A stretch of 64,000 bases of DNA from Eutreptiella sp. 'Long Island Sound 2002' (lineage: Eukaryota; Euglenozoa; Euglenophyceae; Eutreptiales; Eutreptiaceae), in the NCBI GenBank assembly GCA_964036045.1, contig OZ038388.1, positions 37,682,947-37,746,946 of the forward strand, given 5' to 3'. Below, piece by piece: positions 1 through 64,000 of this stretch. Under the pieces are notes generated by a model. It saw only the letters and a list, made by a program, of their open reading frames with translations. It made no database searches and was not told the DNA's origin. Every line of letters starts with the position of its first letter. The first letter of the stretch is position 1. Made by a program: the position numbers and the translations under genes.

Positions 1-1
1 T

Positions 2-2029
2 GCCTCGACCGTGGCGGCCATTGCGGCCGGACTCACGGCCGCAGCCGCCCATGAGGCAGAGACTGCCCAGATCAGGGGTGAGGTGGCGGCAACCGCCGAG
101 GAAGCCCGCCTGACGCAGGAGGCCATTGCCTGCAAGGAGGCCGAGGTGAAGGCGCTGGAGGAGGCGCTTGCCCAAGAGAGGGCAAAGAAGGAGGCGGAGG
201 AAAGGGCCCATGCCGAGGCAACGGCTAAGGCCCAGGCGGACGCCGGCAAGAAGGACGCCATCCAGGCCGCGCCACGGAAGGTGGCTGAGGAGAGGGCCAA
301 GACGGGGGCGGAGTTGGCGGCGTTGGAAGCAGAGAAGGCTCGGCTGCAGCAGGCCCGGGAAGCCGAAGCGGCTCGTGCCCGGGAGGAAGCCGAAGGGCGA
401 GCTGCCGCAGCCACAGCCGCCGCGATGGAGGAAGCGGAGGCCAAGCTCCGCCGCGAGACTCCCCCGGGAGGATCCCCAGTGGAGACCCTTCGAAAGCTTT
501 TCGAAGGGGACGCCTCCTCCAAGATGACGCGGGAAGAGGTCGACACAGGCAGCAGTGGGAGCAGTGGCCCCACCGCCTACCGACGGAGGAAGGGTAAGGG
601 GAAGACCCCCGAGAGGCCACGAAAGCCAGCGGGCGGACACCCCCACAACTCCGACCCCTTCTTCACCGCCAGCGACGGGGATGAACGAGGCCGCCGACAT
701 CGCCGAGGAGTGGCTGGCGGAGGAGGCGGAGACGTCCCCATGGAGCCGGAAGGTGAGGATGAGGAACTCCCTCCTCCTTACCGGAGCTCGGAGTCCTCCG
801 AGACCGAGACGCCTAGGTGGGGCGACATGGACGAGGATGATGACATGGACTTCGACCACACGAAGAAGCCCCCATCCTCGGACCCACCGAGGCGACCCGG
901 CGGAGACCCACCGGGACCCCCTGGCAGAGGACCATCAGGACCCCCTGGAGGACGCCCACCAAGTGGACCCCCTGGAGGTGGACCACCGGGCGGGGGAGGA
1001 CCCCCTGGACCGGGCGGACCCGGCGGAGGCCCTCCTGGAGGACCCCCTGGGGACCCCGACGACCCACCAGGGAACGGCGACCCGGATACCGCCTGGTGGT
1101 GGATTGTCTATCCCCGCAGGAGGGTCCAGTTCCTCGAGCGCGAGGTAGACACGGGCAAGGGCGAGATGACTCGCATCGCCAGGGTTGCCGCGCGTGCACA
1201 GAGAGAGCTGGACATCGCCAAGATCGAGATGGTCAAGAGCGCCAATGTCGCCACCGCCAATCAGAAGCTGCTGGACATCGCCTGGGGCGAGACCAGGTCG
1301 CTGAACAAGGTCATCAGCGGCCTGCAGCAGAGGCTGGACGCGCTGGAAGGCCGTGGGAGCGTCGGCAGCGACCACCCACCCCTGGAGTCTGGCTCGTCGG
1401 ACGACGGCTGGGGACCCGGACCAGGTCCAGGCAGACCCCACGCCCCCGGCGGAGCCCCCAGGAGTCGCTCCAGCGCCAGTGCCCCCTCTCTCAGCGCCCC
1501 CTCTCACCACAGCGCGGGCCGCCGCAACGAGCGCGTGCCGCCCGGCAGTGGCAGTGAGGATTGGCGTGATGAGTGGCTCAGCGCGGAGTACCACAACCCC
1601 CATGCTCCACCGCGGACATCGGTACGCCCCCGACACCCCGCACCAGCCCCGGAGCCAATCCCAATGGCTGGTGGACGTTATGGTGGACTCAGGGATGAGG
1701 TCCCCAGAGGAGACGTGGAGTGGGATGTCGGTGGAGGTGAGGACCTGGATCTGGACCTGGAGGAGTTCGACATCTCCCCGCCGCGTGGTGTACGACGGGA
1801 GGCCGCTGAGCGCAGCCGCCGGCGCCGTGATGAGGAGGCATACATGGAAGGGGTACGGCGTGAAGTTCTAGGTTCAGCGTACATGGAGGAACCATGGCGT
1901 AGCCACGCGGATACCGGGGAGGAGATGGGAAGACTTGAAGGACATCAAGCCCCCCATGTACCACGGCAACCCCCTCAACCTCGACCGCTTCTTGGAGAAG
2001 CTGGACGATTGGGGGGTGACCGTCACTGA
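2..2029 (+). pseudogene. TE1 gag N-terminal part (coiled coil plus Pro/Gly-rich region)
   Basis: This frame is open from the left edge of the window. The first ~170 residues are Ala/Glu/Lys-rich heptad-like sequence typical of a coiled coil. Acidic and Ser/Pro segments follow, then a very Pro/Gly-rich stretch near residues 290-350, then a second helical segment. The high-GC, low-complexity composition opens long shadow ORFs on both strands here. Near position 1930 the plausible coding sequence moves into another frame, where gag continues, so the last ~30 residues of this ORF are probably out of frame. By position and by comparison with TE2 it is the N-terminal half of gag; I recognise no enzymatic domain. 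The true start codon is not in the window. Confidence 0.6.
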
Positions 2030-3374
2030 GGACTTGGATCCCGCAGATGCGGAGAAATATGTCTTCAGACGGTTCAGGTACCCCCTGCCGGAAGTGCTCC
2101 AAGAGCTATACTTCGTGGCGACCAAGGAGGGGAAAATCAAGACCCTCAAGAAAGTCAAGAAGTGGCTCAAGGAGCAGGAGCGGGTGGACGCTCCGCAGGT
2201 GGCTGCCAAGCGGTGGAAGTCCATCAAGCTTCAGCATGATGGACGGGAGATCCGCCTACGGCACTGGCGAGCCTTCCGAGGGCAATACACCCTCTTCCGC
2301 CGCAACGTGGAGGACTGGAACGAGGGTGACGAGCAGGCTCGCCTGCTCTCCATGCTGCCGGAAGCATGGATCAAGAGGGTCACCAAGGAGGAAGTCAAGA
2401 GGACCAAGTCCAACCACACGGTCAAGATGATGCTCCCCAAAGAGTATCATACGAAAGTGGTGGCTTGGACGAGGAAGAACGTGGCCCGGGATGTCAAACG
2501 GCACTCCCCGCGGAACTCTTCCCTCATCACTGTCTCGAGCGATCGCGAGAAGACCGCGATGTGGCGCCTTGATGAGTGTGACGTGAGCGGCCAGACCATC
2601 CGTCTGCAGGCCATCCCGGCGCGGATGAGCTGCAACGAGATCCTGGAGTGGGTTGGAGAGGAGGTACTCAAGGAGTACCGGAACCTCCACCACACCCGCG
2701 GGTTGAGGCCCGGCGACCGCGACGTCAACTACGTTGGCGAGGGGTCTGGCGGGGAAGCTGCCATGAACCCAGCGGGAGCCGACGGCGATGATACTCTCGT
2801 CGACGATGACGACGACGATGAGCCTGCCGAGATGGCCGTTTGTGCCTTCGTGGCCAACAACCTGAACGCGGGAAGCAAACAGGGAAGCTGGAAGCCCCTG
2901 CAGCCGGGTTGGAAGAAGAAGGAGAAGAGGGACCCTCGCCGCATTGGCGACCCTCCGCTGTCCTTTGGGGAGTCCTAACGAGCTCACCCGCAGGGCTGTT
3001 TCGTGTGTTATGGGAGGAAGAAAGGCTTCAACCATGACCACCGAACATGCCCCATCCACCAGGCCGACACGGAGGCCTACAAGAAGGCGCACGGGTCGAA
3101 GAAGCGTGCACCTGCGGGTATCCGGGAGGCCAAAGTGGAGGTGGACAAGGACGAGCTCTCCAAGCTGATGTCCGTGGGGACCGAGTTGGCCAAGGAGATC
3201 CAGGAGATCAAGAGGAACTGGGTCCCCAGGTCGGACAACAAGAACAAGGAGAACAACGAGAACGACAAGAACAAGGACAAGGACAAGAAGCCCAGGAATA
3301 GGGGAAAGAAGAAGGGTGTCAACGAGGTTGATGCGGAGGGGAATACCCCTACTTCGACAACCGACGCCCCCTAG
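1935..3374 (+). pseudogene. TE1 gag C-terminal part (capsid-like region and zinc knuckle)
   Basis: The protein is parallel to TE2 gag, sharing an ERVDAP motif and an RIG-PPLSF motif. It has an acidic Asp-rich run at about residues 290-297. A zinc knuckle of spacing C-x2-C-x8-H-x4-C starts at about 3002, and a Lys/Asn/Asp-rich tail follows. A TAA at 2976-2978 interrupts the frame just before the knuckle. The TE2 homologue has no stop there, so this is damage. The frame ends at the TAG at 3372-3374, and the protease follows in the same frame. The likely role is particle assembly and RNA packaging. The start given is the first Met after the frameshift, not a biological start. Confidence 0.7.
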
Positions 3375-3380
3375 CGGAGC
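3372..3380 (+). promoter_or_regulatory. Candidate UAG readthrough site between TE1 gag and protease
   Basis: The gag frame ends with TAG followed by CGG AGC, and the same frame continues without another stop through the protease to 4212. Related elements in this window have TAG followed by AGG AGC, GGG AGC and TGG GGC at the same junction. That conservation suggests translational readthrough producing Gag-Pol. CCCTAGC overlapping the stop is complementary to GCTAGGG about 40 nt downstream. No experimental evidence is available from sequence alone. Confidence 0.5.
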
Positions 3381-4214
3381 CCCTGCAGCCAAGGGCCCCA
3401 GCTAGGGCGGTCGCAGGATGGTGTCGTGGGAAGCGCCACACCATCCCAGTCGGGAGTCCATAAGCACAAATGGACTGCCGCAGGCAGAAGGCCCGGTCCG
3501 GCACCCAGTCGCGGTGGCGAGGTGAGGGCAAGTGAAGGCACCAACCCTTGCACCCGTCCATCCTTGGCGACTAAGAATGTATTCGATGTGCTTCAGGATC
3601 TATCCGAGAGTATTGGAGGATCACCCGGACCGCAGCTGGATGCTGCAGATGGGCAGCCTGAGCCCATTGTCCACGACCTGCACCAGTCGCTTGTTGAGCT
3701 TCTGGAACGGCCCGAGATCCTAAGCTTGCACGCCGTGCGCCGAGTGGGGCGTGAGCGGCAGTTGCACCTTAAGGTCCGTGCCTTATGCGGGGAAGTGGAA
3801 AAGGTCTTTGACGTGTTGTTCGACACGGGAGCACAGGTCAGCTTGGTCAAGGCTAGCCTACTTCCACCGGAGTGTCTGACCGACAGTCGGAAACCTGTCA
3901 GGCTGAAGGTGGCGAACGGCCAGTACATGGTGGGAGGCACGAAGGAAGCGGCCATTGCGCTGCAGTTCGTGAACCACCGTGAGCTGAGCCGCCCGGACCT
4001 CGGCAAGGAAATCCTCCTGCAAGGTGGCTTCTACGAGGCTGAGATGGACTGGGACATGATCGTTGGGTACGACTTCATGATGGAGACGGACTCCAGCGTC
4101 CTCCCGGCCCAGGCCTCCATGACCCTGTACCAGGACGACCAGCTCTCGTGGCTTTCGTCACCTGAGCACCATGTGGAATGCCAATGGATCCAACCGGAAC
4201 GCAATCAACTCTAA
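3375..4214 (+). CDS. TE1 retropepsin-like aspartic protease region
   Basis: This is the protease segment of Gag-Pol, which would cut the polyprotein. The active-site motif LFDTGAQVSLV is visible near 3816-3848, and the second conserved strand is IVGYDFM near 4060-4080. Both match TE2 (VDTGAQVSLV, IMGYDFM). The preceding gag is in the same frame across TAG, so no separate start is needed; internal Met codons are unlikely to matter. It ends at TAA 4212-4214. The next block (methyltransferase-like) starts in the same frame immediately after that stop, so the stop is either damage or a second recoding point. TE2 also has a stop between these domains but at a different residue. Confidence 0.75.
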   Translation, partial: RSPCSQGPQLGRSQDGVVGSATPSQSGVHKHKWTAAGRRPGPAPSRGGEVRASEGTNPCTRPSLATKNVFDVLQDLSESIGGSPGPQLDAADGQPEPIVHDLHQSLVELLERPEILSLHAVRRVGRERQLHLKVRALCGEVEKVFDVLFDTGAQVSLVKASLLPPECLTDSRKPVRLKVANGQYMVGGTKEAAIALQFVNHRELSRPDLGKEILLQGGFYEAEMDWDMIVGYDFMMETDSSVLPAQASMTLYQDDQLSWLSSPEHHVECQWIQPERNQL

Positions 4215-5920
4215 GTAGCCGCGCTGGACACTGAGCCAACTGGGCCAGCAAACCAGGAGTACGGCGTAATGCCGGAAGTGGCGAGCCGAGTGGTCGCGGA
4301 CCTGGGAGCTTCGGATCTGGCCCTGGATGCGTTCTCCTCAGGAACCTCCGCCCATCTTCGGGTATGTGGTACTGGAGCGCCCGAGACTCCGCGTGGAAGA
4401 AGCACTGGGGTCCGCATCAGGGCTTGATGTGCATCCATTGCCCCCGATGGGACATTCCAAGAGCGATAGCGAAGATTCGCAAGGACCGCTCCAAGGCAGT
4501 GCTGGTTGTTCCTGTGGGATGCACCGAGGAGGAAAGTACCCGACATTGGGTAGCCTCATTGACGAACATGACCTTAAACAAGGTCGTCCTACCGGCTGGA
4601 GAGAGTGTCTATCAGGACGCTAAGGGACAGCCCATGCCACCCCAGAGATGGCCAACGGAATTCCACTATGTGGATGGGGGCCTTGATCAGGCCGACGCCA
4701 CGGATTTCGTGTGTGTCAACCGCATCATAGCAGAGCCCTGGGGGCAATGCTTTGCGGTTTCCCCTGTTGACATCGGAGAATCGGAAGACCCCCTCACAGA
4801 AGAGGAGTTGGATCTGGTTCAGGGGTATATGGATCAGCCCTTTCACGACTGGGGAAGCCAGCGTGAGGGCAAGTGCCAGGACAAAGCCTGGTGGGAAGTG
4901 GACTCGATCGTCTCTGGTTCCTATGATGGGGATACCTTCGTAAGGAGGGTACTGGACCACATGTCCAGCCAGGACGAGCCAATCAGAGGCAACCCACCCA
5001 CCTACGGCGACCTATTCCGAGGCAAGACCAGAGATGGCCCTTTGGGCCACCTGGGAAGACCACCTGAGCCGAAACCGAGCGGGGTCGCTACCCCTCTAGT
5101 AAGCTCAGTGGTCCAGGTGCCCGGAAATGCCAAGGCGGAGTCCGATGACTGCCCCAAGATCCAGGCATTGAGGGCCAGGCTGAAGCAGAAGTATGGTGAT
5201 ACCTTCTTCAGCGGAAAACCTGTGTTTCCCCCACCGGTGCGTGGACCGTATGGCGAGGCCAAGATACGACTGAAGCAGGACCCCCGTGTGTATCGACACG
5301 GGGAGCCCGCCCTGCGGGGCGAGAGGAAGGAGGCCATGGAGAAGATCCTCCGGGATTTCATCGAGAGAGGCTGGCTAGAGCCGTGCCACTCCGAGTGGGC
5401 CTCTCCGTGCTTCGTCGTCCCCAGGAAGGTGGCCGGGGAGTGGCGGCTCGTGGTCGACTACAGCGGCCTAAACGCCCGAACGCAGCATGACAGCTATACG
5501 CTGCCCCTCATTGAGGACATGCTGCAAAAACAACACCGGCGGAGGATCTTCACGGTGATTGACCTGAGACATGGTTATCATCAGATGCCTCTCGCCGAGG
5601 AGTCCCGTGCCTGCACAGCCATGAGCACCCCACTTGGACCTCTCCAGTGGAAGGTGATGCCCATGGGCGTTACCAACGGCAATGCGGCTTTTCAGCGGAT
5701 GCTGGAGAACCTGCTTGAGCCGGTGCGTGACTGTGCGGACCCCTTCGTGGACGACGTGATCATAGCGTCCGGGGACCCCAGTATGAGCTACGAGGAGCTC
5801 CTGGAGGCACATGAAAGGGACGTCACTCGAGTGCTGGACCTTCTGGTTCGGCACAAACTCACGGGCAGCAGTGACAAGGCCACCATTGCGGTAAGCGAGG
5901 TGGTCCCGCTGGCCACGTAG
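4215..5920 (+). pseudogene. TE1 pol: methyltransferase-like block and reverse transcriptase (frameshifted)
   Basis: After the protease stop the frame encodes a DAFSSG motif (the D-x-F-A-S-R position of relatives). It shifts frame near 4360 into a segment with a CPRWD-like motif and VLVVPV, aligning with the NPPF and VPLW motifs of TE3; the NPPF itself is lost. Reverse transcriptase follows: WRLVVDYSGLN near 5440, a DLRHGYHQMPL motif near 5560, and the catalytic FVDD near 5745. The ORF stops at 5918-5920 because of an apparent one-base loss near 5910, and the same protein resumes in another frame. TE2 is intact at this point. Reverse transcription from this copy would fail. Confidence 0.8.
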
Positions 5921-8346
5921 TCGGGAACGGGCAGCGGAAGCCCATACCTGGCAAGGTGGCTGCGATCGAGCACTGGGAAAAGCCCAAAACGGTCTCTGAG
6001 CTACGTGCGTACTTGGGGTTCTGCAACTACCACTCGGGGTATATCAAGATGTATGCCGAGTATGCAGCCCCCATGACGACCATGCTCAAGGGCAACCGAG
6101 AGGAGACCAAGAAGGGGTCCAAGAAGGCTCTGGTCTGGACCGAAGAGTCTGACCGTGCCTTTGAGGGGATGAAGCAGGCGCTGCTATCCGCAGTGGGTCT
6201 GCACCTCGTGGATCCTGACCGAGGGTTCGTCCTGCGCACCGACGCTTCCGACTACGCCGTTGGCGCTGTGTTGGAGCAAGTGCTTGACGATGGGAGGCAC
6301 GTGCCAGTAGCCTTCTGGAGCCGAGTCCTTGCAGAAGGCCAGAGACGGACGTGGACGCCCCGAGAAAAGGAGGCGTATGCCATCGTCATGGCTCTCAGGA
6401 AGTGGGCTGGGTACATAGCCCTCCATCCCGTCACCGTCTGCACCGACCATCAGAGTCTGCAGTCGTGGCACAAGGAGCACGTGGACACCCCCTCAGGTCC
6501 CGCCTCCCGACGGGCAAGATGGCATGAGACCTTGGCCAAGTTCGACCTCACGGTTGTGTATGTTCCTGGCAAGGACAACACCGTGGCGGACTGTCTCAGT
6601 AGGTGGGCCTATCCCGCCAGCAAGGGCATGACAGATGTGTCTGCCCATGGTGATGAGGCTGGGACCGCTGAAGCCAAGAGGATCATAGAAATGGAGCGCC
6701 TGATGGAGGAGGAGGGTGTTAAATGCTTCGTCGTTATGGCTGCGGATGCCCCCCACGGAACGAGGATGGGCAGAGCGGTCAGAGTACTCGCCCCTGATGG
6801 AGCTGAGTCCGACAAGCACCTCTTCCCTGAGTCTTGCCTCCAGGACGACTGGACCGACGACTACGCCAAGTCTGAGGCCTTTCAGGCCGAATATAGGGCT
6901 GTGACCGACCCTGATGACGGGCAGAAGTGGCCAAAGGGGCTGACTGAGGAAGATGGCAAGCTCTACCGGAATGGTAAGCTGCTAGTACCAGAGTCCCGAG
7001 TGCTCGAGCTATGCGAAGCTTGGCACCACCACATGCTGCACCCAGGGATCAAGAAGCAAGCCCTGGACATGCAGCGCCGGTTCGAGATCGACCAGATCGG
7101 TCTCTACACCGCCATCAAGAAGGTTAGGAAGGGTTGCTCGGTCTGTCAGGCCTGCAGTCCCGATAACCAGAACGTCAAGGGGGAAGCCCAATGGACCCCG
7201 GTTCCTGACCAGCCCATGGAGAGCGTGGCCATGGACGTCTTCTCCATGCCCGAAGTTCACATTGGCAAGGAGACCTTTGACTGTGTGGTTCTTTGTGTGG
7301 ATCGCCACAGTGGCTACTTAGTAGCCGTTCCGGCACGCAAAAGGGGGTTGCTTACCAAGGAAGTGGCAGTCATGATGATTCGTCATTGGCTGACCGTCTT
7401 TGACATCCCCCGCACCATTTGCAGTGACCGAGGGCCCCAGTTTACTGGTGGCTGGTTCAAGGCTATGTGTTCCCTCATGGGAATACGTCATGCCAAGAGC
7501 GTCGCCTATCTCAGCTGGTCTAACGGCCGTGCTGAAGTGGCTGGACGGCAGCTGTTCGAGAAGCTGCGCAAGATTCACATCACCAATCCACGTCGGAACT
7601 GGTTTGAGGAGATGTGGCCTGCTCTGAAGGCCCATCATGACATCCCCACTCCGGGTGGTTTGTCCCCTCATCAGATTCTGTTCGGCAGGGACCCCCTGGG
7701 TGGGGGACTTCCCTTGTCTGGTGATGGTATGGCCATGGATGCCAAGGAATTCTTCGCGCAACAAGAGCAAACGGCGCGGGACATCCGCCAGCAGCTCGAG
7801 AAGGAGCATGCTGAGCGTCAGAAGTCCGCCCCAAGCTCGACAGCGCAGAAGTTCAGGGTGGGAGACCCGGTGTGGGTGATCAGACCCCGCCCTATGGGCA
7901 CCCACCGCACCAAAACCTGGTTCACACCCGGAGAGGTGGTCCGCAGGATTGGTGAGGACACCTACCGCATCAAGGTGGGCCACGGACAGTTCCGGGAGCG
8001 CCAGAAGAGTCAACTCCGTGTGCGGGAACCCGACCTCCGTGGCAAACATGTGTCCCTGAACTATGCCGCACATGAGACTGATTCGGACGACGACTATGCT
8101 GAGCAGGACGACTATACTTTCGAGAAGATCCTGGCTCAGCGTCCGAACGCCTCGGCACCCGGAGGTCTGGAGTTCAAGGTTCGTTGGCGAGGCTATGGGC
8201 CGTCCCACGATACCTGGGAACCCGTCTCCTCATTCGTGCCGCGGAATAACACTCCCTTCATGGAGTACATCCTCAAGCACAAGACCAAGATCCATGTCTC
8301 GGACTTGGCAGCACTCACCCGGGCGATTGCAGCCAGTGGCGCCTGA
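5913..8346 (+). CDS. TE1 pol: RNase H, integrase and chromodomain
   Basis: This long ORF contains RT thumb/connection sequence (GFCNYHSGY), RNase H (LRTDASDYAVGAV near 6230), a TDHQSLQSWH motif and DNTVADCLSRW. The integrase has an H-x3-H and C-x2-C zinc site near 7024-7153 and a D-D-E core: AMDVF near 7235, CSDRGPQF near 7421, and Glu in GRAEVAGR near 7527. The C-terminus is a chromodomain with VRWRGYG and DTWEPVSSF near 8180-8235, which in chromoviruses guides insertion to marked chromatin. About 800 residues are preserved without a stop, though the upstream frameshift separates it from RT. Residues before ~5956 follow from comparison with TE2, not from a start codon. Confidence 0.9.
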
Positions 8347-8995
8347 TCATCGCCCTGAGCTCTCCCCTGATGCATTTGGGCACTTGTGTGGTCGACGGAT
8401 CGTCCCTCACTTGCTTGCTCTCTTCCATCTTTCGGTGACCTGCCATCAGAGTGGCCATATACCCCCCCCTGCTGAATCCAGAGGAGGATGGCCCCTCTCT
8501 TTCACTTCTATTCATCACTCCCCCCCTGCTGAATCCTTGGGAAACCAGGTGGGGCGACTGACCTTCATATTTTCTGAGCTCTTAGGGCCTTGAAGCCCAT
8601 ACGACGTTGCGCAACGGATGCTGCTGTCATCGGCATTGCGATTTTTTGGTGTGTGGTCTGGTCCCATGGCACTTGCGAATCCAGACCAGTCGACGTGTGT
8701 CTGCAGACTATATATGGCCTGAACCCAGGCGTTTTCCTGTCCACCCTCCTGCATATGCCTTATCCTAACCGGGGCGTGGTTTGGCGCTCTATTGAAGAGG
8801 TTGGGGGGAGGCAACCTCTTCAAAAGAATTCTGCCGACGCCAAGGCCACCAAGGCGGTGTGACGGCCTGCGGACGGCGACGACGCCCAGACTGCAGGAGT
8901 ACCGCTTCTTCGCTGGGAATCATCTGCAGGAGCTAAGGTCCAGGGCATCAACATGATGAAGGAGGAATTCCTTGACTCCTACAATGGGTATCACC
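8347..8995 (+). other. TE1 3' tail, no gene; candidate polypurine stretch
   Basis: No credible coding sequence. It contains two copies of CCCCCCTGCTGAATCC (near 8464 and 8519) and a foldback with stem GAAGAGGTTG/CAACCTCTTC around a G-rich loop at 8794-8822. The GGTTGGGGGGAGG within it could be the polypurine tract that primes plus-strand synthesis, with the right LTR starting just after. I could not find a matching left LTR because it would be outside the window. TE2 begins at 8996 after the target duplication CACC. Confidence 0.4.
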
Positions 8996-11361
8996 TAAAG
9001 AAGGTCCCTACCAGGACCGGCCCCCGCTGTGCCCCTTCCGCCTGTAACCCCTGCTGACTTGTTCCTGATCAACGATTGCATTTATCAAAATCCAGGGTTC
9101 CAAATCCAAAAATATAGAAAATACTATCCTCCTTCAACCCTGAACAGCAACCAGATCCCACAAATGCAGCAATAGCCCAATTCACAATCCAATACGGGCT
9201 GCGGGCTTCCGTTCAGCACACCGGTCGTCTCACGGTGGCGGGCATGTACAAGAATTGCACCAAAGAGGAAAGCCCTGAAATCGGCATATGAACACAAATA
9301 AAGCAAAGTTGGGGAAATAGGTAAACGTACACATTCACAGCCATAAACCCCTCATTCCCTGAGCTCAAGACCTTCCCTTGACTCACCAACATATTGCCCT
9401 GAACCAGGTCAAATGAGATGGCTAAATGCCATGGGTCAAAAGTCACTACATGAACCCCAAAACTGTGTTCACTCCCAAGCCTCTAAATCCTAGCCCAATA
9501 GGGGGGGTGGCGTGTCATGACCTAGAGTGGCACTCAGGACCATGCCCTACCCTGACATAACCTTGGTTGGAATTGGAGTCGATTGGGCTTGGAGAACTGC
9601 CCTATGATGTTGACCTCACAACATGGCAAAATCAGGCAAATCACACCATTCTGCACAAAAGTCAATTATATACTCAAAAATGCATACGGCAAATATCCAA
9701 ATGCTCCATGCATGTGTCAAACCGGAAAGTAATATACAAGGGTGATATAGACCAAAAGTCCATGCCCAAGAATATCCCATCATTGGCTCCGAAACCTCCC
9801 CGGTTATGTACATGGCATGCTTCACAAGTCAGCTCATGAGTTTGAGACTTAATTTTGTGAGGCCTCGTGTGCCAAGCCAAAGTGACCATGTGATCCGGCA
9901 TATGGTGAGGTACAACACCGAAGCATATGCCAACATATAAGCAACATACCATAGTTCACAGATCTCTAGGCACTTTACTGTTAGCCGACCAGTTGAGCAC
10001 ATAAAACACAAAAATGAGCATACAATGAGGTCAAAAACATGCAAATAATGCCAAATTCAAGATAATTGCAATAGTATATAACTTCGCTCACCCATGATGT
10101 CAACCTATGACTCAAAACACAATTGCTTGGGACCATTTGCAAACAATCCCCCCACTTGGATCCCCATATGGACGCATAAGGACACCTTCGAACCTCCTCT
10201 CAACACGCACCATGAAAATGGGAAAATTGATATTGGCGCTTGTGGGTCGCTCCGTAAGCCCTTTCACATGCACTATATGAGCGGTAGACTTAGTCTAGCG
10301 CTATGGAGTTCACGATTGGGACATGGGCGAAGCCCTTGCCACGCATGACTCCATATATCTTCCTACAAACGGAGATATATAACATGGGCGTGAGCATATC
10401 GAAGCACATACCATGCATATAACACATACCCTCAAAAGTGGCTCCCACCATGATATGCCATGACCCTCCATGGACATAACTTCACGTTAAAAATACGTAG
10501 GAACCCAAGGAAAGTTGCTATGCAACCCCAACACTCATGCGGTACACTCGAAAGTTGCATTAAAATATTCGGTTGCACGGTCCAAGAGTTATATATCACT
10601 TTCTACCCTCTTGACCATTATCCCTTGCTATACCCGGCATGTGTACACAACAAAGGCGTTTGATGCTTTTTAAATTAAGTTGAGACCGATGCAGTTCCAA
10701 CCCAATTCTCGGAATTGAGACTACTCGCGGTGAGCTGGAGATATGACCCTTCAAGTTGGCCTCACGAATCAACTTTGTTTCGCCTATATCTCTAAGCAAA
10801 ACGAAGGGCATAACAAAAGGAAGGTTGATTCGTGATCGGGGAAAAATGTAGGACCACTCGAGATTCGTCATATCAAGTGCGGCGATGTCGAAGTCGAAAA
10901 TCCGATTCTGGAAGTCTGAAAAAATCGGATTAACTTTGCGAGTGTATAATATGAAAATTGCGGAAGCAACGAACCCTTTACTGATGAAATCTGACCCTTC
11001 ATCGGGGTTTCCGCCAAAATATCTGTAAATAACAGTTAACCATTCGGTTACCGCAAAATCGCGAGCCAACTGACAGTCGCCGATACATTGACCATCAGAA
11101 CAGAAGGCTGAAAAATTACGGAAACATTATGATAAAAAAACCCTGTTGATTCCTGATATTCCGATATATAAATCTCCGCTGGCGGTGCCTCGGTACTGAA
11201 TATGGCCGCTCATAGCCGGAATGGCCAAACCTATCACACTATCACATCGGGTTAGGTCAGGTGGATGAGAGAGTATGATATCAGCCAATGGCGGCTTGCC
11301 GGCACATAGATGCACACCCCAAGTGACCCCAAGATGGCCACGGGGGTCCGAACCGGCTTCA
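8996..11361 (-). repeat. TE2 3' LTR (left copy)
   Basis: Near-identical to 30551-32918. On the minus strand it starts TGAAGCCGG and ends CTTCTTTA, so it has TG but not a standard CA end. It begins right after a G-rich tract on the minus strand. It is unusually long for an LTR. Short ORFs inside (67-90 residues) are not convincing. It contains the polyadenylation and promoter functions of the element by definition, but I cannot place those signals. Confidence 0.88.
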
Positions 11362-11800
11362 CCCCCCTTCTCAGAGCTATGTATCCGCTGGGAAACAATT
11401 GAAGAGAGGACGGGAGGACCCCAATGGGCTCCAACCCCCCGCTCCATGTCCCAAGGACACATGGAGGCCCCACACACGTCGTAGGCGTCCCCCATGCCCC
11501 AAGGGAGGGATGAGGACACTGATAATCAGTGCCCTTCGCCATATCGGGCTCCTCTTGATCTACAACATGGACCAAGGCGATCAAAGATAGAAAAACGTCG
11601 TCGGTCGACCTAAATAAGTATACCACAGTGAAATATATATGTGGAGATCGAGTGAAGGGGGTATATGGCCAATGAAGGCCCAGAAATCCCCGGATGAACG
11701 CCCTCACCCATCTCACAAGCACAAAAACAAACAAAAATGCCAAGGGGAATCCATTACGGTGCTACTCCAGCCACCAAATGGACCAATACATACATTTTCT
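11362..11800 (-). other. TE2 region between chromodomain and 3' LTR, with polypurine tract
   Basis: No gene. On the minus strand GAGAAGGGGGG (complement of 11362-11372) abuts the LTR start and is the expected polypurine tract for plus-strand priming. The rest separates the end of pol from the LTR, a spacing comparable to that inferred for TE1. Confidence 0.6.
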
Positions 11801-13330
11801 TCAGGTATTCCATCCAGACCGTGGTGTACCTGGGCACAAACTGCTCGGAGGCTCCCACGAATCCCTGGATGCGGCGAATCCCTTACAACGGACTTTATAA
11901 ACCCCCCCCCCAGGCGTCCCCGGGTCCGGCTTGTCCGCCAGGATTCTCTCGGCGGTGAAGTCGTCGTCCTCACCCTCGTCGTCTGAGTCCACATCGCCGG
12001 CCGTGAACTCGAAAGTGACGGGACGTCCGCTGGGGTCTGGGCTCGAGGACGAAGCTGGGTATGGTCGCGGTCCAGGATCTTGTTATCCCCCACACGAACC
12101 GCATACACGTCCTGCCCGACCTTCCGCACGATTACCCCCGGCACATACCAAGATGCCTGCCGATGCCTGGACAGGACATCCTTGTGGTGCCGCTCCACCC
12201 ACACGGTGTCTTGGAGAGCATACTTCTGGACCTTTCCCTGCTTGAAGTACTTGGCCCTCTTGTCATGCTCGTCCTGAAGTGCCTTGCACACCTTGGCCGC
12301 CGTGTCGTCCGCCTCAGCCATCATAGCGTTCGCATCCCGGGCCACTTTGCCATGGTTCAACCACGGGAGAGTGCGTGACACTCGATCCCGTAGGAACAGG
12401 ATACGATGGGGCGACAGTCCAGTGGGTCCCGGAAGGTCATGGTACGCTTGGAGCACTCTCCACAGCGAATTGTACCAGTTCCGGCCCGGTTCGTCGATGT
12501 GCAGCTGGCGGAACTTCTCGAACATCTGCCGCCCGGCCACTTCAGCTCGGCCATTTGACCGGCTGTGGTACGCCACGGTCTTGGCGTGCCGAATACCCAT
12601 GTGCTTGCACATCGTCTTGGACCACGTCCCCACAAACTGACTGCCCCGATCGCTGCAGATGACAGCCGGGACATCAAAAATCGTCAGCCAATGCCTGATC
12701 ATGGCATTAGCGACGGTCCTGGCCTGCAGCCCCACTCCATGCTTGTCCTTCTTGTCCTTCTTCTTGGACTTCTTGCCAGGGACCGCCACGATATACCCAC
12801 TGTGCCTATCCCCCGCCAGGATGACACAGTTGTAGGTCTCTCCTTCCACGGTGACCTCAGGCATGGCGAATACATCCATGGCCACGGACCGCATAGGGGC
12901 CTCCAGTATAGCCGTATACACCGGGTTACCCGCTGTGGAGTGGTTGGGGCTCTTTGTGGCCCGATACACGGCGCAGTTGCTGCAGTACTTGTCCATGATG
13001 GCATAGTACCCCGGTGGGAACTTGAAGCGCCACTCCAGGTCCTGCTGCATCTTGTCCCGACCAGGATGCATGAGCTGGGCGTTGTGCCAGTGGTCAATGA
13101 GCTCCTCCACTCGGTTCTCAGGGACCAGTAGCTTGTCCTTGAGGAACAGTTTGTCCCCATCCTCGGTCAAGCCCTCAGGCCACTCGTCGTCCGACGGGGC
13201 GCTCACGGCATTCCAGTACTTGCTCCAGTGCTCGGATGCCGCGTAGTCATCCGACCAGTCCTCTGTGAGCACCGACCTGACTAGCTCTACAGGGGCCACC
13301 ATCATTGCTCGAGGGTTTCCTCTCGAATAG
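11801..13330 (-). pseudogene. TE2 integrase and chromodomain (frameshifted)
   Basis: The integrase zinc site (H-x3-H, C-x2-C) lies near 13060-12970. The catalytic core shows AMDVFAMPEV near 12885, CSDRGSQF near 12655 and Glu in GRAEVAGR near 12550. A Lys-rich insert (KKSKKKDKKDK) between the first and second Asp is absent from TE1. Near 12030 the coding frame changes, and the chromodomain (ERILADKP, YKVRCKGF, DSWEP) is read in the second frame, ending at 11801. Upstream, the RNase H-containing ORF ends with TGA at 13302-13304 and integrase is in another frame. TE1 has these regions in one frame, so both breaks are decay of this copy. Confidence 0.85.
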
Positions 13331-15897
13331 CTTTGATGCGGGCACCCCGGAACTTGGCCAGGTCCGTACGGTTTGCCATCACCACAAAGCACTTGACCCC
13401 CTCTTGCTCCATTGCCTTCTCCATCTCGATGATGCGCTTGGCCTCCTCGGTTTCCTCGGCGTCCCCATGGCTGGATATGTCCATCCAAGCCTTGCCTGCG
13501 GGGTAGGCCCACCGACTGAGGCAATCTGCCACAGTGTTGTCCTTCCCCGGGACGTACACGACGCTGAGGTCGAACTTGGCGAACGTCTCATGCCATCGGG
13601 CCCTCCTTGCCGCCGGTCCCGAGGGGGTGTCGACGTGCTCCTTGTGCCAGCTCTGCAAGGACTGATGGTCCGTACATACCACCACCGGTTGCAATCCAAT
13701 GTGGCCAGACCACTTCCTGAGCGCACAGACAATGGTGTACGTCTCCTTCTTTCTCGCGGTCCAGGTTCGACGTTGGCCCTCGGCCAGGATCCTGCTCCAA
13801 AACGCCACGGGTACGTGCGACCCGTCATCCCGGACCTGCTCGAGGACTGCACCTACAGCATAGTCCGAGGCGTCCGTCCGTAGCACGAACACCTTGTCCC
13901 GGTCCACCAGGAATAGCCCCAGCTGCCCCAGGAGTCGCTCCTTCAGCCGGCTGAACGCATCCTCGGCTTCAGGGGTCCAGGCAAGTTTCTTCTTGCTCCC
14001 CTTCCGGCCATCGAACTTGCCCACTTGCAACATCTTGTGCAGCGGCCCTGACAGTTCTGCATACATTCGGACATAGCCCGAATAGTAATTGCAGAACCCC
14101 ATGAAGGATCCGAGTTCGCTGATGGTCTGGGGCTTTTCCCAGTGGTGCAGGGACGCCAGCTTCCCAGGCATGGGACGGCGTTGCCCGTGACCAACAACGT
14201 GACCCGCGAACTCCACTTCCTTCACGAAGAGTGAGGCTTTGGTGGGCTTGCACACCATGTTGTGCTTGTCCAACTCGCTGAGCACTCGGCGCAGATCCTT
14301 CTCATGCGCGTTGATGAGCTCGTCCTCAGTCATGTTCTCCGTGCCGGATCTGATGATGATGTCATCCACGAAGGGATCGGCACAGTCCCGGACAGGACCG
14401 AGTAGGTCCTCCATCATGCGCTGGAAAGCAGCGTTGCCATTCTTGGCGCCCATAGGCACCACTTTCCACTGCATGGGCCCCAGCGGCGTCGACATCGCTG
14501 TGCAGGGCCTGGAGTCCGGGTGTAGCGGCATCTGGTGATAACCGTGTTTCAGGTCCAGCACCGTGAAGATCCGCTTTTTCTGTTGTTTTTGGAGGATGGA
14601 GTCGATCAGGGGAAGCGAGTACGAGTCGTGCTCGGTTTGCTCGTTCAAACCCCTGTAATCTACCACCAACCTCCACTCGCCCTTCTCGTTCTTGGGCACG
14701 ATGAAGGCTGGGCTGGCCCACTCACTGTCAGAGGGTTCGATCCATCCCCGCTCAATGAACTCGGCCAACAGCTTCTTCATGGCCTCGGCCCGATCGCCCT
14801 GAAGTTGGTACTCCCGATGACGATAGATCTTCGGGTTCGGCTTCAGCTTGATCTTCGCTGTACCAAACCTCCCACGATCTGGAGGGTTCTTGTTGGCGAC
14901 GCCACTCAATAGCCGCGGATAGGCCTTGATCAGCCTCTCCTTCAGCTCGGCGACCTTCGGGTTCTCCTGGGCCTCTTCAGCTGCTTGCTTCGGTATAGAT
15001 ACAACCGACCGCACCGCGGTATAGGCCTCTTCTGGGTCCCATTCCGACTTCTCCTCGTCCGATATGCCGTCTTCATCGTCGTGGGGAGCTCTTCCCACCG
15101 ATAATCTTCGGAAATTTGCGGCATCGGGCTGGTGACTGTCGCTATCGGCACCCATTCTTGGAAAATCCCATGTCGGTGGGTCCGACCCAACCGGACCATC
15201 GTATTGGTCCGCGATGTGATCCATGACCCTCGCCACGAACTCATCCTTCTCGTACTTGCCGGTGACCAACATCTTGTCATCCCACCAATGCGGAGATGTG
15301 ACCATGGCCCGCCTCTTCTTGGCTGCCACACGGTCGTGCATCCCCATCCGCATGTAGTTGACGACGTCGTCGATCTCGGCGTGGGACAGGACGGCAATGC
15401 CATCAATTGGCTGATCCGTCCCCTCCTTGGGCCCAAACATGACCTTCATGGGCACCGCCTCCACCCTACGGATGAATGCTTCATCACCCGTGGGCTGGGC
15501 TTGCGCCCCATCCACCAGGAAAGCCTTGGTACCCCACGCTTGACCCGGGGAGGGCATTGATACACCCTTGGCGTCGATGAACAGCTCCTCCTGTGGCCCG
15601 AATGACATCTCGTTCAGGGTGATGGAGTCCAGCGTCGACTTGAGACCCTCCAGCGGACATGGGGTGGATCCTATGCCGATTATGACCAGGATCCCCTTCG
15701 CCCTATCCGCGACGATCTTCTCCACCGTACGTCTGGTGTTATCCAGGGAGCCATGCCAATACATGGGCCCCCACTCCTTCAAACCCCAATGCCTATGCCA
15801 GGCTGAGTCTCCTCGATGCCAATGCCTCCTACACTTCCGCAAAAGTGGGGCATCCCGGGAAGCGAAGACGTCCGTCTCGGGCGCTTCGGCTCCCAGC
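13302..15897 (-). CDS. TE2 pol: methyltransferase-like block, reverse transcriptase, RNase H
   Basis: The sequence just after the protease stop encodes TDVFASRD (about 15880-15860), matching the D-x-F-A-S-R motif of DIRS-type methyltransferase blocks. The NPPF position is degenerate (MYWHGS) and ILVI replaces VVPLW, so it is probably inactive. Reverse transcriptase follows with WRLVVDYRGLN near 14680, DLKHGYHQMPL near 14560 and FVDDIII near 14365. RNase H has LRTDASDYAVGAV near 13880 and ends with DNTVADCLSRW near 13535. The frame is open for ~860 codons. The first Met after the protease stop is not a meaningful start, because expression would be as Gag-Pol. Confidence 0.88.
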
Positions 15898-15899
15898 GT

Positions 15900-16796
15900 C
15901 TAGATCATCCTGTCATACACCTGCGGCGCCATTCCATACTCCGTGAGCTGAACTCCGCGGTCTCCTCTGGACTTGGCACCCGGAGCTTGCACCGCTTGGA
16001 TGATCCGATCCTCTTCCTCAGCATTCCATTGGTATGATCCGCATGCATAGTCCGTGGACAGCCATGTGAGGCATTCATCATCCTCCCGGACCAGCGTTGC
16101 ACGATGGGGAAGGGCTCCAATGGCATTTGCCACCATGAAGTCATACCCCATGATCATATCCCAATCTGTAATGTCGGCCACATAGAAGTTCCCGGATAGA
16201 GTGCTTCTCTTCGCCTGATCAGGGCGGTTCAAGCGCTCATGCTCCCAGAATTCCATACTGATAGTGGCCTCATGGGTGCCACCACACATAATCTCTCCGT
16301 TGGCGACCTTCAGGCGGACCAGTCTCCGGCTGGGCTGCAGGAGTTCCTCCTTGAACAACTCTCTCCGGACCAGGCTCACCTGGGCACCCGTATCCACCAA
16401 CACATCCACCACCTTCTCCTCTCGTCCGCACCGTACTCGCACTTTCAAGTGCAACTGCCGCTCGTCGCCATGACGTGTATGGACGACTCTCACGGCATGC
16501 AACTCTAGCACGTCCGGGTGCATCAGGACTTCGAGGGTATGGTCACGGATGGTGTAGATCTTGGGTTGGTCCTGCCCGTCCACGGGGCTCTCCGTGGTCG
16601 CTCCTTCCTTCTTGCCATGTCCCGTACCCACATGTACTTCCCTTGGCAGGGCGCTCCAGGGGTTGGGAGTGGCGAGACTCAGTGGTTTTGGCTCTTCTGG
16701 AGCCTTCTTCGGCAGCCGATGTGCCTTCGCTTTCTCTGGGATTCCACTGATTTTCGGAGGAGAGACCTCCGAGGTCCCACTCCCGTGGGGGCTCCT
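15900..16796 (-). CDS. TE2 aspartic protease region
   Basis: Read in frame from the gag TAG at 16799-16797 through to TAG at 15902-15900. The active site VLVDTGAQVSLV is near 16410-16375 and the second conserved strand IMGYDFM near 16150. Upstream is a Pro/Lys-rich linker. The closing TAG (context ATC TAG ACG) lies exactly between protease and the methyltransferase-like block, whose frame continues straight through. This element therefore has gag-TAG-protease-TAG-pol in a single frame, and either stop could be a recoding point or damage. Confidence 0.8.
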   Translation of the reverse strand, partial: RSPHGSGTSEVSPPKISGIPEKAKAHRLPKKAPEEPKPLSLATPNPWSALPREVHVGTGHGKKEGATTESPVDGQDQPKIYTIRDHTLEVLMHPDVLELHAVRVVHTRHGDERQLHLKVRVRCGREEKVVDVLVDTGAQVSLVRRELFKEELLQPSRRLVRLKVANGEIMCGGTHEATISMEFWEHERLNRPDQAKRSTLSGNFYVADITDWDMIMGYDFMVANAIGALPHRATLVREDDECLTWLSTDYACGSYQWNAEEEDRIIQAVQAPGAKSRGDRGVQLTEYGMAPQVYDRMI

Positions 16797-16799
16797 CTA
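16791..16799 (-). promoter_or_regulatory. Candidate UAG readthrough site between TE2 gag and protease
   Basis: On the minus strand gag ends GTC TAG, followed by AGG AGC CCC, and the protease continues in the same frame. TE1 has TAG CGG AGC CCC at the same place. A GAGGAG at the stop could pair with CTCCTC about 40 nt downstream, and CCCAC/GTGGG can form a hairpin between them. Readthrough is inferred, not shown. Confidence 0.5.
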
Positions 16800-17992
16800 G
16801 ACTTGGCTTCCCGCAGCCCCTTCCGGCTGCGATCCGCCAGGACTTTGTCCACCACGTTGCTGGGCTTTGAGTTCCTCCAACGTCCTCAACATGTCCTCAG
16901 CCACCTCCTCGATCGACCTCACCCGTCGGTCTTGGCCAGGTCCACCACTATAGCCTCCTCCTCCGCCTTTTCCTTGCCCTTTGCCTTGGCCTTTTCCCCC
17001 GTCTCCGCCCTTCGCCTTCCAATCGGAAATCTGCTGCTCCTTGGGCTTCTTCTCGGGGTGGGCGGCGAAGTAGGCCTTCTTGTCCGCCTCATACACCTTG
17101 CACTGACGGTGGTCGTGTGCATGGTTGTTTCCCTTGCCATAACAGACCCAGCACCCGTCGTGCTGAGACCTGTACTCTCGGAACGAGAGCGGTGGGTTCC
17201 CGATCCTCTTTGGCTCTCTGCTCTTCTTGGGTCCCACCTGGCTCCATCTGGACCGATCCTGCCCATGGTTCCTCACGTTGTGTGCCACAAACGCGAAGAA
17301 ATGGGCCTCCTCGTGATCCTCCCGGGACCCGGTCCAGTGGTCTTGGCCACTTCCACTACCATCCTCCGCGGAGTTGGCCGTGTCCTCCTGGATCTCCCGA
17401 TGATGGCGGTCTTCTCGGTGTCCTCGTTGTCCATGACCATGTCGATCCTGCACGTGGGCCTCGTTCTTCGCATTGAGCTTCAACTCCACCGTGATGTACT
17501 TCACGATCTCGTCCAGGCTCATGCGGGCGAAGATGACCTGCATCCTCGGCGGCTCCCCGCGCCTCCACTCCACGTTGTTGAGGCGCAGCAACCTTTGCCC
17601 CATGGAGTCTCCAAATACCTCCACGTACACGGCGTTCTTCAGTCCCAACATCCGGTTGGGCTCGCCCAGGTTCCTCCTGAAGAACTCCATGATACCCGCA
17701 TGGGTATCCTCCGCCGCCATGATCCTCACCGCCACCCGCTTCTTGGCTCGCTTCTTCTCCTCGTCCTCCACTCTCTTCTTCCAGTTGCCGGGGAGGACGT
17801 CCTTCAGTAGGTGGCGGATCTTGCTGGCCTCGTTCCAGTCCTCCACCAGCTTGAGGCATCTGCGGTACTTCCGCAGATACCGGTTCCACTCCCGGACCCG
17901 CAACTCACCGCGGTCCAGCGGCAGCGGGATGGACCACAAGTCCTCCAGCTTCTGGTTCGGAGCGTCCACCCGCTCCTCATCCTCCAACCACT
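16797..17992 (-). CDS. TE2 gag C-terminal half (capsid-like region, zinc knuckle)
   Basis: Homologous to TE1 gag through the ERVDAP motif (near 17970), VEDWNE, a Lys/Arg-rich helix, RIGNPPLSF, and a zinc knuckle beginning CWVCYG near 17145 and completed by a downstream His and Cys. A Gly/Lys-rich tail follows, then the TAG at 16799. The upstream half of the same gag is at 28749-30536; TE3 inserted between them after the CCACT target. The ORF appears to start further right (to 18149) only because the TE3 LTR happens to be open in this frame; those residues are not gag. Confidence 0.82.
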
Positions 17993-18524
17993 TGAAAGTG
18001 CTGCCCTGGGTCGTTGTGGGTGCCGGAGGGCTCGGGGCCGGCAAGACCAGTGGGGCAGGCACGCGAGGAGTCTCCCTGGATGTTGTTATTGGGGGTAGAA
18101 CCGGACACTCGGACACCAACGGAGGCGAGAGCAGCGACAACAGAAGCAAGATCCATGCTGATTGTGGTCCGGCAGAAAATCCCAGTCTATGAAGAAAATT
18201 GAGGGGAATTATTCTAAATACATCTGAGTGTCCAAAACTGTCCGAATGAATTTAAATAATCCATTTATGTAAAATTGTATGGCCGATCAGGCCCGCGAGC
18301 GCGCGCCAGCGGCAAATGGCGATTCCAGCTAAAATAGCGGAATGCGGCGGATTTACGGGAAATGGACCGCGGAATCAAATCCGGCATATCAGAAATATAT
18401 AGGAAATATCCTGTGACTGAGCTGCGAGGCGGCAATTCCGCCGAAGCAAAGAAAATGACCAAAATGTAGCCAATCTGGGCAGAATGTCTGAAAATCTGAG
18501 CAGATGGGGCTAGCCGCACTTACA
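17993..18524 (-). repeat. TE3 3' LTR
   Basis: 532 bp, identical to 28217-28748 except one base. Coding-strand ends are TGTAAGTGCGG and GCAGCACTTTCA. The left flank is the CCACT target duplication. It contains an AT-rich interior and a GCGCGCGCC-like patch; I cannot assign promoter elements with confidence. Confidence 0.95.
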
Positions 18525-20169
18525 CTCCCCCTCCAAAAACACACTGGGGTGTGTCGCTACGTCAACGAAGAACGTAGTGCGGGTAAGTCCCAGAAAAACA
18601 TAGAAATGTAGCCTCGATGGGGCGAAATCTGCTTGATCTGACCTGATTTGGGCTGAATTGGCACTGAATCAGGCTGGATGAACCTGAAATGAGACAGAAT
18701 GAGAAGTGGCGAACAGTCCTCCGTGCAGTAAAACATCAGGTTAGGGGCTAAAAAGCATGTAAACGTATCGAGAATCGATACCAAACCATGCATTGGTTGA
18801 GAATGAGGTAGATTATTGGTGGATTGAGTAGGGGGATCAAGAATTGGAGTGACATCTCAGCGCTCTGGCACAGTTTCGCTGTCGCGGGCACGCTACGGTG
18901 TCCTCGCCGAACTCTACATCGTGTTATCCCGCTTTTCTCGTTCTGAAAAGTACAGCATGTGGCTCAGATTTGGCGCATCTGGTGGATGATCATAAGATTC
19001 AGCAAAAATGAGAATGAATTTGAGCAGAGATTGAGGGGATTAAGCAATCACAGAGAGGTTAAACAAATACACATGTAGTCTACAGACTCTAAATGCACAG
19101 AAGATCATAAGCGTCAACGAAGTTAGGCAAAGCCGTCGACAGATCTTCGAGGAATGAGATGAGATGACAAGGAAATCAGTCTAAATTGTCCTAATGTGAG
19201 TACATTCCTTGAGATGAAAGTGAAATGAAGCGGAATGTGTACAACTGAAACTACCAACACCTTCGTTTAGACTAAAGTTAATATATATTGTCGTTTATTC
19301 AGCTCAATTGTGCTTTCCGGCACGTTGGTTCGCGAGCATCTAACAGATTCCATCAAAATGTGGATCATGTGATGATGCATCATGATGGGACATGCTGGCC
19401 CTGGATCCTTGGCATGTAACGCGCCGAAGGTTCGCTGAAGGCACTTTACTGACAGTATATAACTGAGAGACACCGAATTTACAATGGCGGTGGTGTCAAT
19501 CGACTTGGACAAGGCCAATCTTTCGATGAAGTCCCACAAGACACTTGGATTCACCATTTTCGACAGTTTCTGGTCGGATTGAGCTCACATTGGCGTGTGC
19601 CAAAAATACAACGAAGCTTACGGACTTCAGAGGTTGCTGTTAGAAGTCCCTAGAGCTCCTAGATGAAGATTGTCTGAACAATTGACGTCTGGGTTTCGTA
19701 CAACAGTGGCAGAATGATGGACAAACCTGAGAAATTCAAGGTAAATTTGAGGATCCTGGATCTGAATCTGGACTTTGGCGTCAGCATCACAGCAAATGAA
19801 GGTATGATCTGAGTTCCTGGCGTCGCATCTGGTGCAGCCAGTACTACAGGGGTTGCCTGTAGGGGTGAATGTCGCTGGCCAGCGTTTTGATTATGTACAT
19901 TTGCTTCCATCTGCACGAGTAGCCAAATTCCAAAGATGCACAGACCAACAGAGACAAGATTACCCCGAATCTGCCTGAATTAAGCCTGAGTTTGGTTTTT
20001 TCTGAACACGGCAGCACACTCCGTCAGCGTATCTACGCCTTATCTGCCTAACGGAGACCAAAGAAAAGTTGATTGACGTCAAATTATCAAACATTCGCAG
20101 TTCTCCACATCATGACATAAACAGAAAGAATGAACAGTGGATTGAGCAGAATGTGGTAGGATGGCTTCC
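18525..20169 (-). other. TE3 untranslated region between pol stop and 3' LTR
   Basis: About 1.65 kb without a convincing ORF; the best frames are under 100 residues and show no motif. On the coding strand it ends with the polypurine tract GGAGGGGGAG adjoining the LTR. Composition is more AT-rich than the coding part. I see no repeats or structural RNA in it. Confidence 0.6.
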
Positions 20170-23100
20170 TCAATTCGGCCAAGCACGAATGCATGTGACC
20201 ACCAACCTGTCTGGCCTGGCCCTCGTACGGCTTGGGCGCTGCAGATCAGCGGCCGAACTTGAAGCTTGGTCCTCATTTGGCTCCTGGGCTGGCCTGACCG
20301 CAGGAGGGGGGATCGACGGATCAGCCCTGGAATGTGGCTGCTGAGGGCCATAAAAGGCTGGATCTCGATTCACCACAGGTTGTTTTCCGTCGCTCTCCAC
20401 TTGTCTGTCTGGTTTCGACAAACAATCTGTCAGGAGTACACCAATTTCGGGGTGCTTCTTGAGGAAGTCGATGAACCCCTTGGTGTATCCATGGACAAAA
20501 GATTGGGCTGGTTCCCAGTTGTTGTGACTGGAATCAAAGCCCCTCCACTCACACAGAAATTCCCATTCGCCCTTGGCGTCACGTCTTGCTTCAACAATCC
20601 TCTTGAGTTCGTACTTTCCCCCTTCGATTACCCGATCGGACAGGTGTTTTGCAGTCCAAAAAAGGGGTTTAACTCGATCCTTGGGGGAGGGGATCTCTCT
20701 CTTGAGGCGATCGCCCGAAACGTCAATTTCCCTGCTGACATCCACACGAATCCTCCACCTGTTCTCACCAAGACGCGCTGTAACAGCGAATGGCCCCTCC
20801 CACAAGGGAAGAAGCTTGTCATCTGCGTCCAGGGTGGTTTCGGATTTTCGAAGCCAAACTCGATCATCGACTTCAAAATTGTGGGGGTTTTTTCGACCTT
20901 GATTTTGAACCCAAAGCCAGTCAGCTTGATGCTTCTCGATTAATTTCGACACAGATTTATCTGCTCGTTGGACTTCGTCCAAAAACAGCGAAGCATCTTT
21001 ACAGGGGCGAGGATTATTCAACGGCATGTTCGAGCAACACTTCTTTCGTCCAAAGACAATTTCATTTGGAGAAAGGCCATGATACAAAGGCGTGTTGTGG
21101 TAACGGCGAAGCAATGCGAAGAGAACTTCCATCCAATGGAAATCCTTTTCACTCGCGAGCTCCTTACGAAGCATATTAATAATTGAGCGGCCGGCTCTTT
21201 CGCCAGGCAGCGCTCGATGCGAGTGGATTTCACATCGGAGGTGGTGGATTCCAAGGCGAGCACACAATTCTCTCCACCATTCGGAGGTGTACTCTTTGCC
21301 TGAATCCGTGACCACCTCGGATGGGACGTCCCAGCCTCCCATCCAGGTCTGCGCGCACCACTTGGCGGCAGCCTTGCCAGTCATCGACTCAATGTTGCAA
21401 GGCAACACTTGAATGTAGCCGGAATGACGGCACTGAATAAGGAGCACACCATTGACTTTTTTGTTAGTCCAATGGCACTCTTCGTCATCGAGCTCACCGA
21501 GATAGAAAAAATCACTCGTGACTCTGTTAAAGAGACGCCCCGGAATCGGATGAGGCCTCAGATGGCCGTGCTTCTTCGCGCTGGGAGGCGTCGAGACAGC
21601 ACATTGGGCACATCTGGCAGCTACTTTCATGCAATGAGTGTAGAGCCTCGATCCAAACAACCTATGCTTAATCATCGACCACAGTCGACGGCCATGTGCG
21701 TGGGGGGACTCCCATTTGTGCCACCAGTTTAACACTCGGGGGGCTAGGGCGTCTGGCACACACAATTTACCCTCCATCCACAGCTTCCCCCCATCCAACG
21801 AGTACTCTGCAAAAATCCCATCCCTGTGAGCATCTTTGGATTTGAGATTTCCAAAGACCTCTTTAAACATGGGATCCTGCAGGTAATCGGACGTCCAGTC
21901 ACGGATGATCAGGGAATCTTTAGGCAGGGGTGGAGTTTTGGCCGGATCTCGACGCTTAATGCCTTGGATCAACCGAAATCGATTTACTCGTCGGGTGTAG
22001 TCAAACCGTTTCACACTCCCTGTGGAGGGATCGGTGACATTTTCCACGACTTTCATCGTTTTGGTGCAGATCTCATGGGCATGCGCCGGATCTGAGATGG
22101 CCGTGATGTCGTGGCACGGCAATGCGTGCTGTTTAACAGCGCACTGCATGCATGCACGTCGAATGAGTTTCTTTTCTTCCTGATCCCATTCGATGATGAC
22201 ATGGCGGTCCTGCTCCGTACCATGGATGTTGGTACTTTGCAGCCCCTCTGAGGCGGGGTAAGCCCATCGGCTCAGAGCATCCGCTACCGTGTTGTGTTTT
22301 CCAGGCAAATACGACACATGGAGGTCAAACAGAGAGAGAAATTCGTGCCATCTGGCCCGTCGACCAGCTGGGCTCGCGACAGTATCAATGTGTTCAGTGG
22401 CCCAATACTCCAGAGATCGATGATCCGTCAGGACCTCGACTCGATTGGTGCCAACCCACGATTGGTACTTTTTTAAAGCACAGATGATGGCATACGTCTC
22501 TTGCTCACGCGGCGACCATTGCATTTGGCGTGGGGCTAGCTTCCGTGACCAAAATGCAAGAGGGTAATGATCGCCGGTGGCTTCATCAACCTGTTCAAGG
22601 ACAGCTCCGATCGCGTACCTAGATGCGTCGGTTCTAATGTAGAAGGGTCGGTCAAATTGGGGCACATGCAACGTGGCGACTTCGCAGAGGGCTGCCTTCA
22701 AGTGATGGAAGGCCTCCTCGCACTCGTCAGTCCACTTGACACGAACCTTTGAACCTGCCTTGCCTGCATCTCTCCCTACCTTCAATAATTCAGTGAGGGG
22801 GGCAGCAAATTTGGCATAATTTGGCACAAAAGTGTGGTAAAAATTGCAACAACCCAGGAATCCTCTCAACTCCGTGATCGTCTCAGGGCGCTTCCACTTC
22901 TGAATAGCGACGAGCTTCCCTGGACTCGGTCGTCGAGTGCCATTCTCTAGGAGAGAACCACAAAATTCGACTGATTTTAAAAATAATTTTCCCTTCTTTG
23001 GCCCACAAATCAGCTGATTGGCGTCAAGAATATCCAAAACTTGGTTCAGCTGCTTCTCATGTAGGGCCACCAGCTCGGCTTCGGTCAGTCCCTCCCCCTC

Positions 23101-25353
23101 CGTCGCGATGATTATGTCATCTATGTACACACTCACGAAGGCACGAAGCTCAGGATGGGTTGTGAACAGCACATCCTCCATCATTCTTTGAAAAAATGAG
23201 GGGGCGTTCTTCAATCCCATGGGCATGACGGTCCATTGGACTGGGCCACAGGGCGTGCACATACAGGTAAGAGGTCTGCTGTCCTTCCTCAACGGCATTT
23301 GGTGAAAGCCGTGACGGAGATCCAGCACAGAGAACAAACGACCTCTTGCCCTCTTGGCGATTTCCTTCTCAATGAGGGGCAGGGGGTGTGAATCCGCCTT
23401 GGTTTCGGCGTTGAGATTGCGAAAATCAACCACCATTCGCCAACCATCAATGGTGTTCTGGTCTGCAGGCGGTGGCTTCGGGACTGTGAACGGTGAACAG
23501 CACCATTCGCTGGTCATACAACCCTCAAGCCAACCAAATTCCCTGAGATTTCTCTCGATGATTTTTCTGAGAATCTCATGTTTGTGTCCATGATTTTCAT
23601 AAGGGCGCTGTTTTTTTGCCTTGTACCCTTCACGAAGCTCGATGAAGGCTTCACCGAACTGCCCACGGACAGGGGGATCTTTGATCAACTTCCCTGAAAG
23701 GGTTGTGTCCTTCCGTTCCTCAAAAATCTTTTCTCTTGACTTGGAACACAATTCAGTGTCCACCTGATCGCCAGGAATTACTGTCGAAAAAACTTTGGCG
23801 ACTTCTTCGGCTTTGGCAGGAAGAATCTTCTTACGGATGTCCCTAAACAGGTCCGTATCCACTGCCTCTTGAAGATAGGTGGGTCTTGTGTCGAAATCCC
23901 AGAGATTTTCTTCGCGATCCAGCTCCTCGAAAGGATCCATGAAAGCTTCCACAGGGGGTTTTTCATAAAAAACTCTGAATTTGCGGCGCGATTGGAGATT
24001 TTTCCTCGCCCGTGCACTGAAGATTCTTTTCGATGTCGACCGTATTGGGGAAGAGGGAGACGAGGCGGATCCATTGGACGTTGAATCACCTTGGGTATCT
24101 GACGGACAAAAATCAGAAAAAATAGATTCATCATCAGTACCACGCTCAACCTCAGATTCAGACCCAACACAGGAATCTGTACTAGAATCGGCAGAATTAG
24201 AGTCAGAAAGCTTTCCATCCACCAGGAATGCAAGCGAACTCCAGGACCGCTGTGGCAGGGGACCTGTGTCGTCCCTGGCATACAGCTTAATCTTCCTAGG
24301 AAGTTCGATGTAATCTACACAAATGTCCTGTAATTCCTGAAACCAAGGCTTGTCGTCCCACAAAGGCACAACTAAAATTGCCTGGGTTTTATCTTGCTTG
24401 ATTTTGTGGATGACCTGCTGGATTAAGTGAAACGGAGGGTTAATCCACAACTTCTTGTCCCATTTGTGGGTCCAAGCGTCGCTGAAGTGCTTGTCAAAGC
24501 GCTTGTTCGTACGGTTAGCAAAGGCATCATACTGGGGCCAAAAGGAATGATGTTCATGGAAGTATTCACAAATTGCATCGCGCCATTTGTCGACAACTCT
24601 GTAGGATGAAGAGTGCCAGCGCGAAGGGCGTCGTGGCTGGGAGTCCCTACGAAGACATTCTAACTCTTGGGAGTAATCGGCACTCCCATTCACCTCTGCA
24701 ATGGTGACATCTTCACCAAATTTTGGTGTCACTTTTTGCTTCAAAAATTCTTCTGCACTTTTAAACCCTGCGTGCAAAAAACGAAATTCAGGACGCTCCA
24801 AGGGACCTGACTCCAGCAAAAAACAACGACGATGACCTACAGGCGCTACCCTGTTCTTGCGAAGCCAAGGATGCCCCAAATAAAGGTCATATTTTATGTC
24901 AGCACGATAGAAGTAGTCATCCTTAAGGACAACTTCTTCCACATTTTGCTCCTCCCAAAGGTCTTGAGCGACCAAATGGGTTGATATATAACAACCGCGT
25001 TGCCCACCTGCGAGAGAATGTCCAGAAACTCCCTCGAGGGTAACAGGATGAGGCGATTCAAACACGCAGTCGTCGGGTAAGAATGCATTGGATTGGAGAT
25101 TTACCTCTGATCCATTATCACACAAACAAGTGGCGAGGTGGAAATTTCCCTTGCAATCAGAGACCCACAGCTTTGTGACAAACTGACGAGCCCTGTGCTT
25201 GGACTGTACACCAACCTCGTCCACTACAGCAGAAGGATCCGTTGCCGGATCCAGGGGAGAGGAGACAAGCGACCCTACATCAAGTAATGGTCGGTCAGGA
25301 ATTTGGGGATCATGCCTGAAATCGCCTGGGGAGGGGCGATTTTCGTGGCTCCC
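20170..25353 (-). CDS. TE3 pol: protease, methyltransferase-like block, RT, RNase H, integrase, chromodomain
   Basis: One open frame from the codon after the gag UAG to TGA at 20170. Residue numbers here count from 25224. A protease-like segment has CDNGSEVNL at 35-43 (DNG where retropepsins have DTG/DSG) and LYLGHPWL near 114. The methyltransferase-like block has DAFANR 233-238, NPPF 262-265 and VVPLW 285-289, matching the Dam-like block of DIRS/Ngaro elements. Reverse transcriptase has WRMVVDFRNLN, DLRHGFHQMPL and the catalytic YIDD. RNase H has IRTDASRYAIGAV. Integrase has an HHCC-like zinc site, TSDFF, TDSGKEY and GERAGR. The chromodomain (CEWRGF, NNWEPAQSF) is near the C-terminus. No frameshift or internal stop was seen, so it could encode a working enzyme set. 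The unusual DNG deserves attention. Confidence 0.93.
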   Translation of the reverse strand, partial: GSHENRPSPGDFRHDPQIPDRPLLDVGSLVSSPLDPATDPSAVVDEVGVQSKHRARQFVTKLWVSDCKGNFHLATCLCDNGSEVNLQSNAFLPDDCVFESPHPVTLEGVSGHSLAGGQRGCYISTHLVAQDLWEEQNVEEVVLKDDYFYRADIKYDLYLGHPWLRKNRVAPVGHRRCFLLESGPLERPEFRFLHAGFKSAEEFLKQKVTPKFGEDVTIAEVNGSADYSQELECLRRDSQPRRPSRWHSSSYRVVDKWRDAICEYFHEHHSFWPQYDAFANRTNKRFDKHFSDAWTHKWDKKLWINPPFHLIQQVIHKIKQDKTQAILVVPLWDDKPWFQELQDICVDYIELPRKIKLYARDDTGPLPQRSWSSLAFLVDGKLSDSNSADSSTDSCVGSESEVERGTDDESIFSDFCPSDTQGDSTSNGSASSPSSPIRSTSKRIFSARARKNLQSRRKFRVFYEKPPVEAFMDPFEELDREENLWDFDTRPTYLQEAVDTDLFRDIRKKILPAKAEEVAKVFSTVIPGDQVDTELCSKSREKIFEERKDTTLSGKLIKDPPVRGQFGEAFIELREGYKAKKQRPYENHGHKHEILRKIIERNLREFGWLEGCMTSEWCCSPFTVPKPPPADQNTIDGWRMVVDFRNLNAETKADSHPLPLIEKEIAKRARGRLFSVLDLRHGFHQMPLRKDSRPLTCMCTPCGPVQWTVMPMGLKNAPSFFQRMMEDVLFTTHPELRAFVSVYIDDIIIATEGEGLTEAELVALHEKQLNQVLDILDANQLICGPKKGKLFLKSVEFCGSLLENGTRRPSPGKLVAIQKWKRPETITELRGFLGCCNFYHTFVPNYAKFAAPLTELLKVGRDAGKAGSKVRVKWTDECEEAFHHLKAALCEVATLHVPQFDRPFYIRTDASRYAIGAVLEQVDEATGDHYPLAFWSRKLAPRQMQWSPREQETYAIICALKKYQSWVGTNRVEVLTDHRSLEYWATEHIDTVASPAGRRARWHEFLSLFDLHVSYLPGKHNTVADALSRWAYPASEGLQSTNIHGTEQDRHVIIEWDQEEKKLIRRACMQCAVKQHALPCHDITAISDPAHAHEICTKTMKVVENVTDPSTGSVKRFDYTRRVNRFRLIQGIKRRDPAKTPPLPKDSLIIRDWTSDYLQDPMFKEVFGNLKSKDAHRDGIFAEYSLDGGKLWMEGKLCVPDALAPRVLNWWHKWESPHAHGRRLWSMIKHRLFGSRLYTHCMKVAARCAQCAVSTPPSAKKHGHLRPHPIPGRLFNRVTSDFFYLGELDDEECHWTNKKVNGVLLIQCRHSGYIQVLPCNIESMTGKAAAKWCAQTWMGGWDVPSEVVTDSGKEYTSEWWRELCARLGIHHLRCEIHSHRALPGERAGRSIINMLRKELASEKDFHWMEVLFALLRRYHNTPLYHGLSPNEIVFGRKKCCSNMPLNNPRPCKDASLFLDEVQRADKSVSKLIEKHQADWLWVQNQGRKNPHNFEVDDRVWLRKSETTLDADDKLLPLWEGPFAVTARLGENRWRIRVDVSREIDVSGDRLKREIPSPKDRVKPLFWTAKHLSDRVIEGGKYELKRIVEARRDAKGEWEFLCEWRGFDSSHNNWEPAQSFVHGYTKGFIDFLKKHPEIGVLLTDCLSKPDRQVESDGKQPVVNRDPAFYGPQQPHSRADPSIPPPAVRPAQEPNEDQASSSAADLQRPSRTRARPDRLVVTCIRAWPN

Positions 25354-25356
25354 CTA
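25317..25356 (-). promoter_or_regulatory. UAG readthrough site with H-type pseudoknot at TE3 gag-pol junction
   Basis: On the coding strand TAG (25356-25354) is followed by GGG AGC. GGGGAG (25354-25349, overlapping the stop) is complementary to CTCCCC (25333-25328). AAATCGCC (25342-25335) is complementary to GGCGATTT (25326-25319). The two stems interleave (stem 1 5', stem 2 5', stem 1 3', stem 2 3'), which is the H-type pseudoknot order that stimulates UAG readthrough in gammaretroviruses. Gag and pol are in the same frame across it. Structure is by inspection only. Confidence 0.6.
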
Positions 25357-28300
25357 GGCGTTCTGACCTCCAGCAGCTGCGTTAACATTGTGTACACAGC
25401 CTGTTTCGTCGATCCATTCATCTTGGAACGGATCATCCGCTGGATTCAGAGCATTTTCGACGTAATCTCGATCCGCATCAGACACCTGGTCTGCACCTGA
25501 GACCTGATCCACACGATGGTTTCCCTTTCCACGTCCACGGCCACGGCCGCCGGATGATGGGCCACCACCGTCGCCACGCCCTCTGCCCTTACCAGAGAAG
25601 GGGGTTCCCGAAGGATTTCCCTTACCTTTACCCTGTGATCCTGGAGCATTTCCTTTGTTTGTACCGGATTGAGGGGTTTGGCCTGGATTTCGATTTCCGC
25701 CTCCGGCGTTGACATTGGGACTTGTCTGGCCGTTTGGCTGTCCACCGGAGCCGGATGGAGTCCGATTCCCTTTGCCTTGGGACCCGCCAGGGCCTCCAGT
25801 ATTTTTGTTCCCACCGGAGGGAGTCGAATTACCCTTTCCCCCCTTGGCACCATGCACCTGTCTGTCATTCCTGTCTGAATTCTGTGAATTACTGACATTT
25901 TCACCAATCACCTTGTGATCGTAAGCAGACCATCGGTGATTAGCAGTGGAATGCGTCTTAGCTCGGTTCGTAGAACCTAGAAGAAGGCAGATGCTACAAT
26001 GATCCTGAACATTCCGGGTGTCATTCACCTTTTTGTTGCCCTTTTGGGCCCCATTTTGGGTGTTTTGCTGGGTATTCCTGTTTCCCCCAAGACCCTCATG
26101 GAAATTTTGATTGGCGGCGTCAGCGAGCCTCTCAACCTCTTCCCACAGTTCCTGCGGAGTAAACGAAAACACCCAGTTCCTGGCCTTCAGACGATTGCCA
26201 TGGAAGCTTACTCCCCTATTGAGAACTTGGACAAACAAGTCCCGATCCTCGTGTTCATTGAACTTGATTTTCCACGTGTTTCCAGTGAATTTCACCTTGG
26301 TAAACGACGTGGGGGAGCACTTTTGAAGTGCCTCCCTGACGGTAAACCGGTTGGCCGAGGCGTCAAAGCCATCGATCTCCGCCCACCAGGTCTTGACCTT
26401 TTCTTCGGACTGTCGATTCCGAAGGGTGGCGGCGGTTTCTGAGGGGATTTTGTCAAAAATCAGATTTTTCAGCTCGGCACTAGAAAATTTTTCGCCTGAA
26501 TGTTCAGATTCTTCTACGAGATTCCAGAAGCGCTGTCTCTTGTCCTGCACCTCATGCAAGATTAATCGAGAGAACGAAGGAAAATTCTTCAACATCTGGT
26601 GGTAATAGTCCTCTGGCAGTCGAGATCCACGTACCTCCAACTGTTCCCACACCTCATCAAAGGTAAGGGGGGAACTTGAATCTTCACGATCACTCCAGGT
26701 TCTGAGCCAAGTGTTGGCCGGCGCTCCCTCAAGGCAGTCCAGAAGGGCCATCAGGAACTGATCATCCTGGAGTTTTTGAGTCTTAACCCACAGTTTAAAT
26801 TCCCGTTGGAACTGAGGCCAACGTCTGGGGTTCCCATTATACTTCGGTTGCTTGGCAACCTGACGAAGTCGCAATGAAGTGGGGTTTAGGAGTGAATCCA
26901 GCCCAACACCGGCCGTAATGGTAGACACCTTGGCGGCATCATTAGCCACACCAGCTCCGGCGAGGGTCTGGGCGAGCAACATCTGGGCAATTGCATTGGA
27001 ATCAACAGCAGGAAGGGTAGTACGGGAGGCAGTTCTTTTGGCATTCTGAACCTCAGTCCTAGCCTTCGCCGATCTACTCTGTGATCGAGAGATTGTAACC
27101 CTTTCCTTTAGCTTAGTCCTGCTGATCCGTGCATCTGTGGTCTTAGAGTCCACCGAAGGAGCAATCGAAAAAATTTCTGTCGCCTCCTCCGACGGTTCTG
27201 TTGTCTGATCCACCGATGATGCGCCCTCAGACCTCATGTGGGTCTTGAAAAGATCTTTAATTCCCAGCGTCTGAATGATGAGTTGCATCTGATCTTTGAG
27301 CAATTGGAGCTCAGTATCTCGCTGTAATCTGCAAGAGCAGTCGGCAGGACAGTACATACCGTGCCCTGAAGGACCTGAGCAGGCTGTCGGACCGCTAATC
27401 TCAGTGGTTCGCAGCCAGGAGTTCACTTGGGGAGCTCCTTCAGTCCTAATTTCCAGGCTTGCCTGCCTAGCTGCCTCTAAAATTCCTTCCTCAACCGCGG
27501 CGGCTAGATCGTCGCGGATGGAAACAGAGGGATGAGGGGCGGAGGGCCCGGCAACCGGTGCCTTGGTCTTCTCCTTCGGGAAGGGGCTTGCCTCCCAGAT
27601 CTGCAAGAAAATGGAAAAAGATTCATCTTCTTGAGAACACCACCACATCCTGGTCTTAATTTCTTCTTGAAGGAGGAAAAAATATTCAAATAAAAAATCA
27701 GAGGCGATTCTTTCTTGTCCTATCAGCTTAGAAGTGGCTAATAGACACAGGGCCTCAAGCGCCTCAAGGTTACGGGCCACTTCCGAAGACAAATGGTTGT
27801 CCCATTGTGCCCATGAGGCTGGTCGATTATAGGTTGGTACCTCACCTGGACCACCCATCTCAATGTCGTCAATGTCGGCGTCGATGGTCTCAAAATGTGG
27901 ACATTGGTAGGGAGCATTGGTACCTGCCAAGTCCGTAAGCTCCACCGGAGCGTTGCCATTAGCGTAAGCTGGGAGATTCCAGCTGCTTGATGGCCAATTT
28001 CGACTGGGATCTTGATTGTAATCTGGGCCTCCACAGCTGCTGATTTGTGTCCTTCTTGGGCAATTTGGGCTTGCGCAAGGCATTCCTCTCAAGGCCTCGT
28101 TCGCACAGCACCACGGGAGCGTGATCGTTACGTCTCCGGAGGTTGCGGGGTCGTACTGAGGGGCTAGCTGTGGTTGGGACACCATAGGAACAACATTCAG
28201 GTAGCCTCTGCTACCATGAAAGTGCTGCCCTGGGTCGTTGTGGGTGCCGGAGGGCTCGGGGCCGGCAAGACCAGTGGGGCAGGCACGCGAGGAGTCTCCC

Positions 28301-28380
28301 TGGATGTTGTTATTGGGGGTAGAACCGGACACTCGGACACCAACGGAGGCCAGAGCAGCGACAACAGAAGCAAGATCCAT
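25354..28380 (-). CDS. TE3 gag
   Basis: A 1,008-codon open frame. The middle carries a capsid-like region around QPKYNGNPRRWPQFQREF (about residues 510-530), with W-rich helices of the retrotransposon gag type. Next is a Cys/His cluster (CSICLLLGS, then H and H) that may be a diverged zinc knuckle, then a long Gly/Asn/Arg-rich tail suited to RNA binding. It ends NAAAGGQNA-UAG, with pol in the same frame. The first Met (28380) lies inside the 5' LTR and the frame runs through the primer site; a downstream Met near 28190 is an alternative start. This is likely the particle-forming protein. Confidence 0.85.
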   Translation of the reverse strand: MDLASVVAALASVGVRVSGSTPNNNIQGDSSRACPTGLAGPEPSGTHNDPGQHFHGSRGYLNVVPMVSQPQLAPQYDPATSGDVTITLPWCCANEALRGMPCASPNCPRRTQISSCGGPDYNQDPSRNWPSSSWNLPAYANGNAPVELTDLAGTNAPYQCPHFETIDADIDDIEMGGPGEVPTYNRPASWAQWDNHLSSEVARNLEALEALCLLATSKLIGQERIASDFLFEYFFLLQEEIKTRMWWCSQEDESFSIFLQIWEASPFPKEKTKAPVAGPSAPHPSVSIRDDLAAAVEEGILEAARQASLEIRTEGAPQVNSWLRTTEISGPTACSGPSGHGMYCPADCSCRLQRDTELQLLKDQMQLIIQTLGIKDLFKTHMRSEGASSVDQTTEPSEEATEIFSIAPSVDSKTTDARISRTKLKERVTISRSQSRSAKARTEVQNAKRTASRTTLPAVDSNAIAQMLLAQTLAGAGVANDAAKVSTITAGVGLDSLLNPTSLRLRQVAKQPKYNGNPRRWPQFQREFKLWVKTQKLQDDQFLMALLDCLEGAPANTWLRTWSDREDSSSPLTFDEVWEQLEVRGSRLPEDYYHQMLKNFPSFSRLILHEVQDKRQRFWNLVEESEHSGEKFSSAELKNLIFDKIPSETAATLRNRQSEEKVKTWWAEIDGFDASANRFTVREALQKCSPTSFTKVKFTGNTWKIKFNEHEDRDLFVQVLNRGVSFHGNRLKARNWVFSFTPQELWEEVERLADAANQNFHEGLGGNRNTQQNTQNGAQKGNKKVNDTRNVQDHCSICLLLGSTNRAKTHSTANHRWSAYDHKVIGENVSNSQNSDRNDRQVHGAKGGKGNSTPSGGNKNTGGPGGSQGKGNRTPSGSGGQPNGQTSPNVNAGGGNRNPGQTPQSGTNKGNAPGSQGKGKGNPSGTPFSGKGRGRGDGGGPSSGGRGRGRGKGNHRVDQVSGADQVSDADRDYVENALNPADDPFQDEWIDETGCVHNVNAAAGGQNA
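28204..28216 (-). other. TE3 primer binding site (initiator Met tRNA type)
   Basis: Directly after the coding-strand LTR end (CTTTCA) comes TGGTAGCAGAGGC. The first 12 bases are the complement of a eukaryotic initiator-Met tRNA 3' end (CCTCTGCTACCA). TE2 has the same site next to its 5' LTR. Confidence 0.8.
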
Positions 28381-28748
28381 GCTGATTGTGGTCCGGCAGA
28401 AAATCCCAGTCTATGAAGAAAATTGAGGGGAATTATTCTAAATACATCTGAGTGTCCAAAACTGTCCGAATGAATTTAAATAATCCATTTATGTAAAATT
28501 GTATGGCCGATCAGGCCCGCGAGCGCGCGCCAGCGGCAAATGGCGATTCCAGCTAAAATAGCGGAATGCGGCGGATTTACGGGAAATGGACCGCGGAATC
28601 AAATCCGGCATATCAGAAATATATAGGAAATATCCTGTGACTGAGCTGCGAGGCGGCAATTCCGCCGAAGCAAAGAAAATGACCAAAATGTAGCCAATCT
28701 GGGCAGAATGTCTGAAAATCTGAGCAGATGGGGCTAGCCGCACTTACA
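28217..28748 (-). repeat. TE3 5' LTR
   Basis: 532 bp, one mismatch to 17993-18524. It carries the first Met of the long gag frame at 28380. The right flank 28749-28753 is the CCACT target duplication within TE2 gag. Confidence 0.95.
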
Positions 28749-30536
28749 CCACTGGAGACAGGCCTGCTCCGTACGGATCAGTCCTTCCCGGATCTGATCC
28801 CGCAGCTCCTCCTTCAGGTCCTGCGCCAGCCGGTGTGGGAATGTCCGGCATACCCACTTGCCCCGCGGCGCTCCCCGCATCTCGCCGACGACCTCCTCGG
28901 CGAAGTCCTCCCAATCCAGGATGAAGTCGTCCAGGTTGGAGGGGTTGCCATCGTAGTACGGGATTTTGATTCCCCTGAGGTCGTCAATCCTGATGGCGTC
29001 TCCGACGTCCCCCGCCACCACTCCACCGAGACGGATTCCCCCTGTGGCCGGGGGGTGTGAGTACACTCCCCACACATCCCTCTCCTCCATGGAGTGCGGT
29101 CCTGTTGAGCCTGAACCCATGGGGTTTGGAATGCGGGAAGGACTTGCTCCATCGGCCGTCCATATCCCCGTATTGGGGTCCTTCGCCCACAGGTTTCCGC
29201 CTGGGTGGCCTCGACCATGTCCGTCGGCGCTTCCCATGGTTCGCCCCTGCATGGTCTGGCTCTGGATCTCCTCTTCCGCATAAACTGCATGGGTATTCGT
29301 AGTTGGCGGTAGATCCTGGACGGCATGGGACATCTGTACCGTCAGGCTCCTCGGGTCCGTGGTTACGTACCCTTCCCGCATGGACCCAGCCGGTGCCGTG
29401 TGTTCCCCGAGCATTGTGGATTCGCTGAACATGGGAACAAACGGCAGCGCACCCGGGTCAACACGCGGAGGCGCGTAGGGTGCCTCTGCAGGGCCGCCCA
29501 TGGGTTTATCCATGGCGCTCCTGAGGGTCTTAACCCGCTCCACCAGCTCTGCCGCGGCCGGCTTTGCCGGGAGCTCCGGACCCGAGCGAGGGGCTGTAGC
29601 TCCTCTAGCCTTTTCAGGCGTCCCGACATGTCCTCCATCAGGTGGAGGAGGCTGTCCACCACTCGCTGCTGCTTCTCCAGGGCCAGCTCCAGATTCTCCC
29701 GGTACCGGTCCGGTTCCGCTCGCAGCTGCGTCATGTCTTTCTCCACGGCCGACTGGTCATCCAGAATCCCGGCGACGTCCTCCTCTAGACCGTTTTTCGC
29801 GTTGTCCAGGCGGTCGAGTCGATGCACGATGACGTCCATCCCCATCTTTGGGTACTTGCCCATGAGGAAGGACACGTGCTCGCAGTGGCACTCAGCGTGC
29901 CTTCCAGCTGATCCGGCGCATCCCGCGGTTCCCGGCGCCTCGGACTCCTCCGCCATGGTCGTATCACCCATGCTATCCCGCGTTGACTCCGTATGCCGGG
30001 CCACAGGCGCCGTCCTGGCTCTGGCGGGCCTCTCCAACGCCTCAGCGTCGTGCTCCAGGATGGGTTCTGGGGCCGTGGTCGCCCTTGTGGGCGGTCTGGC
30101 CGTCTCCTCTGACTCCGAAGGTTGCTCGTAAGCTGTCCGATAGCCCTCGGAGTGCTCGGAGTCCCACAGCCTGACCGGGCTTGGATCCGTATCCATAGCC
30201 CCGGCGTCCCCTGCCGCGGGCTTGGGTGACCCGCGCTTCCGGTAGCGCCGGGCCAATCCTCCACTGCTGTCTGAATGGCAGGCCTCGTCAGAGTCCTCCG
30301 CGGCGGAGCGGAGGAGACCAGGTCCTCCATGTCAAGTCCTCCTCTTCCCGAATGTCGTACTTCTCTTCGGGCTTCAACTTCCGGAGTTCGCCATGCTCTT
30401 GAGCGTCTCGGCTCTTCCCTGGCTCCAATCTCCGGCGTGGTCTCCAACGAGTCCACAATACGCACCCGGGGCGTACTTGGGCAGGGCTCATAAGGGCCCA
30501 AGTCCCCGGGTCGGCGGTAGGTAGGGGCAGCAGGTA
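28749..30536 (-). pseudogene. TE2 gag N-terminal half (frameshifted), separated from its other half by TE3
   Basis: The minus-strand coding moves between frames. An Arg/Glu-rich start near 30480 shifts to a frame with DTDPSPVRLWDSEH and a long coiled coil (about 29850-29600), then shifts near 29580 to a frame ending ACLQW at the TE3 junction. The motif IPYYDGNPSNLDDF near 28940 corresponds to PPMYHGNPLNLDRF in TE1. Across TE3 the protein continues at 17992 with LEDEERVDAP. A Cys/His cluster (CAGSAGRHAECHCEH) near 29900 is of unknown meaning. The several frame changes make this gag non-functional. The primer site abuts it upstream. Confidence 0.75.
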
Positions 30537-30537
30537 C

Positions 30538-30550
30538 GCCTCTGCTACCA
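30538..30550 (-). other. TE2 primer binding site (initiator Met tRNA type)
   Basis: TGGTAGCAGAGGC on the minus strand immediately follows the LTR end CTTCTTTA, the same sequence and position as in TE3. It matches a eukaryotic initiator-Met tRNA 3' end over 12 bases. Confidence 0.75.
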
Positions 30551-32918
30551 TAAAGAAGGTCCCTACCAGGACCGGCCCCCGCTGTGCCCCTTCCGCCTGT
30601 AACCCCTGCTGACTTGCTCCTGATCAACGATTGCATTTATCAAAATCCAGGGTTCCAAATCCAAAAATATAGAAAATACTATCCTCCTTCAACCCTGAAC
30701 AGCAACCAGATCCCACAAATGCAGCAATAGCCCAATTCACAATCCAATACGGGCTGCGGGCTTCCGTTCAGCACACCGGTCGTCTCACGGTGGCGGGCAT
30801 GTACAAGAATTGCACCAAAGAGGAAAGCCCTGAAATCGGCATATGAACACAAATAAAGCAAAGTTGGGGAAAGAGGTAAACGTACACATTCACAGCCATA
30901 AACCCCTCATTCCCTGGACTCAAGACCTTTCCCTGACTCACCAACATATTGCCCTGAACCAGGTCAAATGAGATGGCTAAATGCCATGGGTCAAAAGTCA
31001 CTACATGAGCCCCAAAACTGTGTTCACTCCCAAGCCTCTAAATCCTAGCCCAATAGGGGGGGTGGCGTGTCATGACCTAGAGTGGCACTCAGGACCATGC
31101 CCTACCCTGACATAACCTTGGTTGGACTTGGAGTCGATTGGGCTTGGAGAACAACCCTATGATGTTGACCTCACAACATGGCAAAATCAGGCAAATCACA
31201 CCATTCTGCACAAAAGTCAATTATATACTCAAAAATGCATGCGGCAAATATCTCAATTCTCCATGCATGTGTCAAACCGGAAAGTAATATACAAGGGTAA
31301 AATAGACCAAAGGTCCATGCCCAAGAATATTTCATCATTGGATCCGAAGCCTCTCCGGTTATGTACATGGCATGCTTCACAAGTCAGCTCATGAGTTTGA
31401 GACCTAATTTTGTGAGGCCTCGTGTGCCAAGCCAAAGTGACCATGTGATCCGGCATATGGTGAGGTACAACACCAAAGCATATGCCAACATATAAGCAAC
31501 ATACCATAGTTCACGGATCTCTAGGCACTTTACTGTTAGCCGACCAGTTGAGCACATAAAACACAAAAATGAGCATACAATGAGGTCAAAAACATGCAAA
31601 TAATGCCAAATTCAAGATAATTACAATAGTATATAACTTCGCTCACCCATGATGTCAACCTATGACTCAAAACACAATTGCTTGGGACCATTTGCAAACA
31701 ATCCCCCCACTTGGATCCCCATATGAACGCATAAGGACACCTTCGAACCTCCTCTCAACACGCACCATGAAAATGGGAAAATTGATATTGGCGCTTGTGG
31801 GTCGCTCCGTAAGCCCTCCCACATGCACTATATGAGCGGTAGACTTAGTCTAGCGCTATGGAGTTCACGATTGGGACATGGGCGAAGCCCTTGTCACGCA
31901 TGACTCCATATATCTTCCTACAAACGGAGATGGATAACATGGGCGTGAGCATATCGAAGCACATACCATGCATATAACACATACCCTCAAAAGTGGCTCC
32001 CACCATGATATGCCATGACCCTCCATGGACATAACTTCACGTTAAAAATACGTAGGAACCCAAAGAAAGTTGCTATGCAATCCCAACACTCATGCGGTAC
32101 ACTCGAAAGTTGCATTAAAATATTCGGTTGCACGGTCCAAGAGTTATATATCCCTTTCTACCCTCTTCACCATTATCCCTTGCTATACCCAGCATGTGTA
32201 CACAACAAAGGCGTTTGATGCTTTCTAAATTAAGTTGAGACCAATGCGGTTCCAACCAGATTCTCGAAATTGAGACTACTCGCGGTGAGCCGGAGATATG
32301 ACCTTTCAAAGTGGCCTCACGAATCAACTTTGTTTCGCCTATATCTCTAAGCAAAACGAAGGGCATAACAAAAGGAAGGTTGTGTCTCGTGATCGGGGAA
32401 AAATGTAGGACCACTCGAGATTCGTCATATCAAGTGCGGCGATGTGGAAGTCGAAAATCCGATTCTGGAAGTCTGAAAAAATCGGATCAACTTTGCGAGT
32501 GTATAATATGAAAATTGCGGAAGCAACGAACCCTTTACTGATGAAATCTGACCCTTCATCGGGGTTTCCGCCAAAATATCTGTAAATAACAGTTAACCAT
32601 TCGGTTACCGCAAAATCGCGAGCCAACTGACAGTCGCCGATACATTGACCATCAGAACAGAAGGCTGAAAAATTACGGAAACATTATGATAAAAAAACCC
32701 TGTTGATTCCTGATATTCCGATATATAAATCTGCGCTGGCGGTGCCTCGGTACTGAATATGGCTGCTCAAACCCGGAATGGCCAAACCTATCACACTATC
32801 ACATCGGGTTAGGTCAGGTGGATGCGAGAGTATGATATCAGCCAATGGCGGCTTGCCGGCACATAGATACACAACCCAAGTGACCCCAAGATGGCCACGG
32901 GGGTCCGAACCGGCTTCA
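30551..32918 (-). repeat. TE2 5' LTR (right copy)
   Basis: Direct repeat of 8996-11361, about 2.37 kb, with scattered substitutions and small indels (roughly 2%). Right flank CACC matches the left flank of the left LTR. No convincing gene inside. Confidence 0.88.
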
Positions 32919-33950
32919 CACCTTGGCTTCCCCATGGACCCTATGGAGCCCCCAAGTCTATTTCAGCTCTGGGCGACGACCACAGCGACGACGACGCCAT
33001 CTGCGAACGTTGCAGGCGCGTTAATTTGTCGCCTTGGGTTGGTTGGCCCTCCGGAGGTCGCCACCCTAAACAGGCGCGGGGCGCCTTGTGTAGGAAATGA
33101 CCCTAAATCCCCCAAATCAGGCGCGTTAATTCGTCGCCTTGGGTTGGGAATCGACCCTAAACAGGCACGAGGAATTCGTCGCCTTGGGCGGGAAATGGCC
33201 CGAAATTCAGGCGCGAGGAATTCGTTGCCTTGGGTTTGACCCCAAATAATTTTTTTCTCCGCATTTGAATTTATTGAATTGATTAATCGTTTTTAGAAAT
33301 ATAGGAATATTATGTGACCTTTTTCGCGGCGTTCCGTGAAGGTCAATTTTTGCGAAAACAGTCACGTTCACGATTTTTCTAAAAAATCCTGAGGCGATCC
33401 CAGGAATCAGCCAGGCGCCCATGGTGTGGCCCAACAGTGGGCCTCTTCATATATAGTTTGAATTGGGACAGAAACGCGTCGTGTCGGCTACGCGACGCGC
33501 CCGGGGGAGACACGTGAAATGAGTGTTTTTGGCTCAAAAATCACTATATTTCACTGTTTTTCGCCCAAAAACCACTGTTTGGCCCAGTTTGGGCAGGATC
33601 TCAGTGGAGATCCTGATGGCGACGACTCGTAGCCGTCAGATTTTCTGACGGCAGCGACGCCGCCGCCTTCATTTCGTCCTCTCTTCTAAGCTATTTTATA
33701 GTATAGAAGTGTTACATATACATATTACTTGTCTACATGTTTATATTGTCTACATATACCTTCATCTCTTGCCCAGGACGCCAGATTGTGTCATGGCCGA
33801 GGCAAGGATCACAGAATTCTTTGGAGAAACCCAAACAGATGGAAGATCAGCAAGAACTTCAAGAGGAAGCGTTGGATTTCATGGGATTGGGGTTTTGCAT
33901 GCCAAGGGAGGCTTGGAGGTTGCCTCCCCCCAACCTCTTCAAAAGAATAA
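32919..33950. other. Non-coding flank of TE2 with degenerate tandem repeat
   Basis: This would have been contiguous with 8995 before TE2 inserted. At about 33010-33245 a degenerate ~50-bp unit recurs, with a GGCGCG core, then TTAATTCGTCGCC or GAGGAATTCGTCGCC, then TTGGG and a GACCCTAAA or related tail. A perfect hairpin CCGTCAGA-TTT-TCTGACGG sits near 33633. Near 33915-33940 GAGGTTG-CCTCCCCC-CAACCTC mirrors the foldback at 8794-8822. ORFs here are short and unsupported. Confidence 0.45.
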
Positions 33951-34142
33951 TAAATTTATGCTGTTGTGCCCCATTTTGTAATTATTCGCGAGATTTCACT
34001 GTTTTTCCGTGTTTTCACAGGCATCTACGTAGATTTGAAGGCCTGTGGCTAACGCCTTAGAACAGTTTAAGCAACGTAAACCGACTCACGAAATGTTCGA
34101 TTCTTGCAGAAATTGCGGTGCTTTGCAAGGGGTCCACGAAAA
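33951..34142 (+). repeat. 192-bp direct repeat, copy 1
   Basis: Repeated at 36377-36568 with only a handful of substitutions. It starts TAAATTTATGCT and ends GTCCACGAAAA. The flanks differ completely at both ends, so the boundaries are sharp. No TG/CA ends or target duplication was found, so I do not call it an LTR. Confidence 0.8.
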
Positions 34143-34335
34143 CTCTTCAAAACTGTTCTAACAACCCTGAACAGGGACAGCCGCCGGCCGCAGCGCATCG
34201 CAGCGCCAAGGAGCGGCGCTAACACGCGCTGGAACCCGAAGGCGCTGGGCGCAGCGCCAGTCATCACCGCAACGTGGCCGTCAGCCGCAGCAAGCGGCCA
34301 GAAGAGAGGCAGCAAGTGCCTCCGCAGCGTCCCGG

Positions 34336-35160
34336 ATGAGCAGCAGCGACAGCAGCGGCGTCAGGACGTGGGGACCGCAAAATGGCGGCTACAACCTGGA
34401 CAGCATGAGCGACGCGTCAGACTGGAGTCCCAGTCCAAGGCCAAGTTCGACCCGCAGTCCCGCGTTCGAGCAACAGAGGTATGGCCCTTCCAGCCGTCAA
34501 CCCTATGGCTGTGGGAACCAGTATGGCCGCAGCATCGGCCGTCCCAAGAGCGGCAGTACCAGCCGCAATCCGGATTACCGTGACGGCCACCCAGCCATCG
34601 AACGAGAACTCTTCCGCAAGCCGGACCATCGTCAAGCAGCGTGGGAGCGCCAACCAGCATCCTGGAGAACGCCGGAGCGCCAATCAGCGCTCCACCGAAG
34701 ACAAGGTCCAAGCCGTGGTCACGCAGACCGTGGTCAAGCGTCGAGGGAGCGCCAACCTGCGCCCCAGAAAGCGCCGCAGTACCGACCAGTACCCCAACGT
34801 GGAGGAGAGTTCACTGGAGATCCACGCACTCCCAGTCCCAGTCGGTTAAGCTCGGAGATCGCCATCCTACCAACGGAGACGGTGGAGTTGAAGGCCTGGG
34901 CCGCAGAGATTGCAGCGTGGGCAACGAGTGCAGCAGCGGAGATCCGGACCCTGAAGTCGGAGCAGGAGAGTCTGCAAGAGCGGGTGCGCCGCCTGGAGAA
35001 GACGTCCAAGACGAAGTGCGCGACGGGCGAAGCGAAGAAAAGAGTGGAAGTCGTGGAGGATTACCAGACGCCAAGAAAGACCGCCACGGCTAGCGGAACG
35101 ACCAACCAAGACAGTGGGACGCAGACGCTGAGCAGTGGCAGCCGTCGTTGGAGACGGTGA
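34336..35160 (+). CDS. Uncharacterised Arg/Gln/Ser-rich protein with C-terminal coiled coil
   Basis: 274 codons. The first ~170 residues are low-complexity and rich in Arg, Gln, Ser and Pro, with repeated RQ/ERQ motifs. Residues ~175-235 are a heptad-like helix (LKAWAAEIAAW, then LKSEQESLQERVRRLEK). The tail is polar. It lies between the two 192-bp direct repeats. The composition recalls retrotransposon gag N-termini in this window, but there is no zinc knuckle, protease or RT nearby. It may equally be a chance ORF in GC-rich repeat sequence; the opposite strand also has shorter ORFs. No function is assigned. Confidence 0.4.
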   Translation: MSSSDSSGVRTWGPQNGGYNLDSMSDASDWSPSPRPSSTRSPAFEQQRYGPSSRQPYGCGNQYGRSIGRPKSGSTSRNPDYRDGHPAIERELFRKPDHRQAAWERQPASWRTPERQSALHRRQGPSRGHADRGQASRERQPAPQKAPQYRPVPQRGGEFTGDPRTPSPSRLSSEIAILPTETVELKAWAAEIAAWATSAAAEIRTLKSEQESLQERVRRLEKTSKTKCATGEAKKRVEVVEDYQTPRKTATASGTTNQDSGTQTLSSGSRRWRR

Positions 35161-36376
35161 TGATTTAAAATTCCGTTTATTGTAACACCTGTGGGCAAGT
35201 CCAGTCTTGTCAGACTTGCCGTGGTGAGAGCCCAGTCTTGTCAGGCTCCACCAACCGGGTATATATGTGGGTCTTAAAACCCATGTATATATGGGGCAGC
35301 TTGGCCCCTGGCACACGCACCCGCACTTGTACAGTACAGTGCACGGTGCCTGGGTAAGGCACGAACTGACACAGCAACATGAATTTCATGCTGAGTTACA
35401 GTGCTGTGTGCGTGCCTGTCCTGTTGTTTGGTTTTTGAAAGCATGGAGGTTTTCGGGAAACTGAAAACTTTTGCCAGGTTTTCGAAACAAACGGGGCAGG
35501 CCACCCAAGGCCTTTTTCTTAATATTTTCCTAGTGTGGCAAAGCAGGTTTTTGCCTGAGGGTAGTATTGGTGCTCCCCACCTGACACCTAGGAAGAGGCT
35601 ACCTCTGGGGTTTGTTTTTCCCCTTGGGGGATAAACAAACCTTCAAGTAGGGGGGTGAAGCGGTAGCGGCAGGGTCTCCCTACCGCTACCCGCTGTGGTT
35701 CGCACTGAACAGCGCAATTTGTGACGTAAAATGGGATTACGAAGGCTACAGAACAATAGCGAGGATTGCCGCTTTTTATGTTAAAATAGCAGTTTTTTAT
35801 TATTATGTTTCCATGCCCATGGAGAAAAAGGGCCAATATGTGCGCCTCAGCGCCATCAGTCAGGTCGGAAGGACCTGCAGCGCCCCTGGTTTGGTCACCA
35901 GAGGCTAAAGGGAGTGCCAGGGACCAGTGTGGTCGCCTGGGGGGCAATTGCACTATGAATATATCAAAAAAAAAAGACCTACATGTGAGTGGCATGTAAA
36001 TTACTTACAAAGCCTGCCCCCCCCCCCCACTGTCCTGCTGAATCAGTTTTGAAACCAGGGCAGTGCAGGGGTCAGAGCGCCTCCTTGGCCTTGCCTTCCT
36101 TTCGATATAGGCAAGGCTTCTAAGGAGTGGGGTGAAGCGGTATGGGGTGCCTCACCCATACCCGCTGGGATCCCGGTGGGCGCTCTTCGCACCAGGAATT
36201 TTCCTGGGCTGATTCCCTGCCTTATGGCATCCCGATTTCTGTGGGACTTCTGTAAAATACCCCAGAAATCGTCATTTTTCGTCATTTTGGGCTAGCGACG
36301 ACGTTCGTCGCCTGCGCGACGCAGCCCCAGATCGAAGTTTTTTTTCTCGATTTCTGGAGATTTTAATCAATTTTAT
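35161..36376. other. Non-coding region with two covarying hairpins
   Basis: No gene. Two boxes GGGGTGAAGC (35652 and 36129) are each followed at once by a perfect 8-bp hairpin, GGTAGCGG/CCGCTACC in the first and GGTATGGG/CCCATACC in the second, then CGCTG. Stem sequences differ but pairing is kept. A homopolymer C run is at about 36018-36030 and a poly-A run at 35965-35976. Confidence 0.5.
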
Positions 36377-36568
36377 TAAATTTATGCTATTGTGCCCCAT
36401 TTTGTAATTATTCGCGGAACTTCACTGTTTTTCCGTGTTTTCACAGGCATCTATGTAGATTTGAAGGCCTGTGGCTAACGCCTTAGAACAGTTTAAGCAA
36501 CTTAAACCGACTCACGAAATGTTCGATTCTTGCAGAAATTGCGGTGCTTTGCAAGGGGTCCACGAAAA
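36377..36568 (+). repeat. 192-bp direct repeat, copy 2
   Basis: Same orientation and length as 33951-34142, bounded sharply at both ends. The intervening 2.2 kb contains the Arg/Gln-rich ORF. No evidence of terminal structure or target duplication. Confidence 0.8.
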
Positions 36569-39500
36569 TGCTTCACTATCCGAATTGTGTTTGCACGCCT
36601 ATTACCCCGCTTTCTGCTTATTTTTCTGTCCCCCAGGATATGTGCATCTGTATGTTAAGTGTTGTCAGCCCATCACCGCGATGTGGACTGTTTTTTCCCT
36701 AGAAGGATGCGAATCGGAATACAAAGGCGCCCTCAGTCGCCGTGTACATGCTCTTACGTAAGGTCCAGCCTGGACCAGTACCTAAGTACAGATTCTTCTG
36801 TTTGACTGCCCGTGATACCGTGTGCCCTGGTGGCTGTGATGTGCTGAGATCCTGATGGCGCCAGGCGGGAAGCCCAGTTGCCTGACTACACTCCCAGCGG
36901 TCCGCCACTGTCAGTCCCAGTGTGAGCCTACCGACTCGCAGACGCACTTGCATTCGGGTGGCGGCCTCCGGTGTCCTGACCTCGGTCAGTCTGCCTGGGA
37001 AACTGGTGGTTTGAGGAGTCGACGCCTCCGTCCACACCGCATGGGGAGTCCCTCATGCATGGCCTTCGTGGTAATAGGGCGAGGGAAAAGACGGCCTTGA
37101 TGCCCGATCTCTTAAGGAGGAGCTCTGTCGGCTGTACCACTCTGGACTCGCATCGTGGATATGGACATGGTGCGCCCGAGGAAGGACCCGTGGGGACTCT
37201 CCCCCAGCCTGCGGCCTTGGGAAGCTTGGGGTAGCCTGATGGATCTTTGTGGTCGCTTTTGACCTGTGGGACCACCTCGGTCGTCGTGTGACGCCTATGT
37301 TGGCCGTGTATGCCACTACCACTGTGGTAGTGACCGTCGCAGCCGGCACCCGGTGCGCCTGGTATGGGTTAACGGGTCCTTTGGATGCGGAACAATCGCC
37401 GCCAGGACCCGGGACTTGATACTTGATACTATACTTACAGTTACTAACAGCTACAACACCGTACCTGTCTTACTGTGGGGTTTGGGCAGCCTAACCTGCG
37501 AGTCAGCCTGAAGTGAGGAGGTGACACCCCCCCCTTCAGGGGATGGTCCTGGGTACCTGCTGCCATGCTTGGGTGTTATCGAGCTCCCCCCAGGGTTTGC
37601 TCTAAGGAGGGGGGTGAAGCGGTACCCAGAACCTATGGCCCATGGCCCGGAGGCCTGTGAGCCGTCAGACCCGTGCGGAGGCCGTTGACACCGGCTGTCA
37701 GCGGGATATCCCTGTCCTCCAACCCGCGAGATCTGGAATCCGATTTCTAACCATTAAATCAATGTAGAATTACCATAACTTTATTGTCTTAGGCGTTTTT
37801 TGGTCGGAAATCGGTGAAATACCCGATTTCTACCGCGATTTCCAATTGTCGTGAAATCGCCGCAGTCGCGCCGCTTGTCGTCGCCTGTTCCGTGGACTGC
37901 ATTAGATTATTCTGTAATACGATTTCTCTTGAAGTTAAGACTGAAACAGTCTTCGGGTGATCCGCAATTTTTTCCTTGATATAACGGATCGCGTCCCAGA
38001 TTTTCCCCAGAAAATCTAGGCGACCGAAGGCGCTTTGAACCCCCAAGTGGAATAACAAGGGTTACAAGCGTTCAAGCGCCCAAGGACGAACTAACGTGCC
38101 TCATAGGCACTGTGTATGAGGTTTTGCCCCCCATAGGCATAGGATGAGGCCAAAGGATCCCAACTCAATAGGCCCAAAGGGTTATTTATTTTGAGTGTTC
38201 TCCAAGAAGTGCACTTTTTCACGTACTTGGCGTCCAAGTACGTGTAGAAGTATGTTGAGTTGGCATTTGCCCCACCCTTGCTTGCCTCTACATCCGGGGC
38301 ATATCACTTGTCCTCCCCGGATAGTGCATATATGATCTCCATATATATATTGGCAAGATATTTTGCGTGCATGCTAAAATTCGGCTTTCCGAAAGGAGGT
38401 CGATTTTCGACCAAAGCACTTGCATGCGTGTTAAGGGACCAAAGTTACATTAGAATATAGGCATACTTTGATTCTAGGCCACTAGGTTGGGTGTAGAAGG
38501 CTTGGGTAGGGTTGTATGCCATTTTTGGTGTCATATCGTGTGCCCATTTGGCGGGTGCACCATTCCGAGACACACCCGCCAATGGACCTCATATCGCACG
38601 AGGTCCTTCATTGTACTCCCAACCAACACTCGCAAGCCTAACCTCCGTGAAGGGACGCTTGTGGAGCGCTCCCGAAGCGATGCGTTGCGAGCAAGGTGTG
38701 TTTTTTGCAATTTTCCATTTTTGCATGTGCCAACTCGGGAGGCAGCGCGCGCGACATTCCAAAGCGCCCCAAGTGGAGCACATAGGTGGAATCGGAGGTC
38801 ATTGGTGTCAAGTCATTGTGTTTAGAAGGATTGGTCGATTACTCAATCCAAGCCGAAGATATTATAATATATTTGTGCGCCTTTCAAGGCACTTTTGGGT
38901 GTTTTTTCGCCAATATTGCTGTTTTTTGCCCGTCATGATGTCAAGTGGCGACCGTGTATCTCAACGTTGCGCCCAATTGACATCATGACCCAAGTATGTT
39001 ATGAGGGTACATACTACGGTGCCCAACATATCTTGGACCTGGCGAATAACTCCGCTTGGGCTTGGCATACCGTGGCCACCATGTTGGCAATTTGGGACTA
39101 TTCCAAATCATGGGCTCACTTGGCGATCCTGCCATTCCCAAAAACGGAGGGGTTGGGCGACGCCCAAAAGATATGTTGGACACATATGACTTGATACGAA
39201 TCCTATGGCACACTCCGGTGCAAGTCGGGCATGTGCCTCATTTGCCCCAACCATGAGTGTGCGCATTGTCGGCCATTTTCAGCAATTTTCCATATTTTCT
39301 GCCCGCCGTGCACCATGTTCAGCCCCCTCGTGCACGCCGGAATCATGGACCAATGGACCATATATGACATGGGTGTTATGGTCATTGGTCCCCATGGCTC
39401 ACACACCCCGTGGGCGAAGCGGAGCAACCTTCGTTAGGGTGCTAGCCACAAGTGAGTGTGGACAATTTTGCCAGTTTGGCATTTGTGGACCGAATTGGGA

Positions 39501-40859
39501 TTGTCACCACGCCAAGTGGCATGGGGATCTTTGAGAGCCAAGTGCATGGGGGTCTTGGTTGAACTCCCGGTGGATCGCGTATGAAATGGCAGATCCGATC
39601 TCCAAGCCGGCAAGGAGATATACTATTGGGAGCACCCCCGAATTTTGGCTCATTTCGAGCAGCCAAAATGACCCCCTTTTGGGACCCCAATTTCACCCCC
39701 CCCGTGTGGTCAATTGGCGGCCCTATATCTCCCTGCCCATGGAGGGCCCGGACCTAATACCAAGTGGTGCACTCAGAAATAGGTCCCAGGTCCTGCCTCC
39801 TATCCTGTGAGCCATTGGCCTTGCCCTGGCTGGGCGAGCCACGCGTGGGAATGACGCCAATTTTGGTGATTTTGGCATCATGACCCCACTTGACGAACCC
39901 GTGGTGCCCTGATGCTGGGATCTCAGAGGGAACCAGGTTTGGTGAGGGCTCCAAAAAGTTCGTATGCGAAGGGCATGGGGTCAGTTGCCTCGTCCCTACC
40001 TCTGGCCTGTCCGGACGAGGGGTCAAATTTGGAGATTTTTGAGCTAATATCAGTTTGGGCTGAAACAGCCCATTTTCAGCTACCAACTCCTAGGGGATAA
40101 TGGCGGGTCCATATCTCTGGCTCAGAGAGGAGTTGGGACCTGCCGTTCGGGGAGCATAGGGAGCCACTGTTGGTTGGCCTTGGGACCCCTTGGTTTTACA
40201 CGAACTTGCCTGTGGCTGGGCGATACACCCCCCCCAAATAGGCAGGGTTTCAGGGTCCGGACTGAGCAGGGCATGGGTTGTGTTTGAGCCCCCGCCCCCA
40301 GCAGCCACTGAGAGGGACAGACCTGGGATTGGGATATGAGTTGGGACTGAGTGTCTATTGTCCTGTGATGCCCTTATCCCAGTCCAGTCTTAACCCCATA
40401 TGTACATATCCTGATGTGTTGCTGTACATACTTCTGTTCCCTTGTTTCAGAGTGGCAAGGATCCTGAAACGTTTTGTCACATGACACGAGGGTAATGATG
40501 CCCCTGTGAGCGCAGTGCTTTGCCTGCCTGCTTGCTTGTGCGTGTCACCCGCAGCGTCCCGTGGCCAGGCCCCCCACGGGAACGCGTCAGTATATGCAAG
40601 GCGCAGATAGAGGCGCTGTGGCGCGGGTGCGTGCCGGTGTACCCTACACGAGCTCACAACCACGACCGGCGCCTGTATAAACGCACTGAGGAAGCTGCGG
40701 GTGTCGGACGTCACCGGGACTGGTGACTTTAGGTAACAGCATGCACCACAACCGTGACAGGCGCATATCACTCACCTCACTAACTCACGTGCAACACGCA
40801 CGTGCAATAGTATAACGATATATCAATCACCACCTACAACAACAAGAAGAAAGAGTCAG
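36569..40859. other. Long non-coding interval
   Basis: ORFs are short, overlap on both strands and show no motif I recognise. A third GGGGTGAAGC box is at 37611, where GGTACCC could pair with an upstream GGGTACC near 37546 instead of a downstream partner. An AT microsatellite-like stretch lies near 38330-38350. Around 39590-40150, phrases like CCATATCTC/CTATATCTCC recur in a loose pattern. I see no RNA gene or mobile element ends. Confidence 0.4.
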
Positions 40860-42534
40860 TCAGTCGGCGGACACACGGGTAAATTTGGTGACACGGTCGT
40901 CGTTGACGCCGTCGTCACGCTGGCGCTTGCACGTCGCGCGAATGCTGTCACCGAACCCGGAAGCAGAAACCACATCGAACCGCATTAGCTTGGCCTTAAG
41001 TTCAAGAATGTCGGCGTTCATCAACGTCTGCAGGCGTTCCATCTCCGACACAGTACACTCCAGCTCTCGGTTTCTGACCTCGAGTGCATCCCGCGTTTTG
41101 ACGACCTGCTCGTTGTCATACTCGAGTTCCCCGATCTTCTGCACGAGAACGATCTGGGACGCGGACAGCCGCCTGTTTTAGCAGAGAGCTTTTCGATTTC
41201 TGTGATTGCAGCAATCGCCGAGTCGGCGCCTCTTTTCTTCGCCCGGGACCGGAGTCGACGGATCTCTTTGTCCATGTCACTCAACCACCCCCCCAACAAA
41301 CGGTTCTGAGCCGATAGCACCCGCACACGCTCTTCCAGTCGCGTTCATTCGGCTTGGTCGTCGCCGTCGTCATTTTGCATACCAGGACGCCGTTGCCTGG
41401 TGTCACGCGGCTTATTCGTGGTAGATGTCGATCCGCCTTGCTGCCGCCGTTGCGGTTGCGGTTGCTGCTGCAACTGCCACGAGGCGAAGCGCACACTCGG
41501 GCCGTGTGGCGTGAACATGGCAGGGGAACCATGACCGCCGAGGTGGCTCTTTATGTGCAGTGCATCCCGGAGGCTGTGGCAACGAACAAACGCCGACGAT
41601 CCACTGGAGCAGCTGCCTTACATTTTCACGATACCCCGCGTGGTGGGAAACAGCGCATCGAAGTTGCCCTGGACATCCTCGGCCGTGGCACCCCGGAGGT
41701 TCCCAACCCAAAGACTGACCCACGGTTTGGTTGCACGGAGCATGAAGCACAACCTGCGGAGGTCGGGCAGTGCACTCGTCTTGTCGATAAAAGCGTCCTA
41801 CACCGGCCCGCCTTCCCCCCGGAGGAGATACCACCCGTGCGTCCTTGGGTCGGGGTCGGGGTCGCCACCCCTCTTCTGCGCGACAATGTCCAATTCGAAC
41901 GACCGATCCCCAAGAACACGTCGCAGACAGCCTTCGATACCCCGTCGCCCAGTGGACCGGACGTCCCCTTGTTCCACCACCCGCCGGCGGTCCTCCCGTA
42001 CCCAGTGGCGGTACCGGGCACGCCGACCCAGCAAGTAGCCAATTCTTCACCCGACCGGGACTGTGGCGGCTGCTGCTGCTCCTGCTCCGTGTACACCTCA
42101 ATGATCACACGCAGAAGGACGTGGGTGTCGGGGGCGTCGACCACCTTGCATACACGGTTAACGTATGATAGAACATTCGAACGGGCCTGGTCGTTCAGTT
42201 CCCGTAGCAAATTGTTAGCCCTGTCATCGAGCACAAACCCCCCCCTGCGTTCTGTTCGTCGCCGGTTCACGAGCGCTGTCAACACCGCGTTGGGATTCCG
42301 GATGTCCGTTTTCTGTTTCATACTTTCCAGTGTGCGGAGGATATCGATGCGTTCGTCGTTCGGCAGAGTGGCCAGAAGCTTCTCGGCCGAGGCGTCCGGG
42401 ACGAACCCATCAAAGCGCTGAAGGGGTGGGTCATCACGATCCATGACTGACACTCTGTGGACAGACAGATGAGATGAGACGGAGAGATCGTGACGGGTCT
42501 GCTGGTGCCAACGACGTGGATACAAAAAAAACAC
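40860..42534 (-). pseudogene. Decayed gene: helical repeat region, RRM-like fold, coiled-coil C-terminus
   Basis: The reading starts at ATG near 42450 (MDRDDPPLQ). Two similar helical segments follow (FVPDASAEKLLATL and FVLDDRANNLLREL), suggesting an internal duplication, then a Gln run. After a frame change near 42040, one frame carries GWYLLRGEGG, then SLWVGNLRGATAEDVQ and SAFVRCHSLRDALHIK. These fit the two RNP strands of an RNA-recognition motif. A Gln/Arg-rich linker and a long coiled coil (LEERVRVLSAQ, then LEYDNEQVVKTRDALEVR) follow, ending at 40860. The frame is interrupted by TAG (41798-41800), TAA (41618-41620), TGA (41345-41347) and a frameshift near 41180, yet the protein stays recognisable between them. 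It looks like a recently lost gene; origin unknown, possibly viral by neighbourhood. Confidence 0.5.
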
Positions 42535-43080
42535 ACACCCGGTCCGGTCACATGAACACGAGAGGTAAGCTACTCATGTGGTGGTGGCAGCCGCCGGTGT
42601 CATAGGTATACTGCAACCAGGCGACAACAGAGGAGACCACCCGCACCATGCAAGCGGCGAACGAACGGGGTACTCACCGAGGCGGAGTGCGCCAAGGCGG
42701 TCAAGGGGTTGCTCCCGCACCCAGAATCACAGGGACGCAAGGGGTTGGTAGAGGGTTCGTGGGGACACGTGCCCCGGGGTGGCTCTGTGACAACCAGCGA
42801 CTGGGCCGCCCGCTGGAACACAAACGGCAACCCCCCCATGGGTGCAGCGTGGTGAGGACCGACGGTGCACCACACTGGAATACCAACCCAAACGGTAACA
42901 ACAACGGCGACTTCAGGCCCCTGTGTATCAAGGGCAACCAGGAGGCCGTCCTGTTGCCGGAGGGCTCGACTGGGTGCAAATAGTGATTGCGACACACGGT
43001 GCACGTACAAGTGCACTCAATATAATCCCCGGGCGAACCGCCCACAACAACAAACAAAACGGCGCGGTGGTATATTTATT
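42535..43080. other. Interval without a supported gene
   Basis: Short overlapping ORFs on both strands, none with a motif. A 111-codon plus-strand frame (42648-42983) is possible but unsupported. Confidence 0.3.
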
Positions 43081-43780
43081 ATGCGTTTACTGGTGGCATG
43101 CGAAAGGTCACAGCTGGGCACATCCGCGTTCCGCGCCGCGGGACACGAGGCGTACAGTTGTGACACACAGGCATGCGACAAAGGGGGGCGACAGGAGTGG
43201 CACATACAAGGTGACGCGATCGACGCAGCCTACACCACTGGTCCATGGGACATGATGATCGCACACCCACTGTGCACGTACCTCGCCAAGAGCGGGGGCC
43301 GATGGTTATACCACCCGGACGACAAACTACTCCCGCAGGACCAAAGACGCCTGCAGCCGAAATTCCCCTCATCGGCTGCAGCGGAGAGACGAGGCGATCG
43401 ACTTCGTCGACAGACTATTCGCGGCACCCGTAGAGCGGATCGCCATCGAAAACCCGGGCGGGTCGCTGACCACACGATGGAAGAAACCCACACAGCGCAT
43501 CCAGCCTTGTATGTTCTGACACGACGCACAAAAGGAAACGCTGCTGTAGCTCAAGAATCTACCCCCGTTGAAACCAACCAACGTGGTCGACAAGGGAGTC
43601 TTTGTGACAATAACACACCAAAAAAACGGGGCGCAAGAGACGCATACCGGTGTGGTACTCGGCGGCGGCAAACGACCCGGAGTGACAATACAAGCGCAGC
43701 GTGACTTTCACCGGTATCGCGGAGGCAATGGTCGGCCAGTGGACCACCACTGGCTAGTGCATGATGCGCGCGCCGTGGCT
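43081..43780 (+). pseudogene. Phage/large-virus-type cytosine-methyltransferase-like protein, decayed
   Basis: Starts MRLLVACERSQ with a Rossmann-like opening: GHEAYSCD (positions 33-40), HIQGDAIDA, then WDMMIAHPLCTYLAKSGGRW. This is the pattern of a family common in phages and large DNA viruses, usually annotated as DNA methyltransferase-like, where the motif is normally HPPCTYL. After about 100 residues the coding shifts frame near 43370 and continues EAIDFVDRLF, AIENPGG, QRIQPCMF, then TGA (43517-43519), KETLL, TAG (43547-43549) and LPPLKPTNVV. The two stops sit where the family, as I recall it, has Gly and Trp codons one base away. It is therefore a pseudogene of a once-functional copy. 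It points to a virus-derived segment in a eukaryotic chromosome. Confidence 0.65.
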
Positions 43781-43848
43781 TGCAAAACCAAATGTTTTTT
43801 TTCTCAACAAAAACAACGGAGGGTGTGGCTGGCCACCATGGGGAATGA

Positions 43849-44067
43849 TGTCCAAAAGACCGTGAACGAAGGGGTTTCACCATTTCGTCACAACCATCGA
43901 CCCGTGCGATATACCGGGGACTCTACAAACACGGCCTGGACCAGGCTGGTCGCACCCTGTGCATCAACGACAATCGCTACTGCTGGACAGACAGTGGTAA
44001 GTGTAAACCGGGCGCCTGTCGTTTGATGCCGACCTTGTACCAATAGGCCCTGGCCACAATCCTCAGT
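43849..44067 (+). pseudogene. Unknown gene, left part, cut by DNA transposon
   Basis: Open frame with four cysteines in a short span (CINDNRYCW, CKPGAC), interrupted by TAG at 44044-44046 and ending at the transposon insertion. The last codons before the break (ATC CTC AGT) continue in the same frame at 49045 if 44068-49044 is removed, giving the C-terminal part that ends at 49665. No family recognised. The position next to the methyltransferase-like relic suggests the same origin. Confidence 0.5.
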
Positions 44068-44096
44068 CTTAGGCGGCTCAAGTTGCATGGTCAAAA
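44068..44096 (+). repeat. Left terminal inverted repeat of the DNA transposon
   Basis: 29 bp, exact reverse complement of 49011-49039, with TCAGT immediately outside. Confidence 0.95.
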
Positions 44097-45096
44097 TGCG
44101 CCCAAAACTGCCTCTCCATGGCACTGCGAAGAAATAGTCCTTTTGGGGGGGACCTAAAACACAAGAACCAAGAATCCTGTGAAATGCAATTAACTGGTCC
44201 ATTTTCCTTTATTTTCAACAAAACCGACTGCCCGGGAAAATGATTTATTTCCACCAAAATGAAGTTCTTTTTCGGGAAAACCACGACTTTCTGTCTCCTA
44301 TACCACTTATGCTTTGCAATAAAAACACCCATGAGCTTTCAATCTTTTGGAAAACCAGTTTTCGAAAACCATGTTGCACGCTGCATGACAAGAAGCATTT
44401 TTTGGCACCCCTTATTTGTGCAAGGCCTCGCGCAAACACCAACACAACAGCGCAATAAAATCCATCACAGAGAAAAATGTGCCGCACAGCGTGACAGCAT
44501 AAAGGTTGTCGAAGAGGAATGCATAGCGCGAGCCCTCGCGCATAATATATCAGAACAAGCGAAGAAATCGATTCTTCTTCGGAACAGTTTGCATCTTAGA
44601 ACCCAATGCCTTAGCAACGGACGTCTTACCCTTAGGCGGTGGCTTTGCGGGCTCGCTTCTTGGTTGGGACTGACGGGCTGGCTGCTTGAATGGAGCTCGG
44701 GCCCCGGTTGCCTCGATCCTCGGCTTTGCTGCCACTTTCTTCGCTGCCTTGCCCTGAGAGACCTGCGCTTCCTCCTCCTCTTCTTCCTCGCTCTCCTCCT
44801 CTTCAGGTCAAACGTAGTGGCCGGTGTGCGGGTGGTCCAGATGCATTGAGACCCACTGGTCAAGGATGATGTCGTCAATCGAATTTCGCAAAGATTTAAG
44901 GGTTGTTTTTTCTTCCTGCATCACTTCTGCCACTTTCTTGTAGAACTCCGGCAACAGGATCCCGTCCAGTTTCTTCAGCGCGTTCTTCGTGCCTTTCTCC
45001 TCTTTGTCGTGGAACTTCTGCAGACCTTTCACAGCTTCCGGACCAGCATAGTAGGCAAACGTCATAAAATCTTTCCACAATTTTTACGTTTTGTCC

Positions 45097-45166
45097 TGAA
45101 AGTGACAACGTTATGCGCGAGGCCTCACGCAACAAACAGCATCGAAACAACGATTAAAGAACATAC
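45097..45166 (-). other. 70-nt intron with central palindrome
   Basis: Begins GTATGT, ends CTTTCAG, and contains TGCGTGAGGCCTCGCGCA. Splicing keeps the frame at phase 0 between QPGQL and DKT, although a TAA follows three codons later. Confidence 0.6.
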
Positions 45167-45528
45167 CAATTGACCAGGCTGCTTCAGTTCAGCGGTTGGA
45201 ACCAGGGCACTCATCTGCACAGCATCCACAATGGAGATCTTGAGATTGCTGTACGTGTCAGCCAGGCCTCGCTGCCGCTGATCTTCAACACGCCGAATGA
45301 GGTTATCTGCTGCCTCATACAGCGGTATTGGCTCAACGTCCTGTGCGCTTCCTTGTGCTTGTCCCGCCAGCTTTGCACGGAAGGCCCTCGGTGTCGTAGG
45401 CTTCAGAATATCGGCGATGCATGTAGTATGCCACTGCTGCAGATCCAGACACGCTGTGCGTCGCTTCTCTCGAATCTTCGCAATCGCCTTAACGCTGTTC
45501 TGTCCAGATACACACCAATAATCGCCAT

Positions 45529-45601
45529 CTGCAAATATGAGACACGTCTATGCGCAAGGGCTCGCGCAACGAGAAGAGCGAACAGTCGGTTGGCAACATA
45601 C
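45529..45601 (-). other. 73-nt intron with central palindrome
   Basis: Begins GTATGT and ends TTTGCAG. Splicing joins SEDN to GDYWCVSGQN in frame. A variant of the element-wide palindrome (TTGCGCGAGCCCTTGCGCA) sits mid-intron. Confidence 0.7.
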
Positions 45602-46092
45602 TATTATCTTCCGAGAGAACGACGTGTAATGGGCCTGTTGGCGGTGCTGCTTCGAGTGACTCAATACGCTTCTGCAGTAATTTCGTATCTTTCCGTCTAA
45701 TCTGCCCCTTTGTCTTCTCCTTGTCAATTCTCACGTTGTCCAGCTCAACCTCCACCTGCCGCCCATCCGGTTTCAGGTGGTCCTCGATGTCAGTACCCAA
45801 GGTTAAGCCAGGATCTGGTTTTTTTTCTTCTTACGCCCCTTCTTTGGTGTTCCAGCCTCCGATCCTGAGGTCCCAGGGTCATAGTCGGTATCTTTTCATT
45901 CCTCGGCTGTTTTTTTGGCGGGGCTTGCCATTCTGCGATAAGGAGAAAGCCTGTATTGAAGGAAACATAACATTGAAAAGGGTTAAAATCGTCGTCGATA
46001 ATGCATATGTGAGGCGCTTTTAGCGAATACGAGTACAGTATGGTCGAGAATGCAAAACTGAAGGGGCTCGGCACTGTCTTTGACTGTCAACC

Positions 46093-46112
46093 TTGCGCGA
46101 GGCCTCGCGCAA
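46093..46112. repeat. Perfect copy of the 20-bp palindrome repeated through the transposon
   Basis: TTGCGCGAGGCCTCGCGCAA is its own reverse complement. Further copies or close variants: 44420-44436, 44524-44543, 45113-45132, 45551-45569, 46148-46166, 48539-48554, 48598-48613 and 48823-48845. All lie between the terminal repeats, in introns, between genes or downstream of genes. They may bind the transposase or mark intron-generating sequence. Confidence 0.85.
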
Positions 46113-46166
46113 GAGAGGGGGTGTACTAACCTGTTGTTTCATGCTGTTTGCGCGAGGCCTCGCGCA

Positions 46167-48154
46167 TCACTGCATGTTCTCCAATCTTCTTCGAACGTTT
46201 CGCAGTGTGTTGGCCTCTCTCTGTTCCTCCAACACACTGCGTTGGGGGATCAGCTCCGACAGTTTTCGCTTGAAACCAGCCTTAAGCGGCCCCTGCTGCG
46301 TAAGCACCAACAACAAAGACACAAGGACTTGTTTGTAGTGGTTAGAACCCTTTGGAATTAGAAGAGACCGTGGAAAGTTAGGTACACCCCTGCGCGGCCA
46401 ATACGCCTGAATTGTACAAGTAGGCTCAGCACACCACCTAACCCAAGGCACATATACACGCTCTGCGTTCACGTAAGCAGTTAACCGCTGACGCACGGAA
46501 TTGACAAAGGAATTGGGGATTTTGCAGACGTTCACCCTGTGACCTTCTTTGCGAATAGTGATGAGAGGATACAGATCGTCAACATCTTCAATGGTTACTG
46601 CACCTCTGTTTTGGCCCTTCTTTGTCACAAGGCTGGAAAGCAGACTTTCACAAAACTCCTCGGCAAAAGCCTGTCCAGGCATGGCTGTGTGCAATGCAGT
46701 GTGGCACAATAGCGCAGTTGCAACAGTGCGTTCGTATTTCAAAAGTGTATCCCCCATGTTCAAACGGTCTAACAGACACATAACAAAATCTGCAATCCCT
46801 TAGAAGCAAAAACACCCGTGTTGGCCGTCCCCTCAGCCCAATTGCACTGTCTAACGAGGTGACCTAGGTATAGTAACATGGGACAGTATAGTGTTAACAG
46901 AACCTGTATGGCCTTACACACAGCGTAACGGAGGCGTCCTCGCCGATTTACAGGACGTGCCAGCCCAAGGGAATGACATTTTCTGTTAAGGCGCCGTATG
47001 TGGGTGCCCATACCCAACAGCAGTGCGCAAACAGTTATCTCCATTGTGATCAGCTTGGGAAAACAGGGGACTGTGTCACCGCTGCGCAACAAACCTTTAC
47101 GGAAGAAAGTCACGATCGGCCAAAATGAGCGAAACGTTTGTGTAACGAAAAACTTGTACGCGTGCCAGAAACCATACAATATGAGGTGTGACCGCAAGAA
47201 AAGCCAGACATTCCTACCAATTGTTTTTTCACCGTACATCATGCTACAAATGCGGTAATGGATGTTCTCATCACATAAAACAGGCACGACTGGTCGAGTG
47301 TGCTGCGCCAAGTCCCTAGTGAATTGCAATAGATTAAGCAGCGAGACGTTGCCGCTCACCTTTTCTTTACTTAGACAAAGGGGTCGCCAATGTGGTCTCT
47401 TGGCAGGTACAGGGCGAATAATGTCAAGCGGCGCCCTAATGTTTCGAACAACAGGTCGCGTGCTTGCAAATCCTAGATCACGCAGGATACGTGCAAATGT
47501 TCCCTCGGTGTTCCCCAGCATGCGTGCAACAACAGGAACACGCCGTTCAAGCTCTTCCAGGCTAGGATCATCATGCCAGTAGCGCGGTGCATCCCTCAGT
47601 AGCAACACAGCCAACGCTGTTGCGTTCAGGCTTTTGTCGTTCTTGTCAGTATTTGTGGTAAACTGTTTGTTGTACCAGTTGTCCATCCACAACACAACCC
47701 AGTGTTGGTGTATTTTGTTCCATGTAGTCTGTAACCTGACTGCGGCCTTCTCCTTCAGCGAAGGTGCGCTGTATCACGCCAGACCTGACCGTGCTAAAAT
47801 GCGACGCTGCGCCCTACATCCCTCTACCGCAGCAACTGACTTTGGTTTTCCCTGGTATGGAACTGCGCGGTGGCGCATCAGCAGAAGGAGGCGCCAGGCC
47901 TCCTCTATCAAAACAGCAACCCATCTCTTGCCTTCTGCCGCAATCGCCTTTTCAACGCTGCAACGCGTCCGTTTATTTTTGCGCAGACGCAGAAAAAACA
48001 TAAACAACAATCGCGCGCCCTCGTCCCCCTTTTTTAGCCCTTCCCACAGTTCTGCTGCCGTGTGGTATGGCAGTTCCTCTGAGCAGACATCGCGGAGAAC
48101 TCCAGATGCTGCGGCCACTGTCTTCTCAAGGTCCACCTCTTTTCGCAGGGGCAT
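46167..48154 (-). pseudogene. Transposon gene B: candidate novel transposase
   Basis: From ATG at 48154 about 125 codons run to TGA (47776-47774). The same frame then continues for over 330 codons to 46769, where a one-base frameshift leads into a final ~200 codons ending at 46167. Candidate catalytic acidic residues stand in conserved-looking contexts: MDNWYNKQF (about 47683), LCDENIHYRI (about 47270) and FCESLLSSL (about 46650). This D, D, E order is compatible with a DDE-type transposase, but I cannot assign a superfamily. The middle is rich in aromatic and basic residues (LYGFWHAYKFFV). It is the largest gene of the element and the obvious transposase candidate. The break at CGA-like TGA plus one frameshift suggests recent inactivation or assembly error. 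Confidence 0.55.
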
Positions 48155-48234
48155 TGTTGCTGTGAAGAATAATTGCGTACCTGTATCGACGTAAAGCTGT
48201 TTGAAAAACTTTCTTGATTTGAAACATCAACCTG

Positions 48235-48519
48235 TCACACAGTTTTCGCGCGACCAATTATTCTGTGATTCGCTTGTCGCATGCGCCATTTTCGGTTAAC
48301 TGTAACTGTCTGGTGATCCCACATTTGACTAGTTAATCCTGATTGCGGTAGCCAGTTGCGGCGCGCTACCATCGCTGTTGGGCAGTGAAGCCAGCGGTGA
48401 CCACAGTATGAAAACTGGAGATGCTGGCGGGACCTGTATGGGCGCCCATGCAGCAGCGGCGCATCAAGGGAATGCACATGCTGTGTATTTGGTGGATCTG
48501 TTCCATTTTTAGTTTCCAT
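48235..48519 (-). CDS. Possible upstream exon of transposon gene B
   Basis: A 94-codon frame starting METKNGTDPPN, with Trp/Arg-rich sequence near its end. It lies inside the transposon just upstream of gene B, with possible splice signals near 48155-48180. It may be an N-terminal exon or a chance ORF. No motif recognised. Confidence 0.25.
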   Translation of the reverse strand: METKNGTDPPNTQHVHSLDAPLLHGRPYRSRQHLQFSYCGHRWLHCPTAMVARRNWLPQSGLTSQMWDHQTVTVNRKWRMRQANHRIIGRAKTV

Positions 48520-49010
48520 GAGCGCTTATGAGGTCCATTGCGCGAGGCGTCGAGGAATGATCACCGAAACTTTAATGTTTCTCATGCGCCGTTCCATGCT
48601 CGGGGCCTCGCGCTTAAAACTGCAGTTTGTTCCGGAACATTTATACTTTTCAAGATTCTTGGGTACACCATTGTTGCAGTTTATTCGTTAATAGATCCAT
48701 GTCTATCACGCAATCCTGATAATGGTACTAAGTTACGTGTATAAATACGACAGGGTTCCATTTTTCGACCACCTGCCTAATGCGTCCTCCTGTAGCACAT
48801 TAATCTGACACAAATGAACGTCTTTGCGCGAGGCCTTGCGCAAAGAATGGTCATCAAGCAATACTTTTCCGTGTCTCGCCGATGGGACACGTCATTCTTA
48901 TAGAAATATTTATTCCGCCATACTTGTTTGCGACGGTTTTAAAATATCCATCAAAACAACTATTTTTTGATGCCTTTGGAAACCTGTCATTTTCCTACCT
49001 TTTCCTTTGT

Positions 49011-49039
49011 TTTTGACCATGCAACTTGAGCCGCCTAAG
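49011..49039 (-). repeat. Right terminal inverted repeat of the DNA transposon
   Basis: Exact reverse complement of 44068-44096; TCAGT lies immediately outside at 49040-49044. Confidence 0.95.
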
Positions 49040-49665
49040 TCAGTGAATGCACCGGAACAGTCTACGGTGTGCAAACGCTGTATAAGTTGGTCGTGGGCGT
49101 CTACACCATTCATCTGTACCGCGACACCACGGGTGGACGAGATGACCGTTTTGTCGTGCACACAATCATTCGCCCCTTCTAGCAATTTGACATTGAAATT
49201 TCTACCGGTGAGGTGTATCCCATGGAAGTCCTCTGTTCCAAGTTGACGTCGTTTATGGACGCACCCCCGGAAGACCGCGATATGCGAAACCCACCCAAAT
49301 TCAAAAGGGGGGTTCCAGTGCTTTCGATCAAGTGTATCGGGTTACTGTCAGACGTGGTCATCGACGACGAAGAGTCCTGGGTTTTCCAGGCACAGCAACC
49401 GATCGGACAACTGAAAATCACAAACTTTGACACCCACAATGACCACCCTATTCACATCGATGATGACGACGAATTCCCCTTGCCAGTGCCAACCACGACG
49501 TTCATACCCAAATATGTCTCGTACGCACCGGGTGACAACCAGAAGTCATGGATTTGGTCAAGCAGACCGACGACGCCCGGTACCCGTCACCCTCTGTGGG
49601 ATGTCGTCGTGCCACCACAGCCACCAACAATTCCCAATAAACGAAAACGTCAATTGTCAGACTGA
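49040..49665 (+). pseudogene. Unknown gene, right part, with acidic region and basic C-terminus
   Basis: Continues the frame of 43849-44067 once the transposon is removed. It has LYKLVVGVYTIHLYRD near the junction, then TAG at 49180-49182, then a 150-codon open stretch from GEVYPMEV. That stretch includes an Asp run (HIDDDDEF) and ends in KRKRQLSD, a nuclear-signal-like tail. No family recognised. The 210-bp satellite starts about 100 bp downstream. Confidence 0.5.
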
Positions 49666-49769
49666 GTCGCCATCGCTCGTCGCGGGATAGAGAGGGTGCG
49701 AGGATGTAATTTCCAACGGTAGATTGACCCGAAGCACAAAGGTAAAGTGACAGTTTCACGACAACCCCT

Positions 49770-51600
49770 TTGTACACACAAACCACCGTTCACCGTAGTA
49801 TTTTCTCAACAAACCGCTCCAGTTAGGAACACATACATATCCATCCCCTCTTTTTCTCTTGAGGTACCGGAGGAAGACCAAACCCCCTCCCTTGTACTAC
49901 CGCAAGTACATCCGACAAAAACAAAACACAACCACCAAATTTTCCATCCAGTTTTCCGTGTCGTGGACAACCACCGTTCACCGTATTATTTTGTCAACGA
50001 AAAAATTATCCAGTTACACACACACCACACCTACACACGCAAAGCCCCCATCTCTCGCATAACCGACAAAAACAAAACATAGCCACCAAGTATCCATCCA
50101 GCTTTCCGTGTCGCGCGGACAACCACCGTCCACCGTATTATTTTGTCAACGAAAAAACAAATTAATCAAGTTACACCTACATACACACACAATGCCCCCT
50201 CTTTATTTTTTAGGTACACCAAACAAGACCAACCCCCCTCCCTCCTCCACGAATTTACTTACCGCGTGCACATCCGACAAAACGCAAAACACAACAACCA
50301 AAGTATCCATCCAGTTTTCCGTGTCGCGCGGACAACCACCGTCCACCGTATTATTTTGTCAAGGAAAAAAAATTAATCCAGTTACACCCACATACACACA
50401 CAATGCCCCCCCTTTTTTTTTTGAGTACACCGATGAAGACCAACCCCCCTCCCTCCTCCACGAATTTACTTACCGCGTGCACATCCGACAAAACACAAAA
50501 CACAACAACCAAAGTATCCATCCAGTTTTCCGTGTCGCGCGGACAACCACCGTCCACCGTATTATTTTGTCAACAAAACAAAAGTAATCCGGTTACACCC
50601 ACATACACACAGAATGCCCCCTCTTTTTATTTTAGGTACACCGAGCAAGACGAACCCCCTCCCTCCTCCACAAATTTACTTACCGCGTGCACATCCGACA
50701 AAACACAAAACACAACAACCAAAGTATCCATCCTGTTTTCCTTGTCGCGCGGACAACCACCGTCCACCGTATTATTTTGTCAAGGAAACAAAAGTAATCC
50801 AGTTACACCCACATACACACACATTGCCCCCTCTTTATTTTTTAGGTACACCGAACAAGACAAACCCCCTCCCTCCTCCACGAATTTAGTTACCGCGTGC
50901 ACATCCGACAAAACACAAAACACAACAACCAAAGTATTCGTCCAGTTTTCCGTGTCGCGCGGACAACGGCCGCCCACCGTATTATTTTGTCAACGAAAAA
51001 AAAAAAGATCCAGTTACACCTACATACACACACAAAGCCCACCTCTTTTTTTTTAGGTACACCGAACAAGACCTAACCCTCACCCTCATCCACGAACTTA
51101 CTTACCGCGTGCACATCCGACAAAACAAAAAACACAACCACCAAAGTATCCATCCAATCTTCCGTGTCGCGGACAACCACCGTCCACCGTATTATTTTGT
51201 CAACGAAAAAAAATGTTGCAGTTACACCTACATACACACACAAAGCCCCAACCTCTAATTTTTTTAGGTACAGCAAACAAGACCAAACCCTCGTGCACAC
51301 CCGACAAAAACAAAACCTAGCCACCAAGTATCCATCCAGTTTTCCGTATCATAGATCACCGCGATAACATAACGATAACACACGTATACGTACACACAAA
51401 CCACCCTTCACCGTATTTTTTTTAACACAACGATCCAGTTACACCTACATACACACGCGGGAATCCCTCTATTCATTTTTAGGCACACCGAACAAGCTCC
51501 AATATACAACAATCTACTATACTTACCCTGTGCACATCCAACAAAAACAAAACATAGCCACGAAGTAACCAATATTCCGTGTCGTGGATCACCGCGATAA
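49770..51600. repeat. Satellite of about nine ~205-215-bp units
   Basis: Each unit contains an ACAACCACCGTCCACCGTAT-type core (near 49783, 49969, 50119, 50335, 50551, 50755, 50963, 51175 and 51402), then a purine-rich stretch, a CAGTTACACC-TACATACACA segment, a T-run ending AGGTAC and ACTTACCGCGTGC. Units in the middle are most alike; the ends are degenerate. Open frames across several units exist because the unit length is often a multiple of three; I do not believe they are genes. On the minus strand each unit has a GGTAAGT resembling a splice donor. Confidence 0.8.
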
Positions 51601-52840
51601 CGTGACATTTACCGATCACGATTTACAAAACATTCAGACCACGAATCCACGATCGTTCGTTCGTTCAAATTCAAAACACCATCCAGTTATGCGATCCAAC
51701 CAGGAAAAAAAATACTTCGCGTGCGATGCAATGCAATCTCACGCGCATCGCGATTACCATCATATTCGTCAACCAACAAATTGAAAATTTTTAGTAATGA
51801 GTTCACACCAGAACCGGAACAAGGATATTGGTGACAACGCATACGGATACTGGACGAGAAACGGTACATGTTTCCAATGCACACCCTTAAAGTTAAACGA
51901 CGAGACATGCCACACCTACTTGCGTCTCATTTGCTCGCGACACAGGACCAATTGTACCAGAACCACATATGACATGGATGTGTTGCTATTGCGGCGGTCA
52001 AATGTGGTCCGCAAGCGAACAAAATTACACAATAACGAACGTCAAGATACGACAGGTATACACGACTTCGAATTCGCCACCCATGGATGCGTGCGATAAA
52101 CTCCAATGAACAACCTTTCTCCATCAGGTGAACATAATTGTAAAGATAAACCCAACACCAAGCAAGAAGCGTGACGAGGAAAAAGGATAACCATATCAAG
52201 TATGTGTCTTGCTTGATCACACTCGCATACACGACAAGATACACCAAAACACCCAGCGATCGCATTCGTGGTAGCACCACCATTCGTCCGTCTACCACCC
52301 GGATGGATGAATTCACGTAACAGATAACGACATAGCACCCAGTGGAAAATACACAATGATAGACAACCATTTTAGTACCTTCTACGTTCCGCATACTCTC
52401 CAGATAGATGGATTCACGTAATAGCTGTACACACGTGACCCGACCCATTTGGTGCACACATCCGATCATTGTTCCTTCGACAGGCCACGCGTGCATCCTA
52501 CATCAAATATCGCATCACAATTCCACAATTCCACAATTCAGCGGTTCCACAATACCGCGCAAAATTCGAGACGCCGATGCCCTACGTTAAACGGATAATT
52601 TCAAGGTAAAATTGCATTGCATCGACGACGAATTCACATATATATCACGTATACCACCACCCAGTCCGGCCACCACACCGGGATGGTCTATTCGCCGAGG
52701 CCATGTTTGTTCGTGTGTGCTCCAGTTGTGTCTCTTCGGTGATCGGTCTTTCTCGCATGTGCCGTGCACACAGGACACAAACCAAAAACAAAGAGGCTAT
52801 TTTAGGTAACAAAGCGCACACACCATAAAAGCACCACAAA
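51601..52840. other. Interval with one possible membrane-protein ORF
   Basis: A minus-strand frame of 189 codons (52496-51927) has three hydrophobic stretches (VVYHCVFSTGCYVVICYV, LGVLVYLVVYASVI and LSFFLVTLLAWCWVYLY) that could span a membrane. A shorter plus-strand ORF (51797-52099) overlaps it. Neither has a recognisable motif, and either could be chance. The rest holds nothing I can identify. Confidence 0.3.
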
Positions 52841-52844
52841 AACC

Positions 52845-54765
52845 CTGTTTTTTTCACCCAAGGAAAAAAATCACAATGGGTGCACAAGGGAATTTTTGAC
52901 AGATTTACAAAACTTTTTACAGAGTGAAAAAAAATAGGTCCCAGCTTTTGGGGTGTGTAACCTGAAGTAACCTTAGGTAACCTTAGGTAACTTTAGGTGA
53001 CCTTAGGTAACGTTAGGTAGCTTTAGGTAACCTGGGGTAACCTTAGGTAACTTTAGGTAACCTTAGGTAACTTTAAGTAACCCCACAAAACCCGCACCCT
53101 GTTTTTTTCGCCCGAGGAAAAAAATCACAATAGGTGCACAAGGGGATTTTTGACAGAGTTGCAAAACTTTTTACAGAGTGAAAAAAACAGGTTGCGGCTT
53201 TTGGGGTGTGTAACCTTAGGTAACCTTAGGTAACCTTAGGTAACCTTAGGGAACCTTAGGTACCTTTAGGTAATGTTAGGTAACTTTAGGTAACCTTAGG
53301 TAACCGCACAAAACCCGCACCCTGTTTTTTTCGCCCAAGGAAAATAATCACAATAGGCGCACCAGGGAATTTTTGACAGAGTTGCAAAACTTTTTACACA
53401 GTGAAAAAAACAGGTTGCGGCTTTTGGGGTGTGTAACCTTAGGGAACTTTAGGTAACCTTAGGTAACTTTAGGTAGCCTTAGGTAACGTTAGGTAACCTT
53501 AGGTAACTTTAGATAACCTCAGGTAACCCCACAAAACCCGCACCCTGTTTTTTTCGCCCTAGGAAAAAAATCACAAGTAGGTGCACAAGGTAATTTTTGA
53601 CAGAGTTGCGAAACTTCTTACAGAGTAAAAAAAGCAGGTTGCGGCTTTTGGGGTGTGTAACCTTAGGTAACTTTAGGTAACGTCATGTAACTTTAGGTAA
53701 CCTTAGGTAACCCCACAAAACGCGCACCCTGTTTTTTTCGCCCAAGGAGAAAAATCACAATAGGTGCACAAGGGAATTTTTGACAGAGTTGCAAAGTTAT
53801 TTAGAGAGTGAAAAAAACAGGTTGCGGCTTTTGGGGTGTGTAACCTTAGGTAACCTTAGGTAACTTTAGGTAACATTAGGTAACCCCGTAAAACCCGCAC
53901 CCTGTTTTTTTCACCCAAGGAAAAAAATCACAATAGGTGCACAAGGGAGTTTTTGACAGGGCTGCAAAACTTTTTAGGGAGTGAAAAAAAAGGTTGCGGC
54001 TTTTGGGGTGTGTAACTTTAGGTGTCCTTAGGTACCTTTAGATAACCTGAGGTAACCCCACAAAACCCGCACCCTGTTTTTTTTGCCCAAGGAAAAAAAT
54101 CAAAATTAGTGCACAAGGAAATTATTGACAGAGTTGCAAAACGTTTTACAGAGCGAAAACAACAGGTTGCGGCTTTTGGGGTGTGTAACCTTAGGTAACC
54201 TTAGGTAACCTTAGGTAACCTTAGGTAACTTTAGGTAACCTTAGGTAACTTTAGGTAACCCCACAAAACCCGCACCCTGTTTTTTTCTCCCAGGGAAAAA
54301 AATCACAATAGGTGCACAAGGGTATTTTTGACAGAGTTGCAAAACTTTTCACAGAGTGAAAAAAACAGCTTGCGGCTTTCGGGGTGTGTAACCTTAGGTA
54401 ACCTTAGGTAACTTTAGGTAACCTTAGGTAACTTTATGTAACCTTAGGTAACTTTAAGTAACCCCACAAAACCCGCACCCTGTTTTTTTCGCCCAAGGAA
54501 AAAAATCACAATAGGTGCACAAGGGGATTTTTGACAGAGTTGCAAAACCTTTTACAGAGTGAAAAAAACAGGTTGCAGCACTTGGGGCGTGTAACCTTAG
54601 GTAACCTTAGGTAACCTTAGGTAACCCCACAAAACCCGCACCCTGTTTTTTCACCCAAGGAAAAGAATCACAATAGGTGCACAAGGGAATTTTTGACAGA
54701 GTTGCAAAACGTTTTACAGAGTGAAAAAAAGAGGTTGCGGCTTTTGGGGTGTGCAACTTAACCCA
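52845..54765. repeat. Composite minisatellite: conserved block alternating with CCTTAGGTAA runs
   Basis: Ten copies of a ~130-bp block (starting CACCCTGTTTTTTTCGCCC, with GGTGCACAAGGG, TTTTTGACAGAGTTGCAAAA and GGCTTTTGGGGTGTGTAACC) are separated by 2-10 copies of a 10-11-bp unit, TAACCTTAGG or TAACTTTAGG. Period is about 170-240 bp depending on the decamer number. No ORF. The last block (to 54765) is followed by unique sequence. Confidence 0.9.
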
Positions 54766-54936
54766 CAGGACTTCAACTGATTCAGAAGCGTTCCCTCAAA
54801 AGTGACATTCGTCGACACTACACGGGTCATGACACTTTCAAGTTCATGGCTGGTGTCGAGACACTGAAGGAAGTGCACGAAGTGTGTCGACTCCTGGTGG
54901 ATGGTTCATCCAGGTTTACGTGGGGCAGGGACTGCT

Positions 54937-55030
54937 GATTCGACAAGTCTGGATGCCAAGTAATGGCTGATTCGACATGTCTGGATGCCAAGTAATGGCT
55001 GATTCGACAGTCTGGATGCCATTAATGGTA
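54937..55030 (+). repeat. Three copies of a 32-bp tandem repeat
   Basis: Unit GATTCGACAAGTCTGGATGC plus CAAGTAATGGCT, starting at 54937, 54969 and 55001; the third is slightly shortened. Confidence 0.85.
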
Positions 55031-55673
55031 TCGACTGCCTTAATATGTCCTGTCGAGTTGACAGATGTATAGGCCTGTTGGTTGTTTGTCTGCTGGGCAA
55101 CCAGCTTCGATAGCTGTGCCCAATGTTATGGTATGTTATGGTTGGACGTGCCCACAGCCTTGCTGTGGGTACAGCGCCCGTGCAGTGTGCCTGGCGAAGT
55201 TGTCTTCTGCAGCTTCCGCCAAGACACAGCCGTGGCAGAGTCGAACACGGCGTATGAATGAGGCGCTGATGACAGGTATACCATGACTTACAACTCAGTG
55301 TGTGACCTTCGACCACTATTATGCTTCTGTAGCCAGCACACGTCGAGGTCAAATTTTTTTTTCTGGGCCTGCTCTTCAGATGCGACGTTGTGACGCCCAC
55401 CCAGAGGAGTGAGACCTCTTCGAGGTCCCAAGGGGGGGGGGTAGTGTTATGGCTTCAAACAGCAGCAGCGCAGCAAGCACGCAAGTCGCAGTCGCAATTG
55501 CACTGCAGTCTGTGAATACTAAAGAAGCATCGAATGCCAACTGTGTGAATGAGCGCTGTAAGATACTTCGATCTCTGAACAGGGTTTTTGTCTTCGAATT
55601 TGTGTTATGTATTGGTGCCCCGTCTAAAGATCCTGCGAGGTTTGTCGATTGGGGATTTCCGATTTTGGTAATC

Positions 55674-56203
55674 AAGAGGCACAGGAGTACAGGAGTACAA
55701 GTCAAGTTCCCAAGAAACAAACCACAACAGCTACCACAAGAAGCGCCTGTCAGGGAAGCTGAAGGGCGAAGATCCTGGCAAAGGCTCTGGCAAGGGCGGT
55801 GCCAACGGCAACGGCAACGACTCCGGCAAGGGCAAGTCGAAAGGTCGTGGGAAAGGCCAAGACAAGAGCCAAGGCGGACGAGGAGGAGGCGCTAATCGCC
55901 AGCCAGACCAGGACACCAAGAAGCAGGACAAGAACAGAGGCCACCCCAACCCTAGTCCAGGGGGGAACTCCGAGCCCTCAGGAGGGCAGTCTGGTCCTAC
56001 CACACGCTCGCAGACACAGGCCCAGCGAGAGCAGGGGGCCAAGCGTGAGCATGAAGGTGGTGTTGACGGCAACGCCAAGAAGAGAAGCCGTTTCATGAGG
56101 ATGGCCCGAGTAAGAAAAAGTCACTGCCATGTCTTCCTTGGAGGGCTTGATCCAGGCCAAGCCCCCCTTAAAACCCTTTTGTTGATGCCAAGGCTTACTT
56201 AAG
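55674..56203 (+). CDS. Gly/Lys-rich protein, possible gag-tail remnant
   Basis: An open frame of ~175 codons without a clear start. Sequence is GKG/GNGN-rich in the middle (GKGSGKGGANGNGND, GKGKSKGRGKG), then polar with KKRSRF. This matches the nucleic-acid-binding tails of the gag proteins in this window. No zinc knuckle is visible. Two other frames across the region are shorter in plausible protein and Arg-rich. It may be a fragment of another retroelement lying upstream of TE4. Low confidence. Confidence 0.35.
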
Positions 56204-57074
56204 TATTTTTATCCCTCTTTTGAAGTTTTAAGTACACTTTCTCAAAGTAACTAGGGTTATAACCCTAGCCCCCCATGAAGTTCACCCCTACCACTCAACT
56301 GAGCGGAGGTACCTTCCTTCATGGAGGATATACCGAAATAAAATAGGCATTTCATGCCTTAGGCCTTGGAGGTTAAGCCTAGTGGTCTCCCACCCCAAGA
56401 CCCCTATACTCAATTGTTTCTACCACTTATTGTGGTTCTACTTTTTAACTGTTTCTGAATTGAGTTGCTTGGCAAGTCATAATCTGTGTCTGGCCTAACT
56501 TCTTTGCCTGATATTCCTAACGAGCTCCATTTCATCACAAAGACTGCACATGAAGTGCTGGAGGCTAATTGAGAAGCAAAAGTGATGTCAGCCTTCATAT
56601 AAAATTCATTTGTTTTATCCTTTTGTGATTGAATCTTTGTATTTATACCTGCTTTGTCCATCTGCAGCCCTTCTGTGTTACACTGGATTTCAAACTATTC
56701 ATTGATTCGATCCACATCCTGTTCTTGCTCTACTTACTGCTTTGGTTTTCGGTTTTCAACATCAAAACCTGCAGGATTTCACCAAAATATCTAGGGCAAT
56801 AAACAAGGACATCTTTCCAGTAGCAGAGGCAAACCCTGAGTACCTTTCGAACCGACTCTGAGCAGAAGCACAAGAAAAGCACACTGAAAAGCACATTGAA
56901 CATGTCCACTCAACTGTGCTCCCGAACCTGGCCGATCAGAAGTATACAAGTCCAACTTGGCAGTGTAGCCCACCCAAAGAGTGCGGCGCCACTCAGAGCA
57001 GCATCTGGGTCTCAGGAAGATCCAGAGCACAGAAGGGCGAATCAAAATCCGCCCAGAACAACCCCTTTAACCAT
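56204..57074. other. Non-coding region upstream of TE4 gag
   Basis: No gene. It includes the perfect 18-bp palindrome CTAGGGTTATAACCCTAG at 56251-56268. Part of this interval may be the 5' LTR and leader of TE4, but I found no partner repeat. Confidence 0.4.
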
Positions 57075-59096
57075 GGAGCCCTTAGCGGCCCATGGTGAGG
57101 ACAGACTGCAACGGCTCCGCAGGCGAGTTGAAGCCTCCATTGCCCGGTCGGCCTGTCCGGCCTCTTCTTCTACGGTTCTTGGAGGTCCTGAAGAACAAGA
57201 GGACCTACGAAGGAGGATGGACGAGTTTATGCTCCACGAGGAGTACCACAAGTCCACCGTAGGGGAGGATGGAGAAGTACCTCTTGATGCCCTCGGGTCT
57301 CCGCCTCAAACTGAGATGGGTTCCTTGCTTTATCCGGGGCCATCTACAGACATAGCGGACACAGTATCACTACCGAGACGACCAGGAGTACACGAGCACC
57401 CGAGAGCATGGCATCCAGACCTGCCGACAACTTCAAGGGCTCCTGAAAAGAGTCTGGATCCTCTACACCCAGAGCCCACGTATGGGGCTCTGGATCGCAC
57501 AGCCGAACGTTTGGCCAAACTTGTATCCGGATCTGAAGACCCGGATGTGACAGCTCTGTCAGAGGCTGTCAAGGCAAAGTTGGGTATCACCAAACCCTTA
57601 CCCAAGACGGCACTACTCTCACTTTCACCCGGATTGAGCACGTTGGCTGATGATCTGAAAAGATCAAGGGTGTCCAGGTTGCTACCCAGAGTCACTTGCC
57701 CCAGCCCTTTTCATCCTCGCGCTAGGACAGTCCCAATTGCTGAATTACAGGACGTGCCTGTGACTGAGACTGAGAAAAGAGGGCTGTCAGCCCTGGCACC
57801 CCTTGCTGGCGTATCTCCGCCCCCTTCAGGCCCAACCCCAGGGAGTGGGAAGAGTGGCAGACCGATTGCCCAGGCGAATATCCAGTTAGAATTGCCGGAG
57901 TTTGACCCGAAAAATCTGCCCGAATGCGCATAAGAATTTGCTGAGTTTCTTTTGCTAACTGGCCAATCCCATGTGGATGTGGCCACTAAATGCTCACTGC
58001 TCATACGCTCATGCAAAAGGAATTTTTCTCAAAAACAGGTGAAACAGATTGTGGAAAAATGTTCAACATGGGCTGAGGTACTCGAAAGACTGGTGAAAAC
58101 ATTCCCAGTCTATGAGACTGACCTCAGTGTGCGCACACAGATAGAGGAGCTACCTATCCTCCCTGAGTTTTCTTCCGCTGCGCGAGTCTCCCAATATGTA
58201 TGCGACCTAGAGTATCTGTTTTCACGGATGAACTTGGGCTCCTATCGAGGCACTGAGCCCCACCTGTGGCTCATGAGTAAGATCTCTACTCGTACGTGGG
58301 ATGACTGCCGCGCTAACTCTGAGAGGAAGCGCCGGAACCACTCTTACGACGACCTGGTGGACCTGCTGATCGAGCTAGCTCTTGAGAGGGAGAATGACTT
58401 CCACATGGAGAAATTCCTCAAGAAGCACTTGGGTCGAGGTAGTACCCCTACCCCCGAACGTGGCGAAGAAAAAGGGCCTGAAAATCCCACTAACGCCAAC
58501 CAGGGAGGTGGTAAAGGAAGGCGTAACCTACGTGCCATGAATGAGGTTAAACCTGATGCAGGTACACCCCCTCTGTTCTACTGTAAACCTGTCAATGACA
58601 AGGGGGGACCTTGTCATGCCCCTGACTGCGACCACCGCAGTAATTGTATGCTGCAGATGAAACGACAGCAGCACTCCAAGTAGGGGAAAACTGTGAGCCA
58701 TCAGGATCATTTCAGGTGTACCATCACCTGTGGCTATTGTGGCAAACGTCGTCACTACGAGGACGAATGTCACATAAAGAAATGCGAGAGTGATAAACTC
58801 AAGCGGCAGGAGGCTGAACGTCAGAAGAACCAAACACCCACCAGAACCCCCCAGAATGGGGATAAAGGTGGTAAAGGAGGTGGCAAGGGGGGTGGCAAAG
58901 GTGGACCCCCGAGCTCCCAGAGGCGCTCATCAGTGCCCGCTGCTACTCCCCCTCCTGCCGAAGGTGAGCCCAAGAAGCGCCCACAGGGGGCTAACCCCTA
59001 TCTGAGGGGAATAACTCCAAGAAGAGGCGACTGGCCTGGATGGCCAAGTCCCTCATGGCTGCAGGGGTGGAGGTCAAATTCCCTCATGGAGAGTAG
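57075..59096 (+). pseudogene. TE4 gag with two zinc-binding clusters
   Basis: ATG at 57075 in an ACCATGG context is a good start. The N-terminal ~285 residues are variable and Pro/Arg-rich. TAA at 57931-57933 interrupts, and the same frame continues with the capsid-like part (LLLTGQSHVDV, KTFPVYETDLSV, EPHLWLMSKI). A Cys/His cluster CKPVNDKGGPCHAPDC is near 58580. TAG at 58681-58683 follows. Then comes a canonical CCHC knuckle CGYCGKRRHYEDEC (C-x2-C-x4-H-x4-C) and a Gly/Lys tail. A frame change near 59005 leads to RLAWMAKSLMAAGVEVKF and the terminal TAG at 59094-59096. In this frame the protease follows. Confidence 0.75.
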
Positions 59097-59102
59097 TGGG
59101 GC
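59094..59102 (+). promoter_or_regulatory. Candidate UAG readthrough site between TE4 gag and protease
   Basis: TAG TGG GGC at the end of gag, with the protease in the same frame. It fits the TAG NGG RGC pattern of TE1, TE2 and TE3. CTCC at 59106 can pair with GGAG nearby to form a small hairpin. Confidence 0.45.
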
Positions 59103-59657
59103 GGCTCCGAAGAGGAGGACTTGGTTTTCTGGATCCTCGTGAAAATCAGGGATCGGGTTTTTCGAGCGGTGCTTGACACCGGTGCAACACTTTCTATGGT
59201 GGCCCGGCGCCTGCTAAAAACTTTCAAGAAAACTAAGACTGTGGCCATAAGAGTAGGGGATGGGCGTACCATCCATTCCTTGGGGGGGGTCGATGTGACT
59301 ATATGCCTGGGCGACGAAACTGTGACCCAACACTGCAGAGTGTTGGACACCGACGCCTCTGACATCGTCATTGGTACCGACTTCCTACGAAGAAACCCCC
59401 AGGTAAAAATGCTGTCTCTCCAGCGCCCCTATTCTCTGCACTGCGATTTCGGCAGTGGGCTCTCCTCCGTACCTTTGGAGCTGTCAGGACGCAAAGAGTC
59501 TGGGCTGCGCTACGCATCCAAGACTAACTATCGTACTGAAAACTACCAATTGGCCCGTCACGTTCTTGAAAATGGACTGGCGGCCCTTCAGGTAAACCTG
59601 GATGAGATCCAGGTGGAATTGTTTGCGAGCCGACAACAGCACATCATGCAGTTGTAG
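59097..59657 (+). CDS. TE4 aspartic protease and start of methyltransferase-like block
   Basis: Active site VLDTGATLSMV near 59170-59200, flap-like GDGRTIHSLGG, and the second conserved strand DIVIGTDFL near 59360-59390, a clear retropepsin pattern. The C-terminal part leads into VELFASRQQ, the opening motif of the DIRS-like block. TAG at 59655-59657 interrupts, and NPPF follows 63 bp later in the same frame. Expression would be as Gag-Pol through the upstream UAG. Confidence 0.8.
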   Translation, partial: WGGSEEEDLVFWILVKIRDRVFRAVLDTGATLSMVARRLLKTFKKTKTVAIRVGDGRTIHSLGGVDVTICLGDETVTQHCRVLDTDASDIVIGTDFLRRNPQVKMLSLQRPYSLHCDFGSGLSSVPLELSGRKESGLRYASKTNYRTENYQLARHVLENGLAALQVNLDEIQVELFASRQQHIMQL

Positions 59658-59757
59658 TGCTCGAAACATTTGAACAACGCTTTCCGTTTCTTCTGGAAAG
59701 CAATGGGCCTAGCGTACGCTAACCCTCCCTTCTCCCTGCTCGCGAAGGTGTAATGGG

Positions 59758-60137
59758 ATTAAGCTGCAGTGCATGCGGACGTGGTCTCTGTAGATTATAG
59801 GTCGCGCGCGTGTGCGTAGTCTCCAGGATTTGTTACGACATTTAGTGCATGTTTCACAGAGATTGTATTATAAAAAGCATTGTGTGTTATTATCTCATTT
59901 TGTAGATATATGATGTAGACCCGGACAAACGATTTGTCGATCTGGGGTCATAATCAGTCATCCTCTTGGTGTACTTGTGGGATTGGGGTATACGGAGGTA
60001 TGGCCGGTTACAAGATCGACTCCTAAGTTCCGTGTGCCTTACAAAACCGTCACCTAAGTACGGGTATGTTTCAAGGCCCTGCAACGCGCTGCTAGAGAAG
60101 TTTACCTGACTCCCTGCCAAGCTCATCTTGACAGACC
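59758..60137. other. Interval without a gene
   Basis: Only short frames on both strands and no motif. The downstream boundary of TE4 is presumably near its left edge. Confidence 0.35.
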
Positions 60138-60998
60138 ATGGGGAGTACTGCAAGATTGGCCGAAGAATTTCAGAGTCACTTTACAGAGTATGAGAGGTTT
60201 GACGGCCACGCTGAAGTGTCAGTGCGCTTGATGCGGCGAGAGCCCCCTCAGAATCACTGGGTTGGCTACGAAGGTCTTGGGTTTGATGTGTGTGAAGCGC
60301 ACTTACGGTCGTTGACAGTGGCTCTGCCTCATGACAAAACTCGTGGAAAAGTTTGCACTAAACACGCGAAGTATGGATTTTACTCCTTCAACCTGCCCGA
60401 ATGTGTTGATGAGTGCTTGGATTCGAAGGGACGCGTGCGTGAGAGGACAGAGCGCGTTCTGGTGCGAGCCTTCAATGACAAAGTGCTGATGGATTTGTGT
60501 GCGCTGCATGAACTTGTCGCGGCCGAGCGCCATTACAGAGGACAACAGGAGCGCGCTGAGAACTACATGTTTCTTCGTTATTGTGGTATGGAGAGAAAGG
60601 CAGTGACGCAACAGGCGACATCACTGGGGTTTCCCTGTTACGCGTATTCGATACGGCAGGATACGGCAGGATACGGCAGGATACGGCAGGATACGGCAGG
60701 ATACGGCAGGCTACAGCAGGATACGGCAGGATACGGCAGGATACGGCAGGATACGGCAGGATACGGCAGGATACGGCAGGATACGGCAGGATACGCAGGA
60801 TACGGCAGGATACGGCAGGATACGGCAGGATACGGCAGATACGGCAGGATACGGCAGGATACGGCAGGATACGGCAGGATACGGCAGGGTCCAAAATATC
60901 TGCTTGTTTGCACTACGAAAACAACCATTTTGCGTTCATTCAGCGTTTGGTGGTATTTCATACTGTTCTTGCATGCCTATTGTGACTTTCCCGGCTGA
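60138..60998 (+). CDS. Unknown protein with a decapeptide repeat tail
   Basis: Starts MGSTARLAEEF. The unique part is ~171 residues, with scattered Cys and His (GFDVCEAHLRSL, VCTKHAKYG, CVDECLDSK) that could bind metal. From about residue 172 it is GYGRIRQDTA repeats encoded by a 10-bp tandem repeat, followed by a short hydrophobic tail. The repeat is open in every frame, so the extended ORF may be an accident of repeat expansion into a gene. No family recognised; a real gene here would probably end before or in the repeat. Confidence 0.45.
   Translation: MGSTARLAEEFQSHFTEYERFDGHAEVSVRLMRREPPQNHWVGYEGLGFDVCEAHLRSLTVALPHDKTRGKVCTKHAKYGFYSFNLPECVDECLDSKGRVRERTERVLVRAFNDKVLMDLCALHELVAAERHYRGQQERAENYMFLRYCGMERKAVTQQATSLGFPCYAYSIRQDTAGYGRIRQDTAGYGRLQQDTAGYGRIRQDTAGYGRIRQDTAGYAGYGRIRQDTAGYGRYGRIRQDTAGYGRIRQGPKYLLVCTTKTTILRSFSVWWYFILFLHAYCDFPG
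60651..60899. repeat. 10-bp minisatellite (ATACGGCAGG), about 25 units
   Basis: Near-perfect tandem array, with one variant unit (CTACAGCAGG) and two 9-bp units near 60791 and 60832. Neither strand has a stop codon in any frame of the unit. Confidence 0.97.
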
Positions 60999-61176
60999 CA
61001 ACCCGCTTCATGTACACCAATTATTCGTTTCAAAAAAGAAGAAGATTGCTACCTGCTTCCTGAGCTTGGTGGTTTTTCATCCTGTTCCTGCGTGCCCATT
61101 GTGCTGTTTCTGTTTAGGTTGACAACCCGCCTTGCTGCACACCAATTCTCGGTTTTGAAAAAGAAAATGATTGCTA
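60947..61176 (+). repeat. Diverged ~118-bp tandem duplication
   Basis: TTGGTGGTATTTCATACTGT at about 60948 and CTTGGTGGTTTTTCATCCTG at about 61065 start two similar copies. Both include TGACAACCCGC and CACACCAATT-like segments and end near GATTGCTAC. There is clear divergence, so it is older than the other arrays. Confidence 0.7.
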
Positions 61177-61271
61177 CGTGATTGCGTACGAAACACTTCC
61201 TGTGCCCCAAAACACAATACGCACGAGCATAAAAAAAGACAATCGCATCATTGCAGCCTGTACTATTATGG

Positions 61272-62147
61272 TTATAGACCTTCGGTGTACCTCTGCTCCA
61301 TGTTATGTAGGTTACAGCAGAAAATGAACAGGCCGGCAAGGAAGTCGTAGTTATACGGGCGCCCGGGAGCCTCATCACGGCCGTTCCAGAATCGCCAATT
61401 CTTAACATTGCTGAAAACATTCTCCACTAGATGACGGCCTTCATTGATCATCTGGTTGTAATGCACCATGAACCAGGTCAATCGGCCATCCCCCCCGGCC
61501 ACACGGCAGAACATGTTGTCCGCAGTGCTGTAGTGACAGTCACCGAGGCGGAGGTCAGGCCGAGGACCATTAAAGTTCCAGGGAATGGATGCATCCATGT
61601 CCGCCGTAATCTCAGCATCGGTGGCACGGGGCGGATACCACCACGAGCAGGCAATGATCTCGCGCCCCCAGTTGATCATGGCATTAAACACGAGCGCATG
61701 CCCGCGGTAAGTGGGTTTGTCGAACCAGAACAGCTCCCGGTCTACCGGGTGCGAAGGTGACTGGATGGCCACATGCGTGCTATCGACAATAGCAGACACA
61801 TGGCGGTGAATTGGATGACTGTGTTGGTGGGAATCCCATCGGCGTTCAAAAGCATCCGTGAACGTATCCCACAGGTGAGCCCGTTGTGACACGTCACGTA
61901 GTACTTGGATACAGTAGTCCCGACCAATTCCCAATGTCCTCGCACATGCAATCTGGCTGTACCCCAATCGCAGGAAAGAGATTGTAATTACAAACTCCTC
62001 TAATGTGAAAATGGAATTTGCCACCAGGAACAGCAGAAATCCCATTCTGTACCCGGTGGCATTCATGAGCGGCATTGCTGCAAGTGGAGCGCAGTGCGGG
62101 GAGTCGCCGCTATCAGAACGATCCACAGAGATCCACGTAAACTTCAA
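61272..62147 (-). CDS. PIF/Harbinger-like DDE transposase
   Basis: 291 codons. A helix-turn-helix-like segment (GYSQIACARTLGIGRDY) is at about 62-79. The DDE_4-type core shows IVDSTHVAI with Asp122, RLGDCHYS with Asp203 and LVENVFSNVKNW with Glu242. KPTYRGHALVFNAMIN and GLFIFCCNLHNM are also typical of this superfamily (established family knowledge). Length is near that of a compact PIF/Harbinger transposase. Terminal inverted repeats, the 3-bp duplication and the usual Myb-like partner gene were not found here. The frame is uninterrupted, so it may be functional or recently active. Confidence 0.8.
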   Translation of the reverse strand: MKFTWISVDRSDSGDSPHCAPLAAMPLMNATGYRMGFLLFLVANSIFTLEEFVITISFLRLGYSQIACARTLGIGRDYCIQVLRDVSQRAHLWDTFTDAFERRWDSHQHSHPIHRHVSAIVDSTHVAIQSPSHPVDRELFWFDKPTYRGHALVFNAMINWGREIIACSWWYPPRATDAEITADMDASIPWNFNGPRPDLRLGDCHYSTADNMFCRVAGGDGRLTWFMVHYNQMINEGRHLVENVFSNVKNWRFWNGRDEAPGRPYNYDFLAGLFIFCCNLHNMEQRYTEGL

Positions 62148-62470
62148 GACTTAAGGACTGAAGAACTTAAATGATTGAGCAGTGCAGAAAGGATATAACA
62201 ACAGCGGAAAAAACATTCTAATAGTGCTAATGTAACTAATGAGTAACATTCTTCTTTCATTGTCTCAGATATGTGCTGTCTATGAAATCAACAGTGAGGG
62301 CAACGAAGCAATCCATGGCTCTTGGCGGGAACAGTGTTTGATGGTCCTCCACTCTTAAGGAGTGTCAGTGAAGCGCTGCCATCCATGATTCTTGCGAGCC
62401 GGGCCAAGTGACGTGAAAGGTGCCTGATGGTCCTCCACTCTTAATGAGTCTCAGTGCGGCGGATGACAGC
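62148..62470. other. Interval without a gene
   Basis: AT-rich at first, then two similar stretches ATGGTCCTCCACTCTTAA (near 62340 and 62427). No ORF of note and no transposon ends recognised. Confidence 0.35.
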
Positions 62471-62830
62471 ACCGCCAACAATGCGACAGGGTTCACGATG
62501 TGGTGCACGCTTCCACCCCTTTGTGCAGGGCGTCCATCATATGAGGCGACGCCGCGACAAGGGTTCACGCTGTGGTACACGCTTCCACCCCTGTGTGCAG
62601 GGCGTCCAACGTGAGGCGACGCCGCTACAAGAGTTCACGCTGTGGTACACGCTTCCACCCCTGTGTGCAGGGCGTCCATCATATGAGGCGACGCCGCGAC
62701 AAGGGTTCACGCTGTGGTTCACGCTTCCACCCCTGTGTGCAGGGCGTCCAACGTGAGGCGACGCCGCTACAAGAGTTCACGCTGTGGTACACGCTTCCAC
62801 CCCTCTTTGCAGGGCGTCCAACATGAGGCG
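62471..62830. repeat. 71-bp tandem repeat in alternating pairs, five copies
   Basis: GTTCACG cores at 62491, 62563, 62633, 62705 and 62775, so spacing alternates 72, 70, 72, 70. Two unit types alternate (CGCGACAAGG with CATCATATGAG, and CGCTACAAGA with AACGTGAG), showing that a 142-bp dimer was amplified. ORFs across it are by-products. Confidence 0.9.
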
Positions 62831-64000
62831 TGTGCGTGGGCAGAGAACTACGGATTCATTCAAAAGATTGTTGCTTTGCATCTTCAGCCGCACTGGCAGA
62901 AACTTCACGCGCATTTGCGAGGTGCTGCCCAACGAGTACACGCCTCAATGGATAGCGGCGCGGATTGGGCCGCATGGACATGGCAGTTTGCTTGGTGATG
63001 ATGTTTGGTACGCCGTGTATTGGGACTACAGTGATCTGCCGTATGACACCTGGAAACAAACTGCCAGATCACTGTGGCTGGCCATGCTGTCTGAGAGAGG
63101 GGTGACGCCCACCACTGCAGATCAAATAAAGTTTGATGTCTTTGTCATCAGTTTGCAGGATGCGCCTGCGTGGCGAGAACAAAAGAAATTGGAAAAGGCT
63201 GAGCGTGCAAGCCAGAAGGAGGCGTCTGCCGATGCGCACGCTCTTGGTCTTGGCCCCAGCTCATTGGAGAGGCGGAAGCACACACTGGCCAGCTACCTCA
63301 TGGGTCCGAATGCAGTGGGCCGGCAGCCAAGCACAGGGACATGGCGCCCCACCAGTGGTCCTGCACCTCAGCGGCGCTGCAAGGCACCGGGTGGCACATG
63401 CTACGCGCCAGTGCCAAAGAACTGCAGCAAGGGAATGTGCACACCGCACTGCCTGAGCTTCCAAATTGCCTATGCACAGCGGTTTGCAACTTGTACGCCA
63501 TGCAAATACAAAAAGTCTGGAGTTCGACACAGGCACACACCACGTGCCACTGATGCAACGGAGCTCGCACCTTGGATTGGGGACTGGCAGGGTCATTTGG
63601 ATGAACCTCGCTGGAGGCACGTCGCGCAGAATGAGGAGGATGAAAATCAGGACAGTGACACCAGTTCTGTGATTGATGAGAACCAACTTGCTCAGCCGGA
63701 GACGTTGACTCAGCCGCAGCCATTGACTCAGCCGCAGACGCTCTCAGCACGAGCACCGCGGACACAGGACCTGCCACCAGATCATGCGGAAGAGGAGACC
63801 GTTGAGGCCTACCTAGAGAGGCTGTTGGGTTCAGCTCCGCGGCGCAATTCCTTGCCCAGACGCCCGGGTGACACGCCATCTGAAGATGCTGATTTTGCAG
63901 AAGTGCAGACCGCAAATTTGCTTGATGACTTACAGCAACCGCCGCCAGCAGAGCGCAGGCCCTCGGCGGATAGCGGCCGGTACATTGTGGAAGCCCCGAA
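62823..64000 (+). CDS. Uncharacterised Cys-containing protein, continues beyond the window
   Basis: From ATG at 62823, 392 codons are open to the right edge with no stop. The N-terminus is basic (MRRVRGQRTTD). Trp/Tyr-rich stretches follow (VWYAVYWDYSDLPYDTW), then a Lys/Glu helix (EQKKLEKAERASQKE). A Cys/His cluster at about 178-216 (CKAPGGTCY, CSKGMCTPHC, CTPCKYKK) may bind zinc. The rest is acidic with QPxTLTQPQ repeats. It begins directly at the end of the 71-bp tandem repeat, so the real start may lie further left or in another exon. No family recognised. Confidence 0.5.
   Translation, partial: MRRVRGQRTTDSFKRLLLCIFSRTGRNFTRICEVLPNEYTPQWIAARIGPHGHGSLLGDDVWYAVYWDYSDLPYDTWKQTARSLWLAMLSERGVTPTTADQIKFDVFVISLQDAPAWREQKKLEKAERASQKEASADAHALGLGPSSLERRKHTLASYLMGPNAVGRQPSTGTWRPTSGPAPQRRCKAPGGTCYAPVPKNCSKGMCTPHCLSFQIAYAQRFATCTPCKYKKSGVRHRHTPRATDATELAPWIGDWQGHLDEPRWRHVAQNEEDENQDSDTSSVIDENQLAQPETLTQPQPLTQPQTLSARAPRTQDLPPDHAEEETVEAYLERLLGSAPRRNSLPRRPGDTPSEDADFAEVQTANLLDDLQQPPPAERRPSADSGRYIVEAP

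What the first reader, a model, noticed from the sequence alone, without database searches (positions are those of the whole stretch)
44068..49039. DNA transposon with 29-bp perfect TIRs, 5-bp TSD and unrecognised transposase
Perfect inverted repeats, TCAGT on both sides, and a flanking reading frame that is continuous once the insert is removed leave little doubt that this is a mobile element. Its two proteins match no transposase superfamily I can name. Gene B has a plausible D (DNWY), D (CDENIHYR), E (FCES) set. A 5-bp duplication is rare among DNA transposons. This is the best candidate in the window for an undescribed system.
Basis: partly seen in the sequence, partly recalled or inferred. 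Interest (0 to 1): 0.87.

Follow-up and report, generated by a model that had tools for sequence, protein, structure and literature searches.

The report
Unclassified Euglena jumping gene family
This is a decayed copy of a cut-and-paste type jumping gene that is common in what is very probably the Euglena gracilis genome; its presumed cutting enzyme matches no family searched, and a repeated palindromic DNA tag spread through its non-coding parts suggests that the element carries its own control sites.

Summary
44068-49039 is a mobile element with 29-bp perfect inverted ends and a TCAGT duplication. This copy is dead: it lacks 1.4 kb present in full-length relatives (6.37-6.40 kb), and both genes are broken. 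The host genome (2.28 Gb, very probably Euglena gracilis) holds 1,575 exact copies of the end. Of 16 insertions with both ends, 14 have an exact 5-bp duplication, none longer. Two empty sites with a single target copy were found, one per subfamily. Gene B (661 aa when intact) has no credible Pfam, PHROG or PDB relative. New: each of 10 full copies carries ten 18-bp palindromes (TGCGCGAGGCCTCGCGCA), all non-coding, three of them in gene A introns. In the two outer regions compared, the palindrome is the only significant match between subfamilies; three of five sites keep their distance from the ends. It occurs 10,135 times genome-wide. Best reading: a new cut-and-paste type family, perhaps a superfamily, whose own protein binds this array for transposition or anti-silencing (inferred).

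The parts
44063..44067 (.). left target-site duplication TCAGT
44068..44096 (+). left terminal inverted repeat, 29 bp
49011..49039 (-). right terminal inverted repeat, 29 bp, identical
49040..49044 (.). right target-site duplication TCAGT
46167..48154 (-). gene B, putative transposase, broken here (one in-frame TGA, one frame change); its read-through is 92% identical to intact 661-aa P0001
44550..45931 (-). remnant of gene A (exon 1, exon 2, part of exon 3 fused to the C-terminal tail by the internal deletion); two predicted GT-AG introns at about 45529-45601 and 45096-45166, each holding a palindrome
   Evidence: introns predicted from sequence, no RNA evidence
44803..44805 (.). joint of the internal deletion (three bases shared by both sides): full-length copies carry about 1.42 kb more here (element positions 739-2157)
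44417..44434 (.). palindrome copy 1 (2 mismatches)
44525..44542 (.). palindrome copy 2 (2 mismatches)
45114..45131 (.). palindrome copy 3 (1 mismatch), in gene A intron 2
45551..45568 (.). palindrome copy 4 (2 mismatches), in gene A intron 1
46094..46111 (.). palindrome copy 5, between the genes, exact
46149..46166 (.). palindrome copy 6, between the genes, directly beside the gene B stop codon, exact
48539..48556 (.). palindrome copy 7, upstream of gene B (3 mismatches)
48597..48614 (.). palindrome copy 8, upstream of gene B (3 mismatches)
48825..48842 (.). palindrome copy 9, right subterminal (1 mismatch)
23254..23333 (+). empty site (single TCAAC), inside a retroelement of the window, for a subfamily-2 copy on contig C1
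   Evidence: 76 of 80 bases; 93% over 290 nt without a gap

Best explanation
A decayed, internally deleted copy of a two-gene, cut-and-paste type DNA transposon family. SHOWN: exact inverted ends; a 5-bp duplication of a single target copy at insertion; many copies; relatives with an open gene B, one of them with gene A open too; an internal-deletion derivative; a palindrome array conserved between two subfamilies. INFERRED: gene B is a DDE-type transposase that cuts at the CTTAG termini and joins them to target DNA with a 5-bp stagger; incomplete repair of the donor gap makes the internally deleted copies; the palindromes are dimeric binding sites for an element protein (more likely gene A, which has a basic stretch and an acidic tail), used to assemble the ends and/or to keep the element's chromatin open against host cytosine methylation. 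The transposase fits no superfamily that the sequence profiles searched here could name.
For: Ends and TSD: (14 of 16 exact at 5 bp, 0 of 16 at 6). Empty sites: subfamily 2, TCAAC; subfamily 1, ATTTA, 118 of 120 bases. Copy number: exact end 1,575 times; among the 100 places listed, all on contig C1, 13 facing pairs under 7 kb (1,906-6,413 bp) and no pair in another arrangement. Subfamily 2: 381 exact right ends; of 68 places scored, 65 have no stop and 48 share one score. Gene B open for 661 codons in 5 of 20 fetched copies; gene A open for 833 codons in 1 of 6 copies read. Invariant acids. No family. Palindromes: ten at corresponding positions in each of 10 full copies, none in about 2.6 kb of flank each; all in the 30% that is non-coding, chance about 6e-6 if placed independently; in the two outer regions compared between subfamilies nothing else matches significantly; 10,135 exact sites, control 0, expected 0.03.
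Against: No fold was obtained for gene B. No excision footprint or transposition was seen. Gene A has no recognisable DNA-binding domain. One of its four predicted introns lacks the palindrome. Two of five outer palindromes do not keep their distance from the ends between subfamilies (458 vs 501, 492 vs 618). Palindrome binding is untested. Introns rest on sequence only. Repbase and HHpred were not available, so a remote link to a named superfamily is possible. Subfamily 2 ends and TSD rest on one copy.
Confidence: 0.78

Rival explanations
1. A very diverged member of a known superfamily (hAT5, CACTA/Transib group, MuDR or KDZ) whose sequence has drifted beyond profile detection. It would still be a cut-and-paste type element, so this rival concerns classification and overlaps with the best explanation.
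For: 5-bp TSDs occur in hAT5 (PMC12730594, passages). The order D ... D ... GxxH ... E with long helical stretches resembles hAT, MuDR and P, which share C/DxxH (PMC10045372, passages). Two genes plus repeated sites recall CACTA (recalled).
Against: None of 33 members has a credible Pfam hit. [quoted passage not shown] the conserved His is in GxxH, and the only C/DxxH matches (one in P0073, one in P0138) are at different places and not conserved. Ends are CTTAG.
Confidence: 0.4
2. The palindromes are transpososome sites only (like subterminal repeats of CACTA or hAT elements, recalled), not anti-silencing sites.
For: Palindromes at about 206 and 434 bp from the right end and about 345 bp from the left end keep their place in both subfamilies.
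Against: Others lie deep inside, in introns of gene A and between the genes, 1.3 kb or more from either end, where end-binding would not need them.
Confidence: 0.35
3. The palindromes act in RNA, as intron and UTR hairpins for processing or termination.
For: A perfect 18-bp palindrome would fold as a hairpin in RNA; three lie in predicted introns.
Against: Some lie upstream of gene B or near the outer ends; one intron of similar length lacks it; RNA function would not explain fixed distances to the DNA ends.
Confidence: 0.15
4. The insert is a virus-like or satellite element rather than a transposon.
For: Endogenous giant-virus regions exist in Euglena gracilis (PMC12455990, abstract and section 4 part 1).
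Against: Those regions have 25-37% GC (table 1 of that section); this stretch is 48-50%, has two genes, and no capsid or polymerase match.
Confidence: 0.02

Closest known systems
VANDAL transposons with VANC anti-silencing proteins (Arabidopsis MULEs)
   Same: A family-specific short DNA motif sits in non-coding regions, including introns of element genes and upstream of the VANA gene (PMC5735166, passages).
   Different: Here the motif is an 18-bp palindrome at dispersed, mostly fixed positions, not tandem arrays; TSD is 5 bp; no MULE profile match; anti-silencing not shown.
CACTA / En-Spm (CMCT group)
   Same: Transposase gene plus accessory gene and repeated sites near the ends (recalled).
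   Different: Ends CTTAG not CACTA; TSD 5 bp not 2-3 (recalled); no CxxC motif; sites also inside introns.
hAT, especially hAT5
   Same: 5-bp TSD reported for hAT5 (passages); order D ... D ... H ... E.
   Different: No hAT profile match; GxxH where C/DxxH is expected.
Transib / RAG
   Same: 5-bp TSD (recalled).
   Different: No CxxC in 4 of 4 lineages; different ends (recalled); no Pfam match.

Membership tests
Cut-and-paste type DNA transposon | Terminal inverted repeats shared by independent copies | tested here: met
   15 of 20 fetched loci with both ends; 1,575 exact ends genome-wide
Cut-and-paste type DNA transposon | Fixed-length target-site duplication and empty sites | tested here: met
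   14 of 16 exact 5 bp, 0 of 16 at 6 bp; two empty sites
Cut-and-paste type DNA transposon | Transposase with RNase H-like DDE core | tested here: inconclusive
   Invariant acids found but models at pLDDT 42 and 48, and the fold search had no match at E 0.001
Cut-and-paste type DNA transposon | Excision | not testable with these tools
   No footprint or somatic data; internal-deletion copies fit it
CACTA/EnSpm-Mirage-Chapaev-Transib | CxxC and H(3-4)H between second D and last E | tested here: not met
   No CxxC in 4 of 4 lineages; an H-x3-H spacing in 1 of 4; feature from PMC12730594 passages
CACTA/EnSpm | CACTA termini, 2-3 bp TSD (recalled) | tested here: not met
   CTTAG termini, 5-bp TSD
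hAT (hAT5) | hAT transposase profile | tested here: not met
   no hAT family among the 4 weak families matched by 33 members at E 1
hAT (hAT5) | 5-bp TSD | tested here: met
MuDR/VANDAL | MULE transposase profile | tested here: not met
   no MULE match in 33 members at E 1
MuDR/VANDAL with VANC | Element protein binds the motif and removes methylation | not testable with these tools
   needs binding and methylation assays
KDZ (Zisupton and kin) | 8-bp TSD | tested here: not met
   5 bp; 8 bp for Zisupton from PMC12730594 passages

The most novel reading that the evidence does not exclude
Probability: 0.35. Interest if true: 0.86.

Novelty: new variant of a known kind. Interest (0 to 1): 0.72.

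Why it matters
In the published Euglena gracilis assembly 32.73% of repeat elements are given as unclassified (PMC11252322, passage). This family gives a class of repeats in what is very probably that species defined ends, genes and a diagnostic 18-bp tag that marks over ten thousand sites in one pattern search. If gene B is a DDE enzyme outside known superfamilies, it extends the list of eukaryotic transposases. If the palindrome array is an anti-silencing device, it would be an independent case of the strategy shown for Arabidopsis VANDALs, in a lineage with cytosine methylation and base J (PMC12455990, section 9). Subfamily 2 has many near-identical copies with open frames and looks recently active, so the idea can be tested.

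Tried and rejected
Profile searches gave nothing credible. Gene B: pieces of the window copy in Pfam and PHROGs, four relatives and then 33 aligned members in Pfam; weak hits (JAMP, DUF3487, a HEAT domain, Lambda CIII; best E 0.06) are taken as noise. Gene A: window pieces had only weak hits (Pfam DUF7309 and LarA_C, E 0.13 and 0.2; PHROGs best E 0.063, one named DNA helicase at 0.16), and the 833-aa protein had none in Pfam. PDB sequence searches: ABC transporters at E 0.43, thioesterases at E 0.06 and a ribosomal protein at 2.4 for gene B; a designed binder at 0.64 for gene A. Relatives in viral contigs, genome contigs and phages: none confirmed. NCBIfam, PADLOC and the viral fold library were not searched.

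An alternative genetic code was considered because the three in-frame stops that I read in the window copy are TGA. Rejected: open relatives have an amino acid there (P0001, L011), and five long retroelement frames in the window hold TGA or TAG only as their last codon. A dinoflagellate host was my first guess, dropped after the spliced-leader search. Giant-virus flank: rejected on GC. A Foldseek search of the second model was run although its confidence was low; the best E was 1.5 and it is not used. E372 as the catalytic acid cannot be excluded.
Full report
WHAT IS THERE. The element spans 44068-49039. Its 29-bp ends are identical inverted repeats and TCAGT stands on both sides. The two genes are on the minus strand: gene B at 48154-46167 and gene A remnants at 45931-44550.

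IT IS ONE OF MANY COPIES. The window lies at C11:37682947-37746946 of a 2.28-Gb genome in 2,205 contigs. A DNA search scored 32 of 3,224 candidate places; besides the window, 25 places match from query position 735 or 736 to the right end (4971 or 4972) at 94-97%. I fetched 20 of these 25. Fifteen of the 20 have both ends within 3 mismatches per end, 6,372-6,398 bp apart. With the window copy, 14 of 16 show an exact 5-bp duplication and 0 of 16 a 6-bp one. L022 and L023 look like one duplicated insertion, so independent cases are 13 of 15. Five of the 20 loci did not give both ends and were not counted. The exact 29-mer occurs 1,575 times in the genome (805+770), control 0. Of the 100 places listed there, all on C1, 13 neighbouring pairs under 7 kb face each other (1,906-6,413 bp) and none is in another arrangement.

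THE WINDOW COPY IS A DEAD DERIVATIVE. It aligns to full copies in two blocks, so that about 1.42 kb (element positions 739-2157) is missing (three copies shown there). The joint lies in gene A. Gene B has one in-frame TGA and one frame change; intact relatives exist (P0001, 661 aa, 92% identical to the read-through, a cluster of 146 members). Gene B is open for 661 codons in 5 of 20 fetched copies. In a 4.2-kb stretch the 21 copies are 95-99% alike, apart from the identical pair L022/L023, and I read the matrix as star-like. C-to-T changes are 2.8 times as frequent at CpG (0.0246) as elsewhere (0.0088), which fits methylated DNA.

EMPTY SITES. For subfamily 1, copy L011 (duplication ATTTA) has an unoccupied repeat of its own target about 0.6 kb downstream: 118 of 120 bases, a single ATTTA. 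For subfamily 2, the copy at C1:9497042-9503897 (6,856 bp, 23-bp ends CTTAGCCCACGCAAACTGCACCC, duplication TCAAC) sits in a sequence whose unoccupied relative is in this window at 23254-23333, with a single TCAAC, inside a long retroelement frame (Gypsy-like by eye; not profiled).

GENES. Gene A was read in 6 of 10 full copies before the script stopped. By sequence it has four GT-AG introns of 67-74 bp, each found in 4 to 6 of the 6. One of the six is open for 833 aa, with a lysine-rich stretch and an acid-rich part. The subfamily-2 copy has a similar lysine-rich and acidic end ahead of a stop at the corresponding place (401 bases read). No protein family or PDB chain matches credibly. Three protein searches of gene B showed only this family as far as listed: 81 of 81, 120 of 286, and 94 of 94. 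The third scored 1,018 candidates on residues 256-446 up to E 10. Two hits, P0134 and P0138, are on contigs of 1,935 and 3,277 bases of unknown origin; P0138 is 32% identical to P0001 (197 of 623 columns). In P0001, P0073, P0134 and P0138 the invariant acidic residues are D158, D244, D295, E296 and E372 (4 of 4) and E498, E499 and E502 (3 of 3; P0134 ends before them). The order D, D, H331, E, with short strands predicted just before the first two D and helices after, is what a DDE core would show. But AlphaFold gave mean pLDDT 42 (33 rows) and 48 (12 rows), and the fold search is not usable. The DDE assignment is an inference.

SUBFAMILY 2. Searching the genome with P0073 (43-46% identical to subfamily 1) scored 68 of 8,465 candidates: 65 of 68 have no stop, and 48 of 68 share one score at 95% identity to the query. 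A 30-nt right end occurs 381 times, control 0. These copies look recent.

THE PALINDROME ARRAY. TGCGCGAGGCCTCGCGCA occurs 9 times (0-3 mismatches) in the window, all inside the element, against 0.04 expected by shuffling. In each of 10 full copies there are ten (0-3 mismatches); in L011 they start at 350, 458, 1332, 2469, 2906, 3450, 3505, 5897, 5955 and 6183, in the others within a few bases of that except L016, which is shifted by about 25. None was found at up to 4 mismatches in about 2.6 kb of flank per copy. By the gene map of L011 all ten are non-coding: two beyond gene A's stop, one in each of three of its four introns, two between the genes, three upstream of gene B. The coding share is 70%, so the chance of ten of ten non-coding is about 6e-6 if independent. 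Between the subfamilies I compared two outer regions, left of gene A and upstream of gene B. There the palindromes are the only matches at E below 0.01; the left comparison also gave two 10-nt matches at E 0.38. From the left end they stand at 350 and 458 (subfamily 1) against 342 and 501; from the right end at 206, 434 and 492 against 207, 432 and 618. Three of five keep their place and two do not. Exact places at C1:9497383, 9498587, 9499742, 9500721, 9500777, 9503271, 9503457 and 9503682 show a similar internal plan for the subfamily-2 copy, including a pair 56 bp apart in its middle (55 in subfamily 1); its middle was not read. Genome-wide there are 10,135 exact sites, control 0, expected 0.03. 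Of the 50 sites listed, all on C1, 46 have another within 10 kb by my count; one of the other four, 8559025, is about 0.35 kb inside an exact end at 8559363.

HOST. The 26-nt spliced leader given for Euglena gracilis in PMC6242988 (passage) occurs 2,580 times (1,233+1,347), control 0. Two assembly facts fit: 2.37 Gb (PMC11252322, passages) and about 51% GC (PMC12455990, section 4 part 1). TTAGGG arrays were seen at 3 of 10 contig ends read. The species is an inference.

HOW IT PROBABLY WORKS. Gene B protein binds the ends, cuts at CTTAG and joins them to target DNA 5 bp apart (inferred from the duplication and the invariant acids). Incomplete repair of the donor gap yields internally deleted copies such as this one (inferred). 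The palindrome, with four CpGs, is a natural site for a dimer. Its presence in subterminal, intergenic and intronic DNA, and its absence from coding DNA, resemble VANC targets in VANDAL elements, which lie in introns and upstream regions (PMC5735166, passages; PMC10398659, abstract). Cytosine methylation is reported in Euglena gracilis (PMC12455990, section 9). Anti-silencing, transpososome assembly, or both remain possible.

KNOWN OR NEW. Works like: a two-gene cut-and-paste element. Member of: no superfamily that I could test. CMCT motifs are not met, C/DxxH is not conserved (GxxH instead), and no hAT, MULE or other transposase profile of Pfam matches. 5-bp duplications are known for hAT5 (passages). 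The letters of the ends and the palindrome were found in no paper of the held library. A search for Euglena with DNA transposon terms showed no paper on this family, judged by title and abstract start of the 15 shown of 33. Neither proves absence from print, and Repbase was not available.

Noticed in passing
window 61272-62150 (-): A frame matching DDE_Tnp_4 (Pfam E 2e-12), so a second, ordinary transposase.
   Followed up: no
window 20170-28410 (-), 11713-18251 (-), 1872-8346 (+): Three sets of long open frames that look like Gypsy-type retroelements by eye; the first holds the empty site for a subfamily-2 transposon.
   Followed up: partly
window 50001-52000: Strongly skewed repetitive DNA (GC skew -0.415) just beside the element.
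   Followed up: no
window 60132-60998 (+): A frame with many GRIRQDTAGY repeats.
   Followed up: no
G000:C5:3788880-3827804: Four subfamily-2 gene B places in two pairs about 6.27 kb apart, the pairs 30.7 kb apart: possibly a duplicated segment.
   Followed up: no
L031, L035, L037, L038: The printed ends of these terminal stretches carry GGTCTATAGACC-like palindromic repeats.
   Followed up: no
window 43081-43704 (+): A 207-codon frame left of the insertion, unidentified and not searched.
   Followed up: no
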